Part shown: positions 1 through 64,000 of the stretch, piece after piece | Numbering within the stretch: the stretch's first letter is position 1 | Layout of the letters: each line of letters starts with the position of its first letter | NCBI RefSeq assembly: GCF_037126465.1 | Contig: NC_088203.1 | Span: forward strand, 88,412,668-88,476,667 | Reading direction: 5' to 3' | Origin: Ornithodoros turicata | Taxonomy: Eukaryota > Arthropoda > Arachnida > Ixodida > Argasidae | DNA length: 64,000 nucleotides | Notes under the pieces: generated by a model | What the model was told of the DNA's origin: nothing | Database searches by the model: none | The model's input: the letters and a program-made list of their open reading frames with translations, nothing else | Program-made: the position numbers and the translations under genes

Positions 1-640
1 GCCTTCCTTCATGCTCCTGCATGCACTCTTGCTCGCGTTCCGTCAACTACCAGAGAGAAATGAAAAATTTAGGGCGATCAACGGGATTCATGCGACAGAA
101 ACTAGTTTCCACCCCCACCCCCCGTTTCGCCCCTTTACCATGATCACGTCTTGTTCGGAATCACATACACACAGTACAGCCTAACCCACCGCTAACACGA
201 CTATGACTTCTTTTAGACCCCTTGTTAGCCAGACCTCGCTTCCATAAGGGTAGTGGAGTTGCCGGCCCAATGTAGAGTTGGGCCAACATCTCCATATTTT
301 TCTTTTTTCTTTTACCATTCAACCAACGACTACGGAGCCGATCTCCATATTTTTCTTTTTTTCACCAACCAATCAACCAACGACTACGGAACGCGCGACA
401 CGTGTCCGGACCTGCACGGGAGAGAAGCGCATCTGCCGACGGCCGAGCGCTAACCTGCGCACGCCCGTTGCATTCCCTTGTGTAGAACCGTGAGGCATTG
501 TTTCGGCGATGCTTTGAGATACATCGTGGTCACCGTGCCCTGTATAGGGTTGAACTTCACGGAAAGAATTTACCGCGGCGCTTTGTTATTATTTCACGGT
601 AAGTCTCACTTGAAATCTTATAACTCGCTAGCACACGCGT
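1..640. other. No gene recognised; AT/CT-rich non-coding stretch
   Basis: Only short open frames with pyrimidine-rich composition occur here, and none shows a recognisable domain. Apart from the tandem duplication at 288-392 I see nothing in it. Confidence 0.5.
288..392. repeat. Two-copy tandem duplication, unit about 53 bp
   Basis: A block beginning ATCTCCATATTTTTC and ending in ACCAACGACTACGGA occurs twice head to tail (288-340 and 341-392). The copies differ in their T/C tract. It explains the two overlapping small frames here, which are probably not genes. Confidence 0.75.
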
Positions 641-644
641 GTCA

Positions 645-654
645 TATATAAAAG
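645..654 (+). promoter_or_regulatory. Possible TATA box
   Basis: TATATAAAAG stands alone in mixed-composition sequence, with a pyrimidine-rich CACTTGC about 25-30 bp downstream where an initiator would be expected. No open frame or exon is recognisable downstream, so this may be chance. Confidence 0.2.
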
Positions 655-974
655 GGCTGCACTGTCACTTGCATTTCCACCGTGGCACTACCGTGTCTAA
701 AAATGTTTCCTATCTTTTTTCGTGGCCTACAACTCACGCGAAGTCAGCCCGGTTGTGGTGGTGGTCGTTGTTTCACTGAGCAGTCTGCCTCCCTCATAAC
801 CGACCCTGACGGTGTGAACGTTGCGCAACGTAGTTGGCGCTGAAATGTTATTTGACACTTGAGCTAGATTGCATCAGCCGAGCTAGCAACGATCGCAATT
901 TTTTTAAAAGTATTCAAATTTAAATGGAAATAAAATAAATGAAAAATAAATTCATAAAAATAAATTTAAATGAA

Positions 975-1106
975 AATTCAGTGCCCCTACTCATGAGGAA
1001 CAGTCATTCCTACCGGCATATGTTTATTTATATTTTTAAATTTAAAAATATAAATGAACACGTGCCAGCAGGAATGACTGTTCCTATGAGTAGGGCCCTG
1101 AAATTT
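975..1106. mobile_element. Foldback MITE (long palindrome)
   Basis: Arms at 975-1011 and 1070-1106 are inverted copies (CCCTACTCATGAGGAACAG against CTGTTCCTATGAGTAGGG). The centre is a second AT-rich palindrome. About 130 bp, with no coding capacity. The A/T-rich flanks prevent a clear target-site duplication call. Confidence 0.7.
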
Positions 1107-1136
1107 GGGGAATAAGAACGATGGCAATAGGCAGGC

Positions 1137-1384
1137 AATAGACCTCTCCCTGTATGTAAACAAATGACGTCATAGTGTTCGACAGCCCCACCAGTTTGGT
1201 AGAGTTGAACTATGCTCGAAGCTATGAGGGCGAACAAGGTCGCGCACGAAAGCCACGGTTTTGAGGAGATTACGATGGTCCCTACAAATGGCCATTCGTG
1301 GAACCCAGCTCTCCCCTTCCAATCTGTTTCGGTTTCAGTCTGTCTAACGACGTCATGATGACGTTCCTCGGGTAGAGGTTTATT
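1137..1384 (+). mobile_element. MITE family H, copy 1
   Basis: Starts AATAGACCTCTCCCTGT and ends GGTAGAGGTTTATT, so its ends are inverted repeats. Copies 2 (9371-9911) and 3 (11059-11346, minus) share the whole interior, including TGACGTCAT-like palindromes near both ends. No coding capacity. Copy 2 is flanked by TA on both sides, suggesting Tc1/mariner-type mobilisation in trans (inference). Confidence 0.75.
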
Positions 1385-1504
1385 AGGACCTCAAGAACAG
1401 CAAAATAGGCAATAAAATACAAAACTAGGCACGTTAATCTGGTACGCTATTTGGCCTTACTGGTGCTTCAGAACGCTCCCATCCAGGGAAAAAGGCTACG
1501 GTAC

Positions 1505-1579
1505 CGTAGAAGCTTTGACTTCTTGCCGACCTTGGTCTAGCAGACCTTTCCTTTTAATAAATGTATATCCCCCCCCCCC
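1505..1579 (+). mobile_element. 3' end of a non-LTR retroposon (module I, C-tailed)
   Basis: Shows the module I order: stem-loop at about 1523-1542 (TGC, GACC, loop, GGTC, GCA with internal loop C/TA), then GACCTTTCC, AATAAATGTATAT and a C run at 1569-1579. No coding sequence remains, so this is a heavily 5'-truncated copy. Its 5' boundary was not resolved. Confidence 0.65.
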
Positions 1580-1970
1580 GTCCTTTTGACTTCTTACACA
1601 CGAATGCTGAGGCGGCCTGGAACCACGTGGTATGGAATACTATTTTTAGTTCTCCGCCCCCGTAGATCTCGAAAGGCCAAATCTTTTCATCAAATATACA
1701 TGAACCCCTTCTAGAAAGCCAAGGTACTGAAGGAAACCAAACGCAAAAAAAGACAAAAAAGCGCAAACACCCAGAAACGAAAAGCAAAATGAAGCACTCA
1801 GCATGAGACGGAAAGGCGCACTCGGACTTGTACATCTAAAAAAGGCTGCTATAACATCTGATAATGTTCAAAAAGGCTACAGTTCGACAGAGTAGATAAA
1901 AAGGCAGGCAACTAAATAAACTACTTATAACCAATGTGAGCTAGTTTGTTACATCAGGGTTTGTGAAAAC
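1580..1970. other. No feature recognised
   Basis: An antisense open frame of 93 codons is low in complexity and has no recognisable domain. I see no repeat boundaries here. Confidence 0.4.
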
Positions 1971-2114
1971 CATGGCGGAGTTTGGACACAGCAACTCTGA
2001 GTTTCGGCGCGACGTTGAGCTGCGACGTGTACTGTGTTTTCATCGACAGCGCCGCAATAGGCCAAGTTCGCATACGTATGCCGTGGGAAACGGAAGAAGG
2101 CTCCTTTAGCACTC

Positions 2115-2383
2115 GTGAGTGCGTACTTTCCTGCCAATCCTGCCCAAAATTCCGGAAGCGACTTAAGGGCGACCCGCACACAACGTTTTCTCGACGCAAA
2201 AACGCCGAGCGCTCGGCCCTTTTACCTGCCTGGCCGGAAATGGCCGTCTGCACAGCCGCTCAGCTATGTGGGCATCTACGGTGTGGACGCAGACGCCAAG
2301 TACGCGCAAGTGGAAGACAGAATGGCCTGCTGCAGGAAGGGGACAGAAAACAATTGGGGACACGGGAGCATGTGCTACAAAAG
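2115..2383 (+). CDS. Candidate exon of an unrecognised gene
   Basis: The open frame from 2115 contains a stretch with gene-like composition, including VGIYGVDADAKYAQVEDR, CCRK and GHGSMCYK. It ends at AAG|GTATGCC (2383/2384), a good splice donor. The region is GC-rich compared with its flanks. A separate ATG in a strong context (ACCATGGCGG, about 1972) opens a 45-codon frame just upstream. I do not recognise the protein. It may be a host exon or an old transposon remnant, and no acceptor or further exon was found. Confidence 0.2.
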
Positions 2384-2811
2384 GTATGCCATCTCACTTG
2401 CAAGACATTGTTCGATTGTTGTTTCCCTCTGGCCTAGAAATCGCTGCAGCCAGCAGAGTGTTCCGGACAGTCTGGTATATATTCTGCGGCTGGTTATGTC
2501 AAACAAAGTACTCATTCCATTTGCTTTTGTGCCTGCGTCGTCCGTTTCTTGTCGCGACTCATTCATTCTCGACGAGCTGAAATGGCAACATCAGCGGGAG
2601 TCCAACTCGGGAGAACAGCGGACGGAAGCGGAAGGACAAGCAAGAGATTTCCACGCTGATACTCGATGCATTTATGCAAGGTTATACTGCACGTTTTTCA
2701 AATATCTGTCACGCATTTTATGCCAGCCTATACTAGCTGACACTCATGACGGGAAATACCGCTAGGGGCCGAAAACACAAGCTTCTTTCTAATTGCGTGT
2801 TAGCGCCGCGA

Positions 2812-3068
2812 AGCAACTGTGGCTATCAGCTGCGTGCAGATGTGGACAGATGGAGAGAGGACGGCAGGAAGGAGTGGGAGACAGGGGGTTGGTATGCGCC
2901 CTGGGCCGGCTCGAGGGGGAATTGTCCCGACATTCGTCTGGAAAGTCTTCGGAAAACCGAGGGAAAACCTCAGACAGCACAGACGGTGCCAGGATTCGAA
3001 CCCATGTCACCTCCCGGTCTCGGCGTGAAAGGTGATCATCCTAAGCATTATGCCGCGAGAGCTGGTAA
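2812..3068 (-). mobile_element. tRNA-related SINE, family 2, copy 1
   Basis: On the minus strand a pol III B-box-like motif GGGTTCGAATCCT lies at 2991-3003, in a tRNA-like context upstream of a long conserved body. The same body occurs at 55645-55906 on the same strand, with shared blocks such as GACATTCGTCTGGAAAGTC and ACAGATGGAGAGAGGAC. No coding capacity. The ends are approximate. Confidence 0.7.
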
Positions 3069-4228
3069 CACAAGCTTTGCGCAGGCTGATAGGCTGCGTC
3101 GAGAAAACGCCGTTCGAGGGTGGGCTCGACGTTTCTCTGTCGGGGAATGACGCCACGACCTCAAAGCTCTGCGTCGAGGGAACGCCGTATGCGGTGCCCG
3201 CTTTAAGCGGAAATTGTTCCTTTTTCAAGTTATCTATAGCCGCTTCGCGATCCTGCACTGAACCTGTCGCGACCCACAGTATGGGATGCACAGTGCTTTT
3301 TGTTGTTGGGGGGGGGGGGGGGTCGTTTTCTTTCCGGGAAAAGCTGCCCAGCAGTAAAGCTGATGTGCCCCATAATTATGACTGTCACACTAATAGTCTC
3401 CAACACTATGTCGGCGCTCACAGTTCCACGGAGTTCCACGGCTTCATTGATGCCCTTCGACTACTATACTCCAAGCGCTCCAACTTATGCTGCCAGGCAC
3501 ACGCATGCGCACGCCAAGTGAGCCTCCCTACGAACGATTCTTATATTTGGTCTTTTATTTTACTATGACCCTTTTCAGCACAGCCTACTTAAGTTCTTTT
3601 TCTTTCAAGTCGCGCATGATACGGCAATTCGAAGTATCCAGCTTCTGGAAAAATCAGGCAGTCTGAAAGCTCGCTATTATCTTTCCACACGCTCCACGTG
3701 CTCAGATTTCCGGCCGTTTACCCGTACTCGTCCAAACAGCTTAAGCACAAAATGAATCACGGGAGAAACAAGAATCTTTCGAGCCATGAACTCCGGATGA
3801 CATTCCGTTTGCCTCGCACCATTGCCCTCCTCAACAGGCAAAAACGGAGAGAAAGAGGACAAAGCGATCGTTACGGAAACAGTCGGATGCACATATGCGC
3901 CTTGTGCTCATTTCCCTGACTGTTATTACCTCAAGGTAGGTGTAAACTTCGGCGGAAACGCGACGTAAATTCCTCGTAAAGCATGCGCTCCGTATCCTTT
4001 TCATCTTGAGTCGAACCGTGAAAAAACGCGATATAAGGCAGGAAAGACGTGGTTTGGGCAATGTTTGTCCCTGCAAACGTCCAACGTGGAAAACAACTCA
4101 AGGAATCCGCGAAATATATTACCCGGCGTTGTATCTGCAACTGTTCCATTTCGTACGTAAAACAAAACAACGGACTACAAGGTGATCAAAATGAGTATAT
4201 TTCGTAGCAAGTGATAGCTGTTCTCCTC
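3069..4228. other. No gene recognised
   Basis: A run of G near 3308 breaks an open frame of 178 codons (3032-3568) that has no recognisable domain. The rest is unremarkable; I see no repeat with clear boundaries. Confidence 0.4.
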
Positions 4229-4545
4229 CTTTTAAAAGCAACTCTACATAGCTCGCCGATCATTCTCAAGTATCGTGCTCCATTAAAAAGTGTGGCTTAC
4301 AATATCAAAATATGCGATTCCGTTCTACTGAGCGTATTTAACAAGAGAACATGCTATTCAAAAAGCAATAATCCGCGCCGTTCTCCTTCCTTCTTGGTAT
4401 TCAGCTACGTCACGAAGTTCCCACAAACAACAAATCCGCAATCTAGGCGCTGGAGATCAGTGACGCTACGGACCCCTGGCCAATGACTGGGCTGCGTCGA
4501 GACAAGCCGTTGTGCGCGGGGTCTACAGCATTGTTCACACTGCCG
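4229..4545 (+). mobile_element. Diverged dispersed repeat, shared with 20451-20775
   Basis: Shares an ordered series of blocks with 20451-20775: GCTCRCGAWNATTCTC, AATCCGCG, TCTCCTTCCT, CACTGGAGAT-like and CCAATGACNGGSC, then a CGTTGTGCGCGGG-like end. About 300 bp and non-coding. The other copy begins GGGACACTAAA. Probably a MITE. Confidence 0.5.
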
Positions 4546-4727
4546 CGTTTCAGAGCGTGTGGACGCGGGCTAACGTTGGTTACCGTAGCATCGGACGCGT
4601 GCGAGACTTTCCGCCCTTCCATTCCGCAGTGAACCAATCGCCGCGTGCCGCGCATGCGTGTTGAGGCGCTTCTCCTCCGTGTGAGACGAATACGCCATAA
4701 CAGTAGGCCATCTTTTCGCGCAGTCCC

Positions 4728-4852
4728 TTCCGCGATTTCCTTCCCTCGTCATCCTTTCATGTGAACCTTTTTCGAATGGGGTAGGGTCCTGCACTCAACG
4801 CAGGGAAACATCCCACAACATCATCATCCATTCATCTATGTTGTTGGTGTTG
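4728..4852 (+). mobile_element. 125-bp 5'-truncated retroposon insertion (module II, TTG-tailed)
   Basis: Flanked by the 14-bp direct repeat TTTCGCGCAGTCCC (4714-4727 and 4853-4866). Its 3' part is stem CCTGC/GCAGG (4788-4792/4800-4804), then GAAACATCCCAC, ATCATCATCC and a TTGTTGGTGTTG tail. The same order ends element E, 50739-50803, 52844-52906 and 45005-45072 (minus). Target duplication plus simple-repeat tail indicates target-primed reverse transcription. Confidence 0.75.
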
Positions 4853-4969
4853 TTTCGCGCAGTCCCAGTATCCGCAGTATTCGCGTGCACTTTGGTAAAC
4901 TGCCACCGTAACTAATGTGAGCCTTAATGGGCTCCTCTTAATCCTCCTCGTGAACTGCATGTAACGTTG

Positions 4970-5276
4970 TGTTAGTGTTTATTTTCTTCTTTCTTTCTTT
5001 CCTTTCGTTTTGTTTCTTTTTGTTTCTGTTTCCTTTTCCTTGCTTTTGTTTCTTGTTTTCTTTCTCTTTCCTTTCTTTGTTTCGATTCCCCCTTTTTTCT
5101 TTTTCTTTTTCCTTCCTTTTCTTTTTGATTCCCCTTTTTGTTTTTCTTTCTCCTTCCTTTTCTTTTTTGTTCTCCCCTTCCCCCTTGTTCCCTTTTTTGT
5201 CGGAATAGCAAGCCGGCTCTTTGCCTGGCTAACCTTTGCTTTCTTTTTTTCTTAATAAACATATCCCCCACCTCCT
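4970..5276 (+). mobile_element. 3' end of a non-LTR retrotransposon (module I), element F
   Basis: A long T/C tract (4970-5200) is followed by the module I hairpin (AGC-C-GGC, loop, GCC-TG-GCT, about 5209-5231), AACCTTTGC, AATAAACATAT and CCCCCACCTCCTC. The same polypyrimidine-hairpin-AATAAA-C order ends element B, whose ORFs are complete. The open frames across this tract on both strands are composition artefacts. I saw no RNase H remnant upstream, so the copy retains only 3' UTR. Confidence 0.75.
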
Positions 5277-5688
5277 CTTCATCCTCACAATAAGTCAAAT
5301 AGTAACACAGTAAGGAATGGAAACGGAACAGTTACGTATAGAGTACATTGTATTTTCATCTTTCAGAGACGCACCTGTGCAGCACGGGCGTGGATTGTTC
5401 TGCTCTTCGTTAGCCCTAAGGTAACCCAGCTATCTTAAACCCGAAATAACTCCTCACCTTCAGGCCGATGGCCAAGAATGGTGATGGTGGTCGTTCCGGT
5501 CTCCCCGGAACGCACGACGCGGTTCCCCGAGGCCGTAGTCGCTCCCCGGTACGGAGAAACCGGTCGAACTCCGCCCCTTGCGAACGGACACTTCTGTCGC
5601 TTCAACAGCCTTCTCTGGCCGAGAACCGAACATCAGGCACAGAAGTGTATGACGTAAGTCAGACCAGTGATCCAATGAATTGTGATGA

Positions 5689-6737
5689 GGGGGGGGGGAT
5701 ATAGGTTTATTGCAAAACAAAACAAAAAACACGAAAGAGGGGAAAGGTTAGCCTGGCTCCAGCAGCCGACTTGCTATTCCCGCTTACAAAAAGGAAAAGG
5801 GAGAAAAGGAAAAATAAAGTGAAAGAAGAAAAAAGATAGACAAATCGGAAAGAGCGAAAGAAGAGGCGCAGTCACAGGCTCAGCGCGAGCCTTGTGTCGG
5901 TAAGGAAGCGTACGAGTTCCCTTCCGACGCGCCACTGAATGGGGCGTTGCAGAGGGCCCAGTAGCGTTGCCAGTGTGACCTCCCTGAGCCCTAGGGCAGC
6001 TTGCCGCTCCATCAGAGTGGCACGGGGAGCGGCGAACAGGCGACAGTGGAGGAGTAGGTGGGAGGTGTTGCCCTCGGTAGAGCAGGCTGCACATGTAGGG
6101 GTGTCAAGCGTGTTGAGTTGGAAGAGCCGTGTTGGCGTTCGAGCCACGCTTAATCGAAGACGGTGGATAACGGACGCCTCCCTCCTCGTGATGTTTGGGG
6201 GAGGGACGTATTGCATTTTTGGGTCGATGGAGTGCAGAAATGTGTTGGGCGAGATGGCACGTTCTGTGAAATCTTGGACACAGCGAGAGCGCAAGCGACG
6301 TATTTGGAGCAGGCAGGCAGACATTGAAAGCGGGATGCTGAGACTCAAGGCAGCCGTGGTATGGGCACGTTTCGCAGCAATGTCGGCACGGGTATTTCCG
6401 GGCAACTGACTGGGTACCCACTGGAGCCGTACGCTGTGGCCGGAAGCCAAGAGCTCGTTGTATCTGGCGAGTACAAGCGTGCGGAGATCGCAAATAGCAC
6501 TGCACCGGTACGGCGCGAAGGTCTCCAATGCTGACTTGCTGTCCGTGAAGATGGACCACGAGTCGGCCTGTGAACCGGATATGGCGTTGAGCGCTTCATA
6601 GATGGCTGTCAGTTCCGCTTCGGTGGATGAAGTTTCATGCGGCAGCTTGAAAGTCTGCGTAGTATCGCTGTGAGGTATGTAGAAAGCTGCAGACGACGCG
6701 CCGTACACAACCGAGCAATCTGTGAAAATTCATTGAA
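5689..6737 (-). mobile_element. Element D: 5'-truncated non-LTR retrotransposon in ORF1 of E
   Basis: Flanked by the 11-bp duplication AATTGTGATGA (5678-5688 and 6738-6748). In its own sense it runs from 6737 to a 10-nt C tail at 5689-5698. It carries the RNase H end of ORF2, a pyrimidine-rich 3' UTR and the module I hairpin (AGT-C-GGC, loop, GCC-AG-GCT, near 5735-5757), then AATAAACCTATAT. The C run is absent from the other flank, so it came with the element. Confidence 0.9.
5872..6737 (-). pseudogene. ORF2 C-terminal fragment: RNase H and zinc-finger tail (element D)
   Basis: The frame is open from the truncation point to the stop at 5872. RNase H motifs are visible: FTDCS (first Asp), STEAELTAIYEAL (Glu), IFTDSKSALE (Asp) and LPGNTRAD (Asp). 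The usual WVPSHIGLPGN block reads WVPSQLPGN, so the conserved His-Ile-Gly is missing and the enzyme is probably inactive. A CAAC...HLLLHC zinc-binding motif follows, then a LATLLGP-type tail shared with elements B, C and G. Endonuclease and RT domains were lost by 5' truncation. Confidence 0.85.
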
Positions 6738-7553
6738 AATTGTGATGAATCACTCGACCAAGATATGGGGGACCCTTTCACGCTGGTGACTTACAAGAAA
6801 AATAGGCCTCAAGGCATCCCTGTATTGTTCAAGCCAGTTGACCCTGGAAAGTCGTTTTGGAAAGTCAATCCCAACGTGGTAGCGAAGACTATTCGCTCTG
6901 CGGCCCAGGAATCAATTCTCCGTCATCGTGTCAACGCTGATGGCTCCATGTGCATCTTCGTCCAGACGGAAGGGGCAGTGTCTAATCTGATGACCCTTAG
7001 TGAAGTGGCTGGGGTGGCAGTTACTGTCACCATCCCCTCCTCATACGTTAATAACATGGGGAAAATCTATGACGTCCCACTGGAGTATACCGACGAGGAA
7101 CTCACCTCGTATTTGGGAGAGGATGGCGTCATAGCCGCTCGGCGTCAAGTGCGGCATGTCTCTCATGAAGATGGGTCGGACCAGTACATCCCCCTTCGAA
7201 ATGTCATATTGACCTTCAAGTCCAACAGAAGGATACCTGAGGAAGTTAAGTTTGGCTTCTCAACGCATAAGGTGCATGAGTATGTGGAAGGTCCAGTGCA
7301 ATGCTATCACTGCCAGAGGTTCGGTCATCTTGCTCGAAGCTGTCGATGGCCACCATAGCTGGGCGTCCTGACTCATGAGGACCCTCATGAAGACGCCTCA
7401 CCCTCACCTCATCGTCGTGAGGTGAGGGTGAGTGAGGCCAGACCACGCTGAATGTTCCTCACGAGGACAGTCGTGAGGCATTGTTCCTCATGAGGCCCAC
7501 TGTGAGGGCCCTCATGAGGCCAGTCGTGAGGCCAACGTGAGGGCCGTGAGGCT

Positions 7554-7805
7554 CCTCACGGATGAGGCCGTGAGGCCCTTTGTGAGGAACCTCACGGATG
7601 AGGCTGTGAGGCCTTTCGTGAGGGACCTCACGGATGAGGCCATGAGGCCTTTCGTGAGGGACCTCACGGATGAGGTTGTGAGGCCTTTCGTGATGGACCT
7701 CACGGATGAGGTCATGAGGTATTCCGTGAGAGATCTCACGGATGAGGCCATGAGGCCTTTCGTGTGGGACCTTACAGATGAGGTGATGGGTTCGGGCTCC
7801 TCTTT
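7554..7805 (+). repeat. 36-bp minisatellite, about seven units
   Basis: Consecutive units start at about 7554, 7590, 7626, 7662, 7698, 7734 and 7770. Each begins with CCTCACGGATGAGG or a close variant and continues TGAGGCCTTTCGTGAGG. The unit length is a multiple of three, which keeps long repetitive frames open on both strands; these are not genes. Confidence 0.9.
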
Positions 7806-8039
7806 GCTGATGCCAAACACTAACGTTAAACCTCACTGTGACAGTAACAACTGTTACCGAATTTATCGAAGCACCGCACGAAACCCTATAAACAGTTTAA
7901 TGTCGCGCAGTATAATTGGTACCAACTACTGACACAGTAGTTCAACGCCGACGTGTCATGTGAACATGACGGAAAGTTCTTTTGAGGCTCATGTGCCTAC
8001 TTGTGACTTGTAAACACGTCAGGTCATAACGGTATTCAC

Positions 8040-8500
8040 GAAGCGAGGGTTCGTGAGGATGAGGGGATTGAGGCCATGAGGGTCCTCATGAGAAGAAGGT
8101 ACGTGAGGCCATGAGGGCCCTCATGAGGTGAGGGCACGTGAGGATGAGGACTCGTGAGGCCACGTGGATCCTCATTAGGCGAAAGTACGCGAGGCGCCGT
8201 GAGGACATGAGGGCCCTCATGAGGTGAGGACACGTGAGGATGAGGACCTCGTGAGGCGATGATACATGAGGCCATAAGGGTTGTGAATAGCCTCATGAGG
8301 TGAGGACATGTGAAGATGAGGATGGTGAGGACTCTCGGGATCCCGATGCCCTGAGGTGAGGTTTGTGAGGGCAAAATTTAAAATGGAATGTGAGGGTGAG
8401 GGTAACTGAGGTTTAGTTACTGGTGAGGAAAATCTGGTGAGGGTGAGTGAGGCCAACAAAGCCTGTGCCTCGTGAGGTGAGGATGAGTGAGGCCGCAGGA
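8040..8500 (+). repeat. Irregular GTGAGG/CTCATGAGG satellite
   Basis: Palindromic CCCTCATGAGG cores alternate with ACGTGAGGATGAGG blocks at irregular spacing. It is related in sequence to the 36-bp array but has no fixed unit. The many CTCATGAG palindromes could form cruciforms. Confidence 0.75.
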
Positions 8501-9016
8501 AAATGCACACCTATGATGGCCACTACGGTGCAAGTTCTGCTCTCAGCCGCACACGCTCAAGGAATGTACAGCGCGGCGCCAACAGAAATGTGCAAACTGC
8601 GAGGGACCGCATGCTGCATCGCATTCTTTATGTCCCCGGAAGAGGGCAGCTACAGGGCGTTTTCAGGCTCGTGTTTTGACCAACACCCCTTCCCCTTCCC
8701 CTGGGATCAGGAAGGCACGACGTAGTGCACAAACGGACGGAGGTTCAACTTTAGGTCTCCAGGCGGCCAAAAGTGGTCGACCACAAACTACTGCGAGATC
8801 CCAAAGGGCACCTCAGCAGGTCTCAAAACCAACAGTCAAAACCCCCAAACCACAAGCATTTAAGCCTCAACCGAGTAGGCATGTGCGGCTCCTAGATAGC
8901 CAGCATGACATCCCTAATGCTACCACTCCTCTCCGTGCAACTTTCCACTCCTAGAGTGGAAAACCTCCCCACTTCATCATCACAATATATATGTTGTTGT
9001 TGTTCATCTTTTAGAA

Positions 9017-9369
9017 GTCACATTAAAGTATGAAATTCGAAGCCATCCGTTGTCGATAACGTCAGCTATAGCTGTTTCTCTGTTTCATTTTTTTGCTTTT
9101 TTTTGTTTCTTTTTCCAGCTTGAAACTGTAGGCAAAGCAACAATAGAGTGCGTAAATAGGAGGTTGTTTCAGTACTCCAGGATGTGTGCTGTGAAGGACT
9201 ATACGTATCTTTCTCGAATCGTTTTTCATATTTTTGGTACCCAATTTGAAAGAGAATGGAGTTTTTCAGTAATGAATTCTGCACACAGCCTCCCGGCTCC
9301 ACAATAACTACACGGCTCCTGTTCGTGTGTATATTTATTATTTTATAGTATATCAAGATATTTTATGGT
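9017..9369. other. No gene recognised
   Basis: A poly-T/pyrimidine tract at 9088-9117 and a short open frame (to 9307) without recognisable domains. Nothing else seen. Confidence 0.4.
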
Positions 9370-9370
9370 A

Positions 9371-9911
9371 ATAGACCTCTCCCTGTTTGTAAACAAATGA
9401 CGTCATTGTTTTCGACAACGCCACCAATTTGGTAGAGTCGAACTATGCTCGAAGCTAGGGGCGAACAAAGTCACGCCCGAAAGTCACAGTCTTGAGGGGA
9501 TTACGATGGTCCCAGAAAGGGACGCGACCTTCTGTCCTACTTTTCTTTCAATAGGAGGCACCGAACAAGTGGCCACTCGTGGGACTCAGCCCTCCCCTTC
9601 CGTAACGTGCTGGCTTGCTGAGCTCAAGATCGCGGGTTCGATCCCGGCCGAGGGCGGTAGCAATGTGGGGGAGGTAAACATTGCTTCCAGTACCGTGTGT
9701 CGGAGATTTCCGGCGCACGTCAAAAGAACCCCAGGTGGTCCAAATTATCCGCAGTCCTAGCCTGCGGCACGTGCAACCATGTCACCACACTGCGCAGACA
9801 AATGTTACGTGTAACAACACGGTACCATTATTTTATTAAACCCCCTTCCGAATTGTTCCGGTTTCAATCTGTCCATAACGTCATGATGACGTTTCTCGGG
9901 TAGAGGTCTAT
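9371..9911 (+). mobile_element. MITE family H, copy 2, with a SINE inside
   Basis: Starts ATAGACCTCTCCCTG and ends GGGTAGAGGTCTAT, with TA immediately outside on both sides. The body matches 1137-1384. It is interrupted by a tRNA-SINE at 9602-9841. Confidence 0.8.
9602..9841 (+). mobile_element. tRNA-derived SINE, family 1
   Basis: A perfect pol III B box, GGTTCGATCCC (9635-9645), follows an A-box-like TGGCTTGCTGAG region. The body includes AAAGAACCCCAGGTGGTCC, a block I remember from tick SINEs (not checked), and the tail is T/A-rich (ATTATTTTATTAAA). It is flanked by CCCCTTCC (9594-9601 and 9842-9849). MITE copy 1 is uninterrupted at the equivalent position, which confirms the insertion. 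Confidence 0.85.
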
Positions 9912-9913
9912 TA

Positions 9914-10734
9914 TCGTCATTTCTTTGCTGTGTGGCCCTCCATGACGTGGTCAAAGGTCAGTGCGGAAGATCGCGCAGAGGAGGACCCATTTCCCAGGTG
10001 GCAAGGCAGCAGTTTATTCTAGCGCGGTAAGGATACCGAATAGTTCAGCATCGGTGGATGACATGGCGTAGGGCAGTAGTAGGGCAGGCAGGGCACTACA
10101 CTGTGTCAGTTCTGAGGCGTTGTGCACTTTCTTACGCCCAGCGTCGGCGACGTAGCACAGTCTAAGTGCAGTTTGCATAGCTGTTTAAGACGCGCGTTTA
10201 CGTGGTCTTTGCAATGACCTATCGTAGTTCATTCGGACCAGGAATACAGGTGTGCATAGAAAATTCCCTCTCTTCCCTTATGATATGGTATCTCTGATGC
10301 ACCTTCGACATCGCAGACCGTCGAATAAAGGAAGAACAAAAAAAAAGAAAAGCTACGAAAGGAAACATGCTGTGCCCATCGTATTTTTTGGGATGCGTGT
10401 AATACACGTTAATTTACGTTCTTACGATCGCTTGCCCTTTTTGCTCGCGTGCCCTCTGTCCATGTCTGTGCACTGGTTATAGCCACACTTGCGTCGCGGC
10501 GCTAACCCAGAATAAAAAAGAAAAGGCCATGCACAGTAAATCATTTTATACATTTTTTTAAGCACATGCTTGTCTCATGGCGCACTGCATTTTTTACACC
10601 ATGCAATGTGGGTGTTTTCTGAAACACCCTTTAATTGCGTGTATTCCACATAAAATACTCTTGAAGTTGGTGTTGAAAAACAAGAACACCCTTAAAAGGG
10701 GGGTATTCTATTGAAAACGTCCCTTATGATAAGA
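9914..10734. other. No gene recognised; one short perfect hairpin
   Basis: GGGTGTTT (10610-10617) pairs with AAACACCC (10622-10629) across a short loop, and further GGGTGTT/AACACCC variants follow up to about 10700. There are no convincing open frames. Confidence 0.4.
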
Positions 10735-11620
10735 GTACGAGGTAACTAAGTTCCTTTTTTTTGGTAACTTGTAACTTAACTCGGTACTTTTGCGCCGTGG
10801 TAATTTTCAGAGGAACTCGTTCCTTTTTCAGGTACCTTCGCCAAAGTCACTTAAGTTAAGTTCCAAGTTACTTTTAACTCGCTTTTCACTCACGCCCACA
10901 TGTTTCCTTACTTCCTCTCTGGTTCCTTCATGAAAGTTTTTGCCATAAAACGTGATATTCAATCAATGACAGTATTTTATTCAGGAAGTAAGAACCGCTG
11001 CCATCGAAATGAAGCTGAACCATTGTGCGCCCACAGGGAGTAAGATGCATACGTTCGAATACACCTCTACCAGAGAAGCGTCATCATGACATTGGTAGAG
11101 AGACTGAAACCGAAACAAATCAGAAGGAGAGGGCTGGGTTCCACGAACGGGCACTTGTTCGCTGCCTCTCACTGAAAGAAAAGTAGGGCCGAAGTTCGCG
11201 TCCCTTTAAGGGACCATATCGTAATCCCCTCAAGACCGTGGCTTTCGGGCGCGACCTTGTTCACCTCTACGCTTCGAGCGTAGTTCAAATTTTGGCGCTA
11301 TCGAACACTATGACGTCGTTAGTTTACAAACAGGGAGAGGTCTATTGTTGGACATAAACGAAAACGATCTAAGCGTGTTGCACTCTCCCGCAGGCAACTC
11401 AAGGCCAACTCAAGCTATCTCAACTGCTCACGCGCGCTGCACCTGCATAATGCTATTTTGTGTTCGAAGTAACCTGGAAGTAACTCGTCCATTTTTTAAG
11501 TCACTCAGTAACTGCGAGTTACATTTCAGGCTGAAGAACCTCGTTATTAACTTAGCTTCATTTTGCACACGGTAACTTAACTTGTAACGAGTTCTTTTTG
11601 ACGGGTAACAACTCAATCTA
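10735..11620. mobile_element. Old repeat rich in GTAACT motifs, interrupted by MITE H copy 3
   Basis: Both outer parts (10735-10890 and 11460-11610) are dense in AAGTTAC/GTAACT words arranged as imperfect inverted repeats, like a degraded DNA transposon. The middle contains MITE H copy 3. No terminal duplication was resolved. Confidence 0.4.
11059..11346 (-). mobile_element. MITE family H, copy 3
   Basis: Reverse-oriented relative of 1137-1384: GGGAGAGGTCTATT at 11333-11346 and ACACCTCTACC near 11061, with shared interior blocks around GATTACGATGGTC and CGAACTATGCTCGAAGC. It is more diverged than copy 2. Confidence 0.7.
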
Positions 11621-12557
11621 TGCTGAGGATGAAGTGTTTTCTGGCAAATACTCCTTCTCAAATTGCTAATGAAATGCTAGTTCCCCGCGGCAGCATGCCG
11701 AGCCATGCAGTCCGACGTTATTCCTTGTATGGCAACAACCATCCTGAACGCGGCACAGTTCCAGCCGTGGTTCCAACGTCACAACTTAAACCGGAGCGCA
11801 ACGCGTTACAGACACCCCTCGTTCGCATAGCAACACTGTGAGTGAGTGAGTAAAAAAAAATAAGCAAATGGAAGCAACACAAGAGGTGAAGATCGCAGCG
11901 TCGTAATACCGTCCGTGCTCGTGCAATGAGCGGAGTCTCCATGCTGCGACCGTCAGACGATGCCAGCAATGCGCCCTTGCACCCTCGGTACAGCCTATTC
12001 TGGCATACCAGGTGGATCACATACTGAAATATAATTTGTTGGGGCACGTTCGTTAAGCGTAGTGCTACAGAACTCGTCTGTAACGGTGACGGGAATGCGT
12101 CTTTGCAATTGACGTACGCCTGCAACGAGTCAAAGATACCTGCTAAATTCCTGACATCCCTCCCTGTCAAATATTGTGTTTTAAACTCGAGCGATGTGAT
12201 TACCTGATGGGCGGAGCTGTCAAACTAATATAATTTTTCTCTCACACATTAAAACACCATTTCCAACATCATATTCCCATCGAAATGTGGTGTATGTCCA
12301 TATTATACCTGTAGTAATGCTCTTTTTACACCTTTTGCTTCAGTCTGCAGGATAGAAAATGATATTTTTATAAAAACACACCTGTTTTGGACGAATAAAG
12401 GTGTACAATGATATACGGTGTGGCGTATAGTTTCAACCCGTACAACAAAATTCACATGCCATACGTTATTCCAGGCACGCACGGACATCTGACAAGTTTG
12501 CACCTCCAGGTAACCAGAGAGAGGCTAATCAGGAAAGTGCAAGCATTCTTTAACGGC
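11621..12557. other. No gene recognised
   Basis: An antisense frame of 150 codons (11718-12170) has no recognisable domain and includes a simple TCACTCAC-like stretch. No bounded repeats seen. Confidence 0.4.
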
Positions 12558-12711
12558 CCAGGCAGCACAATGTACTGAAAGTCAAGTGCAATGGGGGTGG
12601 CCGGTATGTGTCTTACCAATGTTCTTTAGTTTCACGAGTGTGTTCAAGGCCTTCCACCTACCCGTCCACCCCTATATTGCACTCGACTTTCAGTGCACTG
12701 TGCTGCTTGGG
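12558..12711. mobile_element. Foldback MITE
   Basis: The arms at 12558-12592 and 12676-12711 are inverted copies containing GCAGCACARTGYACTGAAAG and GTGCAAT. The spacer is about 80 bp and nothing is coded. The target duplication is unclear. Confidence 0.7.
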
Positions 12712-14036
12712 ACAGCCCGCCACACGCTCCATAGTTAATAGCGCGGCTGTCCGTCGTCGCAGTTGTCTTCGTTCACGTAACACATACCTTTACACGTGTG
12801 TAGGATTTTGCTTTTGACTGTAGTGACTGGTCACCATACCTGAAAGGACAACGAGAGGACATTGAGAATCCCTACAAAACCCTTCTTAACTTGTCAAGCA
12901 CTGCTTCAGGAGCGACTACGAACAAAATGTTTTCGCTGGTCTATTTGGTTGTCTTATCAACGTGCACTTGCATTTACAAAAACTGCGTGAAAAATCAGCC
13001 TAGTGCGAACCATGTGATCGGCGCTGTCCGATGTGCTGCCGCAATGAAGGAGCACTACGTGACAAAAGAGCAGCGTAGCGAGAGCCCGTGAGCCAGTCAA
13101 CCGATAGGAACTCTGATCGGGTCTCCCACGTCACAGAGTGACGTCAATCTTACTCATTCGTTTACAGGATCACTGAATTTACTTGAGGGATATCTCGTGC
13201 CTCTCTGGAACCAAGAGCTCTCTCGCACGCTATAAGCTAGCTTACGATCATTCTTCTACTTGACCATGCCAATCTACCGCAGCCAACGACGAAAAATTTA
13301 CGAAGGTGTCTTTCACTGCTACTTTAAAAGAGCGCAAAGCTTGCCCACTCAAGCAACAGGGGAATTTGTCATCCTGTCTTCCTCTTTCCTCAGCCCATCA
13401 GGACACGGTTATCAAGAAAGGTGGCCTCCAAGCGAACGGGTACGCCACAGAAGACGGACACCTTCAGATGGCCTCCTTTACTAACGCAAGACCAGAGGCC
13501 CCGGATAAATGTGCGGATCCACACGAGGAAAGAGGCTTGAGCGTGGTCAAGAAGTAAAACGAACGACAGGAGGTAGGTGTGGGCAGTTACGCGAGGGGCG
13601 CACCATAAATTTGCTCCTGTGGGTCATCTGTCCCCCACAACCGGCCATTTGATTGGGGATTGTTGTAGGGGCCAGCTAATACCATAGTTTGCCCCTAGAT
13701 GGCAGTACAGGTTGGACGGGTGCAGAGCCGTGTATAAGAAGGGAATCTGCATGGCTATTGTGAGGAACCTGAAATCAACGAACCTGTCAATCACAGTTGC
13801 GCGCCTCTCATTGGTTTTGTTGTTACCATGCCCCCCCCCCTCTAGCGCTTGACTGCCACACAAAATGACGATGAAAAGAAACACGGTGAAGAGGAAATTT
13901 CCTGGCAAAAAAAATCGAAAACTACTCAGATTTTTTGCTGCAGATGTGCTGCTTGCGGCACGGTTGTTTGAGATCTGCACCACGTGGTTTAAACCATCTC
14001 GCATCTCCAGGTATTGCAAGATCATTAATTTTCAGT
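12712..14036. other. No gene recognised
   Basis: Several open frames under 135 codons lack domains. A C run lies near 13831. I see no repeats with clear borders. Confidence 0.4.
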
Positions 14037-14093
14037 GGGGGAATCTATTTATTTTCGAGGAAAAGTCAGCCAGAAAGGGCGGCTTGCTATTCC
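14037..14093 (-). mobile_element. Very short module I retroposon end
   Basis: On the minus strand: GGAATAGCAAGC, stem-loop AGC-C-GCC...C-TG-GCT, GACTTTTCC, AATAAATAGATT and a C run. The similarity stops right after the hairpin, so the copy is only about 60 bp. Loose direct repeats (AATTTTCAGTG/AATTCCTCAGTG) flank it. Confidence 0.6.
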
Positions 14094-14760
14094 TTATTAA
14101 ACAATTCCTCAGTGCGTTTGTTTATTTTGAGTTAGAAACACGTGCAGCATATGGTCCACCTTCCGATATAATATTGGAACAACATGTTCCAGGGTAATCA
14201 AAAAAATATGGGCTGCAAACTACTGACAGGCGATTCCGGAGACAACCCTGTCGCGAGCAGTACATCCTCTGATAAGTTTCCGCTGCTAAATCAGTTTCAA
14301 CTTATGCCATCGGTATCTATCCGAAAATTATATGTCTTATCGTTGTTGTTAGGCCTCGTGAGTACGGCGGTCACGACAGGCACTGTGCTGTACAATTTTC
14401 ACTCTAATTACTGAATTTTATCAACATAAACATTCTTGCCCTTTTATTCCAACGAGTCATGTTGTTTAATTTAAGAACTCGTACCGACGACAGGATGAGC
14501 ACCAGCAGGTGGCTCTGCCGGCAGCGGAACAACGACGGATGGCAGACGGCAGTTACCTGGCGGCAGTCTACGGGAGATGCAACAAAATCACTTCTGTCGG
14601 CACACTTCTGTCGGCAACATGCGAGTGCCTGTCACTGTCTTGAAGCATCTTGACGCTTAATAAATTTTTCTACAACAACAGTAAGGGAACAGTTGCCAGC
14701 GGTTCTAATTGTTTATAGTGATACGCTGACTGAGCACCATGCTCCTCTTCTTTCATCTGT

Positions 14761-14832
14761 TTATCTCTTTTTTAAAGGATAACAAGTCTCTAATCTTTCG
14801 CCTCTCATAAATAAACACATTCCCCCTCCTCC
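14761..14832 (+). mobile_element. Degenerate module I-like end
   Basis: GGATAACAAGTC, then CTTTCGCC, AATAAACACATT and CCCCCTCCTCC, in the module I order. The hairpin is poorly conserved, so this is a weak call. Confidence 0.3.
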
Positions 14833-14912
14833 TTCGCCCGACAATAAAAAGCGTAAATCAATATGACGTGAGAAGCGTTGAAAGAAGGAATGAATCTCTT
14901 ACAATTCCTCGC

Positions 14913-14945
14913 CACATAGTCTTCCTAAGTAAGGAAGACTATGTG
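14913..14945. other. Perfect 14-bp hairpin
   Basis: CACATAGTCTTCCT pairs fully with AGGAAGACTATGTG around a 5-nt loop. A second hairpin (CGTTTTCCC/GGGAAAACG) lies about 40 bp downstream, at about 14985-15013. Function unknown; they could be remnants of a small foldback element. Confidence 0.6.
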
Positions 14946-15099
14946 CGAGACGCTCCTCTGTGCATGGTCCCCTCTTTTGGACAGCGTTTTCCCATCTCCG
15001 CATAGGGAAAACGAGAGCGCTTCTACTTGAGCATCGAAAAACGGTCACCAGATCGCCTTATTTCTAGGCCGTTTCCTCGCGCTATAACTGTCTGATTTG

Positions 15100-16022
15100 T
15101 GTTCTGAAAACGGTGATGTTACCGGCAATGTTATCTGCTCTGCGGTACATCCCTTCGTCGACACCAAGAGCGTGGAGTATCCTATCGGATAGTAAGTCAG
15201 CCTTGGAGGTCCTGGCATCGTATTCGCCCAAAGTTATCAACGACATCTACACGGGGATCCTTTGCCTGCACCGCTATGTTGTCGTCTCTAGGGCACAGTG
15301 TGTGGTTCCAGTGGATTTCTGGACATGTTGGTATCTCCGGGAACGCCCACTGTTCGTTCTAGGATACTTTGTATCAGTTGCTCGCCGATTCTGCAGCCAG
15401 GTGAACTCGTGCAGCTGGGTCTGTCACTTCTCTCCTGCTTACCTCGTCTGTCTGCCGGCTAACCATTCGCCGATACTGCACTCAGGCCTCTCTCCAAGGT
15501 GCAGTCAGGACGAACTCTTTTCTGCGATGGATTGACCCCACGATGCCTCACACACTGGTAGGCCACTACCCCAGGGAGGAAGAGTCCATGCTCCACAGGC
15601 TTCGATTGAATGTGGCGCGGACTCCACTGCTTCTCTATAAGATGTGCCAGCTTTCGTCACCCAACTGCCCCACCTGTCATGCTGAAGGAGACATTCCGCA
15701 CCTGCCGCTCCACTGCAACCGTTACCGCCAACATCGTCTTCGCCTACGGTCGCGCATCGCTCGCCTCAGTATTTCGGACTTTTCCCTAGCTACGCTGCTA
15801 GGCCCCACACAACACAGTCAGGTGACAAAGGCACTTGTTCAGTTCCTGCGGATCTGTGGCCTTCTGGGTGAACTGTGATCAATTTCGTGGTTGTTTTCCT
15901 ATTTTTGTTTGTTTGTTTTTATCTTCTTTCTTTTTTTTTTCTTTGCTGCGAATTGCGAGCCGCCGTAGCGCAGGCTAGCCTTTCCAACCTTTTTTTTAAG
16001 TATAACAAACATATCCTCCCCC
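15100..16022 (+). pseudogene. Element G: RNase H end of a non-LTR ORF2 plus module I 3' end
   Basis: The first frame (15113-15535) carries SILSDSKSALEVL, the RNase H Asp motif, then loses homology. A different frame (15543-15878) carries SMLHRLRLNVARTP, the CPTC...HLPLHC zinc motif and SLATLLGP...VTKALVQFL, the same C-terminal tail as element B. At least one frameshift therefore separates them. After the stop come a T/C tract, an AGCCGC/GCGCAGGCT hairpin (about 15958-15976), GCCTTTCC, AACAAACATAT and CCTCCCCC. The 5' truncation point was not resolved. Non-functional. Confidence 0.8.
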
Positions 16023-16025
16023 AAG

Positions 16026-19000
16026 GAATTCCATGTCCTCATTGGGTCGATCTCGTTCTTTGATAATTATAAAGTACATTAACGAAATTTAATTAATGCG
16101 TCGTCACAGTAGCTCGCCTGTGCCCTTTTAAGGTGGGCCATTAGGCGTAGACTACATCGCCTTTGGTTAAAACTAGAAAAAAGTGATTTTTCTATTTTTC
16201 TAAAAATATTCTATAGTTACGTCGGACACCATGTATAAAGAAGCCGTGGATTTCTTTTTTTTTTTTCTACACTCCACTCCACTCCACACGCCAGCCTTTA
16301 TTACACTCCAGTAGAAAAGAGCATGAACGAACAAATAAAACGAAGGACAACACATACACAATTAAGGCGGATGCGCGAATGGTGTTTCACTTGCTGAAAC
16401 AACTCGTAAGCAAAACATTCCCCCGTTCTATGATACTTTATATCAGTTGCTAATTCGACCATCACGCTTTTAAACCTCGTAAAGCGTACGACGCATTCGA
16501 GCACGTTGTTGTTGTTTTCTTTTTTTACTTTTTTTGTCCCGAATACTTTGCTGCGCCCTTTAATAACGGTAGCGATGAACGCCGGCTTCGGGAAGCACGA
16601 GCAGCACGGAAAACAGAGGCCTCATCTTCCATTTTTACAGTTGCTACACGAAGCAGCATTTTGGCGAAGATATTGCGGCGGCAGCACCATCGGAAAGGCG
16701 GCGAGCGCACTTCTGCAACGTAGCTATGCATGCGTAATGAAGGAGATGCACCTTTTTTCTCCCTGTCTTGCTTAAAGTCGGAACGCGAAATATGCAAATT
16801 CCTGCGCACGGACGATGGAACTATCGCGTCGCCGAATTCTTCTGGGAGCGTCGGCGAAATGCTGTGCGGTGACACGAAGAGAGAAAAAAAAAAAAAACAG
16901 CGAAAGGGGGAAAAAAATCCCTCAAGAGGTTTCTTCGTCACACTAGATCACACACCACGCTTCCCTTACTTCTACTTTCATTTTTTATTTTTACTTTTTG
17001 CTCCTTTTAATCTCGTACATCGTGCCGTGCGTCTTCTTAAAGTAAGCTTCTGTGTTGTGGTTACTAAAATTGACTCCAAGGAATGCGTCTCGAGGTAGCA
17101 TTTATAGTGGGTAGAAGGTAAAGGAAACAGTGTGAAGCGAGTGACAGATCACGTACCTATATTTGCGGCAAAGAAACGTGCGAGAGTCATCGCAGTTTTA
17201 AAGTGCTTCCGCGAGTAGCACAATTTTTACGCGGAAAGAATAAACAAAGATGTGGATATCTTTAAATCGATGGTTGAGATCAATACGTACACCGTCCTGA
17301 CTCAAGTGTTTTTCCAATATCTCGAAAGGGTATGTGAATTTTTTTTTCCTTTTTCCTTTCGATTTTCCTACTACCGGGGTGTAGTATATTGTATTGCTCG
17401 AACGAGATTCTGAACTGCCGTTTTCGTTTTCATCGACGGGATTTTTAACTGCGAACAACCATCGGACATGACTCATATTTGATCCAATCCAATGAAATGC
17501 AATATCTGCGGCATACAACTAACCGAATGCGTAGATTCGATGTCGATGCTTTATTTACAAGCATATCAAACCGTAGAGAGGAGAGAACGGACAATGTCCT
17601 ACTTGACGGAGCTTTATGACTGCCTATCTGCTGTTCCGTGATCAAAAATGCATTTTATCGATCCCTTCTAACTTTTCACGCTGCACGAAGTCCAACCTCC
17701 GCTACGGAGAGGCATAGCTCCGAAGAGTGAACGGATATTCTAATGGAGGCAGTCCAAGCGGCCGTTGTCCGCAAGAAACCTGCATGGAAGTGCGCCGTAT
17801 ACACAATCCGCGCCCAGTCGTCGGCTGACATTCAAACACGCAGTTTAAATCTGCCACAGCTGACCCACAGAGCGTCGAGGGCGCAGTCGCGTACGATGTT
17901 GTCGGTGAAATTGGAACGGCCGACATAACTCTCGCCGTCTGATATATAGTGCGGAGAAAAATCTCATTCGTCACCCCCGTAGCATCTGGCGCAAAAAAGG
18001 AGGAGGCCAAAGCCACGGCACGAATCGATTCTGACGTCTATGCCAGAAAGCTTAACCGCTGCCCTTGAAAGGACGCGCACAATGGAAGACTTTTCGGTGC
18101 GATGCTACACAGAGTCGTAATTCCAGTCTGCTGGTGCGTCCAGGATTTCGTCTGGCCACTCAATCAGCCACACGCGTTTCTTTTTGCTGGCATAAGAAGC
18201 CCCGCGATTGAGTTCCAGCTAACGACGTCCACGGGGCTTGATGCTTGTTGTGTTTTTTTTTCTCCTGTGGTCCCTAAAAAGCAGAAACTTTGAAAAGGAC
18301 TCCGTGCCCGAAGGCTGAATAGGGAGTTTCGCGAGGGCTTTCGGCAAAGAACCTATTACATGCGCTATTCTTAGTCAGTAATGAAACGGCGTGTAGCCTG
18401 TTGTCCACATATTTCTATATAGGTTCTACAGCTTACCAACTTGTTGTGCCATTCATTCGCGGACATACATGAGCGGAGGATGTGGTTATTGACTGAAAAA
18501 CGACCGTGATTGACAACCAAAATCGTTGCTCTGCGTACCCATATTCTGTACCTATACCTGTATACTCCGAAATAAGTCCTTATGCGTGCATCTGGCTCAA
18601 TGTTAATGAGGAACGAGGGACAAGCGAGGATTGGACCATGACTTGTACAGTGAGCTACTCAGCACCAATTAAAAAATATGTTCTTTTCAGTGCATGCTCA
18701 GTAAAGTCGTGTGCGCTTGATGACCATATTGAGACCACACTTTTTTTTAGGAAACAATAAAATGTTTCGGTTTTGCATTACCCTTATCCGTTTCTTCTCT
18801 TTCTCTGTTCCCTGTTTTTTCTAGAGTGCAACCCAAGATAAAATGCGATCAGGCTTGCAAATTTCTAATTAAAGTATATTATGTAACCAAATTATTCGGT
18901 AGCAATACAACTCTTCCTCTACTAGCCAACAACTTCCGCATGTACAATACCAGCTAGAGGGCCTTCCTGTCCGGCACAACCAAGTGGACCGTGTTACAAT

Positions 19001-19136
19001 TTTAGAAGTTGTGAACATAAAATAAGTCTGTTCTTCTAATATTTACGTCTCTTTCGCACAGCCCTTTCGAGCAAGTTCCTTATTTGAGCTATCGCAATGT
19101 GCCCGGCGGTCACTGGTCTCCTCTGCGTCCCAGAGG
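16026..19136. other. 3.1 kb with no recognised gene
   Basis: Contains short simple tracts (T run near 16255, CTCCACTCCACTCC near 16268, A run near 16880) and open frames under 140 codons without domains. I could not delimit any repeat. Confidence 0.35.
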
Positions 19137-19312
19137 CAGGGCCGGCGATAGGGGGAGGGGCGAGTAAGGCGACCGCCTTTGGCCCCGCGCACGAAGCCCT
19201 CAACCAGGGATTACTTTTTTTTATAACATATCAAGTATGCACATAATCGTATGAAACAGGCCCCGCGATGTGCCTTGGCCTCAGGCCCCGCACAGCCCTA
19301 GCACCAGCCCTG
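19137..19312. mobile_element. hAT-type MITE
   Basis: Terminal inverted repeats CAGGGCCGGCGATAGGG and, on the other strand, CAGGGCTGGTGCTAGGG. Flanked by 8-bp duplications CCCAGAGG/CCTAGAGG (7 of 8 match). An 8-bp duplication and CAGGG ends are typical of hAT. Interior 176 bp, non-coding. Confidence 0.8.
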
Positions 19313-19343
19313 CCTAGAGGCGACCTTAGGCAACACCACCGAG

Positions 19344-19523
19344 ATAAGACAAGGCCCCTTCACATCCCCCTTGCACGTGGTAGTTTGATGGCCTCGCCCC
19401 AATCACACTGCGTAGTTGGTGTGACGTGAGTTTTCACGTCACACCAGCTACGCAGTGTGACTGGCGTGAGGTCACCAAACTGCCATGTACGAGCTAGGAG
19501 GATGTGAAGGGACCTTGTCTTAT
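19344..19523. mobile_element. Foldback MITE, 180 bp
   Basis: The element is a near-complete palindrome from ATAAGACAAGG to CCTTGTCTTAT, centred on ACGTGAGTTTTCACGT. The inner arms CACACTGCGTAG/CTACGCAGTGTG are perfect. Confidence 0.8.
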
Positions 19524-19551
19524 AGGTGTGAAGGGACCATGTCTTGACATG

Positions 19552-19580
19552 TATTATATATATATATATATATATATATG
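19552..19580. repeat. (AT)n microsatellite
   Basis: An uninterrupted alternating A/T run directly downstream of the foldback MITE. Confidence 0.9.
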
Positions 19581-19930
19581 TTTCACACTAACGTTTTTCT
19601 CACCTGTGTTTTTAACGGAGCTAAAACGGACCTTTTGGAATCAGTGGAGCTCGATCGCCTTTAGCTTGTATTGTTGAAACAAACGGACGACAAACACGGT
19701 CGTGTGAAGCCAGCCTTACTCGGAGAATAGAGTCGCGGCACATAACACGCTCCCAGTGAACCATCCATCATGCATGCATTACTGCGTCTGTCAACCAGAT
19801 ATAATACCGGCGCCTGTATTAAACGCACTAAATACAGCGGAGAGCATCATCTACATCAAATTGGATCTTAAACGAGTATCACATGAAGTTAGAAAATAGA
19901 AAGGCTGGCGTACCAAATTGCGCAGACAGG

Positions 19931-20056
19931 AATAAGTGATGACGTTTCGAGCGAATGCTCTTCTTCAGATGTGTAAGACAGAAACCACCTATCATTCTGA
20001 AGAAGAGCATTCGCTCATCTGAAGAAGCGCATTCCCTCGAAACGTCATCGCTTATC
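19931..20056. mobile_element. Foldback MITE
   Basis: AATAAGTGATGACGTTTCGAG at the left is inverted at the right as CTCGAAACGTCATCGCTTA. Inner GAATGCTCTTCTTCAG blocks repeat in both orientations. Confidence 0.7.
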
Positions 20057-20166
20057 CCTTCCTCCCCACTTTGGTGCTTCAGTCTTTCTATTTTCCGTGT
20101 TTTTCTCAGCGTACTTTGCCGGTACAAAGTTTACGCAACGCGTACGCCAACGGCGCATACGTTCCA

Positions 20167-20282
20167 CAAAGTGACACAGTAGCAGCGAATGGAACCGTAC
20201 GGACTTGTTAACAGGTGACTGGGTTACCTTGGCACATGTTTGTAGTCCGTACGGTCCCACTCGCTGCTATCTTGTCACTTTG
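20167..20282. mobile_element. Foldback MITE
   Basis: CAAAGTGACACAGTAGCAGCG and CGCTGCTATCTTGTCACTTTG form the outer arms, and CCGTACGGACT/AGTCCGTACGG the inner arms. About 115 bp, non-coding. Confidence 0.7.
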
Positions 20283-20450
20283 AGGAAAGAATGCGCCAGA
20301 CCGTGTTCCGTACACTTTTGTCCAGCACTGTAAATGACAGCCCCATTTGGATTTTCGTTCAGAACACGAAGTTGGGGAGCACCATCAAATAATACCTTTG
20401 CGCTGCAAATGGTCGCATATTTAATGCTGCATGTCGGCTGCATGAGTGAA

Positions 20451-20775
20451 CATTAAAGGGACACTAAACAGCTCACGAATATTCTCCAATTATTACGCCC
20501 TATGAAAGAATGTAGCTCACGATATCCAATTAAGAAATTAATTTGCTTCTAGCGAGCGTCTTTACCACGAAACAATGCCGTTCAAAGAGCATAATCCGCG
20601 TGAATCTCTCCTTCCTACTCGGACAGCACCGACGTCACACGTCTCGCACATGTAACAAAGCTGCATTGCAGTCACTGGAGATGGCGGGGATTTCGGACTC
20701 CTAGCCAATGACGGGCCTCGTTGACACAAGCAGCAACGTGCGGGGAGAACCGGTTGTGGGAACATCGCTGTGACC
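20451..20775 (+). mobile_element. Dispersed repeat beginning GGGACACTAAA
   Basis: Related to 4229-4545 (see that entry). It contains a block around CCTAGCCAATGACGGGCC that is also present in the other copy. No terminal duplication identified. Confidence 0.5.
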
Positions 20776-20994
20776 TCGCGGAGCAATACAGGGCTGAAAA
20801 TATAGTGCGCACATGAAATGGAATATTTTGGGCTTTTGGTACCTTTTTGATCTGGCTACCTTAGGATTGACAAGTGTAAATATGTTTAGAACTGATCTCA
20901 CTACCCGATATTAAAACAAAGTCAATGTATAGGCGCCCTGCATTTTGAATAGTTGATGGTGCGCGACGTCAAAATGACGTGGCTCTATTGTCGT

Positions 20995-21332
20995 AGATTC
21001 GGATTTGCAGTGAAGTCCAATCAGGGGTTGAGCGACGAGCAGCGTTGAGCGATGAGCGGTAGAACACCAGAAAATGAAAATGAAAATAAAAATCACTGTG
21101 GGGATGCTTGACTAAGGTGTTGAAGAGTACTCGGCGAAAGGGCCACTTGTGATGCGTTCTTAGAGACGATATATCAGCTTGGTATCTCTCAGGAAGGAAG
21201 CCAGTTTTGAGCTTTTGACGCGTCCTGTCTTTCCCGTTCTTTTTTTTTTTTCTACGGACCTGCGTTAGTCGTTGCCCACCTTGCGAGGCCGACTTCGGCA
21301 AGCAGTTACACCACCACCACCACCACCACCAC
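20995..21332 (+). mobile_element. 5'-truncated copy of family A, (CCA)n-tailed
   Basis: Flanked by the 12-bp duplication CTCTATTGTCGT (20983-20994 and 21333-21344). It ends in hairpin GCCGA/TCGGC, then AAGCAGTTA and about eight CCA units. The 3' end matches 42993-43065 and element A near 36 kb. No coding region is recognisable in the 338 bp. Confidence 0.8.
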
Positions 21333-21600
21333 CTCTATTGTCGTCAGGGCATCGAAGGGCGGGACAAGAGCGCGAAAGAGTGCAGTGAATACTCGGTCGG
21401 TTTGGAGCCATTCTTTACTTTTTTTGATACAAAATGCATTAGAAAAAAGTGCACTTTGCATACGGTTATTTAGTATAATAGTATTTAATTTTAACCGTTT
21501 AATAGTATCCTGTGTGCAGAAACATTTATTTGCTAGCAATACCAAGATTTTCCGAATTTATAGCGACGCTACTACTTGTAAATTAAGTAGCGCGGAGCGG

Positions 21601-21723
21601 CAGTGGCGGATCCATACCTTGGGTTCGGCTCTTTGTTAAAGCGCGTAGTGCAAGAGGGAACACAGGGAAGTCAAATGTATAAACCGACGTTTTGGGGGCG
21701 ATGCCCTCCCAGATACGCCACTG
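21601..21723. mobile_element. hAT-type MITE (CAGTGGCG ends)
   Basis: Starts CAGTGGCGGATCC and ends GATACGCCACTG. Flanks CGGAGCGG and CGCAGCGG agree at 7 of 8 positions. Related in its ends and a TGTATAAACYGAC block to 53771-53926. Confidence 0.75.
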
Positions 21724-21760
21724 CGCAGCGGTATCTCATTATACTACGCTTTGATAGCGG

Positions 21761-22230
21761 GGGGGGGGATATATTTATTAGACGAAAAGGAAAAAAAGAA
21801 AACGGGGAAAGGTCAGCCAAACGGGACGTCGGCTTGCTATTCCAGAAATAAGAAATAATAATAAATAAATAAAAAGAAAAGATAAGAATTAAAGAAAGAA
21901 AGAAATAGGAAGGAATAAGAAAGAATTAAAGGAAGAAAATTAAGAAATAAGAAATAAAGAAAAAGAATTTGGAAATAACGAAAAACTAACAGATGATCAA
22001 AGAAGGATGAGGTAGATTAATGACAAAGATGACAAAAAAAAGATGACTAACAAACGGTGAAGGAATGATGAGATGAATCACAGAAGAAGAATGAGATTTC
22101 ACGACTGAGTTCACAGGCTGTTCATCAGACCTGAATCTCTCAAGAAAGTCAGAACTGCTTTGGTCACAGACCGCTGTGTGTGATCTCGTACTGGGCCGAG
22201 CAGAGTGGCCAGAGAAAAGTCCGGATTGGT
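21761..22230 (-). mobile_element. Element I: 5'-truncated non-LTR retrotransposon (module I)
   Basis: Flanked by TTGRTAGCGG (21751-21760 and 22231-22240, one mismatch). In its sense the last codons of ORF2 are present at 22225-22111 (DFSLATLLGP, VTKAVLTFLRDSG, stop), then a 250-nt pyrimidine-rich 3' UTR, the module I hairpin (AGC-C-GACG, TCC, CGTT-TG-GCT), AATAAATATAT and an 8-nt C tail. Confidence 0.8.
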
Positions 22231-22240
22231 TTGGTAGCGG

Positions 22241-23875
22241 ATTCAATACTAGCTGCAAGCTAGCCTACGATACATCTAATTCTTCTTCGACAATCAATAC
22301 CCGTGCTTAACTGCAACATCATCCTGCGTGATTTTAGTGTACGTGCGCGTATGTTGCATGATCGATGAAGCCTGCAATGGATGGAGCGCAAAGTACGCAC
22401 TGACCGTTTTCGCCTCAGCGTAACCAGTTAATCAGCGCCGCATGCGAACATGCAACAGACTAGCGCGTTCATCCTGCTGGGCTGCCTCGAAATATTCATG
22501 GCCGTCCACTTAGCACTGGCAGAGAGGCTGTGGCAGAGGCCATTTTGCGCCTGGCCGCGTGTATATGCCGTGCCCCTGTAAGTGGGAGACGAAAGTTGAA
22601 GGGTACTTTGCACAGCTCAGCCGCGCTACATAAACCTCAGGGACAGATTAACAATTCCAGCGTCGCTGGGAGAAGTGAGGGATATGGAAATGCTCCGCAT
22701 TCTCCGCTGCATAACGCGTGCTGTATATATACATAGGACAGCTATTAGCGCACGCGAAAACGGTACAGAGTGCGTTTAAAGAGCGGCTGGTCTGTTTGGA
22801 GTCTCTTTCACGCTGTAGGTCATTCCTGTCGGTATGCATGCGCCAGTGAAGAGTCGTATAATGCATGTACCTATCGCGAACTGGGTCAGGGGAAATTATT
22901 CTCTGGCAACTGTGCGTCGAACTGAAGCACGGATAGGGGTATCTGCATGAGTTTCGTGCGTTTTGGTGTCTCTCTACGCGCGACTCCCGCTTGGCCTCGT
23001 TCCCATGTTGATGATGATGATTGAAAGAAAAAAATGGGGGTCCCATGGAGGTTCCCATGTTGATGGACGGCGAAGCCATTGGTTAGATCGGTGCGCCATG
23101 GCAGAAGCCTTGCGACTCGCGAAACAACGGTAACGCTGTGCCATCTCTTAGGCGAGAGCAGAGGCTTAGGAAGTGCCTGCCTTCCGCGTCCTCCTATGGC
23201 CGGCATCCTTGAGGCGGAGCCTCCTTCGCTCTTGGTCAGCAAACGCAAGGATAGTCGGTAGGACCAGGGGCAGTCAGTTTCATGAACAACGTCTTCAGGA
23301 GTAGTCCCGTGAAGAACAGCGCCAGTGACCCTTTGACAAAATGATAGGTGCTGACGGTGCTACCAAACCATGTAGGGTATCGGAATGACATCCTTCGCAT
23401 TCGCTCTTCGCATGCAGTCTGCTGCCCGCGGTACGTGACAAACGCCTGAATCTCACGTAGATACGAATCAAGATAATGGTCTCAACGCATAGCGGTCGCG
23501 GGAGCAAAAAAACCTGCTTCGTGGCGAGACAATATTCACGCTTCCCTGCAAACGTCAGCGATAAAAAGATACAAGCATGAGATGTGGCTGTCCCAAACAG
23601 GAGTTCAAGTTCAACCATCCCACTTTATGAATTGTTCTGGAACGTTTCCAAAATCGATTACACGTGCGTCGATGATAGCATCATTTTGAAGGCGTATCGA
23701 TCGAACGCGTGAACTCTAAACACGGAACTTACATTTTCGGAGCGTACAACATGCTGGAAGAACGAGTTCGAGTGATAAGTCTAATGTAACATCCTATATC
23801 TTTGTGATTTGCAGGGTATAAATGTCTGTGACGTATCCGTTCCACGTGTATCGCTGAGCTTCTCCTGATGTGACG
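22241..23875. other. No gene recognised apart from the short insertion at 23014-23050
   Basis: Open frames up to 143 codons show no domains. Nothing else could be delimited. Confidence 0.35.
23014..23050 (-). mobile_element. 37-bp tail-only retroposon insertion, (CAT)n-tailed
   Basis: Lies between two copies of the 15-bp repeat GTTCCCATGTTGATG (22999-23013 and 23051-23065). On the minus strand the insert runs CCATGGGACC...TTTCTTTCAATCATCAT, a T/C tract ending in a CAT tail. A local duplication plus slippage could also give this. Confidence 0.55.
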
Positions 23876-24035
23876 GGGGATACATGTTTATTTGGAAAAG
23901 AGGAAAGGTCAGTCATACGCAGGGTCGACTTGTATTTCGCTCGAAAGAGAAACAACTGTGAAAAGGAGAGAGAAAAGGAAGAAACAAGAATAGCAGGAAA
24001 ATGTGTACTAACAAGTGGTCGTCAATACATGGACC
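23876..24035 (-). mobile_element. Element J: module I retroposon end
   Basis: On the minus strand: pyrimidine-rich tract, ACAAGTCGACC...GTATGACTGACC (outer stem AGT/ACT with internal loop C/TG), CTTTCC, AAATAAACATGTAT and CCCCC. The outer pair AGT/ACT is a compensated change relative to AGC/GCT. The 5' boundary is uncertain. Confidence 0.65.
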
Positions 24036-24055
24036 GTTCCCCCAGCTTATTCGCT

Positions 24056-24360
24056 GCGAGATCGCCCTATAGGGAGCGATACCGTCACCTTTCTAGTGTG
24101 GATAACACGGTGGCCGATGTTCGAAGCTGATGGTTGTTTTCCGTAATTCACCGGAAGATCACCTGTGCCGCGATGGCACCATACTGTTCAGTTCCCCATG
24201 CTCCACCTACTGCACTGAACGCCGAAAATAAACGTATAAAAGCAGACGACGACGCGACGAATACGGACACGTTACCCGGACACGGGATACCCACACTACG
24301 TTAGTCCATCGTTTCTCCGCAGCGCGCCGACACCGTTCGATATCGGGGCGAATAGGGCTG
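24056..24360 (+). repeat. Dispersed repeat shared with 55237-55605
   Basis: Blocks in common and in order: CTAGTGTGGATAACAC, TTTTCCGTAATTC, CACCGGAAGATCAC, TGCTCCACCTACTGCACTG, AAAGCAGACGACG and CGCAGCGCGCCGACACCG. Non-coding. It contains a TATAAAAGCAG stretch in both copies that could be a pol II promoter remnant. Confidence 0.65.
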
Positions 24361-24533
24361 TAGCAGCACAGTTTGCACAGCGCCATTTCGGGCCCAAGCG
24401 GCCACGGATCAGACAATTGGTAGTCTTATCAGCGGGTTCTGCGTGGTGCTTCAAACGGTATGGCGCCAAGGAAAGCTACAAAACCAGTAGGAAATCCACA
24501 CAAAAAGCGGTGCACCTTGCCAAGTGCGAACAA
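24361..24533 (+). other. Flank of the BEL insertion; short ATG frame
   Basis: ATG at 24460 opens MAPRKATKPVGNPHKK, which the BEL element interrupts at its target duplication. Reading across the empty site reaches a stop within a few codons, giving about 30 residues, so a gene is not supported. Confidence 0.3.
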
Positions 24534-24538
24534 CTCCA

Positions 24539-24667
24539 TGTGGAAGACAGGACAGAGAGCCTTAGGTATGAACCCGTTTAATGGTAGAACAGTAAGAGAA
24601 GAAAAGGATCACGCGATGGAGCCATTGGTCGTCGTCTTCGGAATGGGCAATGTGGCAGGTTTCTACA
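24539..24667 (-). repeat. 3' LTR of the BEL/Pao element (129 bp)
   Basis: Begins TG and ends CA on either strand reading (TGTGGAAG...TTTCTACA on plus). Identical by eye to 30033-30161 over all 129 bp. Unusually short for this group. The pol stop codon (24663-24665) overlaps its first bases. Confidence 0.95.
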
Positions 24668-26957
24668 GCCTGCCCCCGGGCGAGGTGTCGTGGTGCCCTG
24701 AGGACTCGAGCTTGTATATGTGCTGGATGGCGCGTCTTATGAGCTTTTGCTCAGGGGTTCGTAAGAGGCACACTCTGACTCTACCGTCAGAGCCTGGAAG
24801 TGTACGTTCGACTAACCCCAACTTCCATAAAAGTCTGTTGACGCCAGGTTCTTTGATGATGACCAGGTCCCCGACGTCGACGTTGCATTGACCTTTGGTC
24901 TTTGAGTGATGCGCGGAGCGGAGTTCTGTCAAGTACTCTTTCTGCCATCTTTCCCATACAGCGTCTATGTATGCGTCACGTCGTTTCCACATGGCGTGCA
25001 TCGTCTTTTTCGACTGTGCAGCATCTTGCAGCACTTCTGCCGAAGGGGTTGAATTCGTTGCTGGTCTGGAGAGCAGTGGTCTTCCGATGATCATAGAGGC
25101 TGGTGTGAGTGGGACGGGCTCGGCATCGTCGGTATACACGAATGTGAGGGGGCGAGAATTAATCATTGCCTCCACCTCGGTTAAGAGGGTTCGCATTTCG
25201 GCAAAATCGATGAGTCTCCTCGAGAGAGTCTTCCGTATGGCGTTCTTCACTGAACGGATCAGCCTCTCATAAAACCCACCCCACCATGGGGCTCGTTCCA
25301 CAATGAAGTGCCATTGGATGCCCCGTGCGGATGAATGGTCTTGAACGAGTGGATCTCTCAGGACATTGCGGATTTCGTGCAGTTCTTTCGCGGCAGTTTT
25401 GAATGTCTTCGCGTTGTCGCTGTACACGCTGCTGCATATGCCACGCCGAGAGGTGAACCTGCGGAATGCCTGGAGAAACTTTACAGCTGATGTGTCCTCG
25501 CAGAGTTCTATGTGTACTGCTCGGGTGACAGCGCAGGTGAACAGGGCTATGTGTACTTTGGTGAAGTACCTTCGATTTTGGCGCAGTGTCAAGGGACCGG
25601 CGAAGTCTACGCCTATCACTTGGAACGGGTGACTTCTGGTGATTCGATCGGCGGGTAGTTGTCCTTGGACTTCTGTGGAGGCTCGACTGTTGTTTCTTCT
25701 GCAGGTGATACAGCGTCCAAGTATCTGTTTGACTCTTTGGCGAGCACGGATTATCCAGAACTCTTCTCGGAGCTGTACCAGAGTGTCACGGACGCCGGAA
25801 TGGAATACACGGTGATGTGCGTCGGTGATCAGGAGCTTTGCGTAGTGGGAGTACGACGGTATGATGGCCGGGTGTTGCTCCGAGAAGGCCTGTTGGCTGG
25901 CACTCAAGCGCCCGCCTAGTCTTAGAATGCGGTTGCTGTCAATGAATGGTTGCAAGTCACTTATCTTTGATGTTGTGCGTAGTGGCTGCTCTCTAGAGAG
26001 GCAGTCTAGCTCCTCGGGGAAGCTCGAGGCTTGGACGTGTCGAATCCAGTAGCACTGAGCATTTTCTATTTCTTCCGTGCTCAGTGGGCCTCGGTTGGTG
26101 TTGCGCCTCGCATTTTCGGTGAATCGAATCACCCAGGCGGTTACCCGGTGAAGCCGGTTGAGGTCGCTGAAGTTTTCGATGGGAATCAAGGATTCCTGAG
26201 GTGCAAGCATAGTTAGCACGATTGGAGTGTCCGGGAGGGTGTCGTCTGACTGTGCTACGGTCAGTGCTGTGTTTTCGTGTGCCGGCCAATCTTCCGAAGC
26301 TTGTTGTAGCCAGGATGGCCCTTCCCACCATAACTTGGAACTGATTAAATGCTGCGAGGTAATGCCTCTAGTCAGCAGGTCTGCCGGGTTTGACGAAGAT
26401 GGCACATACGACCAATTGTTCTGTCCCACATTCTGCCGTATCTCTCGGACTCTGTTTTCGACAAATTGGCCTGGCTTAGTGGCGCTGCCACGAATCCATT
26501 GGAGCACGATGGTCGAGTCGGACCAGAAGTGATTCGTCGTTGGAAGCTTGAAGTTCTCCTGAAGGAACTTCGCGAGTCTGGAGGAGATAAGCGCTCCTAG
26601 AAGCTCCAGACGCGCGAGCGTCACGGTTTTGAGAGGAGCCAGCCGGGACTTTGAAGTGAGCAATTGTGTGGTAACTATACCTGTGTCGTTCACGATACGC
26701 ATGTAGGCAACGGTTCCATAGGCAAGAGGACTTGCATCCGAGAAGAAGTGGAGCTCGGCGCCGTTTGTGATAGATGCACCTGGTGTGTAGCAGCGTGGCA
26801 GTTGAATGTCGTTCAGACGTTGCAGGTCGGTGTGCCATGCCTGCCATTTCGTCAGTAGGTCTTCCGGTAAGTTGTCGTCCCATGCGAGTTGACGTTTCCA
26901 GGTTTCCTGTAGAAGAATTTTGCCGGTTACTGTGCACGGTATGACGAGACCTAGAGG
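24663..26957 (-). pseudogene. BEL/Pao RNase H, integrase and C-terminal domain
   Basis: The continuation of pol after the frameshift. It starts with ELHFFSDASPLAYG and ARLELLGALISSRL, then FWSDSTIVLQW (RNase H-like Asp). The integrase zinc region follows (AHHRVFHSG ... RCITCRR, an HHCC pattern), then the catalytic triad blocks VIGVDFAGPL, VYSDNAKTF and FYERLIRSVK (D, D, E). The C-terminal DUF5641-like part contains VDVGDLVIIKE and WKLGLVERTLPG. All catalytic residues are present, so the only lesion in this part is the upstream frame break. The stop overlaps the 3' LTR. Confidence 0.9.
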
Positions 26958-29022
26958 GGATTTCGGCTACAAGCGTTAGTGCCTTCCTTTTGGATACCGG
27001 GTTCTGGTTGTGCTCTTGCGACAGGGACTTAATCGGCAGTGACAATACGTCCTTCTCTTGATCCCATGTCACTCCTAGTACTTTGGTAGTGTTGTTGATC
27101 AGAATGGCGTTCGGCTCGTTCTTAAAGATGTCACGGAGTTTTGCGCTGTTGGAACCCCATTTCTGCAATGTCATGGATGCCTTGGCGAAGATGTCCTGAA
27201 GTTCTCGATACGTCTGACAGGCATCCTCTTCGTTAACTGCACCCGTTATGACGTCGTCTACATAGATGGCGTCTGTCAGTTGCTCGACGGTTGCGGGGTG
27301 TTCTTCCGCAACACAACGGAGATGGTGACGTAATGTTGCTGCTAGGAGAAATGTGCTGGGAGCTGTCCCGAACGTCACCCTTGTCATGCGCCATGTCTCG
27401 ACGTCAGGCAATGGCTGATCCGACGTTGGTGGTGTAGAGTACCATAGGAAGCGGAGCGCATCACGGTCTTCCTGGCGAATGGCGATTTGAAGGAAAGCCT
27501 TTTGGACGTCGGCAACTAACGCAATAGGATGGAGGCGGAAGTTCAGGAGTAGGCTGAGTATGCTCGGGTTGAGGTTCGGTCCGGGATCGAGGTTGTCGTT
27601 CAGCGATCGTGTGAAGTCGTCATGCGAAGAGGCATCAAACACGATCCGGACCTTGGTTGTTATCCTGTCCTCCCGAATTACGGCATGATGAGGCATATAG
27701 TAAATATGAGCTTGGTCGTTTTTGTGGGCATCATGCGATACTCGTTCTGCCACACCAGAGAGTAGGTATTCGCGTATGGCGGTGTCGTACGTGGCGGCTA
27801 GATCGGGAGATTTCAACAGTTTCCTGGTGACTTGCGTCAAACGTCGCTCTGCTGTTTGTCGGTTAGGTTCCATGGAGACGTTTGCGCGCCATGGTAGCGA
27901 CACCACATATCGTCCATTCTCCAGCTTAATGGAATCTTCAAATTCTTCCAGTACGTGACTGTCTTTCTGTGTTTCGGTGGCCGAGATGCCGATACTGTCC
28001 AAGGTCCATATACGATCCAGTAGTGTGTGGAGCTCTCCTGAGCATTGGGATACAGTGTTGAGCACAGCGATTTGGTGACAACTAGTCGTCTTGACGGAAT
28101 ATGCTGGCGAATATGGTCCCTGTAACGTCCAGCCGAGAGTGGTCTCAACGGCTTGTACTCCTTGGTGTAGGTGGTGCGTTCGACCGGTGGCGAAATCCCA
28201 ATAGTGGTCGGCGCCGATCAACAGGCTGATTGGGGCAGGATCGTCTGGAGCGGTAGTATCAGCGAGCACAAGTCCATACGTCTTCATTTTTTCCGTTATT
28301 TCCGTTGACGGAGCGTCAAGAACCTGCGAACAGATTCGCTCGACTACCAGCGCAGTGATGGTTTGTTCTTCTATCGATGAATTGCCGAGTATATGAAGCT
28401 CGACGACGTTGACTGGCTGGGGGCGACTCACAGCGTGCCCGAAGGATCCTATCGAGATAGTTTCGGTATGAAGATGCTTGCAGCGCAGTGCATTGGACAG
28501 TCCGGTCGAGATGAACGTTCGCTGGCTGCCGCCATCGAGGACTAGTCGCGCGTGCAGGGCAATGGTGGATCCTCGGCAGCGTGCAGTTGCGGTCTGAAGA
28601 AGCACTCTATGTTTGGACGGGACTACTGTAGCCTTCAAGTTAACGGTCTGAGTGGCTTCATTAGGACGAGGACGGTATGAGGGGTCACACATGCTGGATA
28701 CGTGCCTACCAGAGCAAGTTTTACATTTTGGGGTGCCTCTGCAGAGTTTAGCCGAGTGGTTCGGCTTGGTACAGCGGTAGCATCTACGTTCAGCGGCTAG
28801 CATCCGTTTCTTGTCTTGAAGAGGTTTGCTCACGGTACAGTCTGAGGTAAGGTGCGCCAAGCTACTGCAGAAGATACACTTCTCGCGTCTGGTGGTGCTC
28901 TGCAGAGTCGTCAAAGGATCACGAGAGCTTTGTTTGAATCGGGATTGAAATCCGAACCTTAAACCACCATTTCCAGAAGGAGCTTGGAACGTGTGATGGT
29001 GGACCTGCTCTCGGTAAGTTAT
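26958..29022 (-). pseudogene. BEL/Pao zinc knuckles, protease and reverse transcriptase
   Basis: In frame with gag after the TAG. Three CCHC boxes come first (CIFCSSLAHLTSDC, CYRCTKPNHSAKLC, CKTCSGRHVSSMC), then the aspartic protease site LVLDGGSQRTF (DGG where DSG or DTG is usual) and RT motifs IVFDASSHDD, VADVQKAFLQI and the YVDD catalytic box. The frame is lost at about 26958, after ALTLVAEI; the expected sequence resumes in another frame and a few bases appear to be missing. Roles are processing, capsid RNA binding and cDNA synthesis (family knowledge). No function expected from this copy. Confidence 0.9.
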
Positions 29023-29973
29023 CTAATTTCCCAGAAACGTTAAGAGCTTTGAAAGCGCTTTCGTGTGGAAGTCCTGTGGCGACGACTGATCCGTATCCCC
29101 GGTGGACTGATCCGTGTCCGTGTTTTCGCCGAGAATGCGTTTAAATTGTAAGGCGAGGTCCGTAGGGATCGCGCGCAGTAGAATAGGATATAGCATCACA
29201 GAATAAGATTTAATTCTAACGCCTAGGCATTCCAGTCCACGACGGTGCGCTTGAACAGAGTCGTACAGACTACGAAGTTGTGGGACCTGTCGGCTTGATT
29301 TGACAGGTTCGACGTCTGCAAGACTTTTCAGGTGATCTTCGATAAGAGCAGAGTCGGTCCCAAAGCGATCACGGAGAAGACTGATGGCTGTGTTATACGT
29401 CGCTGCCGTTATTTGTAAGCCACTAATTGCGTTTGCAGCGGGACCTTCCAAGGCAGCCATCAAGTAGTTCATCTTATCGCCGTCGGCGAGAGTGACATTG
29501 TTATGAACGATAGATTCGAAACGAGTCCAGAATTGCTGCCATTTGCCTTTCTGTCCATCGAATTTGACGAGATCAAGCGTAGGAAGGCGAAGGGTTCGAC
29601 GCGGAGGAATGGCAGGAGCTTCGTTGGTATTCTGAGAGGAATTAACTGTGTGAGCAGCTGGAGGCGCCCGTGATGGGGAGTAGTTTGCCGTCAAGAAAAC
29701 GTTGGCACGAAAGAGGGTTCTCCGAATCTTATCTTCGTACTCGAACTGTTTATCGTATTCTTGTTCAGATTCCTCTTCAGTAAAAAGGGGTGCGAGGGCA
29801 TTGTCGACTTCGCGTAACGCATCGTCGATTTCGCGAAGGCGTGAACAGTTCTCGTCAATGTCATAGCGATCAGTGAGGGGATCGGTAGCGAGGAGCTGCT
29901 GGAGCTCGTTGACGACCGTAGTGGCTTGCGTTCGGAGGACTTTGCGTCGTTTGATCAAGTGTGAGCGGTCCAT
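29023..29973 (-). pseudogene. BEL/Pao gag, N-terminal part
   Basis: From the first ATG (29973, MDRSHLIKRRKV) the frame encodes about 316 residues: a helical, charged N-terminus (coiled-coil-like LREIDDALREVDNAL), then a Gag block with LRLPTLDLVKFDG and WQQFWTRFESIVHNN, the DUF1759-type signature of BEL/Pao Gag. The frame ends at TAG (29023-29025), but the same frame stays open for the next 2.07 kb, into the zinc knuckles. The stop is either a nonsense mutation or a readthrough signal; its place before the knuckles favours mutation. Confidence 0.85.
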
Positions 29974-30013
29974 ACCTGTGTGAGGGACGATCGATGATGA
30001 CAGCCCTGTTGCC

Positions 30014-30031
30014 TTCTCGTTCACGGCACCA
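30014..30031 (-). promoter_or_regulatory. Primer-binding site of the BEL/Pao element
   Basis: One base inside the 5' LTR the minus strand reads TGGTGCCGTGAACGAG, starting with the TGG expected to pair with a tRNA CCA end. The tRNA was not identified. Confidence 0.75.
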
Positions 30032-30032
30032 A

Positions 30033-30161
30033 TGTGGAAGACAGGACAGAGAGCCTTAGGTATGAACCCGTTTAATGGTAGAACAGTAAGAGAAGAAAAG
30101 GATCACGCGATGGAGCCATTGGTCGTCGTCTTCGGAATGGGCAATGTGGCAGGTTTCTACA
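30033..30161 (-). repeat. 5' LTR of the BEL/Pao element (129 bp)
   Basis: Same sequence as the 3' LTR. In the sense orientation it lies upstream of gag and should carry the promoter; no obvious TATA box is visible. Confidence 0.95.
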
Positions 30162-30166
30162 CTCCA

Positions 30167-30548
30167 GACCATGTATTTGAAAGTGCCACGTCGTCTGCTA
30201 AGCTATATACCGCGAGTTGCATATTTTGTGGCGCTGATATTGCTGCTCACTCGCGCCACCAGGCCCGCAGAAACAGGTCTATACCACTATGTATCTTTAT
30301 ACACAAAATTACCTTCCGTATGAGGTCGTGCATCACGCAGAAGCCCCCCCCCCCCCCCCCCCCCGATTGCGTATGCTGAACAACAACAACAAATAAGTGA
30401 TGAGCCCGTCCAATGTGGATGTATTTTCGGGTACTGCGAATGTACAAAATATTGCTTGGCTAGCAGGAGGTCAAGACATATCTCTCTGGCTACTTTCCTT
30501 AATATCTCATTGATAGCGAGCTTCAAATAATGAGCTTTGAATAACAAT
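30167..30548. other. Spacer between BEL and the nested non-LTR elements; C run
   Basis: A run of 21 C at 30344-30364 is followed by AACAACAACAACAAATAAG, which on the minus strand resembles the ends of the (TTG)n-tailed insertions. No gene. The C run lacks the module I hairpin and AATAAA. Confidence 0.4.
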
Positions 30549-30750
30549 AGGTGGTGACGAAACCCGGCTTGCCGGGAGGCAAGGAGGTTAACGACGACGA
30601 CGAAACTGTGCCGACGTAGGATTTTTCTGCTCCGTAGTCATTCTTACCAGAATCCCTGTTTCTGCCTCTACTACTGCTGAATTTCCCCCTCCGAGGGTGG
30701 ACATAAGCAGGTCTTGCCCTGCTGCGCGACGCAGAAGGGGCTGCGTGCTC

Positions 30751-32079
30751 ATGGAAGTGGTCGTGAACGAAGATCATGGGTCGTCAACGGAGGAGGTCAG
30801 TGCCGGCGACACTGATTCGTCCCTTAGCGGCAGTACGATCCTCCTTCGGAAGCGGATGAGCGATAGCCCCGCGCTTATCTCCTCTGACGCTGACGATGAT
30901 GAACGCCCCTTCCAAGATGTTGCCAAAAGGGCACGAAAGACTGCCCACCCCAGCCATGGACGGCCTCCCAAACTTGAGGGAACCACAGTGTTGTTCGCGC
31001 CACTGGACCCGGCGTCCAAACTCGCAAACCTGAATCATCTCAAGCTCTCCGAATTTCTTGCCTCTGAGCTGCCAGGAAGGATTAAGGAAATACGACCCAA
31101 CTATGCAAAGAACATCCTTGCTGTGGAAGTCATTTCCCTACCGGCAAAAGCGCCCCTCTTGAGGCTCGACAGGATCTGTAGTGTTCCTGTCCGCGCCCAC
31201 GAACCGCGCCCCCTCAACTCGTGCTACGGTGTTATCACGGATATCGATGCCTCGCTCTCTGACGATCAGATAAAGGAGGCTATCAGGTCTGAGCCTCCGG
31301 TTCTTGCAGCAAGGCGAATACGGAAAGACGCAGGAGCTGTGAGACTCACTTTTCTCGGGTCACACAGACCGAAGGACATCAGCTTCCATCTCCTGACAAT
31401 GCGAGTCAAGGACTACTTACCGCGCGCCCCACAATGCCGCAATTGTTTGAGGCACGGCCACGTAGCTGCGTGCTGCAGCCGGAGAAAGGTTTGCGCAACC
31501 TGCGGAGCGTCCCATGACTGTGCTGTCTGCCCGCAGAATGACCCCCTGTGCGTCAACTGTCATGGGAAACACCCAGCGACATCAAGCGAATGTCCCAAAT
31601 TCAAGCTGCAAAGACGCATCGCCAGAGAGCGCTCGCGTTCTAGCAGCAGCTATAGAGCGGCCAAGGAACAAGTCCTAAAGAAGGATCACCGAAGGAACCG
31701 CAGACGAAGACGCCGAAGATCTGTGTCGCGGCCACCAGCCTCTACGCCTGCCGCCGCAGCCCCGCCGAAGCAACTTGCCTGGAAGGACAGTCACTTCCCA
31801 CCACTACCCCCCCACGACAGTGCGCAAGCACCACCGAACTCTGCACCCAAGAGCTGCACGGAAGCGACACACTCCCATGTAGCCCGCCGCGCAACTCCCG
31901 CTTCATCGTCTTGCACCCCAGCTGACATGCAATCAGTGATAATTAGGCTGCTTTTCGTGGCACTAAAGGCCATAGTCTCTGCGTGCCCCGAGTGTAACGC
32001 GCTCACTGAAGTCCAATCGATCCTTCAACTTGAAAACGCAATCGCCCCCTTATTGCCAACCGAGCCGGTTGGGCGCTAA
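30751..32079 (+). CDS. ORF1 protein of element B (gag-like, CCHC)
   Basis: 442 residues from the first ATG in frame (MEVVVNEDHGSS). An acidic/Ser-rich N-terminus with a basic patch precedes a central domain similar in layout to ORF1 of element E (VLFAPLDPASK...AARRIRKD). Cys/His boxes follow near residues 230-290: CRNCLRHGHVAAC, the Cys/His stretch CATCGASHDCAVC and CVNCHGKHPATSSEC. Next come an Arg/Ser-rich stretch (RRRRRRSVSR) and a Pro/Ala-rich tail. Expected to bind element RNA and form the RNP (family knowledge). No stop or frameshift is visible. ORF2 begins 39 nt downstream in a different frame, so it needs reinitiation or internal entry. Confidence 0.9.
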   Translation: MEVVVNEDHGSSTEEVSAGDTDSSLSGSTILLRKRMSDSPALISSDADDDERPFQDVAKRARKTAHPSHGRPPKLEGTTVLFAPLDPASKLANLNHLKLSEFLASELPGRIKEIRPNYAKNILAVEVISLPAKAPLLRLDRICSVPVRAHEPRPLNSCYGVITDIDASLSDDQIKEAIRSEPPVLAARRIRKDAGAVRLTFLGSHRPKDISFHLLTMRVKDYLPRAPQCRNCLRHGHVAACCSRRKVCATCGASHDCAVCPQNDPLCVNCHGKHPATSSECPKFKLQRRIARERSRSSSSYRAAKEQVLKKDHRRNRRRRRRRSVSRPPASTPAAAAPPKQLAWKDSHFPPLPPHDSAQAPPNSAPKSCTEATHSHVARRATPASSSCTPADMQSVIIRLLFVALKAIVSACPECNALTEVQSILQLENAIAPLLPTEPVGR

Positions 32080-32118
32080 GCCCCGGCTGTGTGACGGCAT
32101 CGCTCCCTGGACGGCGAA

Positions 32119-35100
32119 ATGGCGGTGCCAACAATAGTGCAGTATCAGACGACAACAATCTTCCAGTGGAATTCAAGAGGCCTTCAATCCAAAATATCAG
32201 ACTTTCGCCAGTTTGCGTGGCGGCACAAGTTCCACCTCATGTGCATCTCGGAATGCGGGCTCCGAGCGGATTTCCGTCTGTCGAATTATATCACATATGT
32301 CTCACAACCAAGCGGAACAAAAAGTCGGGCAGCCATCTTCATCCGCTCGGACATACCAGCTGTGCAGAGGAACATTGTGGCAACGGGCGCAGGGGAATAC
32401 GTCTGCTGCTCGATTCGAGTGGGCTCCCGGGACCTCACAGTTGTCTCCCTCTACATACCACCTGCTGTCCCATATGATGTGAGCGACCTGGAGAACATCC
32501 TGGACAGTGTTCCTACGCCGTATGTCTTATGTGGAGACTTTAACGCCCATCATACCATCTGGGGCAGCGTGCGGTCCGACCCGCGAGGACAGCGGCTTGC
32601 TGCGCTGCTCGAAGAGAGGAACCTCCACATCCTTAACGACGGTTCCCCGACCTTTGTACAGTCACCACACCGATCGTCGTGCCTGGACCTGACGGTTGTG
32701 TCTGCTTCGGTTGCGCGGCACTTCACCTGGACTGTTGGCGCTGATATGCTTGGCAGTGATCATGCCCCGGTATTAATCAACATTCGCGGAGCACCTGGGA
32801 CACAGCTCAAGCGCGCAGTCAAGAGGACCGACTGGCAACGCTACAGGGCTGCCGTTGATTCCACCTTCCCAGACCCCGTACTTGGGAACGCCAGCCACGG
32901 CGACTTCTGCCGCTTGGTGGTCGGCGCCACACACTGTGCCACGAGAGTGTTTCACCTTCCCACCAAGTTCTTAGCGGTCGACGCGGAGTACGCCAGATTA
33001 CGTGCGATCCGGCGGAGAGCAGAGAGGCGGGCCCGGACCACGCATCTCTTGGCCCATATGCTGGAAGCGCGACGGATACAAAAAGCCGTTCATAGACACA
33101 TCTGTAAATTGGCCAGAAATCACTGGAGGAACTTTGCTTCCTCCCTATCTCCGCGAACACCTCTGTCCCGACTATGGATGGTACTCAGAGGACTAGCCGA
33201 ACCTGTTACCCAGAGAGACCCGTTCCGATCACTCTCCGTGGCCACAGGACGCTCCGAATTACAGCTGGCAGAGGAGTACTGCGGCAGACTTACGTCCCAA
33301 CCCCCCGACGGCTCAGCGTCAGCCCGTGACATCCCGGTTGTCCCGGAACCACCAACTGAGCCCTCTCTGGATCAACCGTTCTCGCTAATGGAACTGGAAT
33401 CGGCTTTGCGTCGCTCACCAATGCACACATCCCCCGGGGCAGATCTCGTCACCTACAAGGCTCTCCACAACCTCCCGCTGCGTGGACGACAGCTGCTTTT
33501 GCAGATACTCAACGAGTCTTGGTGCGCCGGCGCTGTGCCCCAGGAGTGGAAGGTGGCGGTTGTTGTTCCCATCCTGAAACCCGGAAAATCACCTCACGAC
33601 ATAGACTCCTTTCGGCCGATAGCCCTCACTAGCTGTGTGGCGAAGATCATGGAGCGCATGATTCACGCACGGTTGAGCTGGTACTTTGAAACCACGAGGT
33701 ACTTCCCCGAAGCCATGGCGGGCTTTCGGCAGGGAAGATCGTCCATCGACAGCGTGGTTGATGTTGTGTCTAGCGTTCAACAAGCACAGTCTGAAGGCCA
33801 ACTCACAGCCGCTGTTTTCCTGGACGTCATGAAAGCCTATGACAGCGTCCTCCACAGCGCGGTTGTCGCAACGCTGCAAGAGTCGGGTGTCGGGGCCCGC
33901 ATGACGGCGTGGATCCGCGACTTCCTGTCAGATCGGTCTCTATTTGTGCGCACCACGCAAGGTGACACAGCCCCGTTCCCTGTCCATCGCGGCGTACCGC
34001 AAGGCAGTGTGTTAAGTCCGCTCCTATTCAACCTCATCATGGCTTCACTCCCGATGCACTTGTCTGAGCGCACCAACATTACAATTTACGCTGACGACAT
34101 TTGCATATGGGCCTCTGCCATGCGACGTGACGCCATTCAACATCGCCTACAAGACGCCCTCAACACCATCGTGTTATACCTTGCCGATAGGGGACTACGT
34201 GTCTCCCCGAGCAAGACCGTCGGTATGGCGTTTACCGGGCGGTCATTCGCCCGCTACCCTCTTCATGTCTCTGGAACCCCTCTCCAATTCGTGCCGCACT
34301 GCAAATATCTCGGCGTAATCATTGACAAACGCCTGTCATGGTCCCACCACATCAAGGCACTCTCGGCCAAGACGTCCAACTTTGCGAACGTCCTGCGACG
34401 GGTCTCTGGACTGTCGTGGGGTCCGTCTTGTGACGACCTGCGCCGAGTACACCACTCCCTCGTGTTAGGCCTGCTGCGCTACAGCCTCCCGGTGTTGCAC
34501 GGCCTGAGTAGGACTGGCGAGCATGAGCTCCTAAATATCCAGGCCCGCAGCCTTCGAGTGTGTCTGGGCTTGCCTAAGACGACCGAAACATACTCAGTCC
34601 TTGCGGAGGCACGTGAACCACCTGCAAACATCCTGCGTGACAGGGAGACCCTTCGAGTCTACACGCGGATCCTAACGCAGCACCCCTTCCACTATCTCCG
34701 ACTCATAGGAAGTGACTGCCCCGACTCTGCCTTTGGTGGCGCTGTCGACCGCCTGCGGGTGGTTGTACCCCAGCCCTCTTCTACCGTGTCCTTTGCCCCT
34801 CCTCTGTGGGCCCTCGACCGGCCCTTCGTGTGCTCCACTATCCCCGGCCTTGGGCGAAAGAATGACACTCCTTCCTTTGTCGCACGTCAGCTTGCCCTGG
34901 AGCACCTCTCCACGCTACATGACCAGCGGCTAGCAGTTTACACCGACGGGTCGGTCGTACCTGACAGAGCGAGCGCAGCATTTTATGTGCCCCACGAGGA
35001 CATCGAGCGCACCTTTAAACTTGCAAACGAGACGTCATCCACGGAGGCTGAACTCTTTGCCGTGTACGCGGCGCTTGAGCACATTTCCATCTCGCCACAG

Positions 35101-35799
35101 GGAAACTGGTCCATCTTTACAGATAGTAAGGCAGCGTTGGAGGTCATCAGCTCACACGGATCCCAGACGATCAACGACCTCCACGCAATGCCTATCTCGT
35201 CATACAACTCCGTTCTCGCCTCCGGTCATACCGTCTGGCTCCAGTGGGTTCCCAGCCACATAGGCCTCCCTGGGAATACCCGTGCCGACGCTGCTGCAAG
35301 GCGCGCACATAGCTGTGACAGCCCCATCGCAAACCTACCGCTCACGGCATCAGCTTGCCACCTTAAAATCCGTCGATGGTCTGCCTCTGAAACCCGCCAC
35401 TTCATTGCAGACGCTATTCGATGCAACACATTTCTTCGAGCCATCGACCCCGCGATGCAACTTTACCCCTCCCAACACCTTACCAGGGCCGAGGAAACCC
35501 TCCTTCATCGCCTCCGCCTTAACGTCGCCTACACTCCGTCACTCCTGCACAAGATGGGCAGACGCGGCAACGCAAACTGCGATGCCTGCGGCGCCATCGC
35601 TGACGTAGCCCACCTCCTGCTAACGTGCCCGACGTTCTCGGCGCCCCGTGCCGCCCTCGCCCGACGCCTCCAAGCCTTGGGCCACCACCCCCTCTCGCTC
35701 GCTACACTCCTCGGGCCTGTCCCGCGCCCTGGGCAACGGGATGTTACCAAGGCACTCTTCGAGTACCTCAAGGCCACAGAAATGATGACCGCCCTCTGA
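32119..35799 (+). CDS. ORF2 protein of element B: endonuclease, reverse transcriptase, RNase H
   Basis: 1,226 residues from ATG 32119. The endonuclease (about 10-220) has QWNSRG, SECG, CGDFNAHHTIWG and GSDHAP. The RT (about 440-720) has FRPIALTSC, FLDVMKAYDS, GVPQGSVLSPLLFN, the YADD box near residue 657 and YLGVIIDKRLSW. RNase H (about 938-1065) has VYTDGS, STEAELFAVYAAL, IFTDSKAALE and WVPSHIGLPGNTRAD, giving all four acidic residues and the His. A CDAC...HLLLTC zinc motif lies near 1155, before the SLATLLGP tail. It nicks the target, primes reverse transcription on it and removes RNA. Intact by sequence. Confidence 0.95.
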   Translation: MAVPTIVQYQTTTIFQWNSRGLQSKISDFRQFAWRHKFHLMCISECGLRADFRLSNYITYVSQPSGTKSRAAIFIRSDIPAVQRNIVATGAGEYVCCSIRVGSRDLTVVSLYIPPAVPYDVSDLENILDSVPTPYVLCGDFNAHHTIWGSVRSDPRGQRLAALLEERNLHILNDGSPTFVQSPHRSSCLDLTVVSASVARHFTWTVGADMLGSDHAPVLINIRGAPGTQLKRAVKRTDWQRYRAAVDSTFPDPVLGNASHGDFCRLVVGATHCATRVFHLPTKFLAVDAEYARLRAIRRRAERRARTTHLLAHMLEARRIQKAVHRHICKLARNHWRNFASSLSPRTPLSRLWMVLRGLAEPVTQRDPFRSLSVATGRSELQLAEEYCGRLTSQPPDGSASARDIPVVPEPPTEPSLDQPFSLMELESALRRSPMHTSPGADLVTYKALHNLPLRGRQLLLQILNESWCAGAVPQEWKVAVVVPILKPGKSPHDIDSFRPIALTSCVAKIMERMIHARLSWYFETTRYFPEAMAGFRQGRSSIDSVVDVVSSVQQAQSEGQLTAAVFLDVMKAYDSVLHSAVVATLQESGVGARMTAWIRDFLSDRSLFVRTTQGDTAPFPVHRGVPQGSVLSPLLFNLIMASLPMHLSERTNITIYADDICIWASAMRRDAIQHRLQDALNTIVLYLADRGLRVSPSKTVGMAFTGRSFARYPLHVSGTPLQFVPHCKYLGVIIDKRLSWSHHIKALSAKTSNFANVLRRVSGLSWGPSCDDLRRVHHSLVLGLLRYSLPVLHGLSRTGEHELLNIQARSLRVCLGLPKTTETYSVLAEAREPPANILRDRETLRVYTRILTQHPFHYLRLIGSDCPDSAFGGAVDRLRVVVPQPSSTVSFAPPLWALDRPFVCSTIPGLGRKNDTPSFVARQLALEHLSTLHDQRLAVYTDGSVVPDRASAAFYVPHEDIERTFKLANETSSTEAELFAVYAALEHISISPQGNWSIFTDSKAALEVISSHGSQTINDLHAMPISSYNSVLASGHTVWLQWVPSHIGLPGNTRADAAARRAHSCDSPIANLPLTASACHLKIRRWSASETRHFIADAIRCNTFLRAIDPAMQLYPSQHLTRAEETLLHRLRLNVAYTPSLLHKMGRRGNANCDACGAIADVAHLLLTCPTFSAPRAALARRLQALGHHPLSLATLLGPVPRPGQRDVTKALFEYLKATEMMTAL

Positions 35800-35960
35800 A
35801 GCACAGGCGGCAAGCCTCACCGCCCGCAGCACATCGTTCCCATCGCGGCTTCTCCCGCATCTGTTTTTTCCTCTTTCTCTTTCTTTTTTTTAAGGAGTAG
35901 CAAGCCGGCACTTGCCTGGCTGACATCTCCTTTGTGTGAATAAACATATACCCCCCCCCC
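35800..35960 (+). promoter_or_regulatory. 3' UTR of element B with module I hairpin and C tail
   Basis: A T/C-rich tract, then stem AGC-C-GGC (35903-35909), loop ACTT, GCC-TG-GCT (35914-35921), GACATCTCC, AATAAA (35939-35944), CATATA and C10. There is no A tail. Likely the recognition site for the element's own RT (inference from conservation among copies). Confidence 0.75.
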
Positions 35961-36036
35961 GGCTTGCCGTTGTTGGCCTCACTTATGTGAGCTGCGTCAC
36001 GACTGTAGCCACGACGAGATGAAATGATGTGATAAC

Positions 36037-37238
36037 CAGGGTGTCGAACCGAACCCGAACCCGAACCGAAAACCGCACCCGAACCGTTATTTTTGCCGGA
36101 ACCGAACCCGAACCCGAACCGAAATTTTCGGAACACTGCTGAACCCGAACCGGAGCAGAACCATAAAAATAATAGCGGTAACCGGTTCGCAACAAAACGG
36201 TTCGGACATAGAAGTCAGCACAAGAGTTCCTTTTTATCCCCGAACGAAGACACATCGGTATCATCATCACGCGCCTATATCATGGATTTCAGAAATTTTC
36301 ACCTACCAGTCAGACGACGACGTATAGTAAGTATACTTTCAGCATCTTTTTAACATGTTGAAGCGCAGTTGTCCTTGTGAGCGCCGCGGCTGGCCACGCA
36401 CGCGGTGATGCGGCGTCTACTCTTCAGAGACGAGGTGCCACGCGGACGAATGCAACAGGAATGGAGTAGGCCAGTTATGTAGCTCTACACGACGAATATG
36501 TGATCAAATAAGCGCCCAAGATTTCTTTTTACACGTGAGCAGTAAAAATTAAACAAGTCAGAAACATGAGAAGTGGAGAAGGGACGTACGCAGAACGGTG
36601 CCTGTTTGATTGGTCGTGGTTTGAAAAGTAAATGTGGTTCTGCTTATTGGTAGTGCAGTTGTGTCGTGATACATTGCCTTTGTGAGGTGGATTAACTAGT
36701 ACACTGCTGTGAGCTCGGACAGACTAAGGCTGGCAGGCTTATTTTCGACAAGCTTCAGTACGGTTTCAGATCGATTCACGCTGCGAAGGCAGTGTGCCGG
36801 CAAGTACTGTCGTCTATCTTACGCTGTCCATCTTATTAGGCTTCGGTTAAGTTTATCTTGCTGGCACTGTGCGTAAAAAAAGAGATTTTGGGAACAGAAA
36901 GTAGCGGGACAACACCGCTTCATCAGCGTGGACTCTATTTGCAATAAGTGTTCATCCATTTCTTATTTCTCTCGCTAAAGAGCTACCTCACAGCTAAAGA
37001 CGTCAATGCAGACAACAGCAGTAAGCTATTAGCCACGCATTTCCTGATAAAAGCAGTTTTATGGAACATATAAAACGGAAGCGTTGAACCGGTTCGCGAA
37101 CCGGTTCGGGGCTGCGAACCGGTTTGCGAACCGGTTCGGTTTTTGGCGTGGCCGAACCGGAACTGAACCGGAACGAAATCAAAACAACGCGAACCCGAAC
37201 CCGAACCGAACCCGTATTTTTTGCGGTTCGACACCCTG
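36037..37238. mobile_element. Non-autonomous hAT transposon, 1.2 kb, with GAACCC-rich ends
   Basis: Perfect 15-bp terminal inverted repeats CAGGGTGTCGAACCG and an exact 8-bp duplication GTGATAAC (36029-36036 and 37239-37246). The subterminal regions are tandem GAACCC/GAACCG repeats in inverted orientation at the two ends. No transposase frame exists inside, so it depends on another element. It sits in the 3' UTR of element A. Confidence 0.9.
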
Positions 37239-37287
37239 GTGATAACAGATGAAGGAATGATGACTGCGGGGGTAAGGTCTAGGGCAG

Positions 37288-38121
37288 TCACAGCCAGTAG
37301 TCCGAGCAGTACTCCTTTGAGCGAGGCCAGATTCCTGGAGAAGCTGCGAATTTTTGAGAGTCTTTCTTAGAAAGAGCCTCTGGGTTGTAGGACATCATCC
37401 ATCGTATACAATTCCTGCAATGGCCAAGGTATTTCTCCCGCACCGCAGCATATGCAGAGCAATGAAGCAGGATGTGTTCGATAGTCTCAATTTGCTGACA
37501 ATGTATGCAGTTTGCGTTGTCTAGAGAGCCAATCTTGAATAATTGTGATTTAGTGAAAGAGCTTCTTGTTCGCAACCTGAAGAGCAGGTTTTGGGTACTG
37601 CGGGAAAGTCCTTTCAACGGGAGATCAAGTCGATGATTTTCCAGGATGTCCCGGATGTGTGCATAAGATCTCATTGTTGACCAATTTTCTCTCGCTGTCT
37701 CCCGGTGTTGGCAACTAGGGCTAATGCTGTGGTGTGCAGCAGAGGCTAGTTGGTCCGCTTTTTCGTTTCCATTGATGCCGACGTGGGACGGGATCAATTG
37801 CAGGGAGATGCCTCCACCGATTGACTTGTGTTGGGCACATGATGTTCTGATACACCGGGCTAGAATGCTATTGCATGTGGTGTTCATCACCATTTGGAGA
37901 GCGCTATACGCGAATCCCTGAGGATGACAGCTTTGGTAACAACAATAGCTCCCCCGCCAAACGCACAGCCAGCAAATGATGTGCATCAAAGTCATTTTCC
38001 TTACTTTAATAGAGTAAAAGCATGATGGTGCGCCGGTACGCAGGCCAATGACGCCGGACCCATTTTCCGTGAATACAGCGAGTGGGTGTGGCCTTACGCC
38101 CACGAGGCGCACACGACACAA
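37288..38121 (-). pseudogene. ORF2 C-terminal fragment of element A (RNase H and zinc motif)
   Basis: The open frame carries LQLIPSHVGINGNEKAD (RNase H His and Asp), then NLLFRLRTRSSF and CIHCQQIETIEHILLHC (zinc motif), as in other non-LTR ORF2 ends. It differs clearly from elements B, C and D, so it is another clade or family. Upstream of about 37900 the expected Asp-Ser motif reads in another frame, suggesting a frameshift. 5'-truncated and non-functional. Confidence 0.75.
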
Positions 38122-38988
38122 GAGCGTTGCACGATTAGAGCATTGATTCTCGAATTCCTATAACATCTACATTTTATTATCGTAACAGTGTAAACATGTA
38201 GCAGATGTACGAGATATTTTTAGTCTTGCCTAGATTGCCTGATTGTGACAAGGTTATATCAGGTGACATATTCATTAAACACCTATGTACCGATCACGAC
38301 ACACTTGTCTGAACTCGCCTTTCAGTAGTTCTGCAGCCCATATTTCCATGGTTGCCCTCGAAAATGTTGTGCCAATATTGCATTTATAGGTGATGCGGAC
38401 CATGTGCTGCACGTGTTTATTACTCGAAATAAATGATCTTGCATTACCTGGGATTTGAGGTGGGATAAGCCACAGGGTGCTCATTTCGGACGAGCGTGTC
38501 GCATGTCGTGTACATCGAGGTTCAAGCGTTTACCGCGCACGAGGACGCTATGACAAACTGAAACATGGCAGTCATCGAAAAAGTCACACAGCGCCAGGTG
38601 TCGTCAAAACACCCACGCCTTTATTGCCGACCAAGTGCGATAATGATTCCCAAAAGTCGCACCCGGCGGCCCATATAAATGTAGACGACATCCTCTCGAC
38701 CCCCCCCCCCCTGTTTCCCCCGTCGCGATGCCGCACATCTCCCTATTGCAGCGCATGAACGTCAGCCAAAACGATGCACTGACATGTTATTGGAGTTACA
38801 TTGAGAGCGAGTCCTGTTGACCGAAACGGTCTTGTACAAAGCCACACTGCACAACTGCATGCTTCGCTCCCCGACGCCGCATGCGAAACTGTTTTCTTAT
38901 GTTTTTTGGCGTCCGCCCTAATTCGAGAAGACGCCACTTCGCGGTGCACCCTGAAGGCCGTGCATGCCGCGATAGACGCAGACGCTAT
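38122..38988. other. No gene recognised
   Basis: Contains a C run at about 38701 and short open frames without domains. Unique-looking sequence and the left flank of element C. Confidence 0.4.
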
Positions 38989-38992
38989 GGCC

Positions 38993-38999
<7 letters not shown>

Positions 39000-39029
<30 letters not shown>

Positions 39030-41256
39030 AATATATATTTATTGAATGGAAAGGTCTGCCAGACCAAGGTCAGCATGCTATTCCATTTAAAAAAATCCAA
39101 AGAAAACGAAGAATAAATAGAAAGGAAAGGACGAATAGGAAAAGGTGAGTCTCCGTAAAAAGGAAGAAAAACGAAAACGAAAAGAAAAGAAAGAAGGGAA
39201 AAGGAAAAATATAGCAACGAAGAAAGAAGAAAGAAAAAAAAAGAAGAAAGAAAACGGAGGTGAGACTCCTGGAGCGCGCAGCTCAGAGCTTTGAGGCCAG
39301 GCCAGTGCACTTCAGAAAGTGCAGTAAAGCAGTTGTGACGGCCCACTGTTGGTGCTGAGGCACAGGGCCAAGAAGTGCGGCCAGCGTGAGCTGGTTGTGC
39401 CCGAAACGTTCGAGGCAGCGGAAAAGGGTAGCTCGATGGTTGGTGTACTTGGGGCAGGTCAGCAGGAGGTGCGATGTGTCCGCAACCACTTCGCAAGCAT
39501 CGCAGAGGCCCGAGATCTGCCTCCCCATCATGCGCTGGACCGGTGGCGTGTATGCCAAGTTGAGGCGCAGTCGGTGGAGGAGTGTCTCTTGTGGCCTTTG
39601 GAGACGTCGTGGTGGGGAGAACTCCACCGCCGGGTCGATGGAGCGAAGCAAGTCGTTGAAACGGGCGGATTCTAGAATGAATCTCTGCGCCTCTTGGGCG
39701 GCCCAGCGGCGGATCTGGATGCGGCAAGCCGAAGGGGTGAGCGGTATGCGCGCCGCGGCGTCGGGTTGTTCGTGTGCGCGCCTGGCCGCAGCATCTGCTC
39801 GATCGTTCCCGCCGAGGCCAATGTGGCTGGGTATCCACTGCAGACATATATTGTGCCCGGAAGCAAGGGCGGTGTTGGCTAGGGACATTGCCATTGTGTG
39901 TAGGTCGTCCGTTGTTTTGGTGCAGTATGAGTCGAGTGTCTCCAGTGCCGCCTTGCTGTCCGACAGGATCGTCCAGGTTCCTGGGGGCGATGTCGTGATG
40001 TGCCGGAGGGCCGCGTGGATTGCGAAGAGCTCGGCTTCGGTGGAGGAGGTGGTATGGGAGAGCCTGAAAGCTTGCTCGATGTTACCTTGAGGAACGTAGA
40101 TGGCTGCAGTGGCCCCATCAAGTGTTACGGATCCGTCTGTATAGATCGCCTGACGCTGTTGATGATGCGTTGATAGGTATTCGAGGACGAGCTGACGCGC
40201 AACGGCTAACGGCGTCTCCCTCTTTCGGCCTAGGCCAGGGACGCTGGTCAATACCTGGGGCTTGGCGAGGGCCCATAAAGGAGGGGCGTAGGATACACCT
40301 GAGGAGCGATCCGGGAGGATAGCCTTAAGACGGCGGACGGCGCCGCCAAAGGCCGATGCGGGGCGGGCATCCTCAATGGACAGCAGGTAGTGGCAAGGGT
40401 GCTGCGTGACAAAGCGCGCAAAGATACGGAGCGTCTCTCGGTCCCGTAGAATATGCACGGGCGTCTCTTGCGCCTCCGCAAGTACGGTGTAGGTTTCAGC
40501 CGTGCGTGGCAGTCCTAGGCATACCCGGAGGCCGCGCGCGTGGGCATTAAGGAGGTCTCGCTCACCCGTTCTACTGATCCCGTGGAGCGCTGGGAGGTGG
40601 TACCGTAGCAGCCCCACCACAAGTGCGTTATGGACGTGTCGGAGGTCACTGCACGAGGGACCCCACGACGCTCCAGAGATGCGCCGTAGCACGTTCACGA
40701 ATTTCTTCGTCTTGGCAGAGAGGGCCTTGATGTGCTAGAACCATGACAGCCGTTTGTCTACGATGACCCCAAGATATTTGTAGCGGGGGACCAAATCAAG
40801 TGGCGTTCCGGCGACGTAGAGTGGGTAGTTTTTAAATGAGCGGTTGGTGAACGTCATGGCGACTGTTTTGCTTGTGGAGACACGTAGGCCTCTGTCGGCG
40901 AGATATATCTCAATGACGTCGAGGGCTTGCTGCAGGCGCCGCTGAATCGCGTCTCTCCGGGTGCCTGAAGTCCAAATGCAGACATCGTCTGCATAAATTG
41001 TGATCTTGACGTTGGCAGGTAGGTGTGCGGGGAGTGAGGCGATGACAAAGTTGAACAGCAATGGACTCAACACACTGCCCTGCGGCACCCCGCGGCTTAC
41101 CGGGAAGGGAGCTGTGTCGCCGTGAGCAGTGCGCACAAAAAGGGTGCGATCAGATAGGAAGTCCCGGACCCAGGAGACGGCTCGGACGCCTGCACCAGAT
41201 TCTTGCAGAGTTGCGACGACGGCACTGTGGAAGACGCTATCGTATGCTTTCATGAC
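39000..41256 (-). mobile_element. Element C: 5'-truncated non-LTR retrotransposon, (CA)n-tailed
   Basis: Flanked by the 11-bp duplication GGCCTTTAGTG (38989-38999 and 41257-41267). In its sense it starts in the RT domain and ends with a pyrimidine-rich 3' UTR, the module I hairpin (TGC-T-GACC, TT, GGTC-TG-GCA, about 39055-39075), AATAAATATATATTCCC and 14 CA units. The CA tail lies inside the duplication and so belongs to the insert. Confidence 0.9.
39283..41256 (-). pseudogene. ORF2 fragment of element C: RT (from motif A), RNase H, zinc tail
   Basis: Begins at KAYDSVFHSAVV and continues with GVPQGSVLSPLLFN, the YADD box and YLGVIVDKRLSW. An in-frame TAG at 40735-40737 follows, then the same frame resumes with the equivalent of element B up to RNase H (IYTDGSVT, STEAELFAIHAAL, ILSDSKAALE, WIPSHIGLGGNDRAD) and the CDAC...HLLLTC zinc motif. 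Only one nonsense codon breaks the frame. Related to B but clearly a different family. Confidence 0.9.
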
Positions 41257-41267
41257 GGCCTTTAGTG

Positions 41268-42534
41268 GGACTGAGTGGGCCTTACGACGTAGATTTTGAC
41301 CCTCGTGCACAGGTGAAAGCAGGCGTGAAAAAGCGAGGCTGTGCGATACATCGAAAGCGCCTCCGCTCGGAAGGCTGACCTTCCATATCCCATACCAAAC
41401 AAACAAACAAACAAACAAACAGGTTCCTCGCGTGCAGGCGCATTTATGAGAAACCTCCGGATATGCTGCCACGGGGTTCCTTGTAACACAGAATAGCGGG
41501 CACGGAGTGGCGTGGCATTTTTGTTTTCTTTGGTGGGCTGCCGCGGCGACCCTCCTGGGAGTCGCGACCCACAGTTTCGGAACCGCTGCATTAGGCTACA
41601 CTGTCACGGCTTACCTGCGACCCATTCAATAGGGACCTGATCCAACAGGACACGCACTAACTATCTCCACATGTTTGCGTTCCTGTTTTCTCATACACTC
41701 ATGCATACATAGAAGACAACCACAGGATGAGGCAGCTGCAGTGTGAACATGCTGGAAGGTATAGCTGAGCTGAGGCTTGGAGACACAACAACAACCTTCT
41801 CACGCATTTTTAGCCTTTCGTTGCAAGCCCGTTTCTCTTGAGGCAAATTCACTGACATTCAGCAGCATAGTAACGCACTGCTTACCTCCATATATCGTCA
41901 TTTACTGCTTACCGCCATTTATCACACCGCCGCAGTAGGGCTCGAAACCCGGCATCCCGAAATTCTCTAATATTTTCGTGTCCCTAATTCCCGAGATTTG
42001 GCGAAGCCATGTACTGGGGTTTGGGATGCTAAATTTAGTCTTTCCTGGCAACCAAAAACAACAACAGATATATTCTGATGATGAAGTGGGGAGGTTTTCC
42101 TGGCAACCAATGGCTGGTGTTACGTGCGAAAAGCAAAGAACGGTATCCGAGCAACCGTGTTTTTCAGGGGAACCCTTCCCCCTCAGATAGCCGCTGCAAC
42201 ACGAAACCTAACCAACTGCATTGTCCACGACACATGACAAACACAATAGCTGCTGATCCAACTCGCCAATGCCCAGAGCCATCAACTAGCATTAAAACTC
42301 CGGCTTTTTCCGACCTGTTAGACTACACAAAATATAAATATCCTAACTCTCTCTCTCTTTCTCTTTCTTTTCCTGTTTTTCGTCTTCGTCAACAGGTTTT
42401 TGAAAGTGAAAAAAAAAAAAAAAAAAGATGGAGACAGCCTTGGCAGAAAACTGGACTAGACGCCTTCGAGAGGCTAAGTTCGTTCAGTGTAGAGATAACT
42501 GGATACGTCGAGAAAATTAATTGGAACGCCACTA
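41268..42534. other. No gene recognised; (AAAC)n microsatellite
   Basis: A run of six AAAC units lies at about 41397-41420 and an A run at about 42410. No convincing coding sequence. Confidence 0.4.
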
Positions 42535-42542
42535 TTGAACAG

Positions 42543-42582
42543 GTGGTGGTGGTGGTGGTGGTGGTGGCGATAGGGCTTGCCG
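42543..42582 (-). mobile_element. 40-bp tail-only insertion of family A, (CCA)n
   Basis: Between two copies of TTGAACAG (42535-42542 and 42583-42590). On the minus strand the insert is CGGCAAGCCCTATCG followed by CCA units: only the last 15 or so nucleotides of family A plus its tail. Confidence 0.75.
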
Positions 42583-42992
42583 TTGAACAGTGAGCAGCAC
42601 GGTCCTCAGTGCTGTCCAACCAGGCGCGTTCCGAATATTTATCTCGCCGCATCAAGTTATCTCTACATTGAACGAACTTAGCCTCCCTGAACACACCATA
42701 GCCGCGTTTATTCCTCTCGGTCTAAAGGGATAGTTCGCTAAGCTAATCGAAAGCAAAGTATGCTGCAGGAACATTTTACACCGAACAACTATCCTGCACG
42801 ACGTTTCGCTCGATATCGTCGTCAAGCCTCCTCGGCTTTTTGCTTCCCCTTCCAACTGAAAGTAAATTGAATTGAATTGACTTGAATTGAGTCATTATCT
42901 TGCCGCGAAAATTTGTAGCGCCGGCGCAACCACAGGAAGGAGAAAACGAGAGCCTGTTATCAGCGTGACGTTGCATGACGTTCTTCTAGGTG

Positions 42993-43065
42993 GTGGTGGT
43001 GGTGGTGGTGGTGGTGGTGATAGGGCTTGCCGTTGTCGGCCTCACGTATGTGGGCAACGTCTTCA
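42993..43065 (-). mobile_element. 73-bp tail-only insertion of family A, (CCA)n
   Basis: Between two copies of the 15-bp repeat ACGTTCTTCTAGGTG (42978-42992 and 43066-43080). Minus strand: GTTGCCCACATACGTGAGG, hairpin GCCG-ACAA-CGGC, AAGCCCTATCA and CCA units. Matches the 3' UTR of element A at 35961-36010. Confidence 0.85.
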
Positions 43066-43309
43066 ACGTTCTTCTAGGTGATCACGTAGTAGCGAAGATG
43101 GCAGCCAATTGGAGGACGCGAGGCCACCGATTGGCCTCGCCTGACCAGGCGATGGGATTGAACGCCCCCGTTAGGTCACAGTGCTGTCACATGATGTCGT
43201 GTATACGGCTGTATGCGCGGGAATTTCAAATCGCCTTGACTCCAGTGCTTTGCGATGCCGGTACAAAATTATACCTTACGAATTCACGTAACGCAATGCA
43301 GAACTTTGG

Positions 43310-43830
43310 TAAAGTATAAAATGTACTATCCTTTCCAACAAAAATATACGATCTGATCCGTCCAGAGCGAGCTGTCCATTTAACTGTAATAGAAATGTAT
43401 CATAGAGTTGTACCTCAGCGACAGTGATGCATTTCTTAGCTTGAGCACGACTACGAACTGCACACCGTACTGCTATTTCAAGTAGCGTGGGTGGGATGAT
43501 ACAGACTTATACAGCCTCCTGACGACAACTGTACAAAAATCCCGAGTCGGATCAAAGGATCACTGGGTCTACTTTTAGAAAACTCGAAACCCTAGGATTG
43601 TAAAACCGGGTATCGATTGCGAACGCTAACTGCCAGTATGCAAATGACACAATATAATAATCAGAGCTGCATAACTTACCCAGAAATGGTAATTAGGGTG
43701 CAGCTACAGTTACACGACTCAGAGTAATTGAACAACAGGAAGCATTGTTGTTGCTTACTTGACTTACGTTTGCCTTACGTGATTTATTTGACTTACTATA
43801 CTTACATTTTGTCAAAGGCAAAGTGTACGT
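43310..43830 (+). repeat. Dispersed ~520-bp repeat, copy 1
   Basis: Aligns along its length with 45285-45820 in the same orientation. Shared blocks include CTTTCCAACAAAAATATA, TACAAAAATCCCGAGTC, GGATTGTAAAACCGGG, CAATATAATAATCAGAGCTG and TTGTTGTTGCTTACT. Non-coding. It could be a transposon family or a local duplication. Confidence 0.7.
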
Positions 43831-44992
43831 CACTTAGAAATAGAGTTACTCATTAAATGTAATTGAGTCGCTCTCGAGTTACTTCAGGTTGTGTGTGTTT
43901 AATGTACTATATGTTACGTAACTGCTCATATCAAGAGCCTATAAGCTTACGTAACGGACTAGGTCACATAAATGGTTATGCGAAGACGGAAACTAACATG
44001 CAGCAAACACTATTCCTGAACGGAAGCAACACAGCGCATCTAATATCAACGGCAAAATAGTTGTTCGTTAAATGACACTATACATAGACATAGTAGTATG
44101 CATTATGAAAGTGGTAGGTACACACCACCATAAATTATATTTAGGAGAACAGAAACTAAAAATCTACATCTATAACTGGGTGTGATATCCACACCAAGAG
44201 CTAGAACCTTGTTTGAGTATGTTATGCTTTAAATGAATGCGAACAACAACAACAACAACAAATAAATCGTGACTATGGCGAACAGCCGTTGTGAGGACAA
44301 CGGAAAACCTAATTATTAGGAATCGGCGTTTGCTAAGAGGCAATATTGCAGGAATATTGCAGATGGAAACTGACGCGGACTCGTCCAAACCCCACCAGAG
44401 AGTAACTAAATTAAATTACAGCTACAGTCGCTCATTTTTACGAAAGCATTTAGTAGAGTAAATAATTGCTTCATCGTGAATTAATTACAGTCTCTTAATT
44501 ACTCGTAATCATTTACTTCACCGCTCTGGTGATATATCGAATACGTTATCCTGAACGTTCCCTTTGAAGCCCCTCTACCTCCCATCATTCATGCAGTTGC
44601 GCCAGGATTGCACCGCGAATTTTCTTCGATCGGCGGAACAACAATGGCCTCAAATAGACGAACAAATCGTAGCTCTCTAAGCGCTGCAGAGGGGACATGG
44701 AAAGCGAGAGATGTTTCTGTACACCTCGTCTGGGAATGTTTACTTTGGATCGATCGCCGTTCTACACAGTGGATGGAAAGCCTTTCCCAGACGCATCGGT
44801 CGTCCGGATAAACCACCCAGCTGGAATGTGCAGCAATTACGTGTTCTTCAATTGCTGCAAAATCTACCTGCTGAGCACGGTAAGTAATATGCCTCGAGTG
44901 TTGCGCTCACAGTGTCGATAATCTTCATCGCCACAGGGCTGTTCTCTCAGACGAAGCCTGTGCGGTGGAAATTTTGCAACGAACTTTGTAAC
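43831..44992. other. Repeat-derived sequence without a recognised gene
   Basis: Contains GTTACTC/GAGTAAC-type words at 43845-43880 and 44400-44515, possibly remnants of a DNA transposon, and the 32-bp insertion listed separately. No coding evidence. Confidence 0.35.
44246..44277 (-). mobile_element. 32-bp tail-only insertion, (TTG)n
   Basis: Between GCGAACA copies (44239-44245 and 44278-44284). Minus strand: CATAGTCACGATTTATTTG and TTG units. The short duplication makes this less certain than the others. Confidence 0.45.
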
Positions 44993-45004
44993 GGTCGACT
45001 GCAC

Positions 45005-45072
45005 AACAACAACAACAATAAATAAAGAAGAAGTTATGATGACATGGGATGTTATCCCGTGGCAGCACGGCG
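45005..45072 (-). mobile_element. 68-bp module II insertion, (TTG)n-tailed
   Basis: Between two copies of the 12-bp repeat GGTCGACTGCAC (44993-45004 and 45073-45084). Minus strand: hairpin CCGTG/CACGG, GATAACATCCCATG, TCATCATAAC, CTTTATTTA and TTG units, the module II order. Confidence 0.8.
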
Positions 45073-45220
45073 GGTCGACTGCACGGTTTGGACGGAGTGC
45101 CGGAGTTTCAATCTCGACGTTTATTATGTCCAACTAACATCGTTTTCGGCGTGCCACGCGCATGGTGGGAGGGCCTTAGAGGGAATATTAATACGGCGAT
45201 CTAAGCAGGACACAAAACAT

Positions 45221-45253
45221 TATTACTATTATTATTATTATTATTATTACTAT
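45221..45253. repeat. (ATT)n microsatellite
   Basis: About ten ATT units with two interruptions, directly upstream of dispersed repeat copy 2. Confidence 0.85.
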
Positions 45254-45284
45254 TTTGTTGCTATTGTTACGTTCTGTGGAAGCA

Positions 45285-45820
45285 GAAATCGTAAAATGTA
45301 CTACCCTTTCCAACAAAAATATATTACCTCATCCGTCCAGAGTGAGCTGTTCATTTAACCACGACAAAAGTTATTGTCATATGTAAATGTAATGAAATGT
45401 AGCATAAAGTTGTGCTTCAGCGACAGAGATGCAGTTCTTAGGTTGAACACGGCTAGGAAACGCACACTGTATTGCTATTTCGAATGTCGTGGGTGCTACT
45501 ATACTGCGTCTTAACAACAATTGTACAAAAATCCCGAGTCCGTCCAGGGACTGCGGGATCAACTTTTAGAAAACCCGAAGTCTCAGGATTGTAAAACCGG
45601 GAAGCGATTCCGAACCCTAACTGCCAGTCTACAAATGTCACAATATAATAATCAGAGCTGTCTAACTTACTCCAAAAAGGTAATTAAGTTGCAGCTACAG
45701 TCACATGACTCTGAAAGTATCTGAGCAGCAGTAAACATTGTTGTTGCTTACTGGACTTACATTTGCCTTACTTGACTTATTTGACTTGCGAGACCTTCAT
45801 CTTGCCAAAGGCGAAACGTA
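45285..45820 (+). repeat. Dispersed ~520-bp repeat, copy 2
   Basis: See 43310-43830. The intervening 1.45 kb is not duplicated, so this is not a simple tandem copy. The copies differ by small indels throughout, so the duplication is old. Confidence 0.7.
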
Positions 45821-46150
45821 ATAGGCGCGTTTAGTAAAGACGGATTGCGAAAACCGCATTAAGTGGGCTAATTTGCATAATTAAAATTTCACTTTACGTA
45901 AAGGTAATTAAAACTTTTTCGAGCTGTCACGCAGAAGCACTTCGGAATTCGGCGCGGTTATGCTCTTCAGAATGCGGTGCTTGTCACGCGCACACATGCG
46001 CACTACGGTTGCTCCTTTTCGTTACGAAAAATATCGGCTGAGTGAGCGAGTCCATGAGGGAGAGGAGGGGGAGCAGAAGACTGCACGAGAGAAAGAGAAT
46101 AGGAGAAGGATCAAGAGAGGATAGGACTTGGAAAGAAGGCAAACTCATTT

Positions 46151-46285
46151 ATTAAAGTCTATACTTTGCATACTTGTCCAGTGTCTTTCTTTTTTCATTT
46201 CTTTCCTGGGAATAGCAAGCCGCCGTAGCGCAGGCTAACCTTTCCCTCGTATTTTTTAATATAATAAACATACCCCCCCCCCCCC
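46151..46285 (+). mobile_element. Module I retroposon end, element K
   Basis: T/C tract, GGAATAGC, hairpin AGCCGC/GCGCAGGCT (about 46218-46237), AACCTTTCC, AATAAACATA and a C run (46273-46285). Its hairpin is the same as that of element G, so K and G belong to one subfamily. No coding part is left. Confidence 0.75.
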
Positions 46286-46639
46286 AACAAACTCCTTCTG
46301 CGGTTGCCCTGTTGCCTTTCAACTGACGCGACCACCAAATAACCCGACGGGTGAGGACCCTGATACAGGCATAGATTACTACCACATTGACAGCACGAGC
46401 GGATGTAATTCCTAAAAATGGGTTTTACTTCAGAAAATTACAAAACTACTTGGATACACTCGGAGCGACTTGTGCCATAGATTGAGGCCGTCTGCATTCG
46501 TGTCACGCATTAATTAAGCTAACTTGTACATTTAAACTCGGAAAATTGCAAAGCAAAAGCGACATTTTTCTTCCTGAATTCGGAAGGCTATGTCCATAAC
46601 ACACTAGTATTACAATCAAAATCACTGGGTTTTTCACAA

Positions 46640-46990
46640 TATTTTCACAAAAGCTTGGCAGCCGAAAATCAGTCGCTGGGCGAAGCGCGCTCGCTGATAT
46701 CTACGGTTGCGGAGCAGTTCGCTTAGCGCTAGAGCCCCCCCCCCCTTTTTTCTGTGCAACAACAAAATAAAGCCACGCCGTAAGCGCATTTTTGTCCATA
46801 GCCACGTGTCTGTCATCAGCCAGTGATATGACGGGCTGCGTAATGAAACTTTCGACGGTAATACAGCATACTGTCACTCGCTCCCACTGATCTCTATGTA
46901 TAAAGGCTGGATCGCGTATGGGAGAGGGGCTGGTGGGAGAGAGGTACGCATTCGGGCCGCCATGTTGGTGGGCCCTAAAAGGTTGTGTGT
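46640..46990 (-). repeat. Dispersed repeat shared with 50505-50690
   Basis: The blocks CAGCCGAAAATC, CGCTCGCTGAT, GCGGAGCAGTTCGC, ATAAAGGCTGGATCGC and GGGAGAG recur inverted at 50505-50690. This copy is interrupted by a C run and unrelated sequence. Non-coding. Confidence 0.5.
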
Positions 46991-47643
46991 GCCCATTGGA
47001 AACAATGGGAGGCAACAGAGATTGTGAGTATTTATTGCGCTACAGGCGTTGATCATTGTTTGTCGTCACGCGATTTTGTAAGGTGCCAGTATACTGATGT
47101 ATCCTAACAGTGTTTCGCAGGTGCCCTGCTTTTCGATTCTTAATAACGTTATGTTTTGCATTCCGAAACTAGACTGTCACTGCAGTGCAGCGCTGGGAAT
47201 TGTACTACAGCACGTTTCCCAGCCAATATTTCAATAAGAAGCGATGTGAGGTTAACAAGAACCATGTATATAATATCCTGTGCTGCGTTCTGGACAAAAA
47301 TTTTTCCGTCACGAACGGTCCGGGAAAAGATATACTCGCATGACAGAAAGATATCGTTCTGTAGACTCTCAGCCGTTGTTTTAGCCGTGTATGCGTTTAG
47401 TATGATTTATATCAAGCATCGCCGCAGAAAGAGTCTTTTAGTGAACGACATGGGTGCCATGCCTCGCACATATGGACACACCCCAGATAACAACATGTCT
47501 CCTAAATGACGTCCTGCCGATGCTCCAGTGGATATCCCACAGACCGTAGCTTGGACATGTCATGGTCATGTTTGGGATGATGGCCTGTTGGTTTCTTTGG
47601 TGTATATAGAGCACACAGCACAACATTGTACAGTGAGAGCTAT
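46991..47643. other. No gene recognised
   Basis: An open frame of 117 codons (47156-47509) shows no domain. Nothing else delimited. Confidence 0.4.
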
Positions 47644-47860
47644 GAAGCTGACTGAAAATAAATTTGCAAAATACCAGTGGTCGGCATAACCACTTTTAGG
47701 TTGCTGATGAACTGCAGCGACTAACGTCAGGATGTTAAAAGTGCTCCAAGTTGGAGCACTTTAAAAATTTGTCACCCTGTGGTTGGTTGTTAAAGTTCAG
47801 CTACCTCAAAAGTAGTTATGCCACTACTGGTATTTTGCAAATTTATTTTCAATCAGCTTC
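47644..47860. mobile_element. Foldback MITE, 217 bp
   Basis: The outer arms GAAGCTGACTGAAAATAAAT and ATTTATTTTCAATCAGCTTC extend inward through TTTGCAAAATACCAGT and GGCATAACC. An inner short palindrome AAAGTGCTCCAA/TTGGAGCACTTT sits at the centre. Confidence 0.85.
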
Positions 47861-48265
47861 GTCACTCTCATCGTAAAACGTGATCATATAGAGTATATTT
47901 CACTATCTGCAAAGTTGGGGTACACAATCGCTTAATGCATTCTCTTTCCTTACAAACGATAATTGGCCCCGTTGGTCAACAAGCAACTGTCAGGGTACCG
48001 CTGGCGTCATTTCTCCAGATTAGGTCCCATGTCAGCCGCAAAAGGATGTTCCAAGTAATCTCATCAAAATATCCCTGGCTGGTCCACACAAAGTTTGAAC
48101 AGGATGTTTTCTGATTCGGGATATTATGGGACCGCGAGGACATCCAGGGGCCGATACGTGTTATCTGGGACCGTCAAGCAGCTCAAATAATTACTTCACG
48201 CAATTCGTTCGCGCTCGTTAGAACAGTTAGTCAGGTAGTGATGTAAGCTTAATCAATTAACTTAC

Positions 48266-48675
48266 TTAGGAAGTGGTGACACCTGCTTGAGACACAGGAC
48301 TTATCTCTTTTTGAAGTACAGCCCTTCTATGTTTGTTTGTTGCTTCCTTCATTTGTTCTGCGTATTTGCAGGCGCGGTTGTGCCAAACTGAATGTCCATC
48401 CAGCACTGGCTTTGTCATGCTTGTTATGTGAAGCACGTTACAAAAACTGCAGCTCCACATCTGAAACACCAATCAGTATCATCGTCATCTAAAAGGGGCA
48501 CCGTTGTGAGACCAGACACGCTTTCTGGAGATCTTCTATGGCACTTTCCGCAGTTTGCACAATTTTCTTCAGCATCGAAGTCTCTCATAGGAACCACTTT
48601 CATTAATGACTCCCATCTTACCCTTTGATGTGCAGGGCCCTCTTGCACTATACACGTATGGTCTGCAAATTGCAA
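48266..48675 (-). CDS. Candidate Cys-rich coding exon(s), unrecognised
   Basis: Two overlapping minus-strand frames have cysteine patterns unlike the background. The first (48675-48424) has ENCANCGKCHRRSP, an acidic run LLDDDDTDW, and CFRCGAAVF. The second (48472-48266) has MWSCSFCNVLHI and an amphipathic tail KYAEQMKEATNKHRR before its stop. A possible splice acceptor GGTGTTTCAG lies at the overlap, so one frame could splice into the other. CxxC pairs suggest zinc binding. Chance, or an old transposon gene, remains possible. Confidence 0.25.
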
Positions 48676-48769
48676 CAGAACGATTTGGAGCTTGAAACAG
48701 TTGTGCTTTTGTCATTTTGGACCTCGTGTATCCTGTCTGTGAAGTGTAAACAAAAAAGTCTAACACGAT

Positions 48770-50504
48770 ATGCTTTTGTAAAGAAGATCACTGATGATGA
48801 GTAAAGAGAGTATACATTTTTCAAGTTCTACATTTATTTCTTGCACTTATGCATTTCAGAATACAATGAACGTGCAGGGATCGAGGTCGCAAAAGACTAC
48901 ATTTATTGTTTTGTGACCTTCCTACAATGACAATATATATTTTAGGGATGACAATGGACAGGTACACTCTCTAAATTTGTGACACTCAATTTTAGGTTGG
49001 AATGAGCAAAGAATAGCAACTTCCCTCCTGATATTTTCTCATATATGCTGAATTTTATATTTAATGTGATCAACGGTAGATGTAAACAACATCAGTACCA
49101 GAGAAATGCATCCTCAATAAATAAATTTCTTCTTATAGCATATATGTGCATGCCTATTAACTGAAACGATTATCACAGTTCCCTGACATGTTTTAATTTC
49201 TGAGAGGGTACTGTGGAGGCTGCTTAGATCTACAACAGTTCACACAAGGTATTATATACTGTGAATGCCTTTAAAAATCCCATGTGACACATATGCTTTT
49301 ACTTTCTGGAGGTGCTGTGGTAGTCAAAGTTTGTGGGCATTACGCAGGTTCTGCACCCATTTCTTGAGTATGTCGAGGCAGCTGTGAAGTAACCTGTATT
49401 GATGATTATTCCAATTTTTATGGTGCATCGACAACAAAGGCAATAATACATCAGAACATTGGTTTGGGTGCAACCAGTTAAAAATGAATATGTTGTTTAA
49501 TAAATGCATTGGACAAATGTTAAAACATCAGTTTAAAACATGGCTTACAATCCCTGTATCTTCTAAAAATTGAAAAGATTAAAACCTATTCTAAAAAGAA
49601 TATGGGGAACTCTTCTAAAAAGAATTATAATTATTATATTGCTGGGTGAAGGAGCCTAAGGTGTGTTTCTGATGTCAACATGTATGAAAATGTGCAAATT
49701 TGAGAGAGGCTAACCACAGTGCGTGCACTGAGGTGGTTCCTTCCTGTAAAGTAGAAACCAGTGGATGAGGAACTTCATACTTATCTGTACACCCAGTCGC
49801 ACAGATTATTCACTGGGTAGTCCACATGACGAAACCTGTATTGACGAGACACCACTTCTGCCTTAAAAACTGCTACAAATAGCACGGCACGCTACAAATT
49901 ATTATTATCGTAACAAGCTGACGATACAGGTGAGACACAAGGCGTTATCCAAGTCGCGCCACACCACCGTCACGTAGCATTCTGTGTCACAAATCAAACC
50001 AAGGCACAAAACAATACCAATACATGAAAAAGGTGACAATCTTGGTCTAGTTACGACGTAATACCGAACTTGTGCGCGAAGGTAATTCAAAGAAATGAAT
50101 GTGTACTCGCTTCCGTAGAGAACACCGTGTACCATGCTAGCAATGCATGCAAAAAAGCGCTCGAGTGCTCGCACATATATTGATGACAACACTACCAGTG
50201 TACTATAACATGTTCTTTCAAGCACATTATGCACTCAAACTGTATTTGCGACCAGGTAACATGCAAGTGTGCTCGATTGAACCTCGGAAGAGCGATCAAA
50301 CAACCTGCATCCAGTGCTCGTTTTGAACAAAAAAACACTTCATAATGGTCAACTAAATATACAGAATGGACGCCTATTTATTCCTTGATAAAGAATTACT
50401 CACCTGTAGAAATTTAGGCCCTGTATCCTTGCCAGTACGGTTGGTACGACCGTAATTGCAAGAAGTTGCCATGATCGCTGCGGCGACTGTTGTGGGTACA
50501 GTAA
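48770..50504. other. AT-rich stretch without recognised genes
   Basis: The least repetitive part of the window by eye. Only short frames occur, and no repeat ends or hairpin modules. It could be intron or intergenic DNA. Confidence 0.4.
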
Positions 50505-50690
50505 GATGGCGGCCGGTTTCCTCACGCTCGCGCTCCCCATCCGCGATCCAGCCTTTTACAATCGAGATCAGTGCTCGCTCCACTTTGCCTCGATTCAGGC
50601 GGAGTCAGCAGTTCCGCAAGTCCGAAGTTCAGCAAGCGAGACTTGGCGAGCGATGGATTTTCGGCTCCTAAATTTTTGTAGAAACCTAAT
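50505..50690 (+). repeat. Dispersed repeat, shorter copy
   Basis: Shares GCGATCCAGCCTTTTA, GATCAGTGCTCGCT, GCGAGCGATGGATTTTCGGC and related blocks, inverted, with 46640-46990. Probably a MITE; termini were not defined. Confidence 0.5.
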
Positions 50691-50738
50691 GAAAAACTCC
50701 CTGATTACCTATCCATACACTTTCCGCTTGTGGTCATG

Positions 50739-50803
50739 GTAGTGAGCCGCACCTCATGTGGCGAATTTCCCCATTTATCATGATTAATTTATCTGTTGTT
50801 GTT
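50739..50803 (+). mobile_element. 65-bp module II insertion, (TTG)n-tailed
   Basis: Flanked by CTTGTGGTCATG/CTTATGGCCATG (50727-50738 and 50804-50815, 10 of 12). Order: hairpin CGCAC/GTG-GCG, AATTTCCCCATTTATCATG, AATTTATC, three TTG-type units. Confidence 0.65.
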
Positions 50804-50815
50804 CTTATGGCCATG

Positions 50816-52833
50816 CGCAAAATGTTCAAAAACAGATCTCAAAAGGGTGAAAGATTAGGCTAGTTGGTAAGTCATTAGACGGTGATGGTGATGAGATAAC
50901 GAAGAAAAGGGGGGATTGTAATTTCATGGGATTATGCTAGTAGACCGTTGCTAACGCCACCGTGGACCTACCGTATCTATCGGGACCAATGGCAGCGTGG
51001 ATGACTCTTGAATCTTATCAATTCATCGGGCGCGGTATATACGGTACTTCAGATTCCCCGTTATCACCGGCATACTGACGCTTGCAATTACGAGCAAGGA
51101 AGCACGACTGAAACTAGGGCGCCTCAGTACTGAGGCACCTGTTACGAAAGGGAAGAAGCGACCGAGACTTTCAAACGTTTTACTGACCACAAAACAGAAT
51201 TGCAGGGCGCGCCAAGGGCGCGAGCTCTCAGCTCCTTCCTTGTCTTTCCTCAACAGCACTCTAAGTGAAACGACACGGAAGCGACATAGATGGTAAGTTT
51301 ATGCACCATCAATGCGCCTTTACACAATAGTAGGAATCCAGACGCAGTCGAAAAAAAAAAAAAAAAACAAGAGTGGGGTCTATTTACATTGGCAAAGTCA
51401 GCGAGAAAAGACAGCTTGCAAAACGGGGGAGGGGGATATGTTTAAAATGCCACAGCGTTTATTTTATTTAGTCCTTAAAAAGAAGGTGCCTCAAGGATTC
51501 TATACGCGATCCTCCTGTTTACGAACGCTGTGCATTTCTGTCAATTTTTGAAGGTCTGCTGAGCCTCCACATGTTTCGATGACGCGGGGAGCGGGTGACG
51601 TAATCATAAGCCCACAAATTGCAATGATGTCATGTCATGTTCTGGAGAGGGCATTCGCCTCCTAGCAACGACGACGGCGTCCAGGAGGGTCACGTGTTGG
51701 AGAAGTCACGTGACGCTCATCGAAAGAAGGGAAAATGAGAGAGATGTCTTCTCCCTCCTTGTGTTTTCTCGAAGGTCGGAGTGGTCGGAGTGTCGGTATG
51801 TCACGTGGGGCTCCGCTAACGGCGGAGTGCAAAAAGTGAGCCCCCTGGAAGATACGAAGGGCAACAACGTTGCCAGATGAGAGCCGGGCGCTCCGTCGGA
51901 GCCTAACATGACGTCAGAGCTCTCAAGAATAAAAGTAGATTTTCTCTAGCTTCCGCATAACGTAGAGACATAACATTTTGCAGGAATGTAAAGTGAGGCA
52001 AGAAGATTTCAGTAATAGAACTTGGTAGGATTCTGAAGAGAAGAGATTTAGTCATTTTAGGCACTTTAATGGTTAAAAAAAGCAAAGTGAAACGTTAGCC
52101 ATACTAGAGGCTTGCTACTCCCAAAAATAAAGACAAACGAAAACAAAAGGAGAAAAAAAAACACACCGAAAACTGTTGAGAATACAGAAGCAGACAGCTC
52201 CTTTACTACAGCGGCATAAGGGGCGATATATGCACCCGAGATTTTTTCTGACGCTCCCTGAATAACGACAGACGGAATTTCTAGACAGGGGTTAAAGTAA
52301 ATTCTATTATCTCTTTTACCCTAATCCGCTTCGCTTGGAGGGGTCGAAAGACATTCGCCCTGCGGCATACTTTTTTCACATTGTACCAAAAACTAAAACG
52401 TGGAATGATCGATGGCAGACGCTAGCTCTGTAAGAATGCTTGTTCGCTGAGTAGTTTGCACCTTGGAGATATCCTTCTTAATATTGAACACGAACTATCT
52501 GCTTGAAATCAATATGTCTGCAAAAATGCGAAGACCCCGGAGTTACGCTTTTCAAAAGGTATTGTCATCCTACGAACTGTCTCACAACTTGCACCGTTAT
52601 CACCGAGACTGCGATGCATCTGCGTCCTGAGGGGGGGATAGGGGAGTACAAAGGTGAATACCAATATACCAATGGTCTTCACGTATTTATATTTGTTCTC
52701 GAAGATATTTATTCAAAAAGGTGCCCCTTGGTTGGTCTGTTCGCTGCATGTTGTGCAAGGTAGCGCAAAATGAAACGTTGGACAAAACGAGACTCTTTTT
52801 TTTTTGCGAACTCTTGCGAATGAACGACACACT
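50816..52833. other. No gene recognised; two degenerate module I-like ends
   Basis: Around 51374-51420 and 52085-52125 (both minus) there are AGCAAGC...GGCT-type hairpin remnants with partial tail similarity. Neither has clear borders. An A run lies at about 51350. Open frames lack domains. Confidence 0.35.
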
Positions 52834-52843
52834 TTACTGGGAG

Positions 52844-52906
52844 AGTATCGCCCCCTGGCGATGAAACTCCTACAATCATCATCATTCAAATAAAATGTTA
52901 TTGTTG
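52844..52906 (+). mobile_element. 63-bp module II insertion
   Basis: Between two copies of TTACTGGGAG (52834-52843 and 52907-52916). Order: hairpin CGCC/GGCG, ATGAAACTCCTAC, AATCATCATCATT, AAATAAAATG and TTATTGTTG. Confidence 0.7.
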
Positions 52907-53182
52907 TTACTGGGAGGTGCTCTAGGAGAACGCTTTATCTGAGGTGGGACATGCGCATTGAAGAGAGAAAATATTGTATCATCCTGCCAGAGTGTAAACC
53001 TCTCCGAAAATGTGCTAATTTCTGTAGTAATTTTTCTTCCGATGCGTGCAGCAGCGCTTCACAATTCTACTATGTCAATGAAAGTTCTCATTTTAATCCT
53101 CTATTTATTTAGCTAGGTTTGCGCAAAAGACAGGGTCTCTCTGTTTGCTGGTTTCCAGCAGAAAAGGTTATTTAGGTAAGGG

Positions 53183-54220
53183 CAGGGCTGGGCATGTATT
53201 ACAATACTTTGTATTATAATAGTATTACTGCAATACATTTCTTATTTGTACTATGTATTGTAATACAGGTTTCAGCAATGTATCTGTATTACGTATTATA
53301 ATACGCAAAAACACGTATTACAAGTATTATAATACTCCAGTAATACTTCTGGGATTTTGACGTGTTCGTTCACTTCACTCCGCGTATGCGCTATCAGCAC
53401 GGTGATAATCAGGTCAGGCGGGTCAGCACCCACCACACGTCTTAGGTCATCCGCTCTTTGAGCAGCTATTCCTTTAGGGATTAGTCAGTGTACCTTCTCT
53501 GGTCATAAAATTCCACAGAAAGAAATCAACAATCAGAAGTGTTTCTAGCTCTGTGAACAAGGTTAATGTAGGCACCAGGGCCAGCTTCTACTTCTGGTAC
53601 GCGGGAAATTTTCGCCCCCCTCCCACGCTGGGAGGTGGTGTCGGCTTAGGAGGAACAATTGCCCTCTACCCTGGCTAGTCTTAAAAGGGACAGGTCTTAG
53701 ACCGTCTTGTGGCATACTCAATATGCCACACGATGTTCTTTGCTTCTACCGTACAGGAGAGCACTCGAAGCAGGGGCGGATCCAGACCCTCGGTTTGGGG
53801 GGGGGGGAACGATTTCTTTGTCGAGGTGTGTAGTGGGGGAGAGGAGGGAGGGAAATGCAATGTATAAACTGACTTTTTGGGGGGCGGCGATCGTCCAACC
53901 GCCCCCCCCCCCTGGATCCATCACTGACTCAAAGATTGAATTTTTGAGAAATGTTATCAAAGCCAAATAATCGGTAGTGCATCTATCGTTTCATACAAAA
54001 GGCACTTTAAATTGTGAAACAAATGTTGTGTATGCCCCGGGCTTTTCAAAAAATTATGTATTCATTTATTACCATAATGTATTATACTACAGTATTAGTA
54101 TTATGTATTATAATACGCATTTTCAAAAAGTATTTGTATTAGTATTATAATACGCGTTTTTGTGGAGTATTATGTATTAGGATTATAATAAGGAAAAGAT
54201 AGTATTACTGCCCACCCCTG
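53183..54220. mobile_element. Non-autonomous hAT element, 1.04 kb, with ATTATAATAC-rich ends
   Basis: Ends CAGGGCTGGGCA and, on the other strand, CAGGGGTGGGCA. Exact 8-bp duplication GGTAAGGG (53175-53182 and 54221-54228). The subterminal 150-170 bp on both sides consist of TATTATAATAC-type palindromic repeats. No transposase. Contains a second MITE at 53771-53926. Confidence 0.9.
53771..53926. mobile_element. hAT-type MITE nested in the 53-54 kb hAT element
   Basis: Ends CAGGGGCGGATCCAG and, on the other strand, CAGTGATGGATCCAG. Flanks ACTCGAAG/ACTCAAAG (7 of 8). Same family as 21601-21723. The interior holds long G and C runs. Confidence 0.8.
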
Positions 54221-54228
54221 GGTAAGGG

Positions 54229-55236
54229 TATGCACGGGGTATAACGCAACAACGTGCCATTTAGAAATGCACAAATTATCAATCAAGCAGCTTTATGCTT
54301 GCTCCTGAGGTGTTTCTTTTTCTCGAATTGTCTACGATTGAGTGAATATAATATACAAGAAGGCAACCGGATTTCGCAAAGCGAAACGTTCGTCACTACT
54401 TTCGTCACTACAACGTTCGTCACAACAGTCTTGCAGTGCTTTATTTGCATAAGACCAGCGCACCGCATGCGCAAAATTGAGATGACATAGATTGCATTGA
54501 GGATCCATTCGAATAACAAACTGATACTGTTCATTTTGCCAGGTTGTCTTATTTTGCCCCCCCCCTTCCTCTGGGCAAGCTGTGACGACTATGACTTTTG
54601 CATTTCACAGCATAGATTAGCGTATACAGAGTACTTAGCCTCCTACTTTTATATTTACAAGTCGGAAGATCGAGACCCCTAAGAAAGTTCTCATGATAAA
54701 TTTTTCGGAATGGAATTGCGAATTAAAAATGCTGGTCACCTGAAAACTCCCACTGAAAAACTCTCAAATGAACTGAAAGTACCTTATTTTTCTCTCTCCC
54801 CTAACCCTAACACTGTCACATCCTATACGGCGGAGTAACAGCTGTGAAAGAGGAGCCACAACTCGCCAAGGAGCCACAATTTTCGAAGTGAGGAGGCTGG
54901 GCACGAAGACCCTTTGAATAAAATTGAAGTACGTTTTCCTAATGTGTCTCCCGTTTTTTTTTTATTCTTTTTTTCATAGTCCTGGTGGACTTGCTGCATA
55001 GAATCCCTCGTTCGAGAATTTGACAAACTGCACCGATTTCTGGTTGGATGACTTCATGACTGTCGTGGCCCACAGAGAAGGCAAGGTTGAGGACCGTGTC
55101 GCGATAGCGCAGATTTACTGTACAAGGATCGAATAAATGAACAGCGGATAGTAGAACAATCATACACGTTGTGGATGACGCCTTCTCTATTTTTGATAGA
55201 GTGAGGTGCTTTAGCAATCAACATACGTCACCTGTT
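54229..55236. other. No gene recognised
   Basis: Short tandem CGTTCGTCACTACTTTCGTC-like repeats near 54388-54425. No domains and no element borders. Confidence 0.4.
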
Positions 55237-55605
55237 GTTATCCACACTAGAAAGGTGACGGTGTCGCCCCCTATAGGTCGATCTCGCCGCGCTGCGAGAT
55301 CGACGTATAGGGGGTGACACCGTCACAGTAAAGTTGTTGTTGTTTCTAGTGTGGATAACACGCCGACTGATTTACGGAGTTGATGGTTCTTTTCCGTAAT
55401 TCTTGTGTATATTCACCGGAAGATCACTTGTGCCGCGATGGCGCGATACTATTCGTTTCCCCAATGCTCCACCTACTGCACTGAACGCGGAATAAACGTG
55501 TAAAAGCAGACGACGCGAGGAAGCTATCCACACTATACGGTAGTTCATCGCTTCTCCGCAGCGCGCCGACACCGTTCGATCTCGGATCGAATACGGTGAA
55601 TTTTT
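55237..55605 (+). repeat. Dispersed repeat with a terminal foldback, copy of the 24-kb repeat
   Basis: 55237-55359 is a palindrome: GTTATCCACACTAG...CTAGTGTGGATAAC, with inner arms GCGAGATCGAC/GTCGATCTCGC. The rest aligns with 24100-24360. The right arm contains an extra AGTAAAGTTGTTGTTG absent from the left arm and from the 24-kb copy, looking like a tail-only micro-insertion. Confidence 0.7.
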
Positions 55606-55644
55606 TTAGAATGTCTGGAATCAGTCCTTTTTTTTTAATTCCAT

Positions 55645-55906
55645 GTTAGTCGAGCAAAGTATGAGCAGCGTACAGACGTGGACAGATGGAGAGAGGACAA
55701 CAGGAAGGAAAGGGGGCACGTATGCGTCCTGGACGACTTCAAGGGGAACTGCGCTGACATTCGTCTGGAAAGTCTGTCAGAAAACTCGGGGAAAACATCA
55801 AACAGCACAGCTGGTGGTGGGATACGAACCCAGCGCCTCCTAGTCTTCAGCACGACCTTGGCGACCGAACGCATATCATCCCCCCCCCCCGACTCGGTAA
55901 TAACAC
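55645..55906 (-). mobile_element. tRNA-related SINE, family 2, copy 2
   Basis: Matches 2812-3068 along its length, with the B-box equivalent GGGTTCGTATCCC (55819-55831, minus). A C run interrupts the 5' part in its own sense. Confidence 0.7.
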
Positions 55907-57209
55907 GCTCACACCAACAGCAGCCATTTGAAGGTAATGTTTGTCTACCGCTGCGAGCACTCGCTCACTAGGAAGATAAAGAGCGCCTTTGCAAGGTTAC
56001 TCTGTAAAATCTAGGCAAAGTATATTTGAAGCGGCTTACGGTGCAAGACTCCAGAAGCATTGAAGAGAACTTAGCGCATGGTTCTTCGTCATTGCTCAAA
56101 GCGTTGAGAGCCAGACGTCACATGTACTTTAGCGAGGGTTGAATGGTGCCTCTGTTAATGGAAAATGCTGGCCGCGGACCTAATTCGTCAATTATGGTTT
56201 TATAATCTACTGCCAAGTGATCTAATAAGGGATGAGAATCCGAAGAATAAGGAGTTTTCATACCCCGAACACATTGTCGGGTATGACGTGGATCAGCGCA
56301 AGCCTGTTTGAGAGATCGTTGTCGTCAGCACTTCACATCCAGGGTTGAAAAAAATCCAGATATTTTTAAACATATCCTCTCCCGTGGGCTTTTTTTGAAT
56401 AAAACCAGATATTTTTGGATATTTTTGGACAATATAGACAAGCCTAGAAATGTGACGCAGAGTAAAAACAAATGTATTTTGCTGTTCTTCTTGATTTCGG
56501 GTGACCTCTAATAATTTCGGTTTATGAAACTGCCTGTCCCTGTTACACTGAATGAGTTTTCATTGTTTTCCGAAAGGTAGAGTCCCATGCACGCGTGGGT
56601 GAATGGTGCTGACGCTACACGCCTGGATTAGCTGTCGTACTTTAGTTACAAATCAATGCCTCCAGGACGCAGAAGAAATTAAGCCTCTCCCTGAATGGGC
56701 AGAAGAGGAAGAAATCAGGAAAAATGCTAAATCTGGAAAGTTCAAAAAGTCAAGTTAAAAGGTTAAAAAAAGGTAGTAGTTAATGTTGCGCGTACCTGGG
56801 GTTTACCAACACTACAATAAAATAAAGCGGGAGTTTTCCGTGTGACGTTGAATTAAGATTGTCTTTCACATCGCATCTGGACAACCATCCCTAAAAAATC
56901 CGTATTAAATTGTGTGGATAAAATCCCAAAAATCCACTGGACAAAATTCATGTGGATTAAATCCAAACAACCCTGTTCGCATCGGGGATTACAGCTACCT
57001 GTCGGTAGCTGATCGCGTCTGATGAATTAAAACACAATATGGCGCTGAGACTACTCATGGACGAAACGGTTACGGTCTACACGCCTAAGGTTCGGCGAGT
57101 GAGTCTCCCGAACGTCTGTAGAGGCAGTTATACAAGCGGGTGTACAGCAGGCTTTCTGTTCTGCCTTATTTCAACGAGGCGCTGCCGGCCCTGAAAACCC
57201 GAGGGAGAA
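55907..57209. other. No gene recognised
   Basis: GGATATTTTTGGA-type short repeats near 56360-56440 and AAAATCC words near 56890-56960. No delimitable element. Confidence 0.35.
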
Positions 57210-57262
57210 GGACAGCATGATGATGATGATGTTGTTGTTGATGATGATGATGACGATGATGG
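57210..57262. repeat. (ATG)n/(TTG)n microsatellite
   Basis: ATGATGATGATG, TTGTTGTTG, then GATGATGATGACGATGATG. It could be the tail of a vanished retroposon, but no hairpin is visible upstream. Confidence 0.8.
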
Positions 57263-57461
57263 GGAGCACTGCGCCTCCGTCAACTATCCATGAGGCGCAT
57301 AATTCCGTACGGGGGCCAGATGTCCGCGTTGTTGATCCTGATTGCCCAGTGTTATGTATTACCCAAGTTATCCAAACGTGAGAGAGAAAACGTACGCCGC
57401 CTGATCACGATTGCGCGGAAACCAGATCTTGCGGCAGTGCAAGCAGGCTTTTTGTCAAGCA

Positions 57462-57548
57462 GGGGTCCGATTCACAAACAAGCTCGTAAGATTCGCTACG
57501 ATGTCGTAGTCTACAACCGTCGTAAGACATCGTCGCAAATCGCGGGGT
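57462..57548. repeat. Short dispersed repeat, related to 60290-60425
   Basis: GGTCCGATTCACAAAC, then CGTAAGA and ACGTCGTAAG-like blocks. At 60290-60425 the inverted form GTTTGTGAATCCGACTCC ends a similar stretch. Probably a MITE. Confidence 0.45.
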
Positions 57549-57639
57549 TCAGTATTCACGAAATGATCGTAAAGGAGAGGGAGGTTCATGGTGGGCAGAA
57601 CCAGCAAGAAAGAGCAGCTGACGTGCTTCCTGAAATGTG

Positions 57640-59294
57640 ACCGTGGGATTAATGAGCGAGGGGGCCCGAGGGTATGTTATTGTTATAGCAACGACGTTAG
57701 CTGAACCAATGGGACCCGTTGCATCCTATGCCACATGCCACGGTGTTTGTCAACAAAGTAACGCGGTATTTTCAGAAGTGTGTTCTGATGTTGATATAGA
57801 AGACACCCATCGGGTCTCAAAGCGTGTCCACCGGTCGAATTTTACGGAGAGGGAGATAGATACCCCCGTGAAAGGGTACAAAACAAACAAAAACGCTATC
57901 GACGCCAGTGGCGATGGAGCAGAAGGAGCTAAAGACAAGCAAAAGGCTTCGAAGCACATCACTGGATCCCTCTTCGCGGTTTCTGGAATTACACGGAACT
58001 TTGCAGAAGTAGAAGTGGACAGACTTTAAAAGTTCGAGCAAAAGAGAGGTATACGATGTGGACGTTCGCAGGAACAGCACAATGAGAGAGTTCATTGGGA
58101 ATTACTATAGTTGTTAGGGTGGATATTACAGAGAGGAAAGGAAAGGACGGTTATGAAATTTCTTAACATTCACAACTATATTAATTTCAAACGCCAGGAG
58201 GACGTGTAGACAGCAGCGCAGCTAGGACCGGTGATGCTATACTGCAGGAAAAAGTGGTTGGGGCCATTGACCGAACTGCTGTCCATGATATTCGTGGCAG
58301 TTTCGATATTGGTGTGTGTGTGAGGGGGGGGGGGGGTGAGTCCACTAAACATTCTCACCACAAATTTGTGTTAATTAATTCGCTGAGAATGCTGTGCTGA
58401 GCTCTGACTCAGCACAAGAACTCACCAATCCAGGCCCATCCCATCGACCATGTCCAACGACGCCCCTTTCAGGGAGTACGTTTTCTCCCATGTGTACTTA
58501 CCTTCAGAAAAAGCGACTCTAAATGATATCTATGTAGAGCCTGCTCAGCAGCCTCAGGCATCCGCCTCATGGTCAAGCAAGGACTCATGTTTGAGCAGGG
58601 GCATTCAGAGTAGGACCATGCAGAACCACAGGGATACTGTAACTGTACCTCCTCATGCTTCCTCACGTGCATTCACGGTGTGCAGTCAATTGAGTCAATA
58701 ATTATCTGCCTGTGTTCTCAGATTAGTGCGTGCATGGCATTTCATGAAGGCGTCAAGATGACAGCCGCACTGGGGCAGAGGAGGTTTTGGAGGCTCACAA
58801 GAAAACGGAGAAACATTTAGCAGGCCTGCTAGTTCTGCAAAGGCGAATGCTTGCCATAGAGCAGCATAAGTAAGAGGTGAACTCATTGCCAGGCGGAAGC
58901 TTAAACCATGGCTACAGTGAATAGACTGCGTAGATAAGTATGTGGAATCTTCATTTATTTAGTTGACTTCAGTTACGATATTATTTAGGAGCGTATTCAG
59001 ACATAAATGTGTTTTCTAAAACAACCACACTCTCCATCCCCCGGGCACTCCACCTGCACAATTTCAGAATATGCACACGTGGACGGAATGTTCACAGAAT
59101 CAATTGCTTACGCTATATTGCATGACAACTGCCTGGACATGACCAAACATAATTTAGAAGTTCACTCGGTGTGCGAATGAACTTCACTTGAGCGATCGCC
59201 CGCTCCACGATTGGACTTGTTACACCAACGACGATGCGGGAACAACTGCTTTGTCTCACGGCCGCCAAATCTCCAATCACCAATTGGAAGCTTA
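57640..59294. other. No gene recognised
   Basis: An open frame of 130 codons (57637-58029) has no recognisable domain. A G run preceded by GTGTGTGTGA is at about 58313-58336. No bounded element found. Confidence 0.35.
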
Positions 59295-59301
59295 CACTTG
59301 A

Positions 59302-60108
59302 ATAATAATAATAATAATAACTTTATTTTTGTTATGGTACCCAAAAACAACCACTAGGGTCTACTAATTGGTGCACCACATAAGGTTATACATGTGAACA
59401 AAGAAAGTAAAATATACAAAACGACGGTAAAATACGACAGTAAAATATACAAAAAGCCAACAAGGTTAACAGTGAAACAAACGAAGTTAAATAGAAACAA
59501 TGGCACTAATACTAGTAAGAAAATCACGAGAAGGAGCGAAAATGTCGATGTCATGGTGTTGTAAGGCGGAGTTAAACATTAGTTGTAAACGATTGATTGG
59601 ATGAAGCTTTGCAAAAGAGTGAGGACAGAAAAGAAGATGAGACCTCAGAGAACGTGAGGGCACTCGAAAGTTGATGCACGATAGTAGTTCGGGGCAGGCG
59701 ATGACAGAATGTATGAGCTTATACAAGAAATGACAGTCACGAATCGTTCTGCGATGAGATAGTGTGGGGATCGAGAGTTTGTTCAGTATATGATCGTAGT
59801 TATAGTAAGTGCTGCAGCCAAGATGACGAAGATGAAAAACAAAGATGAAGCGTCGCTGAACGTTTTCTTTGTCAGCGGACTGAGTGATACTGAGGCAGTC
59901 CCAGGCCACCGATGCAAATTCAAGAAGAGGGACTACGGTGGAGAAGAATAGGCGAAGGAAACAAGATGGATCCTGAAAGTTTTTGGTGATCCGCGAATAA
60001 AAGCGAAACGCAACCATCACCTGCACGTCCCCGCGAATAGCGTGGCACCGAGCAGTTGGTCGCCTCAAAGCGGGAGCCAACACGTCGCACAGGCTACACG
60101 AATCCCAG
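59302..60108 (-). mobile_element. 5'-truncated CR1/Jockey-like non-LTR retrotransposon, (TTA)n-tailed
   Basis: In its sense it ends AAAAATAAAG followed by TTATTATTATTATT (59328-59302). Short duplication CACTTGA (59295-59301 and 60109-60115) is a candidate. It carries the RT C-terminus only. No RNase H and a different tail separate it from the other families here. Confidence 0.65.
59487..60083 (-). pseudogene. Reverse transcriptase C-terminal fragment (CR1/Jockey-like)
   Basis: 198 codons. Contains FFSTVVPLLEFASVAWD and RRFIFVFHLRHLG, then LSIPTLSHRRTIRDCHFLYK, LIHSVIACPELLSC and the VPSRSLRSH block. This RR-R-FLYKL-HG-CP-LL-VP-R-LR pattern is typical of the region after the RT thumb in Jockey/CR1-type elements. 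The catalytic core is missing. Assignment to a clade is inference. Confidence 0.75.
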
Positions 60109-60115
60109 CACTTGA

Positions 60116-60856
60116 CAGTCTGTGGTAGCGTAGCCAGTGACTCTCGGAGACGTCAGACAAGGTCACACGATTCCAACAAGCCCTCTCACATTGCAAATGT
60201 CGTTGTGGTTCCAACTGTTCGACATCCACAGCGGTCAAACTAGGCAGCCATGTTTGCTGTTGATTGACTTACGACAGCTCGGGGGCTCGCTTAGGATTTC
60301 GCCGTCACTTATGACGATCTTACGACGCCCGCGCTTTGTGAATCCGCGCTTTATCGCGACTTTGTCTTTCGACGGACTTGCGACAATTTTTGTCGTGCGA
60401 ACTGTTTGTGAATCCGACTCCAGGATAGCAGGTTTATTGCCCACATATGATGCCCTTTTGTATGTGAATCTTTTTTAGGACCGACGTCCAGGTGCGATCA
60501 GCCTCAACCTGGATTAGAACTTGCAAAATTCATGGAAAACTCATGGATTGCAATTACTTCTCCTCCTTAGTCCCTTGATCCCGAAATTTACTCGCCGAGA
60601 CTGCAAATAGTCGCTAACTTTGCAAATGGTCTCCTGAATGCAACGGTGTACGTAAACAGGTGCTCTTCGTGAATATGATGGAATATGGCTAAATAGATTG
60701 GCTAACTTAGCGATTTTTCACCTACAGACAGCAAGACGTACTTAGAAGGTTTGTGGGATCGCAACAAGATATGGAGCAAGCTGCGGAGGCATTGGCGGCG
60801 TACGAACAATGCGTGACACCGCGCCTTCTAGGCAGGACGCAGACACGAATAATGCT
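60116..60856. other. No gene recognised; second copy of the GATTCACAAAC repeat
   Basis: 60290-60425 contains paired GCGACTTTG/CGCGACTT and TTTGTGAATCC motifs; see 57462-57548. Otherwise unremarkable. Confidence 0.35.
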
Positions 60857-61370
60857 TGGTTCACACTGTTGCATTTTCATGCGTTACGGATGCGGCGCGA
60901 CACGGTTGTCATGACAACGAAGCACGACACTCCGAAAAGCACACGCACCGCAAGAGTTGAGCTCGACCGAACTCCATGCGGTACGGGCTACCTGCGGAGA
61001 TGCAGCTGACCAATGAGCGAACGCGCTCCGCGCAAGCGCATCACTGCTGTGCTGTCGCGTGCTTTTCCAACGTTTTTTTCCTTCTTTTCAGCAGAAGCGC
61101 TGCTGCCATTTGAACAACAAGTGGCCAGTTTACGCGCTCTGTATGACGCAGTTACGCTTCAATACACCTCAAAGTTTCGCATACCACATCACGTTGCCCG
61201 TTCATGGCTGCCTGTGGAAAGAAGACGTGGTGGAGTGGAGACGTGATTGGTCAACCACAAGCGTTTGACGTATCAAGAACGCATATGTCTGAACAGCGTG
61301 TCGTACGACAGCCGCCTCCGCACTGGATCCGCACCGTAACCGCAACGGAGAGAAGTTGTAGTGTGAACCA
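60857..61370. mobile_element. Non-autonomous DNA transposon with TGGTTCACACT ends
   Basis: Left TGGTTCACACTG and right AGTGTGAACCA are inverted repeats. The interior 490 bp has no long open frame. The flanks AATGCT and CGCATA do not give an obvious duplication. The superfamily was not assigned. Confidence 0.55.
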
Positions 61371-62616
61371 CGCATAACGGGCAATTTCACGCAAGAATAA
61401 AATGCCGTAGGTGCCCATTGCACTTTTACGCATCGTAGCGGGAGTTATCGACGCTTATGTACAGCGCGCGCCCTCGTGAAGGTCGCGATTCGTGACCTTC
61501 AATTCAATACAGCTAAATATCCGATACAACGAAAGAAATTGCGGTCCCCGTGAGTTTCGTTATATCGAGGTTCAACTGTAAATAGCTGCTATTTCTTGCC
61601 AAATTGTCCCTATGCATGTCGTAAGATTTTATATCACTCGACATATCACTGAACACTGACGGTTTAATACAAAGTATTTTTGTTCACGCGCGTGAATTAT
61701 GTACCTAGGACTATTAGAACTGAGCGTGAAGTGCAGCCACCACTCTGTGACATTCATTTAGTCCCGAAAGAGAGTAATTTTTGTGACAATGCATTTAGCC
61801 CACAAAAGGTCCTACTTAAGGTCGGATTCACCTTACGTGGAGATTGACTCCCAATGGGTAGGTCTTGTTTAGAAAAGAGAGTCTTTGCATCGAAAAGAGA
61901 TGTTTTTTCTTCTTCTTTTTCTGTAGTTGATGTTCGTTCGTTGATGATGTTGGTTTGTAATATTTGTTGCACCGTTCATATTTTCGACTGGGAGCCCATC
62001 TTTCTTCTCAAGGAGCAGGTGCATTCCAAGGTTTCTGGCTTTCGGCGGTGCAATCAGTGGCAGCACGAATTCAAGCAAAAGGCCTACTGAAGCGGTTGCT
62101 TGAGAGGTAATCAGTTGGTTTTGTCACTTAAACGGCCCAGAAGGATATCCATTCCGATTGAGATTTGGGCTCATTCCTTCGCTGTCTACATAGAGAAACG
62201 AGACTGGCTTCGGGGAAATAATTACTTCCATAGGGGGCTGCCGTGGGGCACGACGATGTTGAACACGCATGGAGGTAATGCTAGTAGTCCGCTGAGTGAA
62301 TCAACATCCTGGGATTGCGAGTTGTGACTTGCTCCTGATACCTGTGTCCCCGCACTGAATATCCAGTTCATAGGTGGACTCTTGCCTATCTCGCTCTCTA
62401 TCTCTCTGTGGGTGTTCCTCATCCATTTTTCTGCTCTGACCGATTTTAACGATGTCAGAGAATTGAAGTTTTTGGGATAACACTGAGAAAAGAGATGATG
62501 ATGGTGATGGTGGTTGCTTGCTTTCGCTTGGTTGGGAGGAGGGGGAAGGTCGGTTTTGCGGGCGCACAGTGTTCCGATTTCATTTCCTTCCGCTGCATAA
62601 CCTACAGTAGCTACTA
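61371..62616. other. No gene recognised
   Basis: Open frames under 195 codons without domains. The antisense frame at 62222-62797 runs across the foldback MITE and is not credible as a gene. Confidence 0.4.
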
Positions 62617-62853
62617 CACTGTTAAAACAGAACTTCACCACATAGCACGCTCCTAGCCAACCGTCATTCCGAATTATATCATTCTGTGTCCTTATTTGCT
62701 GAAAATGGGAGGAGGCGCCTATCTGGGACACATTATGCTTGCCCCAGATAGGCTCATCCCCCTGTTTTGAACAAATCATGACACAGAATGATATCACTCG
62801 GTATGGTGGTTGGCTAAGAGCGTGCTATATGGTGAAGTTCTGTTTTAACAGTG
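62617..62853. mobile_element. Long foldback MITE, 237 bp, TA-flanked
   Basis: CACTGTTAAAACAGAACTTC at the left pairs with GAAGTTCTGTTTTAACAGTG at the right; pairing continues inward for about 110 nt per arm (CACGCTC, CCAACC, ATTCTGTGTC). TA lies on both sides (62615-62616 and 62854-62855), as for Tc1/mariner-mobilised elements. Confidence 0.85.
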
Positions 62854-62855
62854 TA

Positions 62856-64000
62856 GAACCTGTATATCTTTTAACTATTGTGAGTGCCTGACACCAAGTT
62901 GACGCCAAGTTTTTTTATGGTGTGGAGTGTTGTTGTTGTTGCTGTTGTTGTTGTGTAAATATTTTCTGAAAGGAATGTACACGATATTGTCTTTAGTTGT
63001 AACTGCATGTTGTATGGTAGTGTCTCGGGTATGTTGTATGTTGCGTGTTGTTCCCGTCAATACATTTTCCTAACAGCTACTACAACTACAAAGAGATGTA
63101 TAGACGATGAGCAAGCGAAAATAAATTTGCCGCTTCATTTGTTACTCACTAACAGAGTCATCAGACTCACAATAAGCTACAAAATGTAGCGAACGATTCT
63201 TCATACTGATATATTGTATATGGATCACTCAACGTAGGTTGCGCATCAAACGAGTTACACGGTATGCTAGAAGACGGCACCCGCAAAACTCTGGGATGTT
63301 TCAAACCTATACGATATGGCACACACACACATTCCTTCGACCTTAGATCCTATTTTCTGGAGTAGTGTAGACAGGTCTGTATGCCGCACTCGCCTAAACA
63401 CAGAGTGAACAAGGCTGCGCACTTTTCGTTCAATTCACGTACGTTTTATTATTGCAGAATGTCATACGAGGTAGTCCTCTGCGCTGATGAAATCTGACGG
63501 AATCGGGTAAAATTTGATTATTACTACTTCAAGCGAACGCTCTCTTGCAGTGCGGAAGAGCGAAGCGGAGAAGTGGGTGGAACATTTGACGATGCCCAGC
63601 GATGTGGATTACAAGCACGAGTGTGTACGGCAGCGATGTTAACGAACAGATATCGAATTGAATCTGAAGGCACGCTGCCGGTCTTTTCTAAGGGCGTAGC
63701 CCCCGACGTCGCGCGAACAGTGATTACCATCTCCTGGAGAAAGAACGAAGCTATGTACACTACATAGTAATCTTTTTGTGTGCAAAGAACGTTATGAAAA
63801 GTTCAAGTATTCGATAACGTTGTAGGTAATCAGGGGGATGCGAGGTAATCGCATAACAGGATCCAGCAGCCTATCATTAGCGTCATTGGGATCGATAAAA
63901 ACCTCACGCTTTACACTGAATGCGCGGTTCAAACTGCGATGTACTCTTATAATGGTTACGAAAGAAAGTGTCTTCGCGTAACTGATTGTAGTACGTGCTC
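62856..64000. other. No gene recognised; TTG microsatellite
   Basis: TTGTTGTTGTTGCTGTTGTTGTTG at about 62929-62952, preceded by no module II hairpin. A short (AC)n run at about 63320. No coding evidence to the end of the window. Confidence 0.4.

Follow-up and report, generated by a model that had tools for sequence, protein, structure and literature searches.

What does a small hairpin, recurring at the 3' ends of LINEs, do for the elements that carry it? In the window, by which we mean the whole 64,000-nt stretch of Ornithodoros turicata DNA analysed here, an original prediction had placed a 3' stem-loop with AATAAAYATAT and a C tail at about ten places and had assigned it to several retrotransposon families. 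We propose, at a probability of roughly three in four, that this module is a conserved 3'-terminal RNA element of related RNase H-bearing LINEs, which would be bound by the element's own ORF2 protein and placed ahead of a C tail that serves in priming.

The 3' module and its carriers in the window

The copy that anchors this analysis ends a full-length LINE on the forward strand (30575..35957), which has open ORFs and lies between two target-site duplications, CCCGGCTTGCCG at 30563..30574 and its exact 12-nt repeat CCCGGCTTGCCG at 35958..35969. ORF1 (30697..32079, forward strand; 460 aa, from the ORF list) is open and, looked at for CCHC knuckles, has cysteine-rich stretches seen by eye and no Pfam match. 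ORF2 (32119..35799, forward strand) is likewise open and encodes an endonuclease, a reverse transcriptase (RT) and an RNase H (Pfam PF14529, PF03372, PF00078 and PF00075). An APE-type endonuclease, RT and RNase H within a single ORF constitute the layout of the I group, and it is this arrangement of domains that suggests that the carriers may be called I-like. Recent activity of the I, CR1 and L2 clades has been reported in Ixodes scapularis (PMC4748124). Among named proteins, those closest to ORF2 belong to O. turicata itself (62–71% identity); LINEs of the hard ticks Ixodes and Rhipicephalus are 44–47% identical. Because copies with 98–99% protein identity exist elsewhere in the genome, some with frames open throughout (38 of 54,355 candidates scored), the family of the anchor LINE looks young. 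The LINE adjoins long ORFs at 24663-30024 on the reverse strand that by eye resemble a Pao/BEL-type LTR element, and degenerate GAACCC / CGGTTCGG repeats lie near both LINE copies, at 36040-36130 of the window and roughly 300 nt downstream of 37288(-).

The module reads, in order, AATAGCA, hairpin, RACCTTTCC, a pyrimidine spacer, AATAAAYATAT and a run of C. In the anchor copy, all on the forward strand, the 5' strip is AGTAGCA (35896..35902; AATAGCA in most families of the 14-row alignment), a part of the module that had been missing from the earlier list. It is followed by the hairpin (35903..35921; covariance model match 35896-35930, E 9e-10), with outer stem AGCC/GGCT (35903-35906/35918-35921), inner stem GGC/GCC (35907-35909/35914-35916), loop ACTT (35910-35913) and a bulged T at 35917. 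The 3' strip GACATCTCC (35922..35930; GACCTTTCC or AACCTTTCC in most families of the same alignment), the AATAAACATATA motif (35939..35950) and the poly(C) tail (35951..35960), whose last three C double as target duplication, complete the module.

Across families the hairpin has a 4-bp outer stem, AGYC/GRCT or in one family TGCC/GGCA, and a 3–4-bp inner stem (7–8 bp in total), separated on the 3' side by one bulged base that is usually T and sometimes A. The predicted hairpin itself stands, but its drawing, a 3-bp outer stem and an internal loop with C opposite TG, TA or AG, is replaced by a fourth outer C–G pair, present in 14/14 LINE-linked copies, and the 3' bulge. The loop, usually 3–5 nt, differs between families (ACTT, ATAG, CTTG, TCC, TCCT, GCTGG, CTTC, TCTTT, CTAC, ATACC), and a conserved loop serving as a specific mark, of the L2 type or the monocot L1 type, is absent across the families here. 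The spacer from 3' strip to AATAAA is 91% pyrimidine and 4–34 nt long (median 15; n = 74 modules having AATAAAY in the next 60 nt), and the C runs measure 4–20 (median 10; 68 copies from a search that required runs of at least 4). When folded as single sequences, most of 21 module types yield the hairpin as the best or a near-best structure, with the bulge sometimes shifted or absent; for W15958 it is not the best fold, and in the short types G7 and G8 the outer stem alone forms. Folding z-scores for the 21 types range from -0.2 to -4.1, modest as with any short hairpin. Short-hairpin subtypes AGCCCACACCGTGGCT and AGCCTACATCATGGCT were also seen, for example at G000:C1:2475835(-) and at window 52088-52119(-), and a pattern with a base other than G at stem position 5 has 1,095 matches genome-wide.

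All ten places of the original prediction were confirmed, both on reading and by a covariance model at E < 0.01, which added an eleventh, absent from the earlier list, at 52088-52119(-). The model was built from 14 LINE-linked ends; three of the 11 window matches are training sequences, and a fourth, the copy at 39048, is close to the training data through a near-identical family member among the 14. Within the window the module also ends a second LINE family (39048..39082, reverse strand; outer TGCT/GGCA, inner GAC/GTC) behind the LINE ORF 39283-40698(-), a third (5741..5778, reverse strand; AGTC/GGCT, inner GGCT/AGCC, bulged A) behind the ORF 5872-6708(-), and a fourth (15951..15985, forward strand; AGCC/GGCT, inner GC/GC) behind a LINE ORF ending near 15875. 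Truncated copies lie at 46211..46245 (forward strand; covariance model match, with the stem as in 15951), at 21806..21841 (reverse strand; AGCC/GGCT, inner GACG/CGTT; L105 is a LINE of the same family) and at 5204..5239 (forward strand; inner GGC/GCC, loop TCTTT; L026 and L043 are LINEs of the same stem type). Decayed copies were matched at 14059..14091 (reverse strand; E 9.5e-7), at 23902..23936 (reverse strand; E 5e-6) and at 1524..1551 (forward strand; TGC/GCA type, E 0.009, model positions 8-35), and the eleventh copy is itself a short decayed hairpin (52088..52119, reverse strand; E 0.0025). These four, the copies 1505, 14037, 23876 and 52088, score 19.5–34.9 bits; in copy 1505 the 5' strip lies outside the model match and the fourth outer pair is broken, with C opposite A.

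Genome-wide the module is abundant. The exact tail AATAAACATATCCCC occurs 3,766 times in the 1.07-Gb genome against once for the reversed pattern, far above chance. The flank pattern AATAGCAAG(N15-37)CCTTTCC, which constrains just the first two stem letters, has 6,861 matches against 11 reversed. Among the matches listed, 76 of 100 tail-chosen places have a 5' strip match with at most three mismatches, nine of them judged on reading to be chance, so that about two-thirds of tail-chosen copies retain the hairpin; the remaining ones are mostly truncated within or ahead of it. For the flank-chosen set 96 copies were used, four of the 100 listed being overlapping duplicates of places already counted. 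An Rfam scan of the window at gathering thresholds gave no match, the exact module pattern had none in viral contigs and prokaryote genome contigs, and no relatives of ORF2 were found in viral contigs. The open-licence literature, searched at title and abstract level, returned no description of the module, which does not establish that it is unpublished, and nothing relevant on poly(C) tails, which is not evidence that they are undescribed.

Family divergence and covariation of the stem

Is the likeness of these 3' ends a matter of recent relationship? The module lies within 700 nt in 18 of 27 LINE ORF 3' ends examined, 52–362 nt past the aligned ORF end, and these 18 ends represent 12 families with the module behind their ORF, so it is indeed common to several retrotransposon families. 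When ORF2 ends were chosen by protein match regardless of tail, six of seven had the module, and in the seventh, L107, the sequence ends short of the place. Over the last 206 residues the 12 families are mostly 34–60% identical (63–206 aligned residues), the closer pairs being L051/L040 at 87% and W15958/L065 at 74%. Recent common ancestry of all copies, the alternative named with the original prediction, does not explain the sharing, because of this divergence and of the protein-tree tests described below. Since the carriers form one related group, inheritance with retention of the module is its most likely history, rather than acquisition by unrelated elements.

No module was found within 700 nt in the other nine of the 27 ends. 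L008 has one about 800 nt on, L107 stops before the expected place, and the other seven are 32–38% identical to ORF2 in best ORF2 matches. The covariance model had no match downstream of L026 at 2571(+), 36% identical over 520 residues, and no module was found behind the window ORF 37288-38121(-). As evidence that the module marks one clade this is weak, several of the nine ends being decayed or cut. The ORF at 37288-38121(-) appears to be a fragment of a more distant LINE, its RNase H side being 22–37% identical to the others.

In the closest pair, L040 at 1430(-) and L051 at 3954(+), the hairpin interiors are of different types, GGC-GTGCT-GC and GAC-CTTC-GTC; the difference may reflect fast change or an occasional exchange of 3' ends. 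The GACATCCATC stem of L001, L002, L009, L015, L016 and L059 was rejected as a separate family, since these copies align with one another over up to about 810 nt. The sequence after the C tail (CCAGAGTAC) is common to L001, L002, L009, L015, L016 and L099 and is not found in L059. Given the shared post-tail sequence and the long alignment, the GACATCCATC copies are most likely a LINE 3' fragment inside another amplified repeat. This host repeat has GC-rich ends and a stretch that by eye resembles a tRNA with A and B boxes; ARAGORN called no tRNA in the five of six GACATCCATC-type loci scanned.

The stems differ between families and yet pair, as had been predicted. On a tree built from the RNase H-side C-terminal protein of the 12 families, data independent of the modules, 80 of 84 stem cells are canonical (null mean 71.3, p 0.0004) and 58 family-pair cells covary (null mean 9.2, p 0.0002), with the pairs chosen partly from the same data and four of the 12 stems represented by the commonest genomic core of the family instead of the LINE-linked copy. 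With the actual, partly decayed copies the figures are 78 of 84 canonical cells (p 0.003) and 57 covarying cells (p 0.001), and bootstrapping gave p 0.003–0.007 on 20/20 trees (first stem set; near the floor of 300 replicates). Parsimony places double changes at pair 1 (A–U to U–A, once), pair 3 (C–G to U–A, once) and pair 6 (G–C to A–U three times and to C–G once), while breaks in the fixed register fall at pair 7 in L065 and W15958 and at pair 5 in L065 and L040. The pairing of the stem is kept by double changes between families; the hairpin is a selected RNA element.

Alignment of the 14 LINE-linked copies points the same way. Canonical pairs fill 94.9% of 98 cells, a value reached in 0/500 shuffles, and slid registers attain at most 49%; weaker measures were matched by shuffles, the number of pairs changed on both sides in 21/500 and the number of pair types in 8/500. 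The alignment leaves out W39028, L103, L104, L043 and L008, whose families or stem types were already present, and L107. G–U pairs are present at pairs 3, 5, 6 and 7, and RNAalifold run without constraint gives the identical fold. When the arms of 53 cores from the 96 flank-chosen copies were aligned from the flanks inward, the largest excess of pairing fell in the one-bulge hairpin register, with observed against expected pairing of 0.91/0.80 at pair 3, 0.79/0.60 at pair 5 and 0.81/0.56 at pair 6. There is no excess at pairs 1, 2, 4 and 7, which hardly vary, and a smaller one at a few further column pairs. A fold-free scan of 105 column pairs ranked pairs 6 and 3 strongest, whether the flank-chosen set or the full pool of 83 cores was used, with some column pairs outside the stem next.

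The covariation that the original prediction had offered as its check thus holds on the protein tree, across tests with p 0.0002–0.007, and not on a tree of the modules themselves. On the latter, built from 86 distinct cores, no pair is significant after correction over the 105 column pairs (best 0.12); pairs 6, 3 and 1 score highest (nominal p 0.002, 0.027 and 0.045), and pairs 2, 4, 5 and 7 give no signal. The test is weak because its tree uses the same few letters, and its result stands. Its cores had passed a flank filter of 7 of 8 letters (6 of 8 gives 101) and still include GACATCCATC-type stems and at least one evident chance core.

Stem changes in sporadic copies look different. A base other than A at position 1 occurs in 419 matches against 56 reversed, and among the matches listed the TGCC...GGCA family dominates; there, sporadic copies of other families retain the old partner and are mostly unpaired at position 1, as at C1:20333113, where position 1 is T and the partner T is unchanged. 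Pairing therefore belongs to families, that is, to their active masters, and does not arise by decay.

Insertion sites, the C tail and the proposed function of the hairpin

Duplications of at least 10 nt flank 24 of 68 tail-chosen copies, compared with 5 in an upstream-reversed control, and at 11 nt the counts are 18 and 2. In 17 of 67 copies, and in 7 of 67 controls, the first non-C base after the tail can be anchored with at least 9 nt. The base at the cut in the left copy is then C in 14 of the 17, versus two of the seven controls (binomial p 6e-7 at a background of 0.24), a result that comes from 17 anchored copies and from a procedure whose weak 9-nt anchors occur in the control too. Of the near-identical L061 and L062, the latter was dropped from this test. 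A C at the cut implies a primer strand that ends in G and is able to pair with the C tail. In 0 of 100 copies do six or more A directly follow the C run, which places the start of copying at the C tail. Among the 24 inserts with duplications of at least 10 nt, seven keep less than 56 nt before AATAAA; copying thus often halts within or before the hairpin, which accordingly acts in the RNA and not in the new DNA copy.

How might the hairpin and the tail work together? The element's own ORF2 protein would bind the hairpin and the strips in the RNA, and binding would bring the C tail to the RT. A primer at the nicked target, ending in one to three G, could then anneal to the C tail; copying would begin within the C run, slip there to leave 4–20 C, and probably stop early in many cases. 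Binding of the hairpin by the RT or ORF2 protein is the most likely reading by analogy with LINEs in which it has been tested (PMC4176376).

More tentatively, and at somewhat less than even odds, we consider that the 3' end may carry a two-part code unlike that of the stringent LINEs described so far, in which the RT reads the strips and the bulged stem and ignores the loop, poly(C) docks G-ended primers, and the tails in turn become targets. If so, the RT of one family might mobilise the RNAs of other families through the shared module. Under the two-part code the C tails of these LINEs would themselves be good targets, so that ends from different families would pile up head to tail at C runs, as in L035. 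At about position 4000 of this locus (G000:C1:8025089) three LINE 3' ends from different families, all truncated, stand head to tail, joined at C runs; modules two and three and the sequence past the final C run all begin AGCA(A/G)G, which may be a micro-homology where they join. A second tail on the same strand, up to 150 nt upstream or 175 nt downstream, was found in 2 of 100 copies and on the opposite strand in none, 32 of the 100 loci having less flank than these distances.

Covariation shows that a fold is selected and does not name its reader, and the hairpin might instead serve 3'-end formation, stability, export, translation or packaging by ORF1, with the RT recognising the C tail alone. 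AATAAA is also a poly(A) signal, and the variable distance from the 3' strip to it would suit such a step. We nevertheless regard this as unlikely, since copying starts at the C tail, as the missing A runs indicate, and since a bulged stem a few tens of nucleotides from the RNA end matches hairpins that, in the elements described in PMC4176376, are bound by ORF2 or required for retrotransposition. Less probable again is a likeness due to recent common ancestry or 3'-end exchange, free of selection on the fold. All carriers are related LINEs, the interiors of L040 and L051 differ as they would after exchange, and the module-tree test is not significant family-wise; against this, most families differ in 40–66% of C-terminal residues while the module is still alignable and re-paired, the test on the separately derived protein tree rejects the view that the two arms changed independently, and sporadic dead copies such as C1:20333113 show unpaired changes. 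That the module is a DNA-level feature, such as a target site, a promoter or an element of replication, and has no RNA role seems to us very improbable: target and C tail do agree at the level of DNA, but G–U pairs in the stems are typical of RNA, and the hairpin is absent from many inserts, so that a finished DNA copy has no need of it.

What does such a tail offer? Definable by covariation in a dozen families of a single genome, it is well suited to the question of how a LINE with RNase H selects its RNA, and it bears on the sharing of machinery in trans between families and on the part of the C tail and the G-ended primer in setting the insertion site. One assembly provides thousands of copies together with open elements that are nearly identical, and annotators of tick genomes gain a short signature of true LINE 3' ends.

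Relation to known LINE 3' ends

The Drosophila I factor, also a LINE with RNase H, begins copying within short 3' repeats, of UAA in its case, where the tick LINEs have a C run. To our knowledge, no covarying hairpin of this kind is known for it.

Among tick retroposons, Ruka, a tRNA-derived SINE of ixodid ticks (PMC3160391), is abundant like the elements described here. A partner SINE with the same tail was looked for as well; ARAGORN called no tRNA in eight module loci, just 68 loci having 1.5–4 kb upstream. In this small sample no SINE partner was found; the 3' end of a monocot L1 lineage is shared with maize and sorghum SINEs (PMC3747384). That lineage has a conserved 3' hairpin with compensatory stem changes between families and conserved bases 3' of the stem, as here, and in both cases the 3' end is far more conserved than the remaining element. 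It belongs to another clade, and its loop, UCU, and flank, CGAG, are conserved as described in that report (PMC3747384).

The closest likeness is with the L2-clade elements UnaL2, ZfL2-1 and ZfL2-2, as far as they are portrayed in PMC4176376: a small hairpin near the RNA end, a short repeated tail, and stem letters that are free as long as they pair. The ZfL2 hairpins are bound by their own ORF2 protein and required for retrotransposition, stem swaps in L2-clade LINEs are tolerated if pairing is kept, and UnaL2 requires one bulged base in its stem, a single bulge being present in the tick hairpin too (PMC4176376). The tail in the tick is a C run, and the LINE group, with its RNase H, is a different one. 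In the L2 clade the loop is specific, the mark read by ORF2 (PMC4176376), whereas here the loop varies and the single-stranded strips on either side of the hairpin are conserved. The tick module belongs to a known kind, the 3' hairpins of stringent LINEs, in a form that conserves the flanks instead of the loop.
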